From assembly GCA_019828545.1 (NCBI GenBank), contig JACVRA010000050.1:434001-498000 (forward strand): a stretch of DNA of 64,000 nucleotides, written 5' to 3'. Position 1 is the first letter of the stretch; every line of letters begins with the position of its first letter. Shown here one piece after another: positions 1 through 64,000 of the stretch. The position numbers and the translations under genes were made by a program. The DNA is from Paracamarosporium sp. OC-R06-R3 (taxonomy: Eukaryota > Ascomycota > Dothideomycetes > Pleosporales > Didymosphaeriaceae). The notes beneath the pieces were generated by a model. That model had not been told where the DNA came from, did no database searches, and saw only the letters and a list, made by a program, of their open reading frames with translations.

Positions 1-1
1 G

Positions 2-3000
2 GCCTCAGACAACAACCTTGCTGGTGATGATAGGAAGCTTAGGATTCAGAAATTGGAGAGTTTCGTTTTGACGTCTGCCTCAAAGCTCTACGCAATCCTT
101 CTGCTCATCGATAAATCGCAAAAAATCATTGATATCTTCTTGGACGACCGGCCCGCTAATGACGATTTGTTTGAGAAGAAGTATGCACGTGAAATGCCGT
201 ACTGTCCTCTGGAATATCTTCGCACAAACCCACCTTTCGAAGACATCGCGGACGAATTTTACCAGAAGCAGTGGTGCATCCCACCCATTCTCCGCCGCGA
301 TATTACCCCTAAATTTCCCGGGGATAATTTTCGTTTCCCATTTGAGGGTAAATCTGATTACTTAGGAGGCGGCGCTGGTGGACAGGTTTACCGTGTAAAG
401 ATCGCAAGTGGACACCTTAAGGACGGCAGCAAACTCAATTCACAGGTAAGCAATATTTCCAAGCATTTGATCTCAGACTTCTAATTCAAGACCATTCTCA
501 CAGGATCTTGTCGTTGCCTGCAAAGAGGTTACGATCGACAACGACGAGCAAAAGGGAAAACTAATGCGAGAAGTAAACTCGATCCGCGCCCGCAGCCATG
601 ATAACATCGTGAAGTTTCATGCAAGCTTCATTGCTGGACGTGAAAATCCTTGGTCTAACACAGATAGGACGGAGTGTTTGTACCTGCTTTGTGAGTATGC
701 CAATGATGGAGACCTACAACGTTGGCTAGCGCGAGAGGACACACCTACGGATCTTATAGACAAAACCAGCCGGGGAGAACAGATATTGAGTCATGTTCAA
801 GATCTTGTCAGTGCAGTGAGTCACATACATTCGGAGATAAAGGACTACTCTGGGTACCACCATGACATTAAGCCCAGTAACATAGTTATCTTCAAAGGGT
901 CACCTCCAATATGGAAGCTTTGCGACTTTGGCATGGCCAATCTAAAACATCGCGATGACGTGAGTGGGGGTACTTTAGGTAAGTACATTAGTATTGGTAC
1001 ATACGAATATTGGCCTCCGGAGTACATCAAGAGGAGAGTTCATGGACGACCATCCGATGTATATTCCCTAGGGTGTGTCTTTCTAGAGCTTGCTGTTATC
1101 TGGAAATATAGTTGGGTTGGCGCGAAGCTCAAAGAATTCCGTCAAGACAGGGGCCAAAATAAAGACCAAACACACAACGAGCTAAGCCAGAGTGAGTTGG
1201 ATTACTCATACCACAATAACGCGCCTGTGGTTCAAGAATGGTTCGCCAAATTGCGCGAAGGAGAATCTGAGACTAGCTCTTTCACAAAACTGTTGGATCT
1301 CATCGGAGAGATGATGGCGCCGAGCCGAACGGATAGAGTTTTCATCTGGGAAGCTCAAATGGACCTCTTTGAGATGAACGAAGACAAACCACTCGAAGAA
1401 CTCAAGAGATACTTCAGAACCATTGTTCAGCCATCCAAGACATCAATAAACGCCTTAGACAATCATCATAATCCTATACGGAGAGCTATTGATAAGCGCA
1501 AGGATTGGCAAGTGGAAATCCTGGAAAAGTTCAAATGGTCGATGGAGTTACCCGATTTGGACAAAGGTTCATCTGCATTGAAAGGAGAGCTCTACTCAAA
1601 TCTGGATTTATGCCCCCAAACTCATGAATTCCGATCAAAAAAATTGGTTGGGCGCCACAAACTAGACCTCTTAATTAGCAAGAAGTTACAGGCGTGCAAT
1701 TATGTGGGGCTATATGGAGAATGCGGATCCGGGTAAGTAAAGCTCGATAGATGCTTGTGATGGATGTTGACACATTTGCAGCAAGTCGCATCTCGCATAT
1801 CACTACGTCAATCGCTTTCGAAATACTTTCGCAGAAGCGCGGAGGAAACACACTTTCTGGGTTGAGGCTAGCACAGAGGCCAGACTGCGACAGACCGTGC
1901 TCAGGCTTGCAGATCATGTCGGGTTGGAAATAACAGAGTGGGAAGACCCGCTCATAGTCATAAGAGAATGGCTGAATGAAGCATCGAATGGCCCGTGGAT
2001 TGCAGTAATCGATGGTCTGAACAGCAATACAATGGCCAAAATGGTCAAGCGCATTCTGCCAAAAGGTGCTGGAAAAGTCTTGATCACAACGAACCATCGA
2101 GAAATATTAGAGGAAATGGAACTTTGCATAGAACGCTCCTGTGTATCAGTGGGTACATTGGCAGGAGATACAGAGGATGGTATAATCCTCTTCCAATCGT
2201 TCAATGAGGAGATAGTAGCCAAGGGATCCCCAGAGATGATACGCATTTTGGAAGAGTACAGATTGCCTTTTCAATTGAAGACAGTGGCAAACTATCTTCA
2301 GAGGAAGCGTATAGCCGTAACGACCTGGTACGAGACGTTGACAAATCGAACTATCCCCAAACATCTCGTAGATGAGGACTTCCGGATATTCGAGCCAGTC
2401 ATCCACCCCAACTGGCGCACAAGTGGTACAACTCAGCATGACTTCCCTAGTGCTCATTTCAAGCTTCTCGCGGTACTGTCATGCTTGAACAGAGACGAGA
2501 TTGATATTGCCCTTCTACAGCAAAAGTACGAGGAAACAAAGCTACAGGGGATGTTAGAAAAGCTCGAGAGTTATACGTTTGTACGAAAAGAGCTAGGAAA
2601 TGACTCTCAACGCTACTTTATGCACGAAAACGTCCAAAGAAATGTTCGAAAATGGGTTTGCAACGCTTTAGGACTAGAGACGCTGCTTCAACTCCACGAC
2701 AAAGCTTTGTGTATGCTCTTGTCTCGTTATCAGCATGATAAGAGACGGATAAGCAATGCTCGTCGCTCGACCTATCTTCTGAAACTCCCGTTTATGCCAC
2801 ATTTTGAACGCTTCCTACTATTCATTCAAGAATGCAAGGATGATGAGACGATACTGAGCTACAAATGTTCAAAACACATGGTGCGATCTGTTATGACTTT
2901 CTCTCATGTTTATTTGAATGAAGGACGTTATGAAGATGCAGCATGTGTTCTAGCTTTCACTCGCAAGCTTGACCCGGAACTTTGGGATATTGGATTGAAA

Positions 3001-4044
3001 ACAGATCTAGCACGCCACTTCGCCAAACCGTATATCTTGCCACCCCTGGAGCAGGAACGAGAAGAAGGCTGGCAACAAGCTGCGGGTTACTTGAAAGAGG
3101 TCATCCTTCAACGGACCGACGGCTATGAAGAACAACAAGAAAGGTGGCAATGTGTACTTGAGCTGGTTGATTTATTCTGTATGTGCAAACGACCTAAGGA
3201 AGCAGCAGAGGCCTTTCAGTCATTGCAGGAGATCAGTGTTGTTACACACTTCTGGAGAAACCCAACGCTCAAGAGACATACCAGCCAAGCTTTCAAAGAC
3301 CAAGACACAGAGATGGAATTTGCGGTCCTCAAAAAACTTGCAGAAGCTAAAATATACTTTACATGGGCGAAGGTCTCCACGTTGCGTGGTTTTCGACTAA
3401 GAAAGCTGGACCAGGCGCGCAGGACTTTCGAACAGGCGAAGAAGGCCATTATGGCCTGGACTAGAGACAGTGAAGTTTGGGTTTCTGGGGTAGACCAAAA
3501 GATTGCCGACGTTTTGTGCGAAATTGGCAACGAAAGGTCTGCACGGGAAGCTTTGGCTATTTACCAGCGTATTCTCGGACCTTTGCGGACTGACACAGAA
3601 GAGACAAAACAGTATCATATTCAGAGGCGAAAGTGGGAAATCAACTTCCAGGTTGCGCGTGCACAGTTGCAACTAGACCCTGATTCGAAGCATAAAGCAA
3701 TCCAACTCTTGCAAGAAATCACAGAATCATACGAACGTTGCTATGGGCTGCGTCATGGTACACATAACGGACATACACGTGCCTGCGCAAGGCTTTTACA
3801 GGAAGCTTACGCGCAAGTTCGCGAATACCCAGAAGAGCAGAAGGTAGCGGATCGTTTCCATCTGGAACGCCCGCATATCAAGTATATCAAAGACCCTGGC
3901 TTGATTGTCGGAAATGGGCTTCTTGAAGGGATGATTTTTTATGTCACTCCTCCAATCTTGGTCACTATATCATTCTGGATCTTTGCATTAGTTACTTCAT
4001 CTTTAGTGTTGGCCAAGGTCTATATCAACGGTCATACAGATTAG
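2..4044 (+). CDS. Kinase-NB-ARC-TPR protein with C-terminal membrane segment (fungal NLR-like), 5' partial
   Basis: Exons 2..445, 504..1732 and 1782..4044. The frame is open to the left edge, so the N terminus is missing; 1311 residues are visible. An uncharacterised N-terminal region (about 1-115) leads into a protein kinase domain: glycine loop GGGAGGQV (about 121-128), VACK lysine, HHDIKPSN catalytic loop (HRD reads HHD but the Asp is kept), DFG, and GTYEYWPPEY. A P-loop ATPase follows: Walker A GECGSGKS is split by the second intron (about 553-560), with Walker B WIAVIDG (about 633), LITTN (RNBS-B-like) and RLPFQLK (GLPL-like). MHEN in the winged-helix region resembles the MHD motif. TPR-like helices fill about 850-1250. 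A hydrophobic segment at about 1278-1305 suggests membrane anchoring. NLR-like proteins of this layout are thought to act in fungal allorecognition or immunity; that role is inference. Confidence 0.85.
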
Positions 4045-5239
4045 CTACTCGATATCAATGCTCAGACCCGTGGACATGGTTCGTCATTGTTTCTTTCAAG
4101 TGAAATCGTGTTGGTAGGAAAATTTCATAAGACTTGACGCCGGAAGTTTTGAATCTTACTCGAGATTATTCGAAAGAATCTTCACAACCGGGATAGATCA
4201 GATAACGTGGGGAGAAAATAAATAGATCTTTTTCAGCAATGGATACGAGTGAAAAGTCTACCTCTCTCCTAAAAGCTCTTTTTCCATCGCGCGTGCTGGA
4301 TCCACAAACAAATCTTTTCGTGGGCATCAACTCATATCAACATATATATCTTTTCTATGTTCTCCTGGATGTCGCTCATTAAAGTAATGTCAGCAAAGTC
4401 AGTTAATACAACTCTAATGTTATACCTTTTTATATACTCTGCAAGTTTATATTATCATTTAAGTCATGGGTGATCGTTAGCAACAATCTTCAGGTTTCAC
4501 GGTTCGGTGACCGATGCATCAATCAGTAGTTCATGTTAAGTAAAACAGTGTGAAAGTTATAACACCCGCCTCTCGGTACCTGCAGATACTCTTGCCGCAA
4601 GAATCATATTAGTCATCAAGGGGGTTAGTCAGAAGGGAAGAGGCGAATAATAGTGCCTAGGTGTGTGTTAAGAGGTACGTATAGAATTGATTTAGGTACA
4701 GTGTTTAGACCCTACACATAAGATAGCAGTATTTCATTGCGTACTGGCCTCTACAAGAGGATCTGGGCGACCCCATCGCCATCGCATGTGTGCGGCATGA
4801 TATGGTACCAGTATGATCAATAGATATGATGTCATCAGAGGTAAAGAGGCACTACGATATCTAGTAGTGGCTTACTCAGCAATTCATGCTCCATCCAGCC
4901 TTACCTTGTCCTCTATATCACCCTTCACGTACACTAAATTCAAGAGTAATGAAATTTAGACATGAATTCAGGAGCCTCAGATTTTACATTCTGCTTAATG
5001 AGACTCTAACGTTAGATCTTGGTTATACATAAAGTGATGCTGCAAAAGGCTACTGAAGATACGCAACGTGGAATAATGGTCCGTGCGCTGTTTATTGATG
5101 AAGTCCCGATAGGTCAGGCGGATTTGTTGCTCCACCTTGAGCGGGCTATGCCTCGCCAACCCACCAACCCACCACGATCGCCAGCTCTTGTGCCTGGCCT
5201 CGCAACCTGTCTTGGAGCGCACCCAAACCCGGAAGCGTC
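4045..5239. other. Intergenic, no gene seen
   Basis: About 1.2 kb of moderately AT-rich DNA after the NLR-like gene. Only short open frames without family resemblance occur. No tRNA-like cloverleaf or long repeat was seen by eye. Confidence 0.5.
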
Positions 5240-6032
5240 ATGGAACCGGCACCTTTCAGGCCCTTTTGGTCCTTTCATGTCGCAACTGCGCGCGCTGTAC
5301 CTGCTCAGTACATGTACGAGCAGGCTGGCCGCAATGTCATGGCTGCCTTCATACACGAGCTAAAGGGCGTGATCGATCACCTTACAGCGTACTACCGCTA
5401 CAACCGTCTCCATAAGATGGTTGCTTGTGCCACGGCAATTTGCGTTGCTCCCTGCGTGGTAGGCATGGTAGTCAAAGGTCTCGGACCCGCACCATTGTAA
5501 GCAATAGGTTCTAAGCAACCATCTCACTTCTGGGACTCATTCTTTGTGCAGAACCTTCGCCGAGGTACAGCGCCATGCTCGCAACACTCCCCAACCTACC
5601 GCCGCCGCTCACGCATCCTCCACCAACAGTCCCCAGGTACTTCAAGGCAATGACATGCCAGCGAGTCGTACTTTGGGGACATACGGGAACCTTGGTTCTG
5701 TTACTGCCCGCAACACTGAAGCGGCAGCTCCCTCCGGCTTGGGGATTGGTGGTGTTCCCATCAACATCGCCGACGGGGCCCCAGCGCTGATCGGGACTGG
5801 TTCAGAAGCCGGCGGGAACTCCAGTGTCATCATTATTCATGACGACGTATCCGCGCAGACCAATACGGATTTGGAGGTTGGTGGGCATCTTGGCTTCGTC
5901 GCTGATGACGCCACCGCTCCACCATCTTTCGACCATCCCTCGGATGTAGTCTCTATCAAGAGCACCGAATCTTTGACACCGCAGATATCGGAAACTATGT
6001 CTGAGTACCATCACGATGCGACAAAGCCGTAG
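5240..6032 (+). CDS. Small two-exon protein of unknown function with one hydrophobic segment
   Basis: Proposed exons 5240..5496 and 5552..6032. The intron has GTAAGC..GTGCAG ends and rejoins the frame exactly (TT+A = Leu). The product is about 245 residues. Residues about 33-56 (YMYEQAGRNVMAAFIHELKG) look like ordinary soluble sequence. A hydrophobic stretch at about 61-78 (VACATAICVAPCVVGMVV) could be a single membrane segment. The second exon is rich in Ala, Ser, Thr, Pro and acidic residues and is probably disordered. I recognise no family. The support is the intron joining two otherwise open frames. The start is uncertain, since an overlapping frame opens at 5019. Confidence 0.45.
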
Positions 6033-7296
6033 CGTAACTCCTCTTCCAGCTTTGGCCTGCACGCAATTATTCGACGCCTGGAGACTGGGAGGACGCTCCG
6101 ATCTGAGTAGGCATTTATCCGTGCCAGACCATTTCCGATGACAGACTATAAACGGTGCACGCTTCGAAGGCTGGGTGCCACCGATCGACGGTTTATACTT
6201 GATGGGAATGTGGAGTTCATACGTGGGAGTAGTTCGTTGGGCTCCAAACCAGCGTCCACCAGGGGCCCATGGGCAAGGGTAAAAGATGGGTCGGTGTGCG
6301 ATTCTGGGTTTTACGTTGATGATTTTGTTTACAGGTTTTCATTTAGCGATGGCGTTTTATACCCCCAGGCGCTGTACGGGTTGCAAATGTTGAAAAGCAC
6401 CGTACCGTTTATATGATTCAAACACATTTCTTACCAGCCGATTCTTAAACCCAGGAATTTGAGGTAATGGTCCCAAATGATAAGATGATCTGTTTCTAGG
6501 GATCGTATGCGGTGGGACATTTCTATCTCGACGTGTTGTGGTGGACAATAGTAATTGTCGGTCTGGTGTGATGCCAGGTTACTTGGCGCTAAGAGCGTAA
6601 CGGGGATAGATTCTGCCGCTCTCCGGTCCACGTGACCACATTGGCACCTAGGCACCTATCTCTAAGACGACTTACCTCAATACAACGTGTTCTGGAAGAT
6701 TTATGCGCACGAGTGCAATAGGGATTCTTTAGACGAAGAAACTGATAGCGATGCTGGAACTCCAAGCTCTTCTATCCATTCTGCGGAAGAAATTACAATT
6801 CTGAAAAAGCTTGCAGAAATCGGGCAGAATCTCTTTGTGGCTATTATCACCCTGTATACTATTACTCGGCCGACTCTGGAGTTCCTTACAATAGTGTTAA
6901 ATACTAGTTAATAATATCTATATCTAGAGATGATATTGTTAACCTATTCTGTAATAATAAGAATAGAGTATTAGAGGGCGTTAAAATAAGTACTATACAT
7001 TTAGGTATTGGAAGATTGAATTGATAGAGTATTGAGGCAAAGCGTTGTTTTATTGAGTAGCTACGTTGTGGAAGCTATATACTGTACTGCCTTGATGATC
7101 CGATCACGTACCAGAGTCACGCAAGTGGCACCTGAGGTGATCCATAAGGTGGCCTATGCTTCATGGCTCATATCCGAAACCTCACAGGTATAATTATAAA
7201 TAGTATAAATCAACATGAACATGTCCTAAAAACATAATATATAAGATATTACTATATTGGCGTGAGTATATTAGACAGGTACAAAGGATAACATCC
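6033..7296. other. Intergenic spacer, AT-rich towards the right
   Basis: No convincing gene. A 74-codon open frame at 6687-6911 (GTG start) encodes an acidic, Ser-rich stretch followed by a hydrophobic helix, but nothing I recognise. From about 6890 to 7290 the DNA is AT-rich with many TATA-like runs. This could be the shared 3' flank of the P450 gene or eroded repeat. Confidence 0.4.
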
Positions 7297-9230
7297 TTAC
7301 GCTGCCCTCTCTCTCCTCCAGACCTTCATTGCTATATTGGTCTGCTTCGTCACCCAGCTCCCGTGGACGCGCCACTCGTCGTACACAGGCTCAAACTCGA
7401 AACTCGTCAACAGCGCCGCCAGCACCTTGGTCAGCTGCGCCATGGCGATGTTCTGCCCAATGCACTTGCGCGACCCGTCGCCAAACTGCACACAATTAGT
7501 ACCCAGGGTGCCCCACGCGGAGAGCTCTTACTGAGAACATGTGCCGCTTCATCTCGGCGTGCTGCGCAGGCGTCGTGTCGAGCCACCGCTCCGGCCGGAA
7601 CGCGTCGACGTCCGAGCCGAAGAGCGCATGATTGCGGTGCAGGACCCACCCGTTTACGCCGACAATGGTGCCTCCGGGGAGGAAGTAGTTGTCGATGAGG
7701 GCGCCGCCTGGGGGGACTGGGCGGTGAATGCCGTTGCGTTAGTGGAACGCCTCAATACAAAGGGTGGGAAGGTGGGGTTTTGGGAAGAGCGGGATGGGCA
7801 CGCTTGCTTACCGACGCGTTCGAGCATGAGGCCTGTGTTGGTGTGGATACGGAGGGCTTCGTGGATGACTGCGTCGCTGGGGAGAGTGAGGCAGGGGACG
7901 GGCGTAGGGGGGGGGGGGGGGGGGGGNNCGGGGCTGACAGGTAGGGTAGGGTGCTAAGGGTAGCGTAGGGAATGGGGTCGGCCTTGGGGGAAACGGAATC
8001 GAGCTCAGCGCGGAGGGCGGCCTGGACGCGGGGATTGCGGGCGAGGTGGTGTAGGAGAGCGCGTAGGGTGATGGCCAGGACGTCGTGGCCGGCCATTCTG
8101 CACACGCACGCAGTCAGTCATCAGTGCTTATGCTACGGACAAAGCCAGCTAGGGGTGTGCTTGCAAGTTGATGTACAGCGCGCCGGCAATCTCGTCGACG
8201 GAGACCTTGCTTGGGTCTGCGGCGCGCAGCTCGAGGAATTTGCTCAGCAGATCCGTCTTTGCGGCGGGTTTCTCGAGGTGCTGGGCCACCTCGGACACGG
8301 CGTGCAACAGCAAGGGGTTGGGCCGGGTGCGTGTCCACCGCGCCTTGATGCGCATCTGGAGGTCCTGCAGGAGCGGCGATTGTCCCCACTGCCACGCGTT
8401 AGCGGTCCTCCTACGCCCGCAGTTCACGCGTTGAGATGTGCACCCACCAAGCCCGTCATGTGCAGGATCCTGTCTGCAGTTTCAAGCATGTTGTTGACGT
8501 CCTTACCAGTCTCCAGGAACCCGAAGCGCTGCGAGAGATTGATGTCGCCGAGGGAGTCGAACGCGAAGAAGTGCAGCCAGAGTGACATGTCCAGGGTAGC
8601 GGGCCCGGCGGCGGTGTGCTCGCGCAGCTTCTGCATGAATATGGCGACGGTATCGTCGATGCGGGGCTCGAGCTCTTGGATCTTCGCCTTGGTGTACAGG
8701 GTCGAAATGTGGCGCTTCAACCGGGCATGGTAGTCGATGTCTTGGAGCGAGAACAGGTTGTCCAGGCGCTTTCCGTTATACAGCGGCCCCGTTGGCTTGT
8801 AGAAGTTGGACTGCTGGCATATCAGCTATATCTAGATATATACCTATGATATATAATAATGACAAAAGGATTCTCGGTCCATGAAAATCTTGTTATGGAC
8901 GGCTTGGGAGGCATGTGTTGTCGTTTTAGTTTTGGCGGCATATATACGTACCTTTGCAAATGGCGGCCGTGCTGTGTAGATGGCTTTGAGCGCCTCGGGA
9001 CTGGCGAAGGAGACATCGTTTGGCCCGATGCGAACGACGGGGCCGTAGCGCTCGTGCAGGGCGATGTTTCGCGCAGGCATGTCCCCTCGGTATACAGCGT
9101 GGATTTTCCATAGGTTAGAGAAGCTGGCGATAAAGGGGCCTGGTATGCGGCGGAGGTGCTTTGTGTAGCGGGTACTGAGATTGGTGATGAGAAGTAAGAA
9201 TATAATGAGGGACGCGGCTAATACGAGCAT
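7297..9230 (-). CDS. Cytochrome P450 monooxygenase, microsomal
   Basis: Seven exons on the minus strand: 9230..8952, 8813..8448, 8388..8165, 8097..7939, 7876..7812, 7716..7532, 7485..7297; 488 residues. An N-terminal anchor (residues 2-17) is followed by the proline hinge RRIPGPF. The I-helix AGHDVLAIT (292-300) appears only after splicing. The K-helix ExxR is EALR (349-352), then FRPERW, and the haem loop FGDGSRKCIG (427-436) with Cys434. Length and order are typical of fungal class II P450s. The sequence style resembles pisatin-demethylase-type CYPs, but I cannot assign a family number. The intron at 8164..8098 has a GC donor (GCAAGC). The intron at 7938..7877 contains a G-homopolymer and two Ns, so the assembly gap does not break the protein. 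As part of the cluster it probably hydroxylates an aromatic intermediate (inference). Confidence 0.88.
7910..7928. other. Homopolymer G run with two undetermined bases
   Basis: A run of about 20 G ends in NN at 7927-7928. It lies within a predicted P450 intron (C-tract on the coding strand), where length error would not affect the protein. It is probably a sequencing or assembly artefact at a homopolymer. Confidence 0.85.
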
Positions 9231-10404
9231 TTTTGCAGTGGGAAGACTGTGATTAGGTAGAACTGCTGGAAGCCAAGAGTTGACTCCGAGAGCGTTTTAC
9301 ACCTCTAAATGCTACAACTGCTTAATTGTACATTCATACATGCCACCCCTGACGTCCCTCCTTTGATGACGTCCGGCCGCGTGATTGTAGACCACGACAC
9401 CTCTCTTCCTCTGGCAGCCATGCAGGGTGACGAGTTGCAGCAACGGGGGACCAAAACTCAGTATTCCGGATGCAAACGCTGGCTTTGGCGGTGAGCTGGA
9501 ATGCCGATCACCGCTGCGCCGCATTGAGCAATGCGTGCACCCACCTACCCAGACAACCGGTTCAGCCCTGCAGGTAGTGTAGTACCTGTATACACCCGCC
9601 ACCAGTTAAATCCGACCCACGAGGCAATCTCACCACGGACTACACGCGCTCCCTTATCGATTCCGGCACCTCAATTTATCTTGCTGTAGCTCCGAGACCG
9701 GGGGTTTCCGAGGTGCCCGGTGGGAGCACAGAGATGGTTGATGGGGGAAGGCAGGTGCTACGAAGGAACGGATATGCTAGCTGTGATCATGCATTTACAA
9801 ACATTCATGTGACACTTACTGCCTTTGTCCTTTTTCGTAGACCATACCCCTTGAATTGTATGTACGTGGCTGTAAATCATCAAGGGAATCACAATCCTTT
9901 GAAGACAAAATCCCCTCGAGAATTAGACTCTTCTCATACATGCTTCGCTGGCTCGTTAACCGGGGAGCGAGACAAAGTGCGCTGTCGATATCTGGGCCTC
10001 AAGCTTACCATCTCTTGTGAACATCCCGGTCAAATATGCCGGATGATAGGACCGATTTGGGGAGTGTTAACTCAGCTGCGTTGATCACCGAAGTTTGCCT
10101 CTTGACAATCACAGGTGTCACGTTCCCTATCTACCGTGGTGGTGGTGTTGAGACATTTTCTGCCTCGTTTCAGATTGTCACTGAAGCAGGCAAATGCATT
10201 ATGAAAAAACCTTTCCCCGACAGTGTGATGGCTGCTTCTTACGATAATGTGGAGGCGTCGGAAATAAGATGAAAACTGTTGCCTGAATCTGCAGCCTGGG
10301 GGTCTCAGGTGACAGGTCAAGTATCACCGTGAGGGTATGAAGCGCTAGGATTGAGAGATAGCGAGCATTTCAAACGCTACGAACATGGCACTCTTTGACC
10401 AAAC
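9231..10404. other. Divergent spacer between P450 and prenyltransferase genes
   Basis: About 1.2 kb separates two divergently transcribed cluster genes, so it should hold both promoters. Open frames at 9713-10084 and 10036-10272 show no family resemblance and no obvious splice partners. They were not called as genes. Confidence 0.5.
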
Positions 10405-11995
10405 ATGATTTGTTGCTGCTGGAAAAGTCCATTCTCATTCTGCTCCCGCTTCTACCGCCTCCTCTTTTCCAACGAAATGGAGTCCCCGAATCAACATTTC
10501 ACGAGGCTGATTCAACAATGCAAAGCCTCCATCATATGGGTCTTGCACACTGTTCATTGCTTTCGACTTTTTGGTTCTCACGAGCAAGACAAACATGAAT
10601 CCATCTTCGTCTCAAGAGCCCGAAAGGATAACCAGTACATTGAATGTGGTAATAATTACATTCAGCCACATTCACACCCGCTTGATGACAACGCTAGATA
10701 TTGGATGACCTACACTGGAGCGCTTCTGTCGCGTCTTCTCGCCTCCGCTAATTACACCCGAGAGGCCCAGGAGAAGATAATGGAGTTCTACTCAAAAGAC
10801 ATCGTGCCTTACATTGGGACTTCGAGAGATACCCAACAAGTACATGATTTCAAACTCTGGCAGAGCTTCATGACGGACGACGGATGCCCGATTGAGTTGA
10901 GCTGGGATTGGGGCCGAGGCTGCACCTCGCCCAAAGTCCGACTTTCGATCGAGCCCCTCGGTCTCGACGCAGGAACACCCACAGATCCGCTCAACCGCAA
11001 AGGTCAACGGAAGTTCCTTCAGGAAAATATTGAACACATGCCAGGTGTGGATCTCGCATGGTTCCGTCACTTCTTTATGGCCTTTGCCGGCGAGGAGGGG
11101 CTCAATCAAGCGCGCCTCAAAGCCCAGGGACACCTTGCAAATGTGTTTTATGCCTTCGATTTCGAGGGGCAGCGATGCATTCCTAAAGCTTACTTCTTCC
11201 CTCAAGCGAACGCCCAGACTTGTGGGGGAGATGGCTGGGCTCCAATTCGACAGGCTGTGGTTACAGCCCCCTATTTCCGCAATCAAGAAACGCAGGCCAT
11301 GGGCCTTCTTGATGACTTCTTCCAAAAGGAAAACAACAATATCGCTGTTGAGATGGTTGCAATTGACCTCGTCGATCCCCGTAATTCGCGCGTTAAGACT
11401 TACTTCCGGTCGCGTGCTACAGACTTCACGAGTGTTGTGTGGTTTATGACACTGGGTGGAAGACTCAGCACAGTTACTATAGAGACTGGTCTTAAGAGGC
11501 TGAAGCACTTGTGGAATGCCCTGTTTGAAGTGTTTGACAACACGCACTTGAGGGCCGTAGATCACCGCACCTCGGGTGTGTTATATTACACAGACTTCAG
11601 GCTGGGGCAGAAGATGCCCCAAGTGAAGATCTATATTCCTGTCCGCCATTACGTGGCCACCGACCGGAAGGTGATGGAGGTGCTGAACAGCATTCTCACT
11701 CTGCAAGGCCAAAAAGAGTGCCTGGGGAACTACAAACAGGTTCTCGAGGAAACATTGTAAGTGATTCAAAGTAGCATGAATGGACTCCCCGTTGCTAACC
11801 GATAATTGAAGTTCGCACGATGCTTTAGGTAGCGAATCTGGGATACACACTTATATTGGTTGCTCTATTTGTGAAGACGGAACCCTTCGGCTGATTTCAT
11901 ACCTCAACCCTCAGAGCGACAAAATGAAGGCGGCATCCTCTGGGAGGGCAACAAGTGTTTCCTGGGACGAGGAGCGTGCTACAGTCTATCACTGA
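10405..11995 (+). CDS. DMATS-type aromatic (indole) prenyltransferase
   Basis: Exons 10405..11756 and 11812..11995; 511 residues from the first ATG, or 487 from Met25 (10477). Members of this metal-independent ABBA-fold family transfer a prenyl group from DMAPP (or a longer donor) to an aromatic ring, usually of tryptophan, tyrosine or a derived compound. Family signatures seen: YWMTYTGALLSRLL, DDGCPIELSWDW (the Glu corresponds to the indole-binding Glu), VRLSIEPL, KAYFFP, VKIYIPVRHY, and in the second exon GIHTYIGCS...LISYLNPQ. The intron (GTAAGT, branch GCTAAC) is needed to reach that C-terminal motif. The N terminus before about residue 75 is atypical, so the start or a small upstream intron may be wrong. 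The 3' end overlaps the convergent SDR gene by 7 bases. The aromatic substrate cannot be read from sequence. Confidence 0.9.
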
Positions 11996-13026
11996 CTCTT
12001 CTCGTTTTCCACAAGCTCCAAATACTGTCCGACAAGATCTGTTACCATTGCCTCGTAGTCCTTGAATTCCATCCCAAAGAGCTCTTCTGAAGCTCGAGCA
12101 TCCCACTGCACCACCTCGCTTGGCTGTGTCCCGTTCTCGTTGAAAATTCCATTGCTGAAAGCGTCTGGAAACCGAGCCTTCGCAATTGGGATCGCAGCGT
12201 CGTATATGATTGGTATCGTGACCCCATAGTTCGTGTTTCCGGGGACATCTCTGCTCAAAGCCTTGATATGAAGACAGGACACGTCGTGGATATGGGCTGC
12301 TCCTGCGGTACGGGGTGCTTCGAACTTGCGCCCTTTAAGAAGGGCGAGGAGGATCCCATTAGAGCTAGCGAACATATCGCTTGCTTTCAGGGCGCCTGGG
12401 TTCCTTCCGAAAGTATAACCCGGGAAGATGTTAATAATGTCGAAAGCCTCAGGGTGGGTAGACGCGATTTCGTGACTTTGTTGGAGAAGTCGCATTTTTG
12501 CTGCCTGATATGCATCGTATACATTCGCGAAAGGTCCGGAAGTCGGGACGGACCGGGTTTCGGCGGTATATGGACCCTGCCCGCGAGGAGGAAGCGGCAT
12601 TGTAGCTAGTATGGTAGAGGTGAAAACAATCCGTTTGATCGTGGGGAACTTTAGCGCCGCTTGGAGCAAGGATGCATTGCCCTGTGTGATAGGCCGATAG
12701 ATGTCGTTCTCGGCATCAAGATGCGGAAAGGGCAGCGGAGAGGCCGTATGGATAACGAAATCCATGCCTTGAAGTGCGGCATCCCACGCATCTGGCAGCT
12801 CAAAGCTAGTAATTGTTGTAAAGCTGAGTCGGCCGGACGAAGCTGCCTGCTTGACGTGTTCGTTTTGGAGCAGCTTTGCCTCTTTCTCAGATGAGCGAAT
12901 CACGGCTCGAATAACAAAACCGGCTTCCAGGGCGTCGAGTAAGATCTGGAAGCCGATAAGGCCCGTGGCGCCAGTGAGTAAAATCGATTGTGCATCCATA
13001 CGAGTGGTAGTCATTGCGAAGTGCAA
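11989..13026 (-). CDS. Extended SDR, dihydroflavonol-4-reductase/Gre2-like NAD(P)H-dependent reductase
   Basis: Intronless, 345 residues from 13026; Met5 (13014) and Met10 (12999) are alternative starts. The Rossmann signature TGATGLIG (18-25), the HTASP motif (93-97) and the catalytic pair Y173-x3-K177 (YQAAK) place it in the extended SDR family with dihydroflavonol reductases, cinnamoyl-CoA reductases and yeast Gre2 carbonyl reductase. It probably reduces a ketone or aldehyde with NADPH. A TATA-like element lies about 40 bases upstream on the minus strand. It lies tail to tail with the prenyltransferase, overlapping its end by 7 bases. This fits the cluster reading, where it could reduce a carbonyl formed after deamination or oxidation (inference). 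Confidence 0.85.
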   Translation of the reverse strand: MHFAMTTTRMDAQSILLTGATGLIGFQILLDALEAGFVIRAVIRSSEKEAKLLQNEHVKQAASSGRLSFTTITSFELPDAWDAALQGMDFVIHTASPLPFPHLDAENDIYRPITQGNASLLQAALKFPTIKRIVFTSTILATMPLPPRGQGPYTAETRSVPTSGPFANVYDAYQAAKMRLLQQSHEIASTHPEAFDIINIFPGYTFGRNPGALKASDMFASSNGILLALLKGRKFEAPRTAGAAHIHDVSCLHIKALSRDVPGNTNYGVTIPIIYDAAIPIAKARFPDAFSNGIFNENGTQPSEVVQWDARASEELFGMEFKDYEAMVTDLVGQYLELVENEKSQ

Positions 13027-13065
13027 GTGGATTCTGTAGCTTTGAAATTGAAGGATTTACCGCTT

Positions 13066-13075
13066 GATATATAAC
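13066..13075 (-). promoter_or_regulatory. TATA-like element of the SDR gene
   Basis: On the minus strand the sequence reads GTTATATATC, about 40 bases before the first ATG at 13026. It is a plausible core promoter; no experimental support is implied. Confidence 0.4.
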
Positions 13076-13425
13076 CCCGCCCCCGAGAGCCTCAGGTGAC
13101 GCCAGGCTGCGTAATGTGGCGCTCGGTCCTCTTCTTATTCTGTTGGTACAGACAGCCTCGGAAGTCCGTTGGGCAGCGAGCTCTGCCACCAATGATCTTG
13201 CATCAAAAGTGACACAGCAATCAACTTCAATCCAATAGTATGCTACAGATATAACATGGTCTCAAACCTATCTACAAACACCATCGTGCTACAAATACCA
13301 CCCAGGTACCGTGCTACAAATCAAGATGCCTTTCAACTCAGTTTTCGGGTGCGTACAGTCTATGGCAATCATGTGCCACTGGATCAATTTGTAAACCGGT
13401 CCACCTTTCTGTCCAAGTGGGACTT

Positions 13426-14774
13426 TTATTTTGAGGCCCTGGGGCCTCCAGGTATATTTTGCCAATCCGGCACTATAGTATTTCCACAACTCACCGTCTC
13501 GTCCAGCGTAAGTGTAGATGTGACATCGAATGTCATGTCGACCCGAATGCTTTCCAGGTGAGATCGATCTCCAGCGATCTTTGCAGGTTCGAGACGGGCC
13601 AGCTCCAATTCTGGGTCTCCGTTCGTTTGTACCATTCCCGAAGTCGAATTTAGGCCATCCTGGCCGATCTTCATCCACCACTTGTCCGTCTTTTTGGAAC
13701 CTATGGTCGTAATTCCGTATCGACGGTCTACGTTCTGCGGTTCCCAGCTTCTGTTGTGAGATCCAAATCGCTCACGGATATATTTGGGGATCTTTCCATA
13801 CAATGGCCGCAGACAGACTAAGCATGCTGCTGCATTGTACATGCCAGTTTCGACAACGGTCCATACCAGGAGAGGAGAGCTCGTCCCTATATCGATTAGC
13901 TTGATATTAAGCTCTCATGGGAGTACTTACACATTGGATCCGGTGGTCTTGTACGAAGAGCTTTGAAAAAAAATGTCATTCGCATGCATGATGCGATAAG
14001 GCCACTCCATGTATTAGCACAAGCAGTCAGATAGCCCTCCGTCTACTTACACGCTCCCTGTCAAACATACAAACCAAATGCTCAGCTTTCTCAATGGAGT
14101 CGCTTTAAGATGCCAGATATTTTCAATGGGCAGAAGTAGGATTGCCACGTCGGCGATGATGTTGGGAGGATTTGAGAGTTTCCACCAAAGCTCCACATTG
14201 AAGCATCGACCAGGGACGCTCGGGTCCCACGTACGCTTCAGTGGAATACACTCGAATTGGGCGGAAATGATGAAAGCAAGGCAGTTGCCCACCAGAAATG
14301 CGATGACTACCCAACAAAAACGACGAGTTTTTTGTCCGGGAAAGATTCGAAGGTAGAGCGTGACTACGGAAACTCTCGACAACATGTTCGACATAACGTA
14401 TAATATGTCGAGCAAATATATGCAGATATTCCAAGTCACTATGGAGTGAGGGTCTGTCTCGAGAACAACAGAGGTGTGTCTCCCGACATGTGCGTGCGGG
14501 ATTGCCGCTAGGTCCATCAATTTCTGTAACTGAGATCAAGGGGAGCCATCTCACTAAACATAACCGTGTAAACGCCCATCAAGAAAATCCAGGCCGGAAT
14601 GAGGAGGAATTCGTCCCATCCATGTCTTCCTGGCGTGAGAGTGCGGGCGTAAAATCTCAAAGCCAAAAGTGTTGTACAAATAATCATGATAGTGATAGTT
14701 GCAGCATACAGGTTACTGGAGGTATCTACTGAGCGATACTCTGCTGTATGTGGCCCTGAGCCTGTGTTTGTCAT
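13426..14774 (-). CDS. Pth11-like integral membrane protein, fungal rhodopsin-fold family (copy 1)
   Basis: Exons 14774..14565, 14523..14051, 14004..13931, 13886..13426; 405 residues. It shows the usual run of seven membrane helices: LRFYARTLTPGRHGWDEFLL in the first part, then a hydrophobic block around YLLDILYVMSNMLSRVSVVT, FECIPLKRTW with the conserved Cys and Trp, and NIIADVAILLLPI. The cytoplasmic tail after about residue 280 is polar. The first intron is short (41 bases) and its donor is ambiguous; a donor 9 bases upstream also keeps frame. The family includes Magnaporthe Pth11, a receptor-like surface-sensing protein; most members have unknown ligands. It lies in the metabolite cluster, divergent from the MFS gene. 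Confidence 0.75.
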
Positions 14775-15692
14775 CGCGGCTCAGGTCCTGAGTGATGCTA
14801 AAGAATATACGATCACAGTGTTTCAAGTGCCAAGGGATGCCTAGGTAGTTCGCAAATTCAAGTCGAAAATCGCATTGTGTTCTCTAGTCTCTTGAAACAA
14901 AGTATAGGAGTAGTGGATGTCTGCCCAGCGCTCAAGCTTCGCTCGTAAAGAATAAGCAATGCCACTTTTGTAGTGCAGGGGTAGAGAACGGGTGAGGACG
15001 CTCCCTGTGGCTGCGTAACGATCGACCGCTTTGAACCAGGTTTATTTCGGACTCCGAGGGCCATGGTACTTATTTCCCAGCCAGGGTTCGTTTAGAGAGC
15101 TTTTTTGGCGTGCCTTTTGCCTTGCAGATAAGTCGTCGTGAGACACGTCCGTTTTGGGAATGGTTTCGAGGAACGATTCGGGCAGCGCCAGTCCCCTGGG
15201 AACTCGATAACTAATGCACCGAATACTGTACCACCTACCTTCACGAATTTCATCGTCGCGACACATGACGTGGCATCGCTGGTGCGATCGGCATGAGTGT
15301 TACAGGATCGGTGATCATAATCGTTTGCCTGTTTTTGAAAGCAGGCGGCAGACAATTTGTACAATGTGGCACAGCAAGCTGAACAGTGCGATCTGCAAAG
15401 ATCCACACTGGGTGAGAGGGAGCTCCCATGTACAGGAACAAAGAAAGTTTGAAACCATTGCATATTGGCCCGGCTAAAATCAGTACTGGGGTCCCGAGAG
15501 ACGGGAACCGTCCGACGCATGTGAACTTAATACATGGAAACCAGTGCTTGTGTTTGTCGCCTTAATATTGCAATACGCCGCGCCGCAATTTTCAACGACA
15601 GTGTGTCACTCTTGACCTCACACCTGTATTAAACATCCCAACTATACCTTCAGTTTGCTGTTTCGTCCATAATTTGGTCCCTACTACACGAA
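14775..15692. other. Divergent promoter region between Pth11-like and MFS genes
   Basis: A 0.9 kb spacer. The 142-codon minus-strand frame at 15092-15520 and its neighbours are Cys/Arg-rich, lack family motifs and have no splice partners, so no gene is called. Confidence 0.5.
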
Positions 15693-17137
15693 ATGAGCGA
15701 AGAACCCAGGCACGAGAAAACTAACACACATGGTGAACAAGCTGACAAGTCATCATCGGTGGAGGAAGTGAAAAGAGGCCTTCCACCGCCACCAGATGGT
15801 GGGTTGAGAGCATGGATGCAATGTGCAGCGGGGTTTTGCGTCTTCTTTAACACGTGGGGCTTGTTAAATTCATTTGGTGTGTATTCCATGCAGTGTGGTA
15901 TTTAAGATGTGAACCTGACAACAACAGGCATATTCCAGGCGTATTACGAGCAGGACCTACTGCGTACCTCTTCTTCAAGTCAGATATCATGGATTGGCAC
16001 AATCCAGTCATCATTCATCATGCTTGGTTCTGTTTACTCTGGACCGTTGTATGACTGGGGGTATTTGCACCCTCTTATCTGGACAGGCTCCGTGCTTCTG
16101 GTTCTGGGCATGTTCATGACTAGCCTGTGCAAAGAGTACTGGCAGGTGGTCCTTGCCCAAGGTCTGTTGATGGGCCTTGGTACGGGATGTCTGTTCACAC
16201 CCACAACTGGGATAATAGCTTCGTACTTTGGCAAAAAGCGAGGTCTTGCGATGGGCATCGTGTCTACAGGGAGTACGGTCGGTAAGTCAAGTCCGAGTAT
16301 CTAGTTTCCTGCTCGAGAAGCACTAACAATTTACAGGTGGTATCATCTATCCAGTGATGTTCCACAAGTTAGTGGGACCTGCTGGTTTTGGCTGGGCAAG
16401 TCGAGCTATTGGTTTCGTCATGCTTGCTCTTTGCGTGCTCCCCATGGTAAGCATGAAGATGCGCACAAAGCCCCCCGCCGTCCGTCGGGTCTTCGATGCA
16501 GCCGCTTGGAACGATGCACACTATACCTTCTATGCTATTGCATTGTTCATAGGCTATGCTGGCACGTATGTTCCATTTTTCTATATACAGCTTTACTGCT
16601 TGGAAAAAGATGTTATTACCGGGGAGCTGAATTTTTATCTCCTTCCTATCATGAATGCAACAGGGTTTTTTGGTCGCTTGGTAAGTCTCCTGATACTCGT
16701 ACGGCCACACATTCTAATCATCATCTCAGGCCTTGGGATACATGGCTGATCGCATTGGTCCTCTTAATGCCTTCATACTATCTAGCGGAGCATGCGGCAT
16801 CGTGCTCTATGGCTGGATTGGGATGAATAGTGAAGCTAGCATCATCGTATTCTGCATCTTGTACGGCTTCTTTAGTTCGGGGCTTATTACGCTTCCAGCG
16901 ACGGTCGTCGCGGTCGTACTGTGCCCTGACATACGCCAATTTGGCGTCAGGATAACCATGCAGCTAGTTCCATCTGCTATTGGTTTACTGATCGGAAATC
17001 CGATTGCCGGGGCCATTTTGAAGAAAGGATGGGTTGGTCTTCAAGTCTTCTCAGCAACTACAGTCATCGGTTGTACATTGCTAAGCGCTGCGGCTCGCGT
17101 GTCGAAAGTGGGATGGGGTTTAAAAGAGCGATGCTAA
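15693..17137 (+). CDS. MFS transporter, monocarboxylate-transporter-like
   Basis: Exons 15693..15876, 15928..16281, 16337..16680, 16730..17137; 429 residues. The family signature DGGLRAW at the first helix is followed by [12 protein letters not shown], which the first intron splits and restores (G+GC). [20 protein letters not shown], a long Gly-rich helix [39 protein letters not shown] and [13 protein letters not shown] are all typical of fungal MCT-type major facilitator proteins. About 12 hydrophobic segments can be counted. It probably sits in the plasma membrane and moves organic anions or the cluster product. It is followed by the ammonia-lyase on the same strand 415 bases downstream. 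Confidence 0.88.
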
Positions 17138-17552
17138 GCTTTCTTGGAGCGATTCAAGTATGATTTCTCTCAAGCTTTGTAAACGCCAGTTTGTAGCTTC
17201 TATTTTTGGGCTACACAGGGTGCATCACATTTAACGTAAACAATCATGGAAATAACTGTAGAATATGACAAATTCGAGCATATGAAACTCACAGTATCAT
17301 ATGTGGCGGATAACGTACGCCTCCCGGGGTTATGTAATTCGTTTGACAATCCATGAGGCCGATAGTAGCCAAGTACAGTCATGTTAGCATATCAAAAAGA
17401 ATGTTGCCCCCTTCACACGTCATACCGCGTATTCCACAGGATTCCATGACCCGTGATGGCTATTTTTAAGGCCCTGGGGGTGCATAAAAGGTCGGCTCTC
17501 GCCAACATTTAAACCTGAATTTAGTGCTCGCTCATCAACTTCTCACTCCATC
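17138..17552 (+). promoter_or_regulatory. Upstream region of the MIO ammonia-lyase gene with a TATA-like box
   Basis: A 415-base spacer. CATAAAAG at about 17483-17490 lies about 65 bases before the ATG at 17553 and is a plausible TATA element. No other signal was recognised. Confidence 0.35.
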
Positions 17553-19717
17553 ATGTCAGCACCACACACCAAAATTGCAATGAAGGAGTGGGATCATATG
17601 AAAGGGCTTCTAACCCAGACAGTTCCATGCATAACGCTTGATGGTGAAAGTATGAAAGTATCAGATGTAGCGACAATCTCAAGGCATGGGTCCCAGCTCA
17701 TAAAGTAGTCCGTCTCATGTACTAATAAGCTCATAAGGTACAATATATCCGTTGCAGTACATGAATCTGCAAAGCAAAAATTACATGACAGCCTAGAAGC
17801 ACTCCGAAACCGCGTCTCAGATGGACAAATTATATATGGTAAGAGTTGTGCAGTTGATCGAGAGAGGAGCCTGACTGACGACACAAAGGAGTTAATACGG
17901 GCTTTGGCGGCACCGCAGATGTGCGCAATCACCAGACTCTCGAGCTTCAGAGAGTGCTCATCCGCGAACTTCACTACGGCATCATGAGTCCTAGCACTCG
18001 GGATCCAAAGCCTCAGAATGCAACAATCCTCGCAAAGTGCATCCCAGGAATGGAAACACCGCCTGTTGATGTTTTGCCCAAAACATGGACCAGAGCTGCG
18101 ATGTTGATTCGAGCAAATTCTCTAATCAAGGGGGCGTCCTCGGTCCGGCCAGTTATTGTGGAGCGCTTATTGGATCTACTAAAGCTAGACATCATTCCTA
18201 TCATCCCACTACACGGAAGTATCTCGGCCTCTGGAGATCTGTCGCCTCTGTCATACATTGGTGGAGCTATACAGGGGAAACCTACCATCCGAATCCATGG
18301 AGAGAAGGACCAGTATGCCGACCAAGCTTTCGCACGCGAAGGGCTATCACCATTGACGCTGGAGGCAAAGGAGGGCCTTGCCATCGTAAACGGTACCGCA
18401 ATATCGACTGCTGCGGCTGCCCTCACTCTGAATGACAATCACACGCTATCTCTCTTGGCGCAGATCCTAACGGCACTGAGCTGCGAGGCTCTCCTAGGCA
18501 CTGTCGAGAGCTACGATCCGTTCTTCTCAGAGGTACGCCCACACCCGGGGCAGATTGAAACAGCAAAGAATCTTCGGACATTGCTACATGCGTCAAAATT
18601 GGTACGCGTGAACGACGGCACAGATTCCTCTCTGCGACAAGATCGCTACTCGATCCGCACAGCGCCTCAATGGCTAGGGCCGGTGCTCGAAAACACAGTG
18701 CTTGCCCATCAACAAATCACTATTGAGCTCAATTCAGCGACTGACAACCCCCTGGAATCTCACGGCCGTATGCTTCATGGAGGTAACTTCCAAGCCCTCG
18801 CCGTGACATCGGCTATGGAGAAAGTCCGCCATAACAACTATTACATAGGACGCATGCTCTTTGCGCAGTGCACTGAGATGATTAATCCTAGCACAAGCAA
18901 AGGGCTACCACCTAACCTTGTTGCCGAAGACCCGAGTACATCGTTTATTTTCAAAGGCACAGATATTAATATGGCGTCACTGCAGGCAGAGCTCGGCTTC
19001 CTATCGACGCCAATGAACTATGTTCAGTCGGCGGAAATGGGCAACCAATCACTCAATTCGTTAGCCTTAATATCGGCGAGATACACGCACAAAAGCAACG
19101 AGATACTCTACCAAATGGCGGCCGTGCATCTTATCGCCGTGTGCCAGGCTCTTGATATTCGCGTAATCAATATGCGATTCTTCGACGCTGTGCAGTCGGG
19201 CATTGCCAAAGCCCTGCAAGATCACTTAGGTACTATCGACACGTTCAGCTCGCACAAGCAGAGTCTTTTGGAGACTATGTATAAGGCACTCGAGAAGGCG
19301 TTTGATACCACCGTCAGCCTGGACTCAGCGGAAAGATTCGTGAACATCGCTAACGCTATGGTAAATGCACTCCGTATCCATCCGGCTTCAAGTGCATTGC
19401 CAGATCCCTGGAACACCCTGGCAGAATGCGAAGCTACAATCGCTGACGAGATGCTTACTTGCTGGAACCTCCAACGAGACGCATATCTGGCTCATGGGAA
19501 TGCAGCAGAGTATCTTGGGACCGGCACACGTGAGATGTACAACTTTGTACGCCAGGATTTGGAGGTGCCGATCTTACACAGGGAGAAGATACAGACGCCA
19601 CAGCTGGATGGAGAGGTTGTCGAGAGGGCTTTTACTGTTGGCTCTTACAATTCCTTGGTGTACGAGGCTGTGCGAGATGGAAGGGTTAGAGATGTCATTC
19701 AGCGGTGCCTGTTGTAA
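17553..19717 (+). CDS. Aromatic amino acid ammonia-lyase (PAL/HAL family, MIO enzyme)
   Basis: Exons 17553..17689, 17738..17838, 17889..19717; 688 residues, normal for fungal PAL. The self-forming MIO cofactor triad is A193-S194-G195 within GSISASGDLSPLSYIGG. Other family blocks: IYGVNTGFGGTAD with the catalytic loop Tyr (Y79, restored by intron 2), NGTA, QDRYSIRTAPQWLGP, TDNPLE, HGGNFQA, and AEMGNQSLNSLALISARYT. The enzyme removes ammonia from an aromatic amino acid to give an arylacrylate such as cinnamate. The residue pair that reads the ring appears to be E106-L107 (in LIREL), by gapless alignment from memory to F137-L138 of parsley PAL and Ser-His of HAL; Glu there is unusual and leaves the substrate open. 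The first intron's donor (GTCCCA) is weak. An alternative GT at 17705 also keeps frame but gives a 33-base intron and five extra residues. Confidence 0.9.
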
Positions 19718-20273
19718 TGGGGTCGTTAGCGAGATCGTTTTCTAGTTTGTGTTGTTTGATTTCTTACCATATAGTCTGGGGGTTTTACAGAAGTGCTTTT
19801 TCAAGAGTAGCTATATAACTATTCAGTTATAAGTTAGCAATTTTAAGTTGATTATATGCTTATAGGTCTAGCCTAAATATAAATAGGTGCCCTTTTTTTA
19901 TAGTAGATCTTAAATTCTGATATATATAAGAATAGTAGAACTAGATCTACTCTATCTTTATTAAATTTATTTTTACATCTTCTTAGTACTTAGAATCTTA
20001 GATTCTAAAACCCCTTATATATCCTTTTTATACCCTTATAAGTTTTAAGCATATGAGTAAAACACTCTCCTTTGTTATTAAACCTTTTAGCTATAAAATC
20101 CCTTGACAGTGATACATCTGGAGTGTTGTTTTTGACGAAAATTCGGCATACAAAAAAATGATACAAAAAGGTGATTCCCCTGGGAATCGGTACAGAGAAA
20201 GAGCGTAATAAAAAAAGAGCAAAAAGCTCGGTACAGTGATACATATACAATATGTTACTATGACAATTTAATG
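19718..20273. repeat. AT-rich island, possible eroded transposon or MITE
   Basis: About 550 bases much richer in A+T than the flanking genes. A 12-base perfect direct repeat (ACAGTGATACAT) occurs at 20106-20117 and 20233-20244. The open frame at 20005-20250 (minus) looks like low-complexity translation. This is consistent with a RIP-degraded mobile element, but no terminal inverted repeats or transposase motifs can be shown. Confidence 0.35.
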
Positions 20274-21622
20274 TTATTTATTCTCTATTTTTCTTATATT
20301 AGTCTGGCTACTAAAGGATCCTTCATCTAGTTCAATATCACTATCTGCCCTCTCCCACCCATGAGCTTGACCCAAGCCATGGGTGCTAGCCCGTATCCTG
20401 CTCTGCTTGGTTCGATTATTAGTGCCTGGCCCGTAGTTGTTACTTTGGCTGTTGGACATTTGTGTAGACCGTAGGTTTAGAACGCTACCAAGGAGGGGCT
20501 TTAGTGAAGGTGCGCATGCGGCTATAATACCGAGATTCACCTGGATGAATCCCCAAAACTGTATATCGTTTGTACTATTTCAGTATCAGTATCTGCTATG
20601 AGTGTAAGCGTAGAGGTAGAGACACACAATGATTGATCAGGGTCACCCCTTTTGGTGTTCTGTACAACAGTCTTGACGATTCCCACCGCAACGGCCCTTG
20701 ATTGCGCTTAGTTTTGTTCATGGGTGCTGGATATTCTCTGGTTCGAAACCATGGGAGCTTACACGTATCCTAAGCTTAGAATGAAGATGAGGTAGATGCG
20801 AGTTTTGTGTTTCATTTGCAAGCGTAATATGATAGGCACAGGAATGGTGGCAAAGCAGATGTCAGTTAGGATGTTACAGGCTGTGTATCCCAGTCAGTGA
20901 CCAAAGATTCCAGAGCAGAGTGTCAGAGGAGTATCTCAAGGCTTACTTGTATTCATCAGCGCGAAGCCTTTGTGAGTTTCCACAGGGAGGCATATCGGCT
21001 TCGGCTTGAGATCTTTGTTCCAGAATCCGGCGATAGGTTTGCAAACAAAGCACCATTCAATCCATGACACCACCGTGTATAGACAGACGAAGACTGTCAG
21101 AAGTTTAGCGGCTGTGATTTCAGGTGTGTCGTCGCAGGTGAAGAGGCATACCGATGAGTGACCACAGCATCTTGGTATACAGCGGAGGGGTACCGAGGCG
21201 AAGGAGAGAGAATCCAATGGATAACTTGAGAAAAGCCATCCCGCCAATGGTCGAGACGATGGCTTGTATGAAGGTCATCTTCAAGTACTCGTGACGATCT
21301 GCTGGTTCGAGGGTGTCGGTGTGGCGGCCTAAGCCATGCATAGCTGCGAGGATGTAGGTCACCATGCCACCAAGAAAGACACAGGCCTGGCTATTACAGT
21401 CAGTCAAGTAGCGAGCAAGGTAAGATACGGCGGGGTACTCGCCGTCGCAGCCAGCATCATCGCGTCGTCTCTGCCGAAAGCTTTCACGATTACGACTCGA
21501 GCGTACATGCGCATTCCAACGAAGATCAAGGCAATGGCATGAAAGGCTGCAGTGACGCCGAGGAGATAGCCCAGGTTACTCTCTGCGACACGCTCCGGGT
21601 CAGTGTTCTTGGGCGGCCCCAT
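20274..21622 (-). CDS. Pth11-like integral membrane protein, fungal rhodopsin-fold family (copy 2)
   Basis: Exons 21622..21429, 21390..21152, 21111..20947, 20880..20763, 20696..20628, 20574..20274; 361 residues. The frame closes across all five introns. Family landmarks in order: MRMYARVVIVKAFGRDD after helix 1, AAMHGLGRHTDTL, FLKLSIGFSLLRL, WCFVCKPIAGFWN, NILTDICFATIPVPI, VAVGIVKTVVQ, and FWGFIQVNLGIIAACAPSLK before a polar tail. The first intron is only 38 bases and is the weakest part of the model. A membrane receptor-like role is inferred from the family. The gene-dense position between the ammonia-lyase and the tyrosinase suggests co-inheritance with the cluster, but not necessarily a role in it. 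Confidence 0.72.
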
Positions 21623-22923
21623 GACGAACGAAGGAATAGAAGATCAAGAGTAGGTCAGGTCAGTTGGAGGGAGCGTCAGTGCCATATACATATCTAGGTA
21701 TATCTTTCGATCGAAACCAAGGATGTATCATGTTCCACGTCCCCTTATAACTTTCCACATGCAGTATGACATATACTTTCGTTTAAGCATGCGGCCCGGT
21801 CGAGACTCAGAGAGAAGAGCGAGTGAGATTTAATTGCTTGATCCTCTAATCTGGCAGCGCAACAGAGAATCCTTTGCAAGGAACTGTCTTCTTAAGGAAG
21901 ATCAACAGAAGGCTTTGCGTTCGGGGATGCGCTAAGGCTCCCGCGCATGGTTGTGGCCCGTTTACATATAACACATTGAAGCGAGACCTAGCCGACGACC
22001 CGATGTTGCCGAGAGCAATTGCCAGTTGCATATGCTTGGCGTCGGGTGTCAGGGAAATGACGGCACAGCGCAGCCGCCCGATTGAGCTTTTGGTGGGTTT
22101 GGAGCCCATGTGCGGCCACGATAAGTAACCAAGACTGAGCTTGATTAGATGGTGAATGCTTCGAATGTGCGGCGAAGGTAGTGGTGATACCAGTCTGAAC
22201 ATGTATTGTTGCGCATACAAGGGCAACGATTGGTTGACTCTCACGCTTCCCATTCATCCTCATGCCTGTGCGTTTCAAGGAGCATGTCACCGTTCCCACC
22301 GACACCACGTTCGCCAAGTTCGACAATACTGTGTATGTGGGACTAAGAACTGGCTCACGCACGACATTGAATTAAAAAGAAAACGTTTAGATTTTGGTCT
22401 TTCATCGTCCAAAGCCTGTAAGTGTTTGCATTCTGTAGCCGGGCTGGATGCGTGTTGATTGTACGATTCTCTTCTGCTCTCGCTTCGCGCTTGTACAGAT
22501 CTTCGCATGAGAGGAGGTCTGACTACCCTGTGCTGCACGTCCAGACCGCGGCTCCCGGTCCATCACCCGTCTTAGCGCAATAGCCAAGTAAATGCATATG
22601 ATACCTTCTGTGATCGGTTAGTAAAAGGATTCCTCACCCCAGTTAGCCTAATTTCGGTAAGTGTCCGACACAGCATCAGCACTCTCTCCTCCCGGCATAG
22701 ACGCGTATTCAAACTACATCCCACGCAATCCCACAACAAGGGTCTCGTATTCGCCTCCAAATTTCCTCCAGTATCGGAATGCGCACCCACCCACACGGCA
22801 ACTCTTCTGCATGAATCAGCGGCAAAATCTCTACATATATATGTATAACCGCCAGCGTGGATCGGCACATCCTGCTGTCGCACGCAGCCAACCCTTGCCC
22901 ATAGCGAGCGCTTCCACGTTGCA
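21623..22923. other. Divergent spacer between Pth11-like copy 2 and tyrosinase
   Basis: About 1.3 kb with only short open frames on both strands and none with recognisable motifs. The right end contains the tyrosinase core promoter. Confidence 0.5.
22834..22848 (+). promoter_or_regulatory. TATA box of the tyrosinase gene
   Basis: CATATATATGTATAA lies 76 bases before the ATG at 22924, a usual spacing for a fungal core promoter. Confidence 0.45.
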
Positions 22924-24273
22924 ATGCGTTTGTTTCAAGCTGCAGCCGCCGTGCAGCTGCTCGCCGCACGGCTCGTAGCTGCTGTTCCCGTAAATGCGGC
23001 TGAAGCTCCGGCCATCGCCATAGACCCAGCAACCGACCCGCTCGAGGCTCTGGCGCAACTACAGAAGTATGCCTATGACACGTTGGAACAGAGTGATGAA
23101 GTTGCAAAAAGGGCACCGAACAGCTGCTCCTTGGCTAACGCGGCGGTGCGGAAAGACTGGTAAGTCCACCCCGTGCACAACCTTGCACTTACTGATCTTG
23201 CAAAGGGAGTACATGTCCAAGTCGGATCGAAAAGCATACATCAAAGCTGTACAGTGTCTGCAGAAGTTGCCATCCAAGTCCGACCAGACATGGTTTACAG
23301 CAGCGAAGACTCGTTTTGATGACTTTGTCGCCGTTCACGTGAATCAGACCATCTATATACATGGCAACGGTCTCTTCCTCACCTGGCATCGTTACTTCGT
23401 TTGGTCATACGAACAAGCCTTGAGGAACGAGTGCGGCTACCAGGGCTATCAACCTGTAAGTGTAGCATTCTTCCACCGATCTTTGACCAAAATCTGACCC
23501 TGCCAGTACTGGAACTGGTTTGCACACACCGATAACATTTACAAGTCCCCTGTCTTCGACGGTAGTGACACCAGCATGGGCGGCGATGGCGCATTCTTTT
23601 TACACAACGGAAGTCTTGCTGGTGCTCGGACAATAGTCATACCTTCTGGAAAAGGAGGTGGATGTGTTGCTAGCGGCCCTTTCAAGAAGTAAGACTACAC
23701 TACCGCATGCTTTGACAATTTCAAGAATCTTACAAAACTAGTATGCAAGCGAACGTCGGTCCCATCTCGCCTGGAATGCAGGGCTTCGTTGATCTGGTAG
23801 CCGACATCACCGTATACAACCCCCGCTGTTTGCGCCGAGACCTCAGCTCTTATATCCCTAAGAAATGGTTCACCACGACGAACTTGCTGAATGTCACAAT
23901 TGGCGAAGGTTCCTACACTCATAAGAGGTTCTGGACCGAGATTCAAGGCCGGTACCCGGACGGTTTCCTCGGTCTGCACACGTCGGGCCACTACACAATG
24001 GGTGGCGACGCGACCGACCTCTACTCATCCGTCAATGATCCCGCTTTTTGGCTTCACCACGCTATGCTCGACCGCATCTACTGGATCTGGCAAACGCTCC
24101 ACCCGGCCGAGGCAAACAAGGTGGCCGGTACCCTGACGTTACAAAATAAACCTGAGACCCGGGACGCCACCATAGATGAACCTTTGGACATGGGAGTGAA
24201 CGGTGAGACGCGGAAGATTCGTGATATGTTCAACACCTTAGGTGGTACGCCCTTGTGCTACATTTATGTATAA
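22924..24273 (+). CDS. Secreted tyrosinase / catechol oxidase-like type-3 copper enzyme
   Basis: Exons 22924..23159, 23206..23455, 23507..23688, 23742..24273; 399 residues. A signal-like hydrophobic N terminus (1-25) suggests entry into the secretory pathway. CuA ligands are H123, H131 and H140 (IHGNGLFLTWHRYF). CuB ligands are H302 and H306 (GLHTSGHYTMGG) and H329 (DPAFWLHHAMLDRIYW). Both dicopper sites look complete. The enzyme would hydroxylate and/or oxidise phenols to o-quinones with O2. At about 400 residues it matches the short fungal tyrosinase-fold enzymes, several of which tailor secondary metabolites, rather than the longer melanin-type tyrosinases. It sits 1.3 kb from Pth11-like copy 2 at the right edge of the cluster. 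Confidence 0.9.
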
Positions 24274-25984
24274 GTAGTAACAAAGAAGCCTCTGAACCAG
24301 TGCATCTATAGGAATATATAGAAGCTAGATTATTTTTTAATAAGAATTCAATACAAAATATACGTCGTTAAATTTGGCGGCAACTGACTTGTGCCGCGGC
24401 TCTCGCGATAGGTGTGTGTAGAAACTAAGGACATGAGTTAACTTAATTTTGTAGGCCGCTAGTCAGTTTTGGGCTCTGGAAAGTCGATGACGACGTTGCC
24501 TTACGAGGCAATTAAAGCCAGATACTACATGCTCGATGGAGCTGCTAATAAATCTTCGTAATTTTCACCATTGCTGCATAATACTAAACAATCGCCAATC
24601 TACAGCAACGAAAAGGAGGTAAGGCCAGGGCATCAAATAGGCCTATTCAAATGGGGTACTCAAATGGGGTACAACGCCGCTCGAACAGACGTCGCACGGA
24701 ATGGAGGGGCTAGTCGACGACGGACTGATTCTGCCATTTAATGGGATGGACGCGAAATCATCAACACCCGATGAGCTGGCGGCATATGAAGCTGTGGCAT
24801 AGGTCACGATTGCATTTCTACGCCTCCTATGGACAGTATGAGACATGTGCAAGGTCTTCATATACAACCTGATGCGTCATTTACATCATATTATGAATAC
24901 TCAAACACTGGAACGTTCGACCAAAGACGGATGTGGACTTGTAGTCGCTGCTCGTGAATGAAGGACCGTATCGGCCTTGTAAGCCTACCGATAATTAAAG
25001 GTCTCTCAACCAAGACATGATTTTGGAAATTAGCTCCAGTATGGTATTATTCCGGTTTTCCAGGCCTTTTTCCCTCTATTCTCCCGATCACGGATCCCTG
25101 TATAACCCTTCGAATGAGATTCCTCAATCTCGATAACAAGCGAACGAAATTCTGGGGTAAGCGACAATAACTGGTCGGATAGTTTAAAACTTTCTGCTAA
25201 TCTTTTTATGCACTAGTCCTTAACTACGATCCCATCAACCTGCAACCCAGTACCAGGGACACTGAGGATTTGTCGCACGAGTTTCGAAGTTGTCTGTGGA
25301 GGGATTGCAAGGCTTTGCAGCCTACATAGTGAAATATTCGACTGTCACTTTACCTGTTGAGCCATGACTCCTTCCTATTCTCGCCAAACCATACATTTAC
25401 AATGACTCCCAAAGGTATAACATTCAGTGTGTAGCTCTGCTGTGGTACCGAATCACTAAGGTCTTGCGCTGGGCCAACACCAACCCTAGATAAATTTGGT
25501 CAATGGAGGGCGGGGTGTAACCGCTCTCGCGCCGATTATCTAGATTCACACCATGCTTACGCCCTGGTATCCCCACTTGAGGAGGACTTCAATGGATGTG
25601 TAGCACTATACAAGCTGTAAGACACGATATTGGAAAATTATACGCTTTCAAAGGTTTCTGACCGGTCGTAGAAGATTCAATACTCACTTTTCGGCCGTAT
25701 TTCACGAAAACCCAACGTTGAGGAAGTGGTACGTATCTGTCCATTAACGTGCGTACAGTTGCCAATAAGTTATTCAATAAGACGCTAAGAGCCATGAGAG
25801 ACTTGGTAGCACGAATGTTTTCGCTCCCGAAATTCTGGTAACGTTGCTGCCTGATGGGGACCGTAGCTGACAACGTGAGAGGCATACTAAAATTGCACTG
25901 CCGAAAGTCTAACCAGTATTTCCGATGCTTTTGATCACCTACCCTACTAACCACCTCTACTAACTCTCTATACATCGAATAGAA
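24274..25984. other. Intergenic, no gene seen
   Basis: About 1.7 kb without a convincing open frame. It contains a 13-base tandem duplication at 24647-24672. Stops are frequent in all frames, consistent with old non-coding or decayed sequence at the cluster edge. Confidence 0.5.
24647..24672. repeat. Perfect 13-base tandem duplication
   Basis: TCAAATGGGGTAC occurs twice in direct succession. It lies in non-coding DNA and is probably a replication slip. Confidence 0.8.
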
Positions 25985-27383
25985 ATGCAGCCCACACTCA
26001 CGCTCGTCTTAATTGCCGTCATCGTCTCCGCCACACGAGTGTCAATCGCTTATGCCTACGTTATCATTGGCGCCGGAACTAGCGGTTTCGTGCTAGCAAC
26101 CCGACTTTCTGAAGGTGCCTCAGTGACAGTCGCCGTGATCGAGCCGGGCACCGACCAAGGAATAAACCACTTGTCACGGATCTAGAGAAATTCAGGCAGA
26201 CTTTTGACACCGATATCGACTGGGCATACAAAGTAGATGTAGAGAGCAGAGAATTGATCATAAGATCTGGAAAGGCTTGGGGCGGGACCAGTGTCCTGAA
26301 CGGTATGACTTATGTTCGAGGTGAAGCCGCTTCTAGCGATGCTTGGGATTCCCTTGGCAACATAGATTGGACGTGGGGTATTCTGTTTCCTTACGTTATA
26401 CCAGGCCCACGTTTGAATAGTTGGCAACAGGCACAGCGTACGTGCCTCAATATCATGGATTTTATGGATCTGTACGTGTTGGATGTACGCCCGAGCTGTT
26501 GAATAGATCATTCTCAGCTCCTATCATGGGTGCTTGGATGGAGATAGAGTTGGAACATAAAGCTGAATGGAATAGTGATATGCTAAGAGGAATTAACATA
26601 GGGCCTCAAACGCTAGATGCGGAGAAGAAGAGCTCATTATCTCCCAATGGAAGAGCTCATTATCTCCCAATGGAAGAGCTCACAAATCTGGATGTCATTT
26701 GAGGAACTGTCACACGTATTGAACGGGGCTGTGGAGTGGCGTGAAGGAAATTTGTCGCGGAAGGTGTACACTTCGTCGCTGGGAAGAACACAACGCAAAA
26801 CATATATGCAAAGAGGGAAGTCGGTGTCGGAGAGAACCTTGTCGGACAGCCTGGGCATTCATTCACATACACTAGCACACTCAAACCCGCCGCTAGTGCC
26901 TACCACACTTTCGTCGATGGTACAGATATTTACCGCAATTTCAATCGCACCATCGTGGCATCTCAACATCTCTCACAATGGGCGCAAGACATGGTCGAAG
27001 AGTCATCACCTGGCGGACCTGATTCTTGAAGTATCGAACGGTTGCTGCAAATTCAGTACGACCTTTTCTTCAAGCATAAGGCAGTCGCTACGGATATAGT
27101 CACCATTATCCTTGATGGCTTACTGCTATCGCAATTCTGGATCCTACTGCCGTTGGGAAAGTTATAACAGCCCATGCGGCACAAGATGCTGGACGAGCTC
27201 ACGGCTAAACTCACTGAAAGTGGAGATATCGCGACGTTCCTTGCTCTGAATAGGTTCCGCGTAGTAGTAGATAAGCGGGCTAGGCTAGGTGTATGTGTTC
27301 AAGATGTTAGCGGCTGGGTGACGTTGACGCGAGATTTCAGTCCAATTGAGCTAAGCAGATTTTCTGTGCGATTATCATCTTAA
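25985..27383 (+). pseudogene. Decayed GMC oxidoreductase (glucose/choline/aryl-alcohol oxidase family)
   Basis: Pieces of one GMC flavoenzyme lie in order but in different frames. 25985-26185 has a hydrophobic leader and the FAD-binding motif VIIGAGTSGFVLATRLSE. About 26190-26410 (another frame) has DTDIDWAYK and GKAWGGTSVLNGMTYVRG. About 26421-26700 (third frame) has YHGFYGSVRVGCTPELLN. A later frame around 26750-27030 has AEGVHFVAGKN and related GMC-like text interrupted by stops. At least three frame changes are needed, and the stop at 26185 and the TGA after 26698 do not look like splice sites. A 23-base tandem duplication at 26628-26673 itself shifts the frame. The C-terminal His/Asn active-site region is not recognisable. 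An intact version would have been secreted and flavin-dependent. It may be a lost oxidase of the neighbouring cluster. Confidence 0.7.
26628..26673 (+). repeat. 23-base tandem duplication inside the GMC pseudogene
   Basis: A 23-base unit beginning AAGAGCTCATTATC occurs twice back to back, and a third copy starts at 26674. As 23 is not a multiple of three, it shifts the reading frame. Confidence 0.85.
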
Positions 27384-27865
27384 AGCTGGAGGTCGGGTGA
27401 CGGCTGAGCAGAGTGCCACAACATGGAGTCAACATCATATCGTGGCGGTCCCCGCCGCAAGACCATATAATGCACGCCCCACCAATTTTAAACTTCAGGC
27501 ACCACCGTCTGCTTTCAGGATCCCTAATTTCCAAGGATTATAATCGCGTCACCGATGATGAATAGTGAACGTGAACAAGCTGCGTGGCTAAGTAGATTAT
27601 TCGATAAATCCCACGAGCTAACAGGCCGGATAGAAAAAAAGGGCAAAGAACGAAGTCCAAGGAGCTTAGTAGGCATGATGTCTAATGATCTTCGAAGGAA
27701 TGAATTTTCACGAGGGACTGGAACTTAATGTAACAACTAAATGCAACCGTGCCAGCAAATGAGCGAGCGTTCCCATGCAATGCAAACCAAAAAATGCAAA
27801 CTAAAAAATGCCAACCTTTTCAACCTGGGTAAAACAAGAACGCCATATGCTTTATATTCCGTGTC

Positions 27866-30800
27866 TCATATCCTCCCACCAGCATTTACCTCAACGACAT
27901 TTCCGTACCCTTCAAGCGGGTATTCCGCAACCTCCACTTCATTGAGATGACTCCTTGTCCTCATACTGCTCCTCGCACTTCCGCCCACCATACTCTGTCT
28001 CATTAGCGCGCTACGCCTGGAGTCCATGCGCGGAACAGCGGCTGGCACGTGTTTGAACCCTCCTGCGTGGCCGTAGCCGTAGCCATATTGCACGGGTCTT
28101 TTCCCAACCGCGATGGCGGAACTAGCCAGAGAAGAGCCTGACGTTTGTGTACGTGCATATGTGTGTTTGGGTCGCGGAACCCGTGAATGGTAGGTGTCAT
28201 CTTTGGTGGAAGCATCGGACTTGGGATAGAGTACAGATGAGTCTGGTGTAGCGTGACCCCGTTCATTTTCCCGGTAGATGGCGTTGGAAGGAACTGCAGG
28301 TTCATCGATATAGATTGAGGAGAATGAGGTGGCTGCAGAGAACTGTCTTGCGAGTGGCGGACGAGGATGTTGCATTTTCTCCAGCTGGGGATCGATGATG
28401 TTGCTGGAAGCTGTGTCTGTGCATTGCCTCTGTCCAGACTTCCGTTTGAGTGAGAGCATTCGCCCAGGATGTTTGGGCGGCGGAGTGCGTTTCTCTAGTC
28501 CTAGCATCTCGTAGCATGCCTTTCCGACCCAGAGCATCTGCTCGTGTTCCCGAAGATAGCGCTCACCGCCGAACGACTTCTGTACGATTTCGCGGGCCAT
28601 CATACCGAGCTTACGGCGCTGCTCAGACTTCTCGTACATGCGGCGCGTTATGATCTCGACGTCTCGGGGTGTGGGCTTATGTGGAAGAACCGGTGCTGGT
28701 TGGTCTGGAGAGTCTTCTGCGTACTGTGCCCATTCATCGAGCATGGCAAGGAGATTGATTTGCGCACGGGCAAGTCCGTAAGCATCATTGGGTGCAACGA
28801 CCTCACTGTATCTCTTTCCATCGTCAGGATCAGTGAGCACACGTAGCGAAGCACCAACATCTGTACAGACAACAGGTGCGCCTGTCAGTGCGGCTTCACC
28901 AAGTGCTAGAGGCAAACCTTCGGATACGGAAGAATTGAGGAAAAGCCAAGTATTAGCGAGCACCATTGCAGGGTCTGCAGTTCCACGCAGAGTAACACTC
29001 TCCCCAAGGCCTTTGCAAGCGAGGATTTCTTGACACTCAGAAGAGTATACGGGTGACTTGTTGAGTGCACCATAGATATCGAGTTTATACTCTTTGAACC
29101 CCCACTCATTGGAGATGATATCCGCTGCAAGCAACGCGTTCTTGATATCCTTTGCAAACCACACATGGGAGAGCATGGTCACAGTTGGCGACTTCGTCTT
29201 GATCTCTGTGACAGGTGCGAACTTTGTCATATCGGGGATGCCGTTCACGATCGGATCGACTTTGCGACGGAAGACGTTCCGATGAGTAAGTTGGCCTTTG
29301 GAGGACCCAATTTCAACTTCCCATCCTGGGTTGAAGAAGTCTAGAGGGTGTCAATATAGCTCTTTATCATGAGCGACAAAATTACCTGCACATGGAAGAA
29401 TCTGGTCGGCGTGATGGAGAATGAGACATGAAGTCAACTTCATCAAGCCAAGCAGGGAGTTCCGAATGAAAGGCGGCAAGGTACACATGGCCGATGAGAG
29501 GTAGAGGTTCGTTTCACGCCATGAGATAGCATGATCCCAAATCTGGAGAGTGCAGTTCCGCTTTAGCTTGCATACGATGCCATACGAAGCTGAAACGCTG
29601 TGATGCGAAGCTTGAAAGACATTCGGAATCTTTTCCGGAATAGGAATAGAAAATATGAAGAGATCTGATACGGTCAGTAAAGAGGCGCAAGCTGCAACGA
29701 GAATGTTCTTACATCTAAACCACAATTCCAGAGCAGTGTCGAGATGCCCAAGTGTGGGTAACTCGGTGCGAAACCACTCAGACGGTGGTTGCACGTTCGG
29801 CATATCTTCTGCTAACCACAATTTCCTCCACGTGTCCTTAACGATCTCGCTAGTCCAAACTTCTTTCCAGTGACGGGAATCTTGGAAGTACGTGTTGAGG
29901 TTGACTAATGCTCGTGTAGCTTGCTTGACGTCCGCTCCAGTCATGCTGATTGCTCGGGCCCCTCGAACCAGTGCAGTTAGAGTTGGGATAAAGTTGATTT
30001 TGATATCGTTGATCGTCGCGTCTTTGACCAGATGGTCGACTTCGCTGTCTAATTTGTTTGTGAACATGCCGTGTGAGGGATGAAGGAAGTCCAATCCCCA
30101 AAGCGGGATAATCTTCAATGACTCGACGTTCTCTTCCGTCTGGTGCTTTGGGAGACCGAAGTCATTGGCAGATTCAACAACCATATGCCATTTAATGGTG
30201 CGAAGGTTGTTGATCAGATCGCGACGACACGCGGACACGCCACCACCCTCATTCGGCCATGTGCCTGTATCAACAGCAATGACGTGAAGGTTGTTATCTG
30301 TGTCTCGCTGAAGCGTTTTCGTTCGTGTGAAGATGACAGCATCACCTCCCTGTCCAAAGCTAAAAAGGTCACTCATTCGGATAGCCAGCGGCGTCCAAGC
30401 ACTTATGTCACTGGTGAGATCCGCACTTGCCATGATTGCGTCTGCATGCAGCGCAAGATAGTCTTCAGCCCTTAAGAGGCTTCCGCGATCACGCCGACGC
30501 CAGTAAGGTCGTAACAGCGCCTCCTTGCGGATCAGCTCTTCATCAACGAAACGGACAACGACTCCGTCAAGATCGAGCCGTTTCTTCCAGGCTTTCCAGA
30601 GCTGAGAACGAGCTCGGGATGTAGATATCTCCTGTCGCTTGATATTGGTACGGAACAAGCGGCCCACAAAGCTTGAGGTTGGCGCTTTGAAGTCCAAGAG
30701 CGGGTTCTCATCCATGAAATTGCAACGGGAAGGCTTCTTTAGCACACCCAACCAATCGTGACGTATCATGTCAGGCGTATCTACCGTTTCACCATTGAGC

Positions 30801-33800
30801 TTCGTTGAGATGACCGGATGAAACTTGTGGTCGTACAACCAGGAGCATTCGTATACGTCAGCTCCTTGTACAAAGGTTGCTTCGTGGACTCGTGGGGTTG
30901 GAATCCATCGTTCCATCTTCTCTGCATGTCGCACTGGAGGAGCACACCAGCTAACGTTGACGGACATATGTGGAAGAACAAATTCGGCCCTTAACAACTC
31001 GTCATCATACTTCGCGTTCTTGCGGTAATGATACTTGAAGCGGACCAAGTTACCATGCTGCATATAGCTGCCAGATTCGATATGGCCTTTTGAGTTGTAC
31101 TGCACCTTAGCACCTTCATCGCTCCCCTGCAAACAATGCCGGCCTGAGGGCAGCCTGCTATTCTGGAACCTTGTAATCTTGCCGAACCGAGATGCTGGTC
31201 TTGCTGGGTACTCATAGATAAACTCATTAATGACATTGCCGTTTTTGTATTCTTTTCGGCTGGTAATGTGCATGTCTCTGCCGTACTCTGAGATGCGGGT
31301 GTGGCCCCAGGTTGGCTCTTGTTTCAGAACTCCTTGATAGAAGACTAGTTTGAAGCAATGGTCCGCTAGAAAATGAACAAATGCCGTTTCTGTCTCTCCA
31401 TAACTACGAATGATAAGTCGGTCCTTTCTTTGAGAAATTAAACTTCCTTTGACTGTACTGGCAAGGTCGGAAATGTCTTTCCGATTGTGATATAGAAAAA
31501 AAGGAAGAGCTTTCGACATCGCAGCTCGGCTGTAAACCCAAAGTCCCGTCAGTATGAATGTAGTTGGCTGGGCAATAAATTGTGGTGTCCTGCTCAATGC
31601 GCAGTTCAACTCACGCTGATACTCAGGATCAGCCATGCATGCGAGTACAAAGAACTTGATCCATGTTCCGACTGAGTGGTACACATAAGAGATGGGTGCT
31701 TTGAGGCGCTTAGTGTAATTGCTGAAGATCATTGTTGTGGACCGGTTGAGGATAGGATGGTGGGCTTCTTGGATATCAGCAGTGATCTGTCGGTACTCTT
31801 TCTCGCTGAGCACTTGGTCGCCACGGTTCCTGAAGTAGTTGTACTTATGCACTGACAAAAATGCGCCAAGGTCGTATCGTGCGAGCCGGGACAGAATTGT
31901 ACAAGCTTCCTCGGCTGCAACGTTAGATAGAATCCATGACATCTCAGTATTTGTGTACGGTCCACGGGATCCAAGACATCGCCTCAAAAACATCTTTCGA
32001 ATATCGAGAGGAAGATTATCCCATTGCGTGTCAGGATCATACCCAAGACAGAGATTGCGTAGCAGTTCTTTCCGACACAGGGTTTCAAAAGCCACTGCTT
32101 CAGGACCAGTCGTTTTGGATGGCATTGAGCGCTTATTGCATTCGGAGACGACATATGGGTCACTAGTTGTGGGTCGACATACGATAATGGACTCGGTAAC
32201 GTTGGCTTGATGATGCGGCATACCGAACATGGTTTCAGCGCACGCATGTAGCAATGTCTCGGCTATCACTCGTGAGTTACTGCTGATGTTCAGCTGTCCA
32301 GAAGTATTTCCTTTCGAATCTGAAGCTACAAACAAAGTCAGGCGCCCGTCCGAGTATTGGGAGATGGCTCGAAGGTCAGTCTTATTATCTGTTACCGATT
32401 GAATAGGGACAATGAAGACTTTAATAAGGCCGTTCTGCCACGCCAACACTATCCTCTGGACCAAAAATGGCATTGCGGGATACGCTTGTAGCGCTAATCG
32501 AGAAAGGGATTCGTGCGTGCACGATAATAGAATGGCGGTGATCTGATCGCCGGGATGGCCGTACGGCAGGACCCTAAAACGGTCCTCCTTTGGCGCAGCA
32601 CGTAATTTGTCCGCAAAAGCTTGGAGCTCGCTCTGACTCCATTCGGCATCCACGCCAGTTCCGTTGTAGGCATGGAATTCTTCTGCGCTTGACCAGTGGA
32701 TGCGAAACTGGGATGAGAGCCCACCAATGTGTACGGAGTCCGAAGAGTCGTTCGGAAGCTTCGGCCGACGCTTGAACCGTTGAATTCTCTCTGTTATCCA
32801 CATCCTGATATCGAAGGCTTCCGGGAGGCCAAGTTTTGCTGTATGGATAGAGAGCAGGGCTGCGGTCCAGGTTCCTACAGCTAGCGCAATGACATTGTTG
32901 TACTGGAACTGTGGATATACTTTCTTGAGAATACTACCGACAATAAACCCAAGTATAACAGCAGACAGTAGAGGCATCAAGGCATGTGGCCCGGAGAATA
33001 TTTTGTTGTACTGGTACAGCAACAGCCCACTGTATGCTCCCACATACGCTAGGAACATGATAGTCCCCAAGATAGAGCTGTTGAAGATCCATACCAGTGC
33101 GACACTGATCGCCATAGCCCAGACATGAACACCGATGAAGTGACAAAGCGTATTCCAGTAGAGATGTCGACGAAACTTCATGTCATTAGATTTCGCTTTT
33201 CGTATGTGAGGTATACTTTCGATCGATACTGGTGCCATCTGCTCCGATAGCTGATGTAGATGTTGGGCTTTGTAGTCAAGCAGTACGGCACCGATAAGAT
33301 AATACGCGAGGCCAAAGCCGATGGATAATCGGAGCGTGTCGTTCGTTTGCGTGGACAATCCTACTAGATTAACGCCATTGACCAGATCCAGCCAGCGATC
33401 CATGAGTGCTGTGAGGAAGTAGAGAATACCGCAGCCCACTTCGTCGCCAGCGTTGCGCCAATGTATGAATGAGTTGTGTAGGCGTATGCCTTTCTGTGAT
33501 TGTTGCATGCTTTCCAAAGCGACCTGCGTCTCGAGATTCCAAGTCGAACTATATGGAATCGGTCGTTTTGTGTCAGTGAGTCGACAATACCAATCTAGTA
33601 GGAAAATTGTGGACTCCCAACATTCTGCGAGTTGCCTAACAATCGCGTCTTGGGTAGGCTTGCTCCAGAAATGGCGGTGTTTTTCTTTCATGACGGCGTT
33701 GTACAGCTCTGTACGACACAACGCAAGAATGGCTGGCTCACTAAGACCGTAGAACAGCTCCGCTGCATCAGTTGTGATGTCGGACGATGGTGCCAGAGAT

Positions 33801-36800
33801 GATGATGGAGCTATCGAAGTACGAGCACCTTTGCTCAACCGGTTCGCTACCATATTTAGTACTCACATGACGAGAAACTTTGTGGGAAAAACTTACGTGA
33901 AGAACGATCAACACCACCTGGTGGCTGCCTTTTGGTGCTTGTCTGAACATACCAATCCTTCACATCAGTGTCATTGAGGGTCTTGATGTTGTGATACCAT
34001 GTCACCCATTGGGTTGCAACGTGGCGCGTACCCAACAACAGCAAAGACACAAAGACAAAAAGTACACAAGGGTATATGATGATGTCGTACCCCTCGATCC
34101 AGATGGTGATGATTGGAGATATGATAAGCGTAGGAACCACAGCGATAATGACTCGCCGGCCGTTGAGAAACGAGGATCCAGGTATCTGATATGTAGAGAG
34201 CACTGCCAATACAGAAAGGTATGATGTTAGACCGATCAAATAGAAGAAGTAGATGGCCGCCATTCTGGGCCCTTCCACGGCTGATATAACAACAAATCCA
34301 ACAAGGCTAGCGGCAAGGGTGAAAGCGAGACCACCAATCAATCGGGTCAAGACGAACATGTTCGCAGCAGAAAAAGCCATGGAAATGAGGTAATAAGTAC
34401 CACCAATTGATATCCATGTTCCAATAGCTCCCGATAGTAAGAGTGAGGTCATCAAAGCCAAGGTCGCATATTTGGACTCTTCCGGAAGCATTTTCGCGCT
34501 AAGATAAAGCCCGTGGCCTGTTGTAGATAATAGCAGGATATCTATACCGGTAAGTGTGTCTTCAAGAATAGATTCGGCGCCAATCTTACCAACAAGCGCA
34601 GGGATAGCAAACACGCTGAGGAACGTGAAGCGACGGTATCCTGGCATCACTGAGGGTTTCTGGTCTGGGTCAATATCTGTTTGAGCTGCAGCATATGCTG
34701 AGGCGAAAGACGGCGCGTTGAATATCCACATTGGGGGTTGATGGCCAGCTTCATTGTAGTAGTCCCGATGCTTCTTTGAGAGTAGTATACCGATATCGCT
34801 TGGCATGATGTCGAAGTAGGCCTCGCAGCGAGATCCCAAAGCAAACAATTCTGCGAAAGCAGCACTTTGGTCGGAATATTGATTGAACAGTGGATTCCGG
34901 TCTGAAACCTCAATGTAGACTTCTTCAAAACCAGCTTTTCTAGCTGCACAGAAGATGCAGAACAAGACAAAGTCGGTCACTGAATCTATATCTGCTCTTG
35001 CTGTCAGCTTTTCAATTGCAGAAGTAATCGTATCGAGACTTTTATAATCCCGCCACCAGAGAGCGTTGCGGAAGTTTAAGTCAATGTGTCGGAAAAGAGC
35101 CAAAGCCTCACGACGATCGAGGCAGGGTAGGCGACAAAGGCGATACCACTTGATCCGAGCATGGACTAGTTGCTCGTCTGTTATCGTCCCGCTGATGTAG
35201 TCCATGTTACTGAGCTTCTTTAATTGACGATACGTAGGTACATCGATGAGTAGTTCCTCGCATTGATTTCGTATTGAAGAAAGCAATGGGCATGACTCGT
35301 CCCACTCGGTGTGCTGCAGATGCTGCAAATAGAGAAGGAGATCTGAAGAAGACAGCAAGGATAGATCTTGCTCCATCCGATGCGGAAGGTTCTTGAGTTG
35401 ACCGAATTCACTCCGATGCTGGCTCAGTCCATACTCTAAGAGCAAGCACTGGTATCTCGTGAAACTCGACTTACTCAAGTAAGTATGTAGCAATGCGCCT
35501 GCGATATCGTGGACCGACTTGGAGATGTATATGACCTGCGTGAATGTTCTTTGCTCAGCTTCCCACACAGCCCAAAACTGATTACCAGCTGGAGTGTGAA
35601 AACCCGAGTCAAGTCCAACGTACACACGTAGTTGATGGTAATCATCAGCCTCATCATTTGCTCGCGCTAGTGTATTGGCGAGTGTGGTGAGCGTGTCTCG
35701 TGCTGTTGGGACAAGATCGATGTACCGGCTTGTTGAAGTGCTGTAACTAATGATTTGCTTGGCCACTTCGTGAAGCTTTTTTGCTGGTAGCTTGCTCAAT
35801 AGGTTAAGGTTTCTCAAGCGCTGTTGCGAACGAAGAACATGATCGAAGTCAGCCTGAGTGGCATCGAGACCAATTGGAAAACATCCAAAAGATCCATAAA
35901 GAGAGCCAGTAGAGGAACATGATAGTGGGTTTGCGACATGTTTCTCAACGGAAGTGTTCCAGTTCAATCTCGTCGAAGCCGGGGATGTCGGCTCTATAGG
36001 TAAAAAAGCCCCATTCTCATCGATTTCTGGGAATTGGACAGTGAGCGTAGAAGAGCTTGAGTTGTCGTCTGCATCTGATTCGTCGAGAATATCCAAGCCA
36101 GATATTGTGCTTCCCAAAAGCGGAAATACTTGCTGCAAAGGAAGGTAGTCGTCGACAATGCTTGAGAATTCGGAAGATAGCTGGATCTAATTAGCATGCA
36201 CGTTTATACAAGCTTGAGTTCCATCAGACCTACAACACGAGTCGTCCGGAATTTTTCATGCACGTTCATCACCGTCCGGTCCTTGAGCCACTGAAACGCA
36301 GCTAAGGGCTCCTCGCAAGATCGCACTTCAGTGATATCTCTTAGAGCACAGCTTCGTGCGAAGTAAGGAATCGCGCCGTGATAGCTACACCACATATGTG
36401 CCCTTCTCGTAACGGCGTGTGACAAATCGGCTTCATCATCGATGGTATCCCACATCATTGTGAGAAACGGTCTCAAGCATGCCTGTGACACAAATGCCTT
36501 GGTGGTCGTCTTCATCTTGTCCATGGAGAAGTAGTCTCGACGTTCCCCATTCTCCATTATGGTGCCATTTCTTACGATCATGCCATCGAAGAGCTTGAGG
36601 TTGAGCTTTCCGACATCGTTAAGAAAATCTGGCGCAGCGACTTCGAGGAAAACATCGAGACCATGAGCACGAAAGAGTTTGGCCAGGCCATTGAGCATAC
36701 GGATACATATTCGCTCCCTCCAACCCGCAACAAGCACACCGGTGCAGTATCTCCGTTGATTGGGTCGCCGTATAGCATCGTTGAGGACTAATGAGACTAG

Positions 36801-37349
36801 ATGGATGGCTTTCAGCATATCTATCTCATTGTCTTTGGCAACAAACGGGAGGGCTTTAGATAGATCTAGCCGAGCGATAATATGTTGGCCTAGAGCAACG
36901 CCCTCGTCGTTGATAGCATCTAAAACGCCTGGTTCGCCAGGGTCGAGCACTACCATATCCCAAGATTCCAATATCTGCTTCTCCTCGCGAGTGACAGGCA
37001 CACTGAGCAAGCCGAGGTATACACCGAATGACGCTGGCTTATCCGCAAGAGGTTGCCTGGGCCTGACACAGTGCGCTGTATGAGACAGTACCAGCAACCG
37101 TTCCTGAACGGAGTACGGTAGGAGGGTTTCGTCGGTATCATGCTACATCAAGTTTCGTAAGCTTCGAAACTGTCTGGAGAAGCTGTTTCCTACCTGCAGA
37201 AGTTTCCGGATGCTATCGAACGAGGTCCAGAGAAGTGCAAGGGTTCCAAATAGTCCGCTGGCAGCAAGAATTGCTACCAGAGTCCATTCCCACCACTCAT
37301 GTACAGATAAACCGTACTTGAATGCAGTGATACCGAGTATGTTTGGCAT
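27866..37349 (-). CDS. gtb3: Giant multi-domain GT4 glycosyltransferase, galactosaminogalactan synthase-like
   Basis: Exons 37349..37194, 37142..36234, 36186..33897, 33846..29713, 29664..29386, 29340..27866; about 3080 residues. In the GAG pathway the GT4 synthase polymerises Gal/GalNAc from UDP-sugars and is thought to export the chain. Residues 19-43 form a first membrane helix. Residues about 53-355 resemble a TIM-barrel glycosidase-like domain (SWDMVVLDPGEPGVLDAI). Many hydrophobic helices follow at about 850-1060 and 1180-1380. The GT-B fold starts near AVDTGTWPNEGGGVSACRRD and ends with NGIPDMTKFAP (about 2622) and the EX7E motif EGLPLALGE (about 2730). This is PelF-like, family GT4. 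The last ~200 residues are Ser/Arg-rich and look disordered. Introns are 42-54 bases; the one at 29712..29665 is 48 bases and frame-neutral, so retention would keep the frame. The gene is divergent from agd3. Confidence 0.85.
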
Positions 37350-38878
37350 GTTACCGTGTCACAGATGTTGGCACACCGTAGGTGATGGCGATTGCCACGA
37401 CAGAGCGAAACCGGCCCAAGCGGTGGTGCCGAAACGTAGGAAACACGGATGCAGGATGAGGTTACTGGCGGTATGGAAGCACAAGCATGGCGATTAGAGA
37501 CGGTTGCAATGTTTCATGCTAACAATACTGATGAGCCGACCGAGTCGAAGAAACTCGGACAAGAGATTCGCTACCATAAAACATGTCCATAGCGTGGTGG
37601 CATATAAATGCCGGTATAACAATGGCCCGCCCATGAGCCGGGCAGATGCACATAGACAGGCTGTGTGCTAGCAGTCATGCGTCTGGCTGTTCATCCAGCA
37701 GCAACGTCAGCTAACCGCTTGTCTGAGACAGGGCCTAAAGCGAAGAAGCATTACCATCCTTCGAGAAGCTCGTGAAGCCGAGCTTGGCGGCCATGGTAGG
37801 AAGTGAGAGGCGGGCATAGAGTGCATCTTGCAGCGGCCAAAGCCTTTCGACCGGGCACTAAGCAGCTGGAGACAGGGCAGCAGCAATCTATCGTCGACGG
37901 CCGGCTTGCGGGGTGGGGCAGGGCGGCCGTATAAGGACGACGACGGAATCATCGCATCAAGATGGGCAGAGGTGTGACGAAAGTATGTTGCGGGAGGCTG
38001 AACAAGGACAAGGGTGGTATGGCCCGTGCACGTTGCTGTTTTTACTGGCGCGGCATCCGGCATCGTCCCTTTAGCCTAACCACGTCCTCTGCATCCACTT
38101 AATATCTTCACAGTGTCTCGAGGTTGCACAACGCGTCTTCTCAATATGCACCCCAGGGCTGTATACGATTTCCCAAATTGCCAAATGGTGAGCTTGCGTG
38201 GCAGCTACCCATGGAGTCTAGGACGCGTCGATTCCAATACTCTATTCACCTCGATCAAGATCCGACGGCACTGGAATTCTGCGGCGCTCTGCAACCGACA
38301 TGGTGTCTAGGATCTTCTGCCGTTCCTCGCGGCAGCCTCCTCCAGTCCATCCCAAACGAGCTGATGCGTTCCCGGTTGTTCGCCTGCACGCCTTACCAGC
38401 GTGCATGTTCAATGCAAGGCTCTGCTGTCACGTTTCTTCTCCGCACATATTACCTAAAGAGTTCCTCCGCACGTGGCGCAGAATTTCGCCATCTGGGGCG
38501 CCTGTCTGCAATGGCCATCTGCCAAGAACCCTGCACAGTTATATCCAATTGACGCCACCTCGTTGCTCGCTCACGCTACCTACCGTAACCAATGTAGCTT
38601 TGAGGTTGCAGTGCACACTGCCAGATGCGCATCTTGAACCCATCAAGCCGCGTCATAGTTCTAGGCCACTTCTGCACTCGGAAACGGCACACAGGTGAGT
38701 GTTGCGAATCAATAGTTTCGGCGTGTGCGTATATGCTTCCATATGCTCCGTTTGGGCCACTGCCTAGCCATTTCCCAATAGACACCGTGGTACTTCTGCC
38801 GAGTCTAGATTTATTAACACGGCCAACCCCAGGAATTTGTATCTTCATGCTGTTGCTCTTTGACACTGTCTCTACGCA
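37350..38878. promoter_or_regulatory. Divergent promoter region between the GT4 synthase and agd3
   Basis: About 1.5 kb between two head-to-head GAG genes, so likely to hold shared regulatory sites. Short open frames (for example 38124-38552) lack family features. A TATAAA-like string lies at 37603-37608 but is not well placed for either start. No operator was identified. Confidence 0.45.
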
Positions 38879-41236
38879 ATGGCACCGTCTTTCCTTACGC
38901 CGTTGCGCACGTTGCTCCTCTCTGCCCTTGTCATTTTCCCTCAGAGAGTGTTTGCGGACGATGCATCAATAGCTGCCATCTCAGCTGCGACGGTTTCCAG
39001 CACAATCCTTGTCCTTGCACGAGACGACACATCCGCACTCAATGGCGCAACGTCTGGTCTTCAAGGCTATGGCATCCCTTTTGAAGTGGTCACCGTACCT
39101 CAGGCCGGAATTAGCAGCCTTCCGCTCCTTAACGCATCAGCTACCCATGGAAATTATGGCGGCATTGTTGTAGTGAGCGAGGTTGGCTACAACTACGGCG
39201 ATCAATACTACAGTGCTCTGAAAAGGGCACAATGGAACCAGCTTTGGGATTATCAAACCCAATTTGGCGTGCGCATGGTGCGACTGGACGTTTTTCCAAC
39301 GACCGACTTCGGTGTGGCCAGTCTTGGTGGCAATGTCAAAGACGAGCCGGTCGTATTTACGAACGTCACTGGTTTTTCTACTGCGGGTTTGAAATCGTGA
39401 GTTGCATCGTGTTTCGTTGTTCGGATAAATTCCGAAGAATTTCTGCAAGGCCTGGTGGATGCCGATGCAGTTAATATCAGGAAATGAAGATGACTAACAA
39501 ACTTAACAGGAATGCAAACGTGAGCATTACGAACATCTTCCACAATCCAGCAAAAATCACCAATTCCTCGATTGCGTGGGAGTTCGCGAAGTTTAGCGGC
39601 TCTGGCACTGCTGGGGTCATCAATCAGATTGGTACCCGCCAGCAGATGGTATGGTTCCTACCATTTGCTCTCGACTGGGCTCCATCTTCGAACTACTTAC
39701 AACATGCTTGGATCAATTGGGTAACAAGAGGCCTCTATGTCGGCTTCCGCAGATTATACTTTAGCACTCAGGTTGACGACATGTTTCTGGAGACCCCGCT
39801 ATATACACCGTCTGGTCAATCCTACCGATGCAAGCCGGACGACCTGAGTGCACACGTTGATTGGCAAACTACGCTCAACGCAAAAATGCCCAAGGGTTCC
39901 GAATACTTCATTGAGATTGGACATAATGGAAACGGCGCTATCGAAGCCGCAACGGATACTACCGAAGGCGAGCGCACCTGTAGTCCGACCAGTGGAATAG
40001 AATATCCTGACCAGATCGATGGACCACCTGACTACACCAAGCCGCCAGGTACTGGTAAAGACCTGTGGCCTGTAACTCCGACCAAGTACGGTTGGACTCT
40101 TGAGTGTAATGAGATTGACGAGCTTGAAAACTGGTTTGCGGATGAGTCAAACCGCGATGCTTTTGCACACATATCGCATACTTTGTGAGTTTCACTCTTT
40201 TGCCAATTACCAATCACGCTCCCCTAACCGCTCCTAGCACTCACGAGGATCTCACCAACGCTACGTACTCGGACACTTCCAAGGAAATTTCCTTCAACCA
40301 GGCGTGGCTCAAGCAGGTGGGGTTGGATGCAGCTGCACGCTTCAGTGCTAAAGGCATTATCCCTCCTGCCATCACCGGCTTGCACAACGCGGATGCTCTC
40401 AAGGCTTGGAAAGATAATGGAATTGTCAACGTCGTAGGTGACAACACGAGACCGCTTCTCTTGAACACTCAGAACCGTTTTTGGCCTCTTAACACCACAG
40501 TGGCCGGTAACGGGTTCGCTGGTATAAACGTTATGCCTCGATGGGCCTCTGTTATCTACTACAACTGCGACCTTCCGGCTTGTACCTTGCAGGAATGGAT
40601 TAATACATCAGGTGGAAAGGGTACCTTTGACGACCTGATGGTCAATGCACGTGACACCGCGATGCGCAACTTCCTTGGTCTACATTGGGATTCGTAAGTG
40701 GTCTCTATTATAACAAAACACTCGTTCTAACGTAATCTATAGCTACATGTTCCACCAGGCGAACCTCCGAGTCAACGATGTCCCTCAGACAACCGTCAAC
40801 GGCAAGAAAGGCCAATACTCGCTCCTCATGACCTGGGTCGAAGTTGTGTCCGCAGAGCTCATGCGACTGTAAGCCTTCCTTCTTTCCAAGCCTCTAATTA
40901 TCCACGTTCTAATGTAAACATAGTACTACCTGGCCCTTTAAGACCCTCAAGCACGACGACCTCGCACAAGCCTTCCTCAACCGCCAGGCCCGTGACCTCT
41001 GCCGCCCGAGCCTTACCTGGCAGACTACCACTGATGGCAAAGGCATCGAGAGCGTCACCGTCTATACTGCTGGAGGCAACAAATGTGGCACCACGATTCC
41101 CATCACGCTACCTTTGACGCCGTCCTCGACCACGGGCGCGACCAAGGAGCAAGTTGGCACGGACCCCTTGACGCTATGGGTCACTATGAGTGGGGCATCA
41201 AGGACGTACAAGTTTTCCAAGGCTCTACCTTTATAG
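38879..41236 (+). CDS. agd3: Secreted galactosaminogalactan deacetylase (Agd3-like, CE18)
   Basis: Exons 38879..39396, 39510..40184, 40238..40693, 40743..40868, 40924..41236; 695 residues. Signal peptide about 1-26 (cut near FADDAS). Agd3 removes acetyl groups from GalNAc in GAG outside the cell, giving the polymer positive charge and adhesion. The metal and catalytic pattern of this PelA-related deacetylase fold is visible: QVDDMF with D262-D263, and HISHTFTHEDL with H396 and H400, where the Phe/Thr junction is formed by splicing. IGHNGNG and NVVGDNTRP are further blocks. The C-terminal tail is Thr/Ser-rich. The last intron joins ARL(M)-like frames cleanly. The gene is followed by ega3 on the same strand. 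Somewhat shorter than the Aspergillus protein as I recall it. Confidence 0.88.
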
Positions 41237-42575
41237 AGTGTCATGGTTCTATGTGATACACTGCACATGGAAGCCTTGGATAAGGAGCTGCATTCGCTTG
41301 GACTGTATGGGGAGATGTATGCTATACCCAAAAGCAAACTTTGTTTCCTTCAGAATTACTCGCGTGCAAAGCGCTTCATTGTCTAAGTAAATCTACAATT
41401 ACTATATTTTCGAGTAATATGAGACTGGTGTGTGCGTGGGTCCATAGCGTCTAGATCGCGTTGCGCTGATGCTGGCTCGCTCCTGAAGCAGCTGGCTGGG
41501 CGGCATCTTCCGTCATACAGTGAACGGTTTTTTCAGAGAAGACCATTCACACAAGCATCTTTGCGCCGACCCTTCTTACATATCTCTCTCTATACATCTG
41601 TTTCTCGGTGAAATTAGCGGGACTGGACCAGATTGAGGAATTAATAGTCGCTATCGCGAAGTCGGAAACGTTCGTAAATTGGTACAACTACGGCCACATC
41701 TACAGCTAGCGCACGCAACTGTACGAATCCTTGCTGTGCTAACTATGGATACTCTTCGCTCGTGCTGTTCATCTACCGCATACTATTGTAGTAAAACTTT
41801 CCTTCCCGGTGGTCTCCTCACAACTTAGCCTAGCCCAGCCTTCCCTCACAACTCTCAGCACTACAAACATGCACACTGTTCCGCAACAACATGGTCTAGC
41901 CAAACCTCTCTCAGACTCCACAGGGAAAAGATAAAAAGGTACCCCCAAGTATCCACAGCCCCACCTTCCAATTCCTGTCTAACAACTAACTGGAATCAAA
42001 AGCGCGCGCCACGAAATCAACCTAATTACCCGGAGGCTCGTCTCATACTAACCGTATGCAGCACGACCTACAATATATCCATATTGCCTACACCAGGAAC
42101 TCTACGTTGCACACTCTTTGAACTTCGTTTTCCATTCGCTCGTTCATTTATTTATTCATGCAAAGAGGAAGCTAGAAAGGAACTTGCCGAAGTGAAACCG
42201 ACGCTGCGCCTCTTTGCTCGCGTGGTCTTTCCGCGCCTCGAAAAACGATCGGGAATGAAATGTTGTGCCTGAATGATACACCTCAACGCGGGTCTGCGTG
42301 AATTACGACTTCATCTTCCTTCAGCTCAACTTCCCAGGTGTGAGCAGACAGGTTCGTTAGAAAAGGGCGAGCGCTGGACGAAAGAGGATATTCATCCGCC
42401 TAGTCTACGACTGTACGCAGTGCAGAGCTTTTTTTCAAGCGTTCAAGAGTTCGTACATAACATAGGCAGTGCTGTCGGAGTTCACTTCCGTCGCTCAACT
42501 CACATCACATCATTCCAAATCCAATCCAATCTGCTTGCCTTCCTTTTCGCAGTCCTACATCATCATCTCATCAAA
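41237..42575. other. Spacer upstream of ega3
   Basis: About 1.3 kb. The ega3 frame is open back to 42273, but the residues before Met at 42576 do not resemble GH114 proteins and lack a leader. I treat 42273-42575 as 5' UTR. No other gene is seen. Confidence 0.5.
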
Positions 42576-43727
42576 ATGTACAAAAATACCACTCCCCGTC
42601 CATGGTCCCTCCGGAAAAAAATCTTCCTTTTTACAACAGCAGTACTTGTCCTTGCACTCGGTCTAGGTCTAGGACTCGGCCTAGGCCTAACCCTTGGGGA
42701 CGACAATGACGACGAAGACACCAACGGATCCGCTACCAAGCCCTCATCCACCACGCCCTCACCGCTTCCAACCCCAACCACAAACAATGCACCCCACTGG
42801 ACCCCCCGCATAAACGATACTTGGCAGATAGTTCTACAATCAAACGTTATCCTCTCCGACAACGCAACATCCATCACACCCGACGTCGCAGTCTACGACA
42901 TCGACCTGTTTGACACACCAGCCGATACGATAGCGACGCTACACCGCCTAGGGAAGAAAGTCATATGTTATTTTAGCGCGGGGAGTTATGAACCTGGACG
43001 GCCTGATAGTGGGGAGTTTGCGGAGGAGGATATGGGGAGGGAGTTGGAGGGGTGGCCTGGGGAACGGTGGTTGAAGTTGGGGAGTGAGAATGTGAGGAGT
43101 ATCATGAGGGGGAGGATAGAGTTGGCGAGGGAGAAAGGGTGCGATGGTGTGGATCCGGATAATGTAGATGGATATGTGAGTTTTATGTTTTTTCCTCGAT
43201 GTTTTTATCTTTGGGGTTGGTGGGATTGTGGGATATGGTACCGTGAAGAACATGGCGAGGGAGAGATCCTGGAGAAGGATGAGACTGACGCCCAGCAGCA
43301 AAACAAAAACGACCTAGGTCTTACTGCATACGACAGCATATCCTTCCTCGGCTATCTCTCCAACCTAACCGTCCCATTAAACCTTACTTTAGGCCTGAAG
43401 AACGCGGGTGACATCATCCCCGCCGTACTGCCCGTCGTCCATTTTTCTGTCAACGAACAGTGTGTTGAAGAAAGCGAATGCGAGACTTTCCACGCCTTCA
43501 TCGACGCCGGCAAGCCCGTCTTCCACATTGAGTATCCTGATGACGCAGGAAACAAGAACGGTTTAAAACAGAGCGTGGTGCAGAAATACTGCGATACTAA
43601 GGGCATCGCACAAGGGAGCGATGGGTTCAGCACAGTGTTAAAGACGATGGACTTGGATGGATGGGTTGAATATTGCGACCAGGATGTCAAAGTCACGGCA
43701 ATAAATCAGACGCAATCTGAAAATTGA
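42576..43727 (+). CDS. ega3: Membrane-anchored endo-alpha-1,4-galactosaminidase (Ega3-like, GH114)
   Basis: Exons 42576..43175 and 43299..43727 (acceptor could also be 43295); 342 residues. A short cytosolic N terminus precedes a Gly/Leu membrane helix (about 17-39), giving a type II topology with the catalytic domain outside after a Ser/Thr/Pro linker (about 48-70). GH114 motifs: TWQIVLQ at the start, YDIDLFD, KKVICYFSAGSYEPGRPD, GVDPDNVDGY with acidic residues near 190-198, and VNEQC. Ega3 cleaves GalN-containing GAG and may trim the polymer during synthesis. The 123-base intron is a multiple of three and open in frame, so a naive caller would read through it; the insert looks non-protein-like and interrupts a conserved loop. 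Confidence 0.85.
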   Translation: MYKNTTPRPWSLRKKIFLFTTAVLVLALGLGLGLGLGLTLGDDNDDEDTNGSATKPSSTTPSPLPTPTTNNAPHWTPRINDTWQIVLQSNVILSDNATSITPDVAVYDIDLFDTPADTIATLHRLGKKVICYFSAGSYEPGRPDSGEFAEEDMGRELEGWPGERWLKLGSENVRSIMRGRIELAREKGCDGVDPDNVDGYVSFMFFPRCFYLWGWWDCGIWYREEHGEGEILEKDETDAQQQNKNDLGLTAYDSISFLGYLSNLTVPLNLTLGLKNAGDIIPAVLPVVHFSVNEQCVEESECETFHAFIDAGKPVFHIEYPDDAGNKNGLKQSVVQKYCDTKGIAQGSDGFSTVLKTMDLDGWVEYCDQDVKVTAINQTQSEN

Positions 43728-46700
43728 GCGTTGCGCAAGAGTTCCGATGACCGAGCAGTACTACTGGCATCGCCGACATTTTAGAGCAGCATCGGAGTCG
43801 AGAAGGCGTTGCGACCCGCGATAGTTCAGAATCAGAACATTCACGCGATTCGATCACTTTCCATGCATGGATACGCGTCGCTCCGAGGCCTGAGGAGGCC
43901 GGATGCACGTTTCAGACCCGAGGTCAGGTGTGTGGCACACTTTGTTCAACAGGAATAAACTGTCGGTACCCTCCTTCCTTTGCAAGAAAACAAGTTCCGA
44001 TGCAACTAGGAGGTACCTGGTTGTGGATTTCTACCGAGAAGTTTGGAAACTGCGGGGTGCAGCGTCTAGGGTGCAGACCCAGCTATATCGGAGTAAGCCT
44101 CGTCAGCGCAATTAAGGTTTGAGACATGAGCATCAAACCGATACTTCATTATGGTAAAGGCCTTTATGGCGGCAACTCCGGGTGCAAGCTTGCGGAACAT
44201 TTCGGACTCTTAAGAAATGATGGTCACTTCGCCACCTTCATCGGAAACGGAAGCAAGTCACATCATCAATCTATGCTGTCGATCACTTGATCTACAGCCG
44301 CGTTATAAGGCGTCATCATACGTGCTCGTTGACGAAAGTGGCGGTACAAATCAGCTGGCTTACAGGTGCCCAACTTCCGTAGCACCGCGAGCATAAGCCT
44401 GTAGTGGGCTAGACAATGCCTTCCTTTCAGAGTGTTCATTTTGAGCCCGGTACATAGATGTAACCGGTGGAAGACCCTATGCATGGAGGACGACGCATGT
44501 TGCATTCCGATTCTATTCGCAAGAGCTTGAATAGCGCCACATACATGCATATCTCTATTGTCAGGGTCGAGACTACAAGAGTTTGTCTACGGCCATTTGA
44601 CCCGATTGAGGCTGTGTTTTTTATGTTGTTCGAGGGGGCCGGGGTCCAGCGAACGGCTGAATGCGGAAAAATTGTCCCAGATCTTAGGACATGGAGATCG
44701 GCACAGGGCGCCTGCAGGGGTGGGCGAAGAACCTTGCTCATTTCCGATCGACCTTGTAAAGCAGGGACTACGCGTCCTTATTTCGAAAGTTATTGTTGAG
44801 AGTAGTTAGTTGAGACCGATCAAGAGGTAGAAGCGCAATCCAACATTGTTGCGCGCATACGAGGATATTGAGCTTTTCCGGCTTTGCTCGTGCTTGACTC
44901 ATCCACCTCATTCGCTAAAGCAAAGAGGTGTGCTTATATTACGAGCAACCCGAGCCATGACCGATGTCCGACCGTAAGTAATACGGTAGACATGCAGCTC
45001 GGCACGCATAGACGAAGCTGGTTATCTCGGTGGAACCCGTTCTTTCAAGGTTTCGCTGAACCCCGACCTTCTTACACCGGGGTCAAACAGTCCAAGGCAC
45101 CTGGTAAATACATCCCTTGCTGTTGGTCGATATGATCCTTCGACAATAGCAACCTATCTTATTGAGTAAGCTTATAAGTGCTATGCTATCATATGTCTCT
45201 TGCTTTTAACAACGAACCGAGTCACCCCAACGAATGTTGAACAGTGTCCAGTGTTCCAAATTCTAGCCAGTCCAACAAGCTATTCTTCAAATGTTTCTTC
45301 ATGGACAAGAGAGAGTCAAATATCGAGCTGATTGCCTGCCGCGGTTCCGTGTTCAAGGACATTCTGCAAGCGACCTGCGGTATCTTGGGTCGGCAATGCA
45401 CGCAGCATCTCTTGCGCTCTTGGTATTGTCCCTGCGGGACGCTCGGCATGCTCTCTTCTCTCAATTGGTCTCTGCCCCTGGCGGCTGCATCGGTAAAGAG
45501 AAGGATTAGAGCATCCGGGTCAAGACAAGCCGAGGTGAGCTGTCGATGCAAGAGCTTGCAGTTGTTGAAGTGTTGGTTCAAATTGGGCAACTCGTAACTG
45601 TTTCGCCGCTATGCGAATTGGTTGTAGCATACGTCAAGCCAATCGGATAGCACTATCATGGATAAGGGTGCCCGGAATCGATGAGAAGGATGGTCGATAC
45701 CGCCTCGATCACTGCATAATTGAAGAGAAGCCTAGCTTGCATTCGCTCGTGTCCAGTAAGCGCTGGGGCTGTACTTGCAGCCTACAACATATTGCGCGAT
45801 GAAGCCCCAATTGGAACAACCGTGCTGCTGGAAGTATGCAGACACGTGGATTCGTATCCGTGAATAGCAGCATCTGCTTTTCTCTACCTTTTGAGCTTTC
45901 CTGATCGCTCCGTGCTCAAAACGATACAATATTGAAGGACACGCGAACACGGCTGATGCTTTTCAACGTTGTACGACAGATCTGTGCATCTCGGCTTGAT
46001 GCGGTGGTGAATAGCAATCATATCGAACGGAATGGCGCAGGAACGTTTCTCATCTAGTGGTGCAGACACGCGTCCCTACCTCGATATTCGGCAGCAGCAG
46101 AGCTTCGAAAATGTTCGAAGAGCCGCAGTGTCAAGTGATTGGACGATAAAATTTCCGATACTATAAGCATTGCCGCAGTGAGTAACAGGGAAAGACTCTG
46201 GCACTCCTCAAACTTCGCAGGCGCAGGTGTCCGGTAACGAGCGCCACGTCGACATCGGAATCGTAGCATTCTGAAAATCAATTGCGGGGAACGAATTGAG
46301 GCTGTATAGAATGGCGCGAGAATTTCACTGCTCGGAGGCCAGCCGGCGCCGGTAGAAGGGCTCGCCACTGCATTTGATGCAGGAAAGATGAAGAGGTAGG
46401 GTTGATTTAAAGTAATCGCACGGGTCTAGCGTGCACAAGTAGGGGCTAGTGCCAGGGTTGGTCAGGGATCTGCACCCCTGCAATGAGGGTGTAAAAGCGG
46501 CGAGAGGCCCCGCCGGCGTCTGGGTGTGGAGGCCTCCCATGTTTCGCGGGGAAAAGGGAAGGGTGTGAAGATCGTTGCTTGTTTCGCGATCAGAAAACTT
46601 CTTGGTCCGACTATTCCTGTTCCTGTTGCTGTTTCCCAGAAGCTGAGATTCTGCCGGCGGACTCACGGTCCGCACGGTCAACAAGACAAAGCATCGACCG

Positions 46701-48651
46701 GTCACCTCACTTCGCGCCATCGAGCCACCATTTCATCGGCTCACCGCACAACCGGGAATTTCGCGAGACATGAGGCTGGTCGAGGGTGATCAGTACATTG
46801 CAGCGGATACCACATGTCCGCAAGGGATGCCCTGACGACTACCACGAACATGGCATGCGACTGCATGCGTTGGAAATGATAATTGTGACTGTTGAACCGC
46901 AGACGCTCGGCGGAGAAACAACTTCCGAATGCGAACCTGCATAGGATGACGGTGCAGCTGAGTGTTTACGAGTATTCTATTCTCGATTGCAGCATCCATA
47001 ATATTAGACAGTTGCATTATGCACAGAAAGTGCTTCAAACCGACGAAAGGTGAGTTATACGAGGCGTCTGAATTGTCGGTGAGAGCGGGCAAGTCAAATT
47101 CGAAGTTGGTGTAGTCGTAAGTTTCAATTAGCTAGATGGTATACTAAGATGATTCGAGTTTGCGAAGGACAATTCCATGGCACTCCATTGGAAAATGGCG
47201 CAGCATGCGAATTGAGCACAGTGCCCGACAGATCACACCATAGCTTGGTAAAAGAATTTGTCCAGTGGTCTCAGTTAGCGAAAATGTCTTCGTGAATGAC
47301 CATGAAAACCACCATAGCAAGAATGTTGGGATTGGTGAAGTACGGTGTCTCGGGTAGTGCGCTTAGATCAAGCACTACAATGTACCATCAGTCGCAAAAT
47401 CTGCAACTGCCGAAGCTTTCACATTCCGGTTGCCAGGTTGACAACAGCGAGAGTTAGCCATCCTGGGGGCGAAGATGACAATGGGACAGGCAGAGCCTTA
47501 CGCCGCTCATGCCGACGTCGGGCGGGAGTACAAACGGTGCCCTAAGCCCAGTGCCGAAATGAGCGTAACATTCCTCACCACTGTAGCACTCCCTCAACTG
47601 GTCACCTTCATAGACAGCTACACAACGGGTTCTGAGCTAGAATAGGTGGGTGCATCACCGGAGCAGACATCACACATAGTTGATGAATAGCCATGCATGA
47701 TCCTACCCGAATAGACTGCAACTCCGTCAAGAACCGACTGGAAACTCTTTGAGCACCACGTGGAAGAGGCATAACCGATGGTGCGGACGCTGTCGAATGC
47801 GTTCAATTTGCGGCTCCCTTGCGAATGATTCTTATTCGGCAGCAATGGTTCCTAGGGCCACCATTCGGGTCTTCGATTGCCGCGGGCTGAACGCATGGAT
47901 GCAGTGAAGCTCTCCGTTGGTCGGAATATGCCTCTTGAGCCAAAGTGGCGGAGAGGCTGGTAGAGGATTCCTTACAATTCAAAGACCGGATCACACACTC
48001 CGGTCGAGGGGAAGCCGCAAAACGGGAGAATCAAGAGGTGGCCGTGGCTAATTTTGCACGTGCACACGCCTTCTTGTCATGAGCACCTAGTAAGGCCAAC
48101 CGAGGAGCAACAGGAGAGTATGCAGCAGTTGTGAGCGCTGTCCGAGAAGTCCTATCCCAATCTGTAGAGCCGAAAGAAGTATGACAAGCGGTTATTGTCG
48201 GAGAGTCGCGTCCAGGTTCAAGCGGCAACGGTATGCATCTTCAGTGCAGGCCAGATCCCACTTGCATGTAGCACAGAATTCGTAGAAGCACCTGGAGACC
48301 GCGAGCTTGCGCGCCATATAGGAGTACGTAGTCCAATGCGATGCCACACAAATTGTACAGGGATATAACCGAGGAAAGACTATATTCGAGAGTGCTAGAC
48401 CAAAGGGCCAGTTTCTGACCAGAATAAATCGGGATCAAGCGGCCGGAGCGTGCCAAGGGCGGCCCAGCATAAACGATATTGGGCGGTACTGGAAAAAAAC
48501 TTCCATCGAATTTACGCCGCCTGATCGGGTTGTGCTTGATGAATCTTTTCGAAGCTTCGACGTATTTAAGAGCATTGCACGTACCGGTTATGGGTAGCGT
48601 CAAGAATCGTCGAGTGGTATCCCGAATTGTCTTTGAATTCTTCATCTCACC
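43728..48651. other. 4.9 kb without a convincing gene between ega3 and uge3
   Basis: No open frame exceeds about 135 codons on either strand and none shows a known motif. Base composition is not markedly AT-rich. The longer frames (44266-44550, 45222-45590, 46325-46720 and 48241-48645, all minus) could be fragments of decayed genes, but I cannot name them. In A. fumigatus the GH135 gene sph3 lies in this position. I searched the translated frames for spherulin-4-type blocks (INPxSGPG, DGIFFDE) and saw none. Confidence 0.6.
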
Positions 48652-50179
48652 ATGGAGTGTTGCTTGAACCTGGACACAGGAGCGTCGTCTCCTTCCAGCT
48701 TCTCCTTGTCAGTCACTGAATCGCCTCAAACCATTAGCACTCCGGACACACAGAAATCGGTTTTGTTCGACGAGGATGTCGCGGCTGATCCGTTGAATAT
48801 CGGCGAAGACGCTTCGCTTTCCTTCATAATGGTGGTGGGAGGTCTCGGATACATTGGGTCTCACACCGTTCTCGAGCTGATGAAGGCGAACTACAACGTA
48901 TTAGTGATCGACAACTTGAGCAACTCGTACGAGGGCGTCCTACACCGTATTATGGCATTAGCGACCGAGCACTGTGCTATGCTTGACAAGCCAGTGCCGG
49001 CACTGCAGTTTCAGCAGATGGACTACCGGAGCCCTCTCATGAGGACGATTCTCGCAAATTACTCCTCATACAACGTATGCAGCAAGCCTGCTTCCTCTAT
49101 GCGCTTCCCCTATTCGGCTCTGCAACGCACCGACTCCGGTATCGACGTGGAATCAGAAGACACGCCAGACCCCATGCTCAGGCGCGAATCCAGGATCACT
49201 GGTGTTATTCATTTTGCTGCTTATAAGTCGGTTGAAGAAAGCATCCGCATGCCGCTCAAATACTACATGAATAACGTTTGTGGAATGGTGGAATTTCTTG
49301 CTCTGCTAGAGGAGTTTGGTATCAAAAACTTTGTCTTCTCATCCTCAGCGACCGTGTACGGCGAAGGTGCCAACTGTGGAGTTCCCCTACGGGAGGAACT
49401 TTGTGTGCATCATCCGGAAACATTCTGCGACGACGACGGATTTGAGCGGCATGCGATACCAGGAGTGATGGGCCTTACCTCGCCATACGGCAGGTCTAAA
49501 TTCATGTGCGAATCGATCCTGGCTGATGTTGCGCGGTCAGACACATCATGGTCGATAACAGCCTTGCGTTATTTCAACCCGGTAAGTCAGCCATCTCCCT
49601 GGAGTGTGTAAGAGGCTGACGATAATTGGCGGGTAGGTGGGGTGTCACGAATCTGGATTGCTTGGTGAAGATCCTCGTCAAAAACCCAGCAACCTCATTC
49701 CTGTGATTGCCACCGTACTGACGGGCACTAAACCAGTCTTGGACATCTTTGGTACCGACTGGAATACCCCGGACGGAACAGCTGTTCGAGACTTCATCCA
49801 CGTAGTCGATTTAGCCCAAGGCCATGTCTCGGCATTGGCGGCATCTGCAGCAGGTCGTGTCAAAGCGCCTTTTCGGGCTTATAATCTTGGTGAGTGAGAG
49901 ACCAAGCTTCTCAGCAGACCGTGTTAACGATTGCTAGGAACCGGCCGAGGACACACTGTGCGCGAAGTGCACCAAAGCCTCGAAGCTACGTCAGGGAGAA
50001 AGATTCCGGTGCGTGAGGCAGGCCGGAGGGCAGGCGACGTTGGCTTCTGCGTGGCGGAGGTCCGAAGAGCCGAGACGGAACTTGCATGGAGGGCACAGAA
50101 GACGTTGGAGGATTGTTCAGTGGATGTGTGGAACTTCACCAAAGGGCGGTGTCCAGTGGCTGTCGGCATGGAAAGCTAG
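48652..50179 (+). CDS. uge3: UDP-glucose/GlcNAc 4-epimerase of the GAG pathway (Uge3-like)
   Basis: Exons 48652..49581, 49637..49889, 49938..50179; 474 residues. The enzyme interconverts UDP-Glc/UDP-Gal and, in Uge3, UDP-GlcNAc/UDP-GalNAc, feeding the GAG synthase in the cytosol. Rossmann motif GGLGYIGSH (about 62-70), VIDNLSNS, HFAAYKSVEESI, SSSATVYG, catalytic SPYGRSK and RYFNPVGCHESG (restored by intron 1), then TPDGTAVRDFIHVVDLAQGH and AYNLGTGRGHTV (restored by intron 2). A 59-residue Ser-rich N-terminal extension precedes the canonical start at MVVGGLGY. A roughly 40-residue insertion lies between DYRSP and GVIHFAAY. Both are absent from housekeeping epimerases. Its place beside the GAG genes supports uge3 rather than a Leloir uge. 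Confidence 0.88.
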
Positions 50180-50742
50180 CACGGCAAGAGAATCACTGTA
50201 TGGGTTCTGGAAGCTTAGCAAGGCGTTTGGGTGTCGGGATATCTGCATTCGCATACGCTAGCGTCATAGATGTTTTCTCTTCAGTGGGACGCCAGAGCCT
50301 CGTCTGGCCTAATCAAGGCATATCGCTTCTCTGCTGACGATGCGAGCGTGAGTCGGAGAAGGAGAGGCGACAACAAGTGGAGGCTCGCGGTCCTTGTGTG
50401 CTGGCGGCCCCAGTGTTTTCACTGCGGGGTGATCTGCCTGGCCGACTGGGATAGACGCCGGACCCCGCGTCCTCGAAGTGGTGCGACGGTCGAAGAAGCT
50501 CGGCGCAGAGCAGACGACGAGTCGCATGCGGACAAAGAGGCGTTGGGCAGCGCTAGAGTAGAGCAAGGAGCCATGTTTGCGGCGGCGCGGCACTCTGCGG
50601 GCGGCATGGGTGGTTCCACGGCGCCAAGCGGCACGTGACAGGCCCGCACCTTGCTCAGACGGCGAGCCGCAGCACGACATCGACATTCACCACCCCCCCC
50701 AGAGTCGGACGTCTCGCGCAACTGAGTGCGCTGCCCGCTGCC
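50180..50742. other. Spacer between uge3 and the C6 factor
   Basis: About 560 bases. The transcription-factor frame is open upstream to 50635, but Met at 50743 has the better start context (GCCATGG), so this stretch probably holds its promoter and 5' UTR. Confidence 0.45.
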
Positions 50743-52984
50743 ATGGCCTCGCAGCCCTACCCGCTGGTCTCGGCTGCGGTGGATCCCGCCTTCTGGGCCC
50801 AGGCCCAGGATGCCGCCGACGCGCTACATCTGTCGCCCTCGGCAAGCTCTACCACTCAGGACAGCCAGCAGAGCAACACGCCGCCCACCCTGACCCCCAA
50901 GTCTGACGGCGACCGCAAGAACAGCCAGGGCGGCCAGCAGGACGGCCAGCAGAACGGCCAGCAGAGCGGCCAGCAGGGCGCCCAGAACGGCGCCCAAGCC
51001 CGCACCTCCGTGGCCGTGGCGTGCGTCCCGTGCCGCAGCCGCCACCTTAAGTGCGACGGCGGCGTGAGATGCTTGCGATGCCGCGCCGACGGCGTAGACT
51101 GCACCTACATCAAGTCACGCCGTGGCTGGAAGGGCAAGAGGAAGAAGCCTGGAGAGAACGGCGCATCCGTCGTCCCTGGTGTGCTCCTGTCCCTCCCCAC
51201 CCGCTGGTCCCCGCTGATGTCCAACAGGTCAAGATGCCAACGCCCTGCCATCAGGTCCTCTGCTCAACACCAATCTCTCGCCCACCAGTGTCCAGTCATT
51301 GTCCCCCGAGTTTGCGTTCAGCAATGAACTGGCGCTCGCCAACCAGCTCACCACCTCCTCCCAAAGCATCGGTCTCGTCACTCCTCCAAGTGCCACCACC
51401 CAGCTCAACCTCAATGGATCTCAAAGACTAAACAAGTTTGGCCAGCTGGGTCCGCCTACGCCTATCCAGGCATTTTATCACTACTTCTACAATTCCCACC
51501 CCTTCTGCTTGCCTCAGCTCCGATTGATGCAGCTGTTCAAAGAACGGAGAGCGCCTCTTCTGGAGTATGCTGTCCAGTATCTTGGATCATGTTACCTCGC
51601 CGAGCTTCCCACAGACATGTACAAGGAAGCATTGAATCGGGCAATCGACAGCGGCCAGTTTCCAAGGGACGGTTTCTCAGTACAAGCTCTTATTATCTAC
51701 GCTGTTGGTCTCCATGCCAACAACGAAGTTCCGAGGTCTGCCCAGATTTTCCATCTCGTGCAGAACATGGTATTGGAGCTCGGCATGAATCGCATGGACT
51801 TCGCTCTCATTCACGGAAACAACGACAGGATTCTAGAGGAGAGCTGGAGAAGAACTTGGTGGTCTTCGTACACTGTCAACGGCATGTTGACAGCCGTCAA
51901 CCCAGGCGTACAATTCCGGTTGAAGGACATTGCTACCGACGTTCCGCTACCTTGTGAGGACCACCAGTATTTCTCTGGAGTAAGTACACACCTTGCTTGT
52001 CGTACCATGGAGCATGCCTCATCAATTATGCCGTATACCCTCATCTTGCCCCCTCACTCCGATTGATTTCTGCCATCGAACGATAACGTCATCTTCATGT
52101 GCTAACCTTTCTTAGCAAATACCCTACCCGCACACCCTTCAAGAATACGACGATGCCGCCTTCGCCCCCGAAGAGATAATATTTTCATCTTTCACCTACC
52201 TCATCGACGCGATCCGAATCCTCGGAAAAGTCTTCGAAGTTGCTCGTCTCGATAGCCAGTTCGAGTATCACGCCGTCGATGTTGTGGATTCCTACCTTGT
52301 CAACTGGCGTCTCCATCTTCCTGCCAACAAGCTCGAGATCGTCAATAATGACGGCCAAATCGACGAGGTGCTCTTCCAAGCGCACATGGTCAATGCGGGA
52401 AGCACCATCATGCTGCACCGTCCGCGTTCCAATCTCGGATTCGGTAGTGTGGAGAACGTGAACATTTGCGTCCAACCAGGCCAGGTGCTGCTTCCTACGC
52501 AAACGAGAGAGATCCACACGGCCAAGTGCCTCACATCTGCGGAGAACATTTCAAGCTTGATCAAGCTGCCCGGCCAACTCATCTACCACACTCCATTCTT
52601 CACGTGCGTTGTGGTCATGGCCTCAGTCGTGCACCTCTCATACTGGTCTTTCCTCGTCCCCGATGGCCAAGACGACATCATCAAGCAATCGATCCGCCTC
52701 GACGTCGGCACGCTGCAGCAGTACTCCAACACCTGGGACATCGCGCATGTGGTGCTCGGCCAGGTGCGCGGCGTAGCACACACGCTGTTCAACAGCAAGA
52801 AGGCAATGAGCATCCACCTGTGGAGCAACATCGCGCACGACGATGTCATACGCGGCGTCATCGAGGACGGGGCCACCGTCCCTGTCCAGCAGTACAACCA
52901 ACTGCTCGCACCGTAAGTTTTGCACACTACCACCCCTCTCCTCCCTCGCAAACTAAACACCACCGCAGAATGCTTAAATCTTAG
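50743..52984 (+). CDS. Zn(II)2Cys6 transcription factor
   Basis: Exons 50743..51178, 51228..51979, 52116..52912, 52969..52984. The last intron (GTAAGT..CGCAG) replaces an in-frame stop at 52914 and changes the end from LLAP to LLAPMLKS. About 666 residues. The zinc cluster CVPCRSRHLKCDGG..RCLRCRADGVDC has Cys spacing 2-6-5-2-6 and is followed by a basic linker. A GQQ/GQQN low-complexity repeat lies just before the DNA-binding domain. A fungal_trans regulatory domain follows (EESWRRTWWSSYTVNG). It is nuclear and binds DNA, target unknown. It lies next to uge3 in the same direction, so it could regulate GAG genes, but adjacency alone does not show that. An alternative start is 50635. Confidence 0.85.
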
Positions 52985-53991
52985 TCGCCACATCCTCCGC
53001 CATCTCACCAGACCAGATACTCCACGAAGTATCCATTGCCCATATACCCGCCCTTGCAGCTTAGAAGTAGCTTTGTACCTCATCTACCTCTTTTCATATC
53101 CTTTCATTTGCGTTCGTTCTTCACGGTCGCTTTGACAGCGACGTTTACGTTTACATTCCTTTTTATTTCCATACTCGTTTCGTTTTTACCCAGTGACAGC
53201 GGTAGTAGAGCGGCAACCCCTCCACGTGACAATCGCTATTAGAGCTTGGACGGATGAATGGACGGACGGATGAACACGTATTCAGTTATGTATCCATCAA
53301 GGAACGCAACACAACATAGCAAGTGAACCCCCCCATTTCATTCCACTCACGTACGGAAGCGGTACGGAAACGAACTCCATCACAGGTATGCAGCAGGATA
53401 AGATAGGATAGGAAACCAAACTAAAGGAAAAATCCAAATGAGTGCCTGGATACAGATATAGACGTAATGTCATTATGCTGGGGTGCTTCTAAATATGCTC
53501 GACTGGTTGTGAAGCGACATACGAATGACGTCAATCGTGTATGCGGGCAGATAGGGTAAGGTTAGGGTAGGTTAGCGGGCAGGGTAGCGGAAAAGTTTTC
53601 GCAGCGAGCGAGCTCCGAGCGCTACTCTACATGCGCACACGACAGTTTGGGTCTCCACTTGTAGTCAATCACGAATAGCAGATCGAGTGAGTGTAAGAAG
53701 ATAAGACCGCAATCTCAAGAACGCTCTTTCGAGCCTCTAATTGTTCATCGGGAAACGCCAGCTATTCCAGCGTCTCATAATGGAAGGAAAGCTCGAAGAA
53801 AATAAAAAGCTCCACCCGCACCAATTCCCTTTCTCTAGACCCATTTTCCGCTAGCCTAGAAATGTTCGTACGCATGCTTCCCTCACGCTATCCCAATTCG
53901 CTAGATGCCCGTATCCATATTTCGTGATTCCATCGCAGCGCTCGTGCAGCCCTGTAATGCGAGGCTGCAGAGGCGAGTCCCAAAAGCCTAT
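52985..53991. other. Convergent 3' region between the C6 factor and Ran
   Basis: About 1 kb of pyrimidine-rich and simple-repeat-like sequence (GACGGA/GGATGA units near 53240-53275). It probably contains both 3' UTRs. No gene is seen. Confidence 0.5.
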
Positions 53992-54853
53992 CTACAAGTC
54001 GGCGTCTTCCTCGTCGGGCAGCGGCATCTGTGCGGCGTCCGCCATCTCCTTCTGGTACTGCTCAAGCACGGCCTGGTCGACCTGAACCTCCGGGGGAGCA
54101 AGGGCTGGGGCGGCGACAAACTCGAGCGTCTGGTTGCCGACGAGTTTCCGGGCGAGCCAGAGGAAGGGCTTCTCGAAGTTGTAGTTCGATTTGGCCGAGA
54201 TGTCGTAGTACTGCAGGTTCTTCTTTCGGTGGAAGGTAATGGCCTTGGCCTTGACCTTGCGCTCCTTGACGTCGACCTTGTTACCGGTGAGGACGATGGG
54301 GATGTTCTCGCAGACACGGACAAGGTCACCTGGGGTCTGTTAGCGTGGCATTTGCTTGCCGAAGATTGAGACTCACGGTGCCAGTTGGGAACGTTCTTGT
54401 AGGTGATGCGGGAGGTGACGTCGAACATGATAATACCGCACTGGCCGTTGATGTAGTATCCATCACGAAGACCACCGAACTTTTCCTGGCCGGCGGTATC
54501 CCAGACGTCGAACTGGATCTGACCGAGGTTCTGTCTTGTATCAGCATGCCGTCTTAAGCGCGCAGCGGTGTGCGAGGCGTACCGTGGTGAAGCCGAGGGG
54601 GTGGACTTCGACACCGAGGGTGGCAATGTACTTCTTCTCGAACTCTCCGGTCAAGTGGCGCTTGACGAAGGTGGTCTGCAATCGATCGTTAGCCGCATGT
54701 CCTGAGAATGCGATCGCGCTGGCAGTGGCAGCCATGGCGGCGTGGATGCGCAAAAAGGCACCTAAAATTGCGAGCGCTTACCTTTCCGGTACCACCGTCG
54801 CCGACAAGCACAAGCTTGAAGGTGGGGACGGGTTGTCCTGCAGCTTCGGCCAT
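53992..54853 (-). CDS. gsp1: Ran/Gsp1 small GTPase (nuclear transport)
   Basis: Exons 54853..54782, 54675..54583, 54530..54377, 54329..53992; 218 residues, the usual Ran length. G1 GDGGTGKT is split by intron 1 and restored. [18 protein letters not shown] (G3 and switch II), TGNKVD (G4) and [12 protein letters not shown] (G5) follow, and the acidic C-terminal DEEDADL matches the Ran tail. Ran cycles between GDP and GTP forms to drive import and export through the nuclear pore and to organise the spindle. The gene is an ordinary conserved housekeeping gene. Splice sites are all canonical. Confidence 0.96.
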
Positions 54854-55293
54854 GGTGTGTGTTTTGTTGTGGCGGGGTGCAGGTGATGTTGTGATTGCGC
54901 AAAAACTGCGAAGTGTCAGACGACAGCGGCCGAGCGACGTGAAAAGTCGAGCAGAGAGGTCTCGTGGACTGCGCAGGCGTACCTTGAGTGGTTGGGGGTG
55001 GGGAGCGAGGGGCAGAAGGAGTGCAGTGTCGTGGGGCAAGCAGACGGCCATGTTTTTATGGCTAGGTGAGTTGGCCAAGCGGCCCGGGCGGTGAGGCTGG
55101 TTAGTCAGCCAGAAAATCGCTTCACAGGCAACAGCAAGGCAGGCAGGCGACAGAGGGAGAGCGCAGCCTGAAAGACGCAATATGTAAACTACAGAAAGAG
55201 GAGCAAACCCAGGGATATCATGCCCATTCGTCCTGTAACGCCTTGCTATGCAGTTCTATACCGTCCGCAGACTCGCCGCCACATCCAGGCGCC
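54854..55293. other. Promoter region of Ran; 3' flank of nas2
   Basis: A 440-base stretch upstream of the Ran start on the minus strand. It is GC-rich with no TATA, as is common for housekeeping genes. No gene is seen. Confidence 0.4.
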
Positions 55294-56199
55294 CTACAAC
55301 GGCAGCAGGTTGCATCCTAGCATGCCTCTGCCACCCCAGTTGCGCCGTGGCGTAAGCTGCATCTCTATCGACTCTGCTGGGCCTGCAGCGCTGGGCCGCA
55401 GGGCCTTGACGATGATGGGGAGCTGCAGCCCGTCAGCGCTGTACACGCAAGACAGCAGCGCGTGCAGCCCGAAGCCTCGTGAAGCTTGGGCGTGCGCGCG
55501 CCAGGTCTTGTAACATTACTCACCCCTTCGTTCTGCGACACTACCTGCGTGAGTCGCGCCAGCTTGTCGTGGTTTGTCCAGTCCACCCATCCAAACTTAG
55601 TTATGCTGTCGCCCACTTGCAAGCCAGCCGTCTCTGCCGGGCTGCCTGCCACGACGCTGTTGACCTTTGCGAAGGGCGCTTCGAGAGCCGCCGGAGCAGC
55701 ACTGCCCGCTGCGAGTGGGCGAGCAGAGGCGGTGTCGTTGTTCTGGGCTTGCTCTTGCAGATGCGCGTGGTGCTCGTGCAGGCCCTTCTCGATTCGCGTC
55801 ATGAGCTCCTTGTAGTCGTTCTTCAGCCGGATGATGCGTGCGCGCGTTGTCCGGACTGCTCAACTCATCAGCACGCCTTCTTCCGCGTCGGCAACAGTCG
55901 TACTCTGAGCAACGTCGACGTCTGCGCGCGGGAAACCGTCGAACGTCGTGAGGGTCGTGTTCATGGTGACGCCGTGCTAGCAGAGACAATCAGCATGGGC
56001 CCAGAGCGATGCATACGGTCGAGATGCATACGGAGTCCAGCACTTGGCCCAGGGCCTTGAGCTCTGCCTCGACGCGGTCCTTGTCGGCGATGAGCTCCTG
56101 CAGCGACAGCTGGTCCTTGGGCACGCCATTTGAATATCCCGCAGACGTGGGGCCCGAGGCCACGGTCGGCGCGTGAAGGTCGTCCATGTGCAATCCCAT
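55294..56199 (-). CDS. nas2: 26S proteasome assembly chaperone Nas2/PSMD9 (p27)
   Basis: Exons 56199..56032, 55976..55904, 55855..55524, 55422..55294; 233 residues from Met at 56199, with Met at 56187 as an alternative. Nas2 binds the Rpt5 C terminus during assembly of the 19S base. The N-terminal helical domain shows the conserved block HGVTMNTTLTTFDGFPRADV, then RLKNDYKELM. A PDZ domain follows with FAKVNSVVAGSPAETAGLQ and VGDSITKFG. The C-terminal LTPRRNW.GRGMLGCNLLPL is the family ending and is reached only through the last intron. Each intron keeps frame. Confidence 0.93.
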
Positions 56200-56894
56200 C
56201 AAGAGAGACGGTACGGTGACGTTGGTCTCTGTGGCAGCCTGCGGGGTTGGAGGGGAACACGCTCCAAGCATTTGGAGGCTAGCGTCTTCCTTTTGTGGAC
56301 GCTTCGCCTTCGCGTCTTCCACACGGCGACTACGCGGACCACGGGTGGTACATACGCATCAGAACAACATTGTAATCGCACATAGGCACACCCAAGGGCA
56401 CACCGACCGCAAGCGACGCATCAAACACGGTGAGCGTTGCTTGATAGGCGCCATGAGACATTTCCCCCCCGCCACCGAGGGCAACGCGGGAAGTGGGCAA
56501 GAGCTCGTTGGCGACTGCCCTCGCGGGTGTCTCCAACGCACCAGACGTCGCGCCTTCTTGATGGATATGGCCTACGCCTCCGCCTCTTCCTTCATCACAG
56601 GCTTGCCCTTGAAGTCATCTCCGCGACAGCCCTTGCCTGCCGCTCCTCATTCCTACCTCTCACCAATGCGTAGAGTGCCGTAGCTCCGCACTTTCCTTTG
56701 CCTTGAGTCGGGTTATCATTCCTGTTCGTAGTTCTTACTGCCTCTTGCTCTCCGGGCCCCACTCCAAGGCTCCTCCAGAGCACTCGATCCTTTAGCCATC
56801 GACTCTGGCACTCAAATAATATTTATCTTCCATGCCGCCCCACACTTCCCTACTTCATCAATGCAGTAGTGCTTGAACTGCCGTCAACTCCAAA
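56200..56894. other. Divergent promoter region between nas2 and the RhoGEF gene
   Basis: About 0.7 kb between head-to-head genes. The open frame at 56186-56683 is antisense and leader shadow without family features. Confidence 0.45.
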
Positions 56895-59800
56895 ATGGCC
56901 TACGTGCTGTCCCTCCGGCCTCATAGCCCTCTCAAGCGCTCCTTCAGCGACAATCCCTATCTAGCCTCTTGCTCACCAATCAGAGATGTTACCATCGGCG
57001 CTCTCCGCGACGTCACGTCCAGAAACGCTTCAGCATGCTCTCTCTATACCTTGGGCTCAAGCAGAGCCGGCGACTGGCTTCGAGGAACAGAGAACTCACC
57101 ACCGCTCGTTTCTTGCTCCCTACTAGATTTTGTCCCAGAAGCAGACGGACACAACACACAGGCTGGATTGGATGATCATGTGCCTCGGAAGAGAAGCTGC
57201 GGACTCAACCGACCGGCTCCATCGTTCTCCAAAGTTGCTACTCCCAACGATCCTTATTCAAGAATGCCGAAAGTAACTGTTCAGGAGTCAGAACGTGACT
57301 CAATTGACCCTAGTTCATCAGAGCCCATGGTAGTCGACAACAACACCGATAATGGCACTGAGTCCTTCGATCTATACGGAGCAACCCATGTTCCGCTTTC
57401 AGAAGGACGCTTATTTGACAATACGGCGGGCGGGTCTCATAAAGAACTAGGAGCATCTGTAGAGGATGTTGTTAGCCCGCAACCATTTCGACGATGGATG
57501 AGCACTCTAAGGCGCCGACACATTCACAGATGTAAAGACCCTTTGACCGAAGTACCTGCTGTGGCCATTGAGATGATGGAAGATGACGCGTTACCTATTC
57601 CGTCAAGTGTTCCAATCACAGAAACAGTACGACGACTGTCTGATTCAAAGTCGTCGTCTTTGGGATGCGTAACAGCAATCAGGTCCGCATCAATCACCGT
57701 GGCTAGCGCCAGCATTGCCCCCCGATCCGATACAGGCGGTTTTACAGACAAATGTCGTTTGGGAAAAAGAAGTAGTCACTACTCAGAAGTGCGCAAGTCC
57801 ACGGAAAGCCATGGAGGGGCTCTGAGCACCATCGTTGATGAAGGAGCCTGGCTTCGATCTGTTCAGCGACGCAAGGTTGTTGAGGAACTCATTTCCACAG
57901 AAGAGAGCTATATTGCCGATCTCAAGGTTTTGGTTAACGTGGGTACCTACTTGAACCGTTGCACAGGGAACGGACACTGACGTCTTTTGAGGATTATTTC
58001 ACGATCTTAAGCGGCGTTCCAGCGTTACCAGCACCCACACGAGCGTCCATTCAACGGAACATCTCCCAGCTTTTGCAACTGCACGAAGACTTGCTCACCG
58101 AGCTTCACCAAGTGGTCCCCCAAGCAGAATTTCCTCAAAGCGCATATCAAGAAACATATCCCATGACCAAAGCGAAACATATTCGTTTCCACAGCGCGGA
58201 TCTTGTTCCTGGGCGCTTTGTCGAACACAAGATTACCCGAAGGTTGCGACACTCCTTGGATATTGCACGATCACCAGATCAACGACCGCAAGACCTTGTA
58301 ATAGATACCAAAACCATTGGGGACATTGCTAAGATCTTCAACAAACATGTGCGTCTCTGTGAATCTGGGATCAATGCTCACATTTAACTTTTTACAGATG
58401 AAACGTTTCTTTACATATGAGGAATATGGTGCGCATTGGACCACCATGTCACAGGACCTTACCTCGAGTTGCAAGAGCCTACATGGTTGGCAGGAGTACG
58501 AACGTGGCGTGGAAGCTCTTTCCAAAGTTGTTGCATCGGAGAACAACCGCTCGACAAGTAGTCGCAAGGCTTTAAGTTTTCCAGACCTACTTATAAAGGT
58601 GCGAATGTACAACTTGTACCTACTAGTACGGACTAACACTACTTCTAGCCAATTCAGAGGGTATGCAAATACCCACTCCTTTTCGGTGATCTCTGTCGGC
58701 ATACACCTGTCTACGATGACCCCGAAGCGCATGCAGAGGTGGAGAAAGCACTCTTTAGGTTGCAAGAAGCGATACGCGAAGTCAACAAGGCCAAGGACGA
58801 CCCCAAAACCCGCCGCCTGATCGAGATTACCTGGCAATTGCAGGATCGCTTAATGTTCCAGGAACAGGTATGTCAGCTGTCCCGAAACTAGAAATCTCGG
58901 CTGAATAGTGCAGGCCATTTCAAGAGCACTAGTCTTTCGACTTCTTGGTCATGTTCTCGTTTGTGGGGTTCTTCATGTAGCTTATCAAACACCCAACCAC
59001 GTGAAAGGCCAGTACATGGCCTGTATCTTGTACAAATCCTGTCTTGTACTTGCTAATGCAGGACGCTTCTTTACCCCGTATAGCGTCGTGGCGTCAATTG
59101 CGCTAGCAAATGGGAGCATTGAAGAGACAGACAATGGACGAGGTATGGTGCTTTGCCCAAGCTTAGGATTCCAACTTACAAGGCGCAAGGTCTGCAATGC
59201 CATACCGCTCCACACTCCTGGAAACTAGTGTTCGAACATGGCCACCGTTTACACGAGATTATCCTAAGCGCTTGCTCACGCCACGAGGAAGAAGCTTGGA
59301 AGAAACAGCTTCGTCAACGTATTGTATGCGAGACACATGATTTTGTTGAAGGACAGTCGACTATGCACGATATGTTCTCATCTCTATCCTTGGACATCAA
59401 ATCGATCGGGCCTGTGTTTGGACATGCAGACAGCCTAGTGCGACGCATGTCGGTGCACCGAGCCGCAACGCTCGGTGCGAAAACACATCTAACGCAAGTC
59501 ATTATCAAGAACACCCAGGCGCAAAAGTCGCCAGAAGCACCACCCCCTTTCGCGCCGAATTCGGTTACCCGATCGCAATCGCATTTGTCCGCAACCCATA
59601 TACCCACCTTGGCTCCACGGAGGACCGAGAGAATCCGTTTGGAAACTGCATTGGAAGACGTTTGGACTAAAGATATCTTACCTTTTCCTGGTATGGGAAA
59701 TCGAAGGGTGGAAAATCAGATCCGAGCATCGGCCAATTCGGTCATGAGGAAACTCAGCATGGCCAGCATTGCCAGTAACTTCTCCCGTCGCTCGCCTAGC

Positions 59801-60349
59801 TTCTCCAGCATGAGCAACACACGCTCGGAAGACTCAAATTGCAGCAGGGTTCATAAAGTCTCGCACGGAAATCTACGTGGACATGCTATAGCAGACCGTC
59901 GACCCGCTCCAGCAGTAGTCGATTTCCACACTGCACCGGCTGCGTTCTTGCCCAACGATTTCGAACTTCCAGACACCAGGCCTTCTAGCCGTCGGCGACG
60001 CCTTGCAAGCCGAATAGCAGAAACGGAACGCTGGAGCGACAAAAGCACCCCTGGGCAACCGAAGCGGACACGGCGTCTTTCGTCGCACCTTATCAGTCTT
60101 CCTCGTACGGATGCTAGCAGTCGTGTTGGCAGTCACGTCGAAAGCAGGAGCACCTCGATGGCGTCCCACAACACGATACTACGCCAGACCGAAAGTGTCC
60201 TCGGACCACCCAAAGACCAGGAAAACGAGAGGAATAAGAGGAAGGACACTCGCGATCGTAGAACGCGACAAGATGAGCCGTCTGGCTCGCCGCCGCCAGC
60301 TAAGAAGTTTTTGAAGAGTAGAAGCAGGATCTTCAAGTTCTGGGTATGA
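56895..60349 (+). CDS. DH-PH Rho guanine nucleotide exchange factor
   Basis: Exons 56895..57938, 57992..58348, 58398..58598, 58649..58867, 58914..59142, 59190..60349; 1069 residues. The N-terminal ~320 residues are Ser-rich and probably disordered. The DH domain begins at VVEELISTEESYIADLKVLV (CR1, about 328-347), continues through FNKHMKRFFTYEEY, and shows CR3 PIQRVCKYPLLFGDL at the start of exon 4. A PH-like segment follows (about 608-725), with SWKLVFEHGHRLHEIILSA and EEEAWKKQL. A long basic, Ser/Arg-rich tail ends the protein. The enzyme would load GTP onto a Rho, Rac or Cdc42 GTPase at the cell cortex. All introns are 47-53 bases with matching frames. I cannot assign an orthologue name. 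Confidence 0.85.
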
Positions 60350-61047
60350 TAGCGAGCGAGGAAGATGTCGCGTTGAATTGTAGCATCGATGGGAATGGTT
60401 GGATTGTTTTGCTCTTGACTATAGTTCTTTTGACAACCATCAGGGGGGGAGGATCATGGACGATTGTTGCGATGCAACGACCTGGGCTATTCTTGCTCAA
60501 ACCGAGAGGGCATTCTATGGGAGTATAGATGGAATGGTTGAACGATGATTACGATGGATGGTGTGAATCGGAAAGGCACATGCAGATCATAGGGCTCTGC
60601 TGCAAGGCACACCCGCGTGCCGCAGCTGTTGAGCGTTTGCACCGTTTTGGGGATGTCGGACGGTCGATGACGTCACATTTGTTGTTGGGCACGCAGCACG
60701 GAAGCGACTATATTGGATAGGTAGCAATTGAATATATGAATAGCGTCATCGGTAATCGGGTACACGGAGAAACTTGGCACTCTGTAGGCGTTTCCCGGGG
60801 CCAGGCCACTGTGAGGCTCGTTCGAGGTTGTGGTGTGGACTTGGAAGGTGAGAGAAGACGCTGGCTTGGCGATGACGTACGGCACGTCCATGCCCCGCCG
60901 AAGCTCACACGAGCTACAAAAGCACACCGCTGCCCCTCATGCTCAATCACATTTGACGACTCTACACGACTCTCGATACCTTGATCAATTCACTCCATCA
61001 CCAATCTCTTCACTTCCACACCACACACATACACACAACTCGCCATC
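60350..61047. other. Spacer upstream of the Rtc3-like gene
   Basis: About 0.7 kb, no gene seen. The last 80 bases before 61048 are CA-rich, typical of a fungal leader. Confidence 0.45.
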
Positions 61048-61555
61048 ATGCCTCGCGGAAACGAGCAGCAGACCAAGGTGCACTACAAGGGCAAGGAGGA
61101 CGACTTCATCATCTTTGTAGACAACGCCGACGCGGTCAAGGACTGGAAGAAGGACTCATCCATACCGCTTGCGCAGGTCGTCAGCGGCTGGAAGGTGTTC
61201 ATCACGCACAAGTAAGTGGACTGAAACGGGCCAGCCCGATTATGTACCCCGCCTTGTTCCAGCCTGGTGGGGTACAAAATGATCGTTAACATAAAGCTGA
61301 CGATGAATGCATAGGCAAGGCAACCAGGGCATCCTCGACGCGGCTAGCAACAGCCAGCTGGAGAATGAGTTCGGCACTCACAAGGAGGAGGATGTCGTGA
61401 AGGCTATCCTTGAGAAGGGCGATCTGCAGGAGACCGATGTACGTTTCGTCATGCACCTTCCCCTACCGAGTAAGCCTTACTAACGCATGTATCTGCAGGC
61501 CAAGGAGCGCCAGGGCGACACGAATATCACGAAGGGCCCCGCCGTCGCTCACTAG
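61048..61555 (+). CDS. rtc3: Rtc3-like protein with SBDS N-terminal domain
   Basis: Exons 61048..61211, 61315..61438, 61499..61555; 114 residues. The protein is one SBDS N-terminal (FYSH) domain: VHYKGKEDDFIIFVDN, then WKVFITHKQGNQGILDAAS (the Lys/Gln junction is made by splicing), then EFGTHKEEDVVKAILEKG. It matches the small stand-alone yeast Rtc3/YHR087W type rather than full-length SBDS. The family is linked to RNA metabolism and stress, and the exact role is poorly known. Introns are 103 and 60 bases with canonical ends. An ordinary conserved gene. Confidence 0.88.
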
Positions 61556-63510
61556 ATGGAGCGCTCTTGCCTCGGCTGGCGGAGCATTACGCATGACCTT
61601 ACGATTCGATTGCATGTGCATGGGTTGGGTTATTGGGAGTATTTGGGCGGCTAGCCAGCCTACTCGATAACATGAGCTAGGCTAGGCTGAGCTTGTATGT
61701 GGGGGTTTGTTCTTCTCTCCCTCTCTCTGCTGGAACGCGAGGGATCAGATTAGGCTAGGCCGGAATGTACTAGCATCAGATACCAATGGCTACATTTGCA
61801 TGGATGAATGATTTGGATGTTGTTATATGTGTACCTTTTGTGTTGCGATGTAACATGGCGAGGCTCAGGTCAACTAATCTCATTCTTTAGGAAGGTATGG
61901 TATATTTAGTCTCTCCCTCCTACCTTCCATGTTTGACCTTGTATCAATTGCCGGCATGCCATGTCATGCTATCAGTCAAGGCCGTTTGCGGAACAGTACG
62001 GTACAACACGTATGTATGTGTATGCGTGACCGACCTGACCTGACTCGCCGCATTCGTACCGGCATTGAACTTTTTGCATCTCGGCATATTGCGTCAAGAG
62101 CATGTACTACCGGGAATACGATTGAGTATAGGCCATGGAGCCTCAGCCTTGCCAACGTATATCTACGATATACAAGATACTGAATACTAAACAGCGTTTG
62201 TTATGTTGTGGAACAAGGCTTCTACAGAGAATTGAGTGCAGGAAAGGAGGGATAGAGGGAGGTACAAAATCGGTGCTTCATTCATTCATGCAGAAAAGCG
62301 TTATCTTGCTTTCTGAGCGTCGGCAAGGCTGAGCTTCTCCATCTCATCTCCGCATTTTCCGTCACATGGACGATCGTTCTCCGAGGACTCTTCGACCTGC
62401 TTTCTTAGAGACATTGATTATGAAGAATATTCATGGTAAGCTCGTCTGCAATGCATAATCGTCAAGTGTGAGTAGGTGCGTCTCTTAGGCTAAATATTCC
62501 TGGAGAACGCGGCTCGGAGATTGGGCAAGAGAATATGCTGGTGGAGGCATGGAGTAGGACACGATGTAACATCCCAGCCTTTATGCCATGTATACAAACC
62601 ACCGGCCTTTTTGATCCAGCGTTGATGCATGGGTTCGCTGTTAGCTCTTTTTACCCTATCCTTCTAAACGACAAAGCCACAGTACGAATTTATTGCGGAC
62701 TTCACATACTATGCTAACCACTCATGCTGTCTGTAACGAACAAAGCGAGTCGAGACTTGTCTGAGAGGATACGTTATCGGCAACACGAGGTAGGACACGA
62801 TGTAGAGCCTTAGCCTCGCCAACATTATCAGGCACACACGCCGGATGCGGAGTAGTCTCGCTTAGCTTGGGCCTAGCGTTTTTAGGTGCGGTGCGGGGTG
62901 GAATACTTGGATTCTCTAGCCTAGTTGTGCAAGCCTCATCTATTGTCTTTGGCTCAACGATCATCAAGGTAACAGTATACAGTCACCAAACTGTGTTTCT
63001 AAAACCAAATTAGAAACACGTACAGACCATGCATGTTGATCTTACAGGTCGCGAACTGATTCCGATCTGCAAGCTAAGAATCAGGGCATGGTGGCGTGGT
63101 GCATGTACCTATATGCAGAGAAACCCTTGTGTGCTGCAAACATTCCAGACGGACCTATGAGGGATAAAAATGCCTCCACACAGGTTGCAAGCATTGTTAC
63201 CTAGGCACTTCCCCACTCGCTCGCCTCATTCCTTTGGACCCCATATCAATGTTCACTATAGGATGATTGCATGGTGGCTGCCTGAAGTGTGCTGATGTTG
63301 CCTAGCTATTCGCTGACCTGCAATCGAGTGAGAATACGCGTTTGGCGCATGCTGCTAGTCTGTGGTCGAGTTTGCTGCGTACAAACGTGGCGTGGGCGGC
63401 CGCTCGAGGGTATATAAAGCAGCGTATGGATGCTGAGGCTGCCCTCGACACTGCACCGCACTGTACTGCTGCATCCTAAGACTACGTTGCTTCATCCTCG
63501 CAGTATCACA
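61556..63510. other. Intergenic, no gene seen
   Basis: About 2 kb with only short open frames. The string GTAGGACACGATGTA occurs near 62553 and again near 62790, a minor dispersed repeat. The right end holds the promoter of the next gene. Confidence 0.5.
63411..63418 (+). promoter_or_regulatory. TATA box of the right-edge gene
   Basis: TATATAAA stands 12 bases before an ATG at 63430 and about 93 before the ATG at 63511. The spacing makes the ATG at 63511 the likelier start. Confidence 0.6.
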
Positions 63511-64000
63511 ATGTCGTCTTCAAATAATGTTTTCAAATCTATTACGGACGAAATGCTCGTCTTCGATGCGTTCAACCAGCATGCTAGTGCTCAGCGTATC
63601 GAGACGAAGCAACGTGTGCTGAACATCATCCGGGGTCAATACCCTCAGCATCATGTTACTGTCGTGGACGTGGGGACTTGCTCACTCCTCGAGTTCGCTG
63701 CTGCCGGGAAGGCGAAGGTCGTGTGTGAGGCTGAAGACGAGACATTCAATGCGACAAGGGCGTGGAAACCGGTTGGGACTGGGGTACAGAAGAAGACGCA
63801 CCCCGGAAGATTGCAGGATGAGTATCACTTTGCTAGGTATGATTCTTATCCCTGGAAGGAATTGTTCGCATATAGAAGCTGATGAAGGGTAGGTTCTCTT
63901 ACGAGTGGGAGGACAAGAAGTTCCTTCTCTACCACCTCGTCTACCAAGATCCCTTCCAGCAGACGACCCGCTGCTTCTATATTCTGCATGAGCGTACCAC
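63511..64000 (+). CDS. Protein of unknown function, 3' partial
   Basis: Exon 63511..63836, intron 63837..63892, and exon 63893 to the window end. The intron (GTATGA..GGTAG) joins HFAR to FSYEWEDKKFLLYHLVYQDP in frame. About 145 residues are visible. The N-terminal part begins MSSSNNVFKSITDEMLVFDA and contains an alternating Val/Leu stretch (HHVTVVDVGTCSLLEF). I do not recognise the family. An upstream in-frame ATG at 63430 would add a basic leader but lies too close to the TATA box. Reading through the intron would stop at 63882. Confidence 0.6.

What the first reader, a model, noticed from the sequence alone, without database searches (positions are those of the whole stretch)
7297..24273. 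Candidate undescribed metabolite cluster: MIO ammonia-lyase + DMATS prenyltransferase + P450 + tyrosinase + SDR + MFS, no PKS/NRPS core
Six enzyme or transporter genes that are each frequent in secondary metabolism sit in 17 kb with no unrelated housekeeping gene between them. The combination is unusual: an aromatic amino acid lyase makes arylacrylates, a DMATS enzyme prenylates aromatic rings, and a secreted tyrosinase and a P450 oxidise them. A natural reading is a pathway to prenylated hydroxycinnamate- or quinone-type compounds, with either lyase or prenyltransferase acting first. Cluster finders that rely on PKS, NRPS or terpene cores could reduce this to a plain DMATS hit. I know of no characterised cluster with exactly this set, but I could not search.
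Basis: partly seen in the sequence, partly recalled or inferred. Interest (0 to 1): 0.87.

Follow-up and report, generated by a model that had tools for sequence, protein, structure and literature searches.

The report
Fungal prenyltransferase plus ammonia-lyase gene cluster
A fungal genome carries, close together, an enzyme that probably adds a five-carbon prenyl group to an aromatic amino acid and an enzyme that strips off the amino group, and the same pair recurs in other fungi, pointing to a family of natural products whose structure is still unknown.

Summary
What holds up best is the pair at the centre: DMATS prenyltransferase and MIO ammonia-lyase. Among the 120 listed relatives of each, 17 of 120 DMATS rows sit on a contig that also carries a listed lyase (12 on contigs under 500 kb; about 0.2 expected per listed lyase), three pairs carry near-consecutive locus tags, and one Xylaria gene model joins both domains. 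So the pair is a recurrent ascomycete module. The lyase branch has glutamate at the PAL/TAL selectivity position; the DMATS carries markers of enzymes that prenylate free Trp/Tyr. Best reading: prenyl-amino acid, then prenylated arylacrylic acid, exported by a monocarboxylate-type carrier and tailored by P450 and SDR. Membership of the SDR (unlinked in Byssothecium) and especially the tyrosinase is unproven. The logic resembles what I recall of fungerin, whose histidine prenyltransferase FunA is the closest solved sequence, but pocket motifs differ. None of ten library searches showed a paper linking the two enzymes. New variant of a known kind.

The parts
10477..11760 (+). DMATS-type aromatic prenyltransferase, 427 aa (an ATG at 10405 is also open; the 76% relative P0121 begins at the later one)
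   Evidence: PF11991 300 bits; nearest solved sequences 9iia (called GliD1, FunA in the entry title) and DMATS1 8day; AlphaFold model of the 451 aa frame, mean pLDDT 79.5, residues 1-23 and 49-77 under 50; top fold match DMATS1 8db0; SFMTDD..PIE and RxKxYxR motifs
17553..19717 (+). MIO-type aromatic amino acid ammonia-lyase, 688 aa, exons 17553-17689, 17738-17838, 17889-19717; E106 at the selectivity position
   Evidence: PF00221 469.6 bits; best solved hit phenylalanine ammonia-lyase 1y2m, 431 bits; ASG triad and pocket residues
15693..17137 (+). MFS carrier of monocarboxylate-transporter type, 429 aa, 4 exons; probable exporter
   Evidence: PF07690; the 12 distinct solved sequences matched are monocarboxylate transporters 1, 2, 8 or 10
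11989..13014 (-). Extended SDR reductase (ketoreductase / DFR-like), 341 aa, one exon; possible tailoring enzyme
   Evidence: Epimerase family; solved ketoreductase and dihydroflavonol-reductase relatives; YxxxK present (sequence)
7297..9230 (-). Cytochrome P450, 484 aa, 7 exons (an NN run at 7927-7928 falls inside a modelled intron); possible tailoring enzyme; coding GC 61% against 49-53% in the other five genes
   Evidence: PF00067; model; GC
22924..24273 (+). Tyrosinase / catechol-oxidase-type copper enzyme, 399 aa, 4 exons, with a signal-peptide-like start (by eye); membership in the cluster unproven
   Evidence: PF00264; best solved hit catechol oxidase 4j3p, 329 bits over 38-399
13426..14774 (-). 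Fungal rhodopsin-domain membrane protein (extent approximate, full model not built); role unknown, family very large in this genome
   Evidence: PF20684 120 bits for 14047-14535; 160 matches in the genome
20116..20226 (.). Dispersed repeat of about 110 bases lying between the lyase and the tyrosinase
   Evidence: 39 further matches over this stretch in the own genome

Best explanation
The locus is a small biosynthetic cluster whose core is a two-enzyme module. The DMATS prenylates a free aromatic amino acid (tyrosine or tryptophan more likely than histidine) with dimethylallyl diphosphate; the MIO lyase then removes ammonia to give a prenylated arylacrylic acid (a prenyl-coumaric or prenyl-indoleacrylic acid). 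The monocarboxylate-type MFS exports the acid; the P450 and SDR probably oxidise and reduce it further. Shown: gene identities, complete frames with catalytic motifs, recurrence of the pair in other ascomycetes. Inferred: substrate, order of steps, roles of P450, SDR and MFS. Open: whether the tyrosinase belongs.
For: Pairing: 17 of 120 listed DMATS rows share a contig length with one of 120 listed lyase rows (recounted in 74); 12 are on contigs under 500 kb against 0.2 expected per listed lyase at an assumed 40 Mb genome. Near-consecutive locus tags in Stromatinia cepivora (EAF04_007348/007351), Piccolia ochrophora (M1833_000610/000611) and Hypoxylon texense (Hte_007992/007993); one Xylaria curta gene model holds both domains. 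The best lyase hit (P0001, 63%) and the second-best DMATS hit (P0122, 43%) share one 16.7 kb contig. DMATS: RxKxYxR and the F-M-E contacts are present in the window and in 17 of 17 paired rows; PMC11258057 (passages) ties an arginine at this place to amino-acid rather than cyclic-dipeptide substrates. Top fold match is DMATS1, solved with L-Trp or L-Tyr. Lyase: MIO triad and carboxylate-binding residues present; E at the switch in the window and in 15 of 15 paired rows that cover it, of a paired set of 17 without the doubtful P0098. MFS: the 12 solved sequences matched are monocarboxylate transporters.
Against: The arginine is present in all 123 aligned DMATS rows, so it does not set the paired ones apart. 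E at the switch is also in 84 of 103 other listed lyases, so it marks a branch, not the pairing; paired row P0098 has Gly. Many listed lyases have no listed DMATS on their contig, and the label 'paired' is only weakly clustered on either tree. In Byssothecium circinans the lyase (contig 1148575), DMATS (320144) and SDR (591423) relatives lie on three contigs. No shared promoter word was found, no transcription factor among the 20 pieces scanned, no expression data. The best solved sequence hit is FunA, a histidine enzyme.
Confidence: 0.6

Rival explanations
1. Histidine route as in fungerin: the DMATS prenylates free histidine and the lyase makes a prenylated urocanic acid.
For: 9iia, titled free histidine prenyltransferase FunA, is the best solved sequence hit (141.8 bits against 134.3 for DMATS1). 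Many relatives of the lyase are named 'phenylalanine and histidine ammonia-lyase' by their sources. A glutamate at the switch could hold an imidazole (inference). Fungerin is, from recall, a prenylated imidazole acrylate ester.
Against: Where FunA departs from DMATS1 (CPLTVEG for SFMTDD, Q for R after RxKxY, IFLRLTAY for YIPVRHY) the window and the seven paired rows printed follow DMATS1 or nearly so. The lyase matches PAL at 431 bits and chains named histidine ammonia-lyase at 231 or less. No methyltransferase among the window pieces scanned.
Confidence: 0.17
2. Lyase first: the lyase makes an arylacrylic acid from Tyr (or Phe/Trp) and the DMATS prenylates that acid.
For: RePT, a DMATS, also accepts phenolics such as stilbenes (passages). 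Glu at the switch could hold a free phenol (inference).
Against: RePT converts the amino acids best, and the arginine of amino-acid DMATSs is kept; that arginine could, however, also bind an acrylate.
Confidence: 0.18
3. Loose neighbourhood: the pair is real but P450, SDR, MFS and tyrosinase are unrelated neighbours.
For: Listed SDR relatives do not share contigs with listed lyases or DMATS; the P450s fused to lyases in Aspergillus and Talaromyces are not orthologous to this P450 (best 25.6% over 246 columns and 36% over 83); P450, rhodopsin and tyrosinase genes are numerous; P450 GC differs.
Against: All six are complete and close, between a kinase gene on the left and an exopolysaccharide-type gene set on the right.
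Confidence: 0.25
4. Eutypine/asperpentyn-like pathway: lyase to cinnamate, coumarate and 4-hydroxybenzoate, then prenylation and P450 oxidation.
For: PMC11376284 (passages) proposes PAL, a prenyltransferase and a P450 in that pathway; [quoted passage not shown]
Against: That pathway uses a UbiA-type prenyltransferase, not a DMATS; no side-chain-shortening enzyme was recognised among the pieces scanned.
Confidence: 0.07
5. The MIO enzyme is an aminomutase giving a prenylated beta-amino acid.
For: Chains named phenylalanine aminomutase are among the closer solved hits (4v2r, 340.8 bits; from recall the Taxus enzyme).
Against: PAL 1y2m scores higher (431 bits); no NRPS among the pieces scanned.
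Confidence: 0.05

Closest known systems
Fungerin pathway (FunA, free histidine prenyltransferase, PDB 9iia)
   Same: A DMATS acting on a free amino acid; best solved sequence hit. From recall the end product is a prenylated heteroaryl acrylate, so the same prenylate-then-deaminate logic.
   Different: Pocket motifs differ; about 30% identity; no methyltransferase seen here. Whether the fungerin cluster holds a lyase of this branch was not checked.
DMATS1 of Fusarium fujikuroi and RePT of Rasamsonia emersonii
   Same: Fold (DMATS1) and markers SFM.., PIE, RxKxYxR (PMC11258057 passages)
   Different: About 30% identity to DMATS1 over the aligned part; the passages read name no lyase partner.
Eutypine / siccayne / asperpentyn clusters
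   Same: Ammonia-lyase, prenylation and P450 on a shikimate-derived ring (PMC11376284 passages)
   Different: UbiA-type prenyltransferase acting on 4-hydroxybenzoate instead of a DMATS.
Ordinary fungal PAL/TAL (1y2m; yeast origin from recall)
   Same: Family, MIO triad, substrate carboxylate residues
   Different: Glu106-Leu107 in place of His-Gln at the selectivity position; the genome keeps another copy with His-Leu on C134.

Membership tests
DMATS aromatic prenyltransferase family | PF11991 over its cut-off, full length | tested here: met
   300.2 bits, profile 2-356 of 357
DMATS aromatic prenyltransferase family | Prenyltransferase fold of the family | tested here: met
   Predicted model matches DMATS1, FgaPT2, FtmPT1
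Amino-acid-converting DMATS | Arginine after RxKxY (passage of PMC11258057, cut at its start; read with the RePT numbering R284, K286, Y288, R290 given there) | tested here: met
   RVKTYFR at 329-335 of the 451 aa frame
Amino-acid-converting DMATS | Activity on a free amino acid | not testable with these tools
   needs an assay
FunA-type histidine prenyltransferase | FunA pocket motifs (taken from one sequence; not an established signature) | tested here: not met
   CPLTVEG, RLKFYFQ, IFLRLTAY in FunA against SFMTDDG, RVKTYFR, IYIPVRHY here
MIO ammonia-lyase (PF00221) | Ala-Ser-Gly triad and catalytic Tyr | tested here: met
   A193-S194-G195, Y79
Canonical PAL or TAL | Phe or His at the selectivity switch (rule recalled from the literature) | tested here: not met
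   E106, aligned to His of 1y2m and Cys of 4v2q; E in most of the branch
Eutypine-type pathway | UbiA-type prenyltransferase | tested here: not met
   The prenyltransferase in the cluster is a DMATS; UbiA was not searched for in the rest of the genome
Recurrent lyase-DMATS gene pair | Both genes linked in other genomes | tested here: met
Six-gene cluster as one unit | The same extra genes around the pair in relatives | tested here: inconclusive
   Only the SDR was tested: 0 of 25 relatives on a contig of a listed lyase or DMATS; MFS and tyrosinase were not searched in other genomes, the P450 only against three fused gene models

The most novel reading that the evidence does not exclude
A DMATS prenyltransferase and a glutamate-switch branch of the PAL family form a widespread ascomycete two-enzyme core for an undescribed class of prenylated arylacrylic acids, in which the lyase has evolved to deaminate prenylated amino acids and each lineage adds its own tailoring genes; this window is one such variant.
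Probability: 0.45. Interest if true: 0.7.

Novelty: new variant of a known kind. Interest (0 to 1): 0.5.

Why it matters
Clusters without PKS, NRPS or terpene synthase are easily logged as a bare DMATS hit. A recurrent DMATS-lyase pair gives a search rule for a whole set of such clusters, a lyase branch with an untested residue at the selectivity position (possibly useful for making substituted arylacrylates), and a directly testable substrate prediction.

Tried and rejected
Second copy of the cluster in the own genome: not found; the other lyases lie on C134 and C29, the other DMATS on C69 and C24, and the next SDR (41%) on C331.

The pair Aaosphaeria arxii P0098/P0123 shares only a 4.68 Mb contig, and its lyase lies on another branch with Gly at the switch. 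I count it among the 17 but treat it as probably chance; it was dropped, and the joined model P0082 added, in the paired set of 17 used.

Shared promoter words in 500 bases upstream of the six genes: not above shuffles. P450 orthology with the P450-lyase fusions of Aspergillus and Talaromyces: rejected. The first MIO splice model was wrong and was replaced.

Papers: ten searches, with terms around ammonia-lyase plus DMATS, aromatic prenyltransferase, dimethylallyltryptophan synthase, tryptophan ammonia-lyase, Xylaria, DMATS1, spartinoxide. No listing or passage seen showed a cluster with both enzymes; most listed papers were seen as listings only. Passages were read in 10 papers; none was read whole. 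The library lacks most subscription papers.

Not done: search of other genomes for relatives of the MFS, tyrosinase and P450 (the three protein searches went to lyase, DMATS and SDR); no tool here held DNA of other fungi. The lyase search scored only the 7996 candidates sharing most words and listed 120 of 4459 hits; the DMATS search listed 120 of 159, so unpaired rows may have unlisted partners. The structure alignment held the window and 39 of the 120 listed DMATS.
Full report
What is there. The window lies in a 43.1 Mb, 337-contig assembly (C241:434001-498000). The named relatives that I recognise are ascomycetes, the nearest mostly Pleosporales from recall (Zopfia, Delitschia, Periconia, Byssothecium), so the fungus is probably a Dothideomycete (inference). 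Gene models and Pfam confirm the six genes of the finding. By eye each keeps its catalytic motifs: P450 with ExxR and FGDGSRKCIG; DMATS with PIE and the K/R/Y motifs; SDR with YxxxK; lyase with Ala-Ser-Gly; tyrosinase with histidines that align to catechol oxidase 4j3p.

Borders. Left: a protein kinase frame followed by a long frame without Pfam match at 471-4044. Right: a broken GMC oxidoreductase at about 25985-27385, then a glycosyltransferase, an Agd3 deacetylase, a GH114 and an epimerase, with unnamed frames among them; from recall this is the make-up of the galactosaminogalactan exopolysaccharide cluster. The candidate cluster thus ends by 24.3 kb or earlier.

The pair. Three protein searches were available. 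The lyase search listed 120 of 4459 hits, the DMATS search 120 of 159. Matching contig lengths between the lists gives 17 of 120 DMATS rows on a contig that also holds a listed lyase. Twelve of these are on contigs under 500 kb; for the 99 DMATS rows on such contigs the expectation is 0.20 per listed lyase per genome of 40 Mb (the 40 Mb is an assumption, and contig length stands in for contig identity). Three pairs carry locus tags one to three numbers apart, and P0082 of Xylaria curta is one gene model matching the DMATS (37% over 377 columns) and the lyase (51% over 621), which may be a true fusion or an annotation slip across adjacent genes. The window's best lyase hit (P0001, 63%) and second-best DMATS hit (P0122, 43%) share one 16.7 kb contig.

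Trees. In the quick DMATS tree the window falls in a 13-row set (support 94); of its 7 other rows on contigs over 10 kb, 6 are paired, one of them (Aaosphaeria) doubtful, and the seventh is Byssothecium. In the lyase FastTree the window falls in an 11-row set (support 99) with 5 of 10 others paired. The window lyase joins P0001 with support of only 39, and the window DMATS with P0121 joins P0122 with support 88, a join that the program flags as a meeting of long branches and hence unsafe. Over the whole trees the label 'paired' (18 rows) is only weakly clustered: 15 changes against shuffled means of 17.0 and 17.1, with 31 and 29 of 500 shuffles as low. That may reflect short contigs and lost partners, or loose linkage; it is weak evidence either way.

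Lyase. It matches PAL 1y2m at 431 bits. In the printed alignments E106-L107 stand where 1y2m has His-Gln and 4v2q has Cys-Leu, the position that I recall as the PAL/TAL selectivity switch. E is present in 15 of 15 paired rows that cover it (2 of 17 do not) and in 84 of 103 other rows, while the genome's C134 lyase has His. Of the other pocket residues compared the MIO triad, Tyr, Asn, Gln, Arg, Phe, Lys and Glu are as in PAL. So the enzyme is a PAL-family lyase with a changed ring-end contact; what it prefers is unknown.

DMATS. It is closest in sequence to 9iia (141.8 bits; FunA by the entry title) and DMATS1 (134.3 bits), and in predicted fold to DMATS1 with FunA close behind. PMC11258057 (passages) describes an arginine tied to the RxKxY motif as a mark of amino-acid-converting DMATSs and reports that RePT and DMATS1 make O4-prenyl-tyrosine as well as prenyl-tryptophans. 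The window and 17 of 17 paired rows have RxKxYxR and the F-M-E contacts. FunA has Q for the arginine and other residues for F-M, while it keeps the E. This tilts the substrate towards Tyr or Trp at moderate confidence: the arginine is shared by all 123 aligned rows, paired or not, and no assay exists.

Other genes. The 12 solved sequences that the MFS matches are monocarboxylate transporters, fitting export of an acid. The SDR search gave 25 hits; none shares a contig length with a listed lyase or DMATS, and in Byssothecium circinans lyase, DMATS and SDR relatives are on three different contigs, which speaks against a fixed set. The P450 was not traced in other genomes; its coding GC is 61% against 49-53% in the other five. 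The tyrosinase is one of many in the genome (39 exon-level matches; about 22 places by my own grouping) and is separated from the lyase by 3.2 kb with a repeat and a poor rhodopsin gene.

Judgement. Six genes: confirmed. Recurrent DMATS-lyase core: well supported. Prenylated arylacrylate product: probable inference. Tyrosinase-driven quinone: unsupported. None of the ten library searches showed such a core, but fungerin (recall; FunA title) suggests that a free-amino-acid DMATS leading to an aryl acrylate already exists in nature, so I call this a new variant of a known kind rather than a new kind.

Noticed in passing
window 27866-49611: Glycosyltransferase, Agd3 deacetylase with CBM87, GH114 and an epimerase near one another: looks like a galactosaminogalactan exopolysaccharide cluster (name from recall).
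   Followed up: partly
window 25985-27385: Broken GMC oxidoreductase with stops in all three forward frames, next to the tyrosinase.
   Followed up: partly
window 20116-20226: Repeat of about 110 bases with 39 further matches in the genome at 77-93% identity, perhaps a small mobile element.
   Followed up: no
L006 922-2916 (G000:C29): Ammonia-lyase family gene whose MIO triad reads Gly-Val-Gly instead of Ala-Ser-Gly, so it probably cannot form the MIO group.
   Followed up: no
window 471-4044: Protein kinase frame followed by a 757 aa frame without Pfam match, NLR-like in appearance to my eye.
   Followed up: no
L003 (G000:C24:559974-560531): Third DMATS place of the genome, with 3 TAG inside the match, beside an aldehyde-dehydrogenase-like frame (named by eye).
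   Followed up: no
P0063, P0076, P0096: Relatives of the lyase in Aspergillus and Talaromyces predicted as fusions with a P450 unlike the window's: perhaps another recurrent partner of such lyases.
   Followed up: partly
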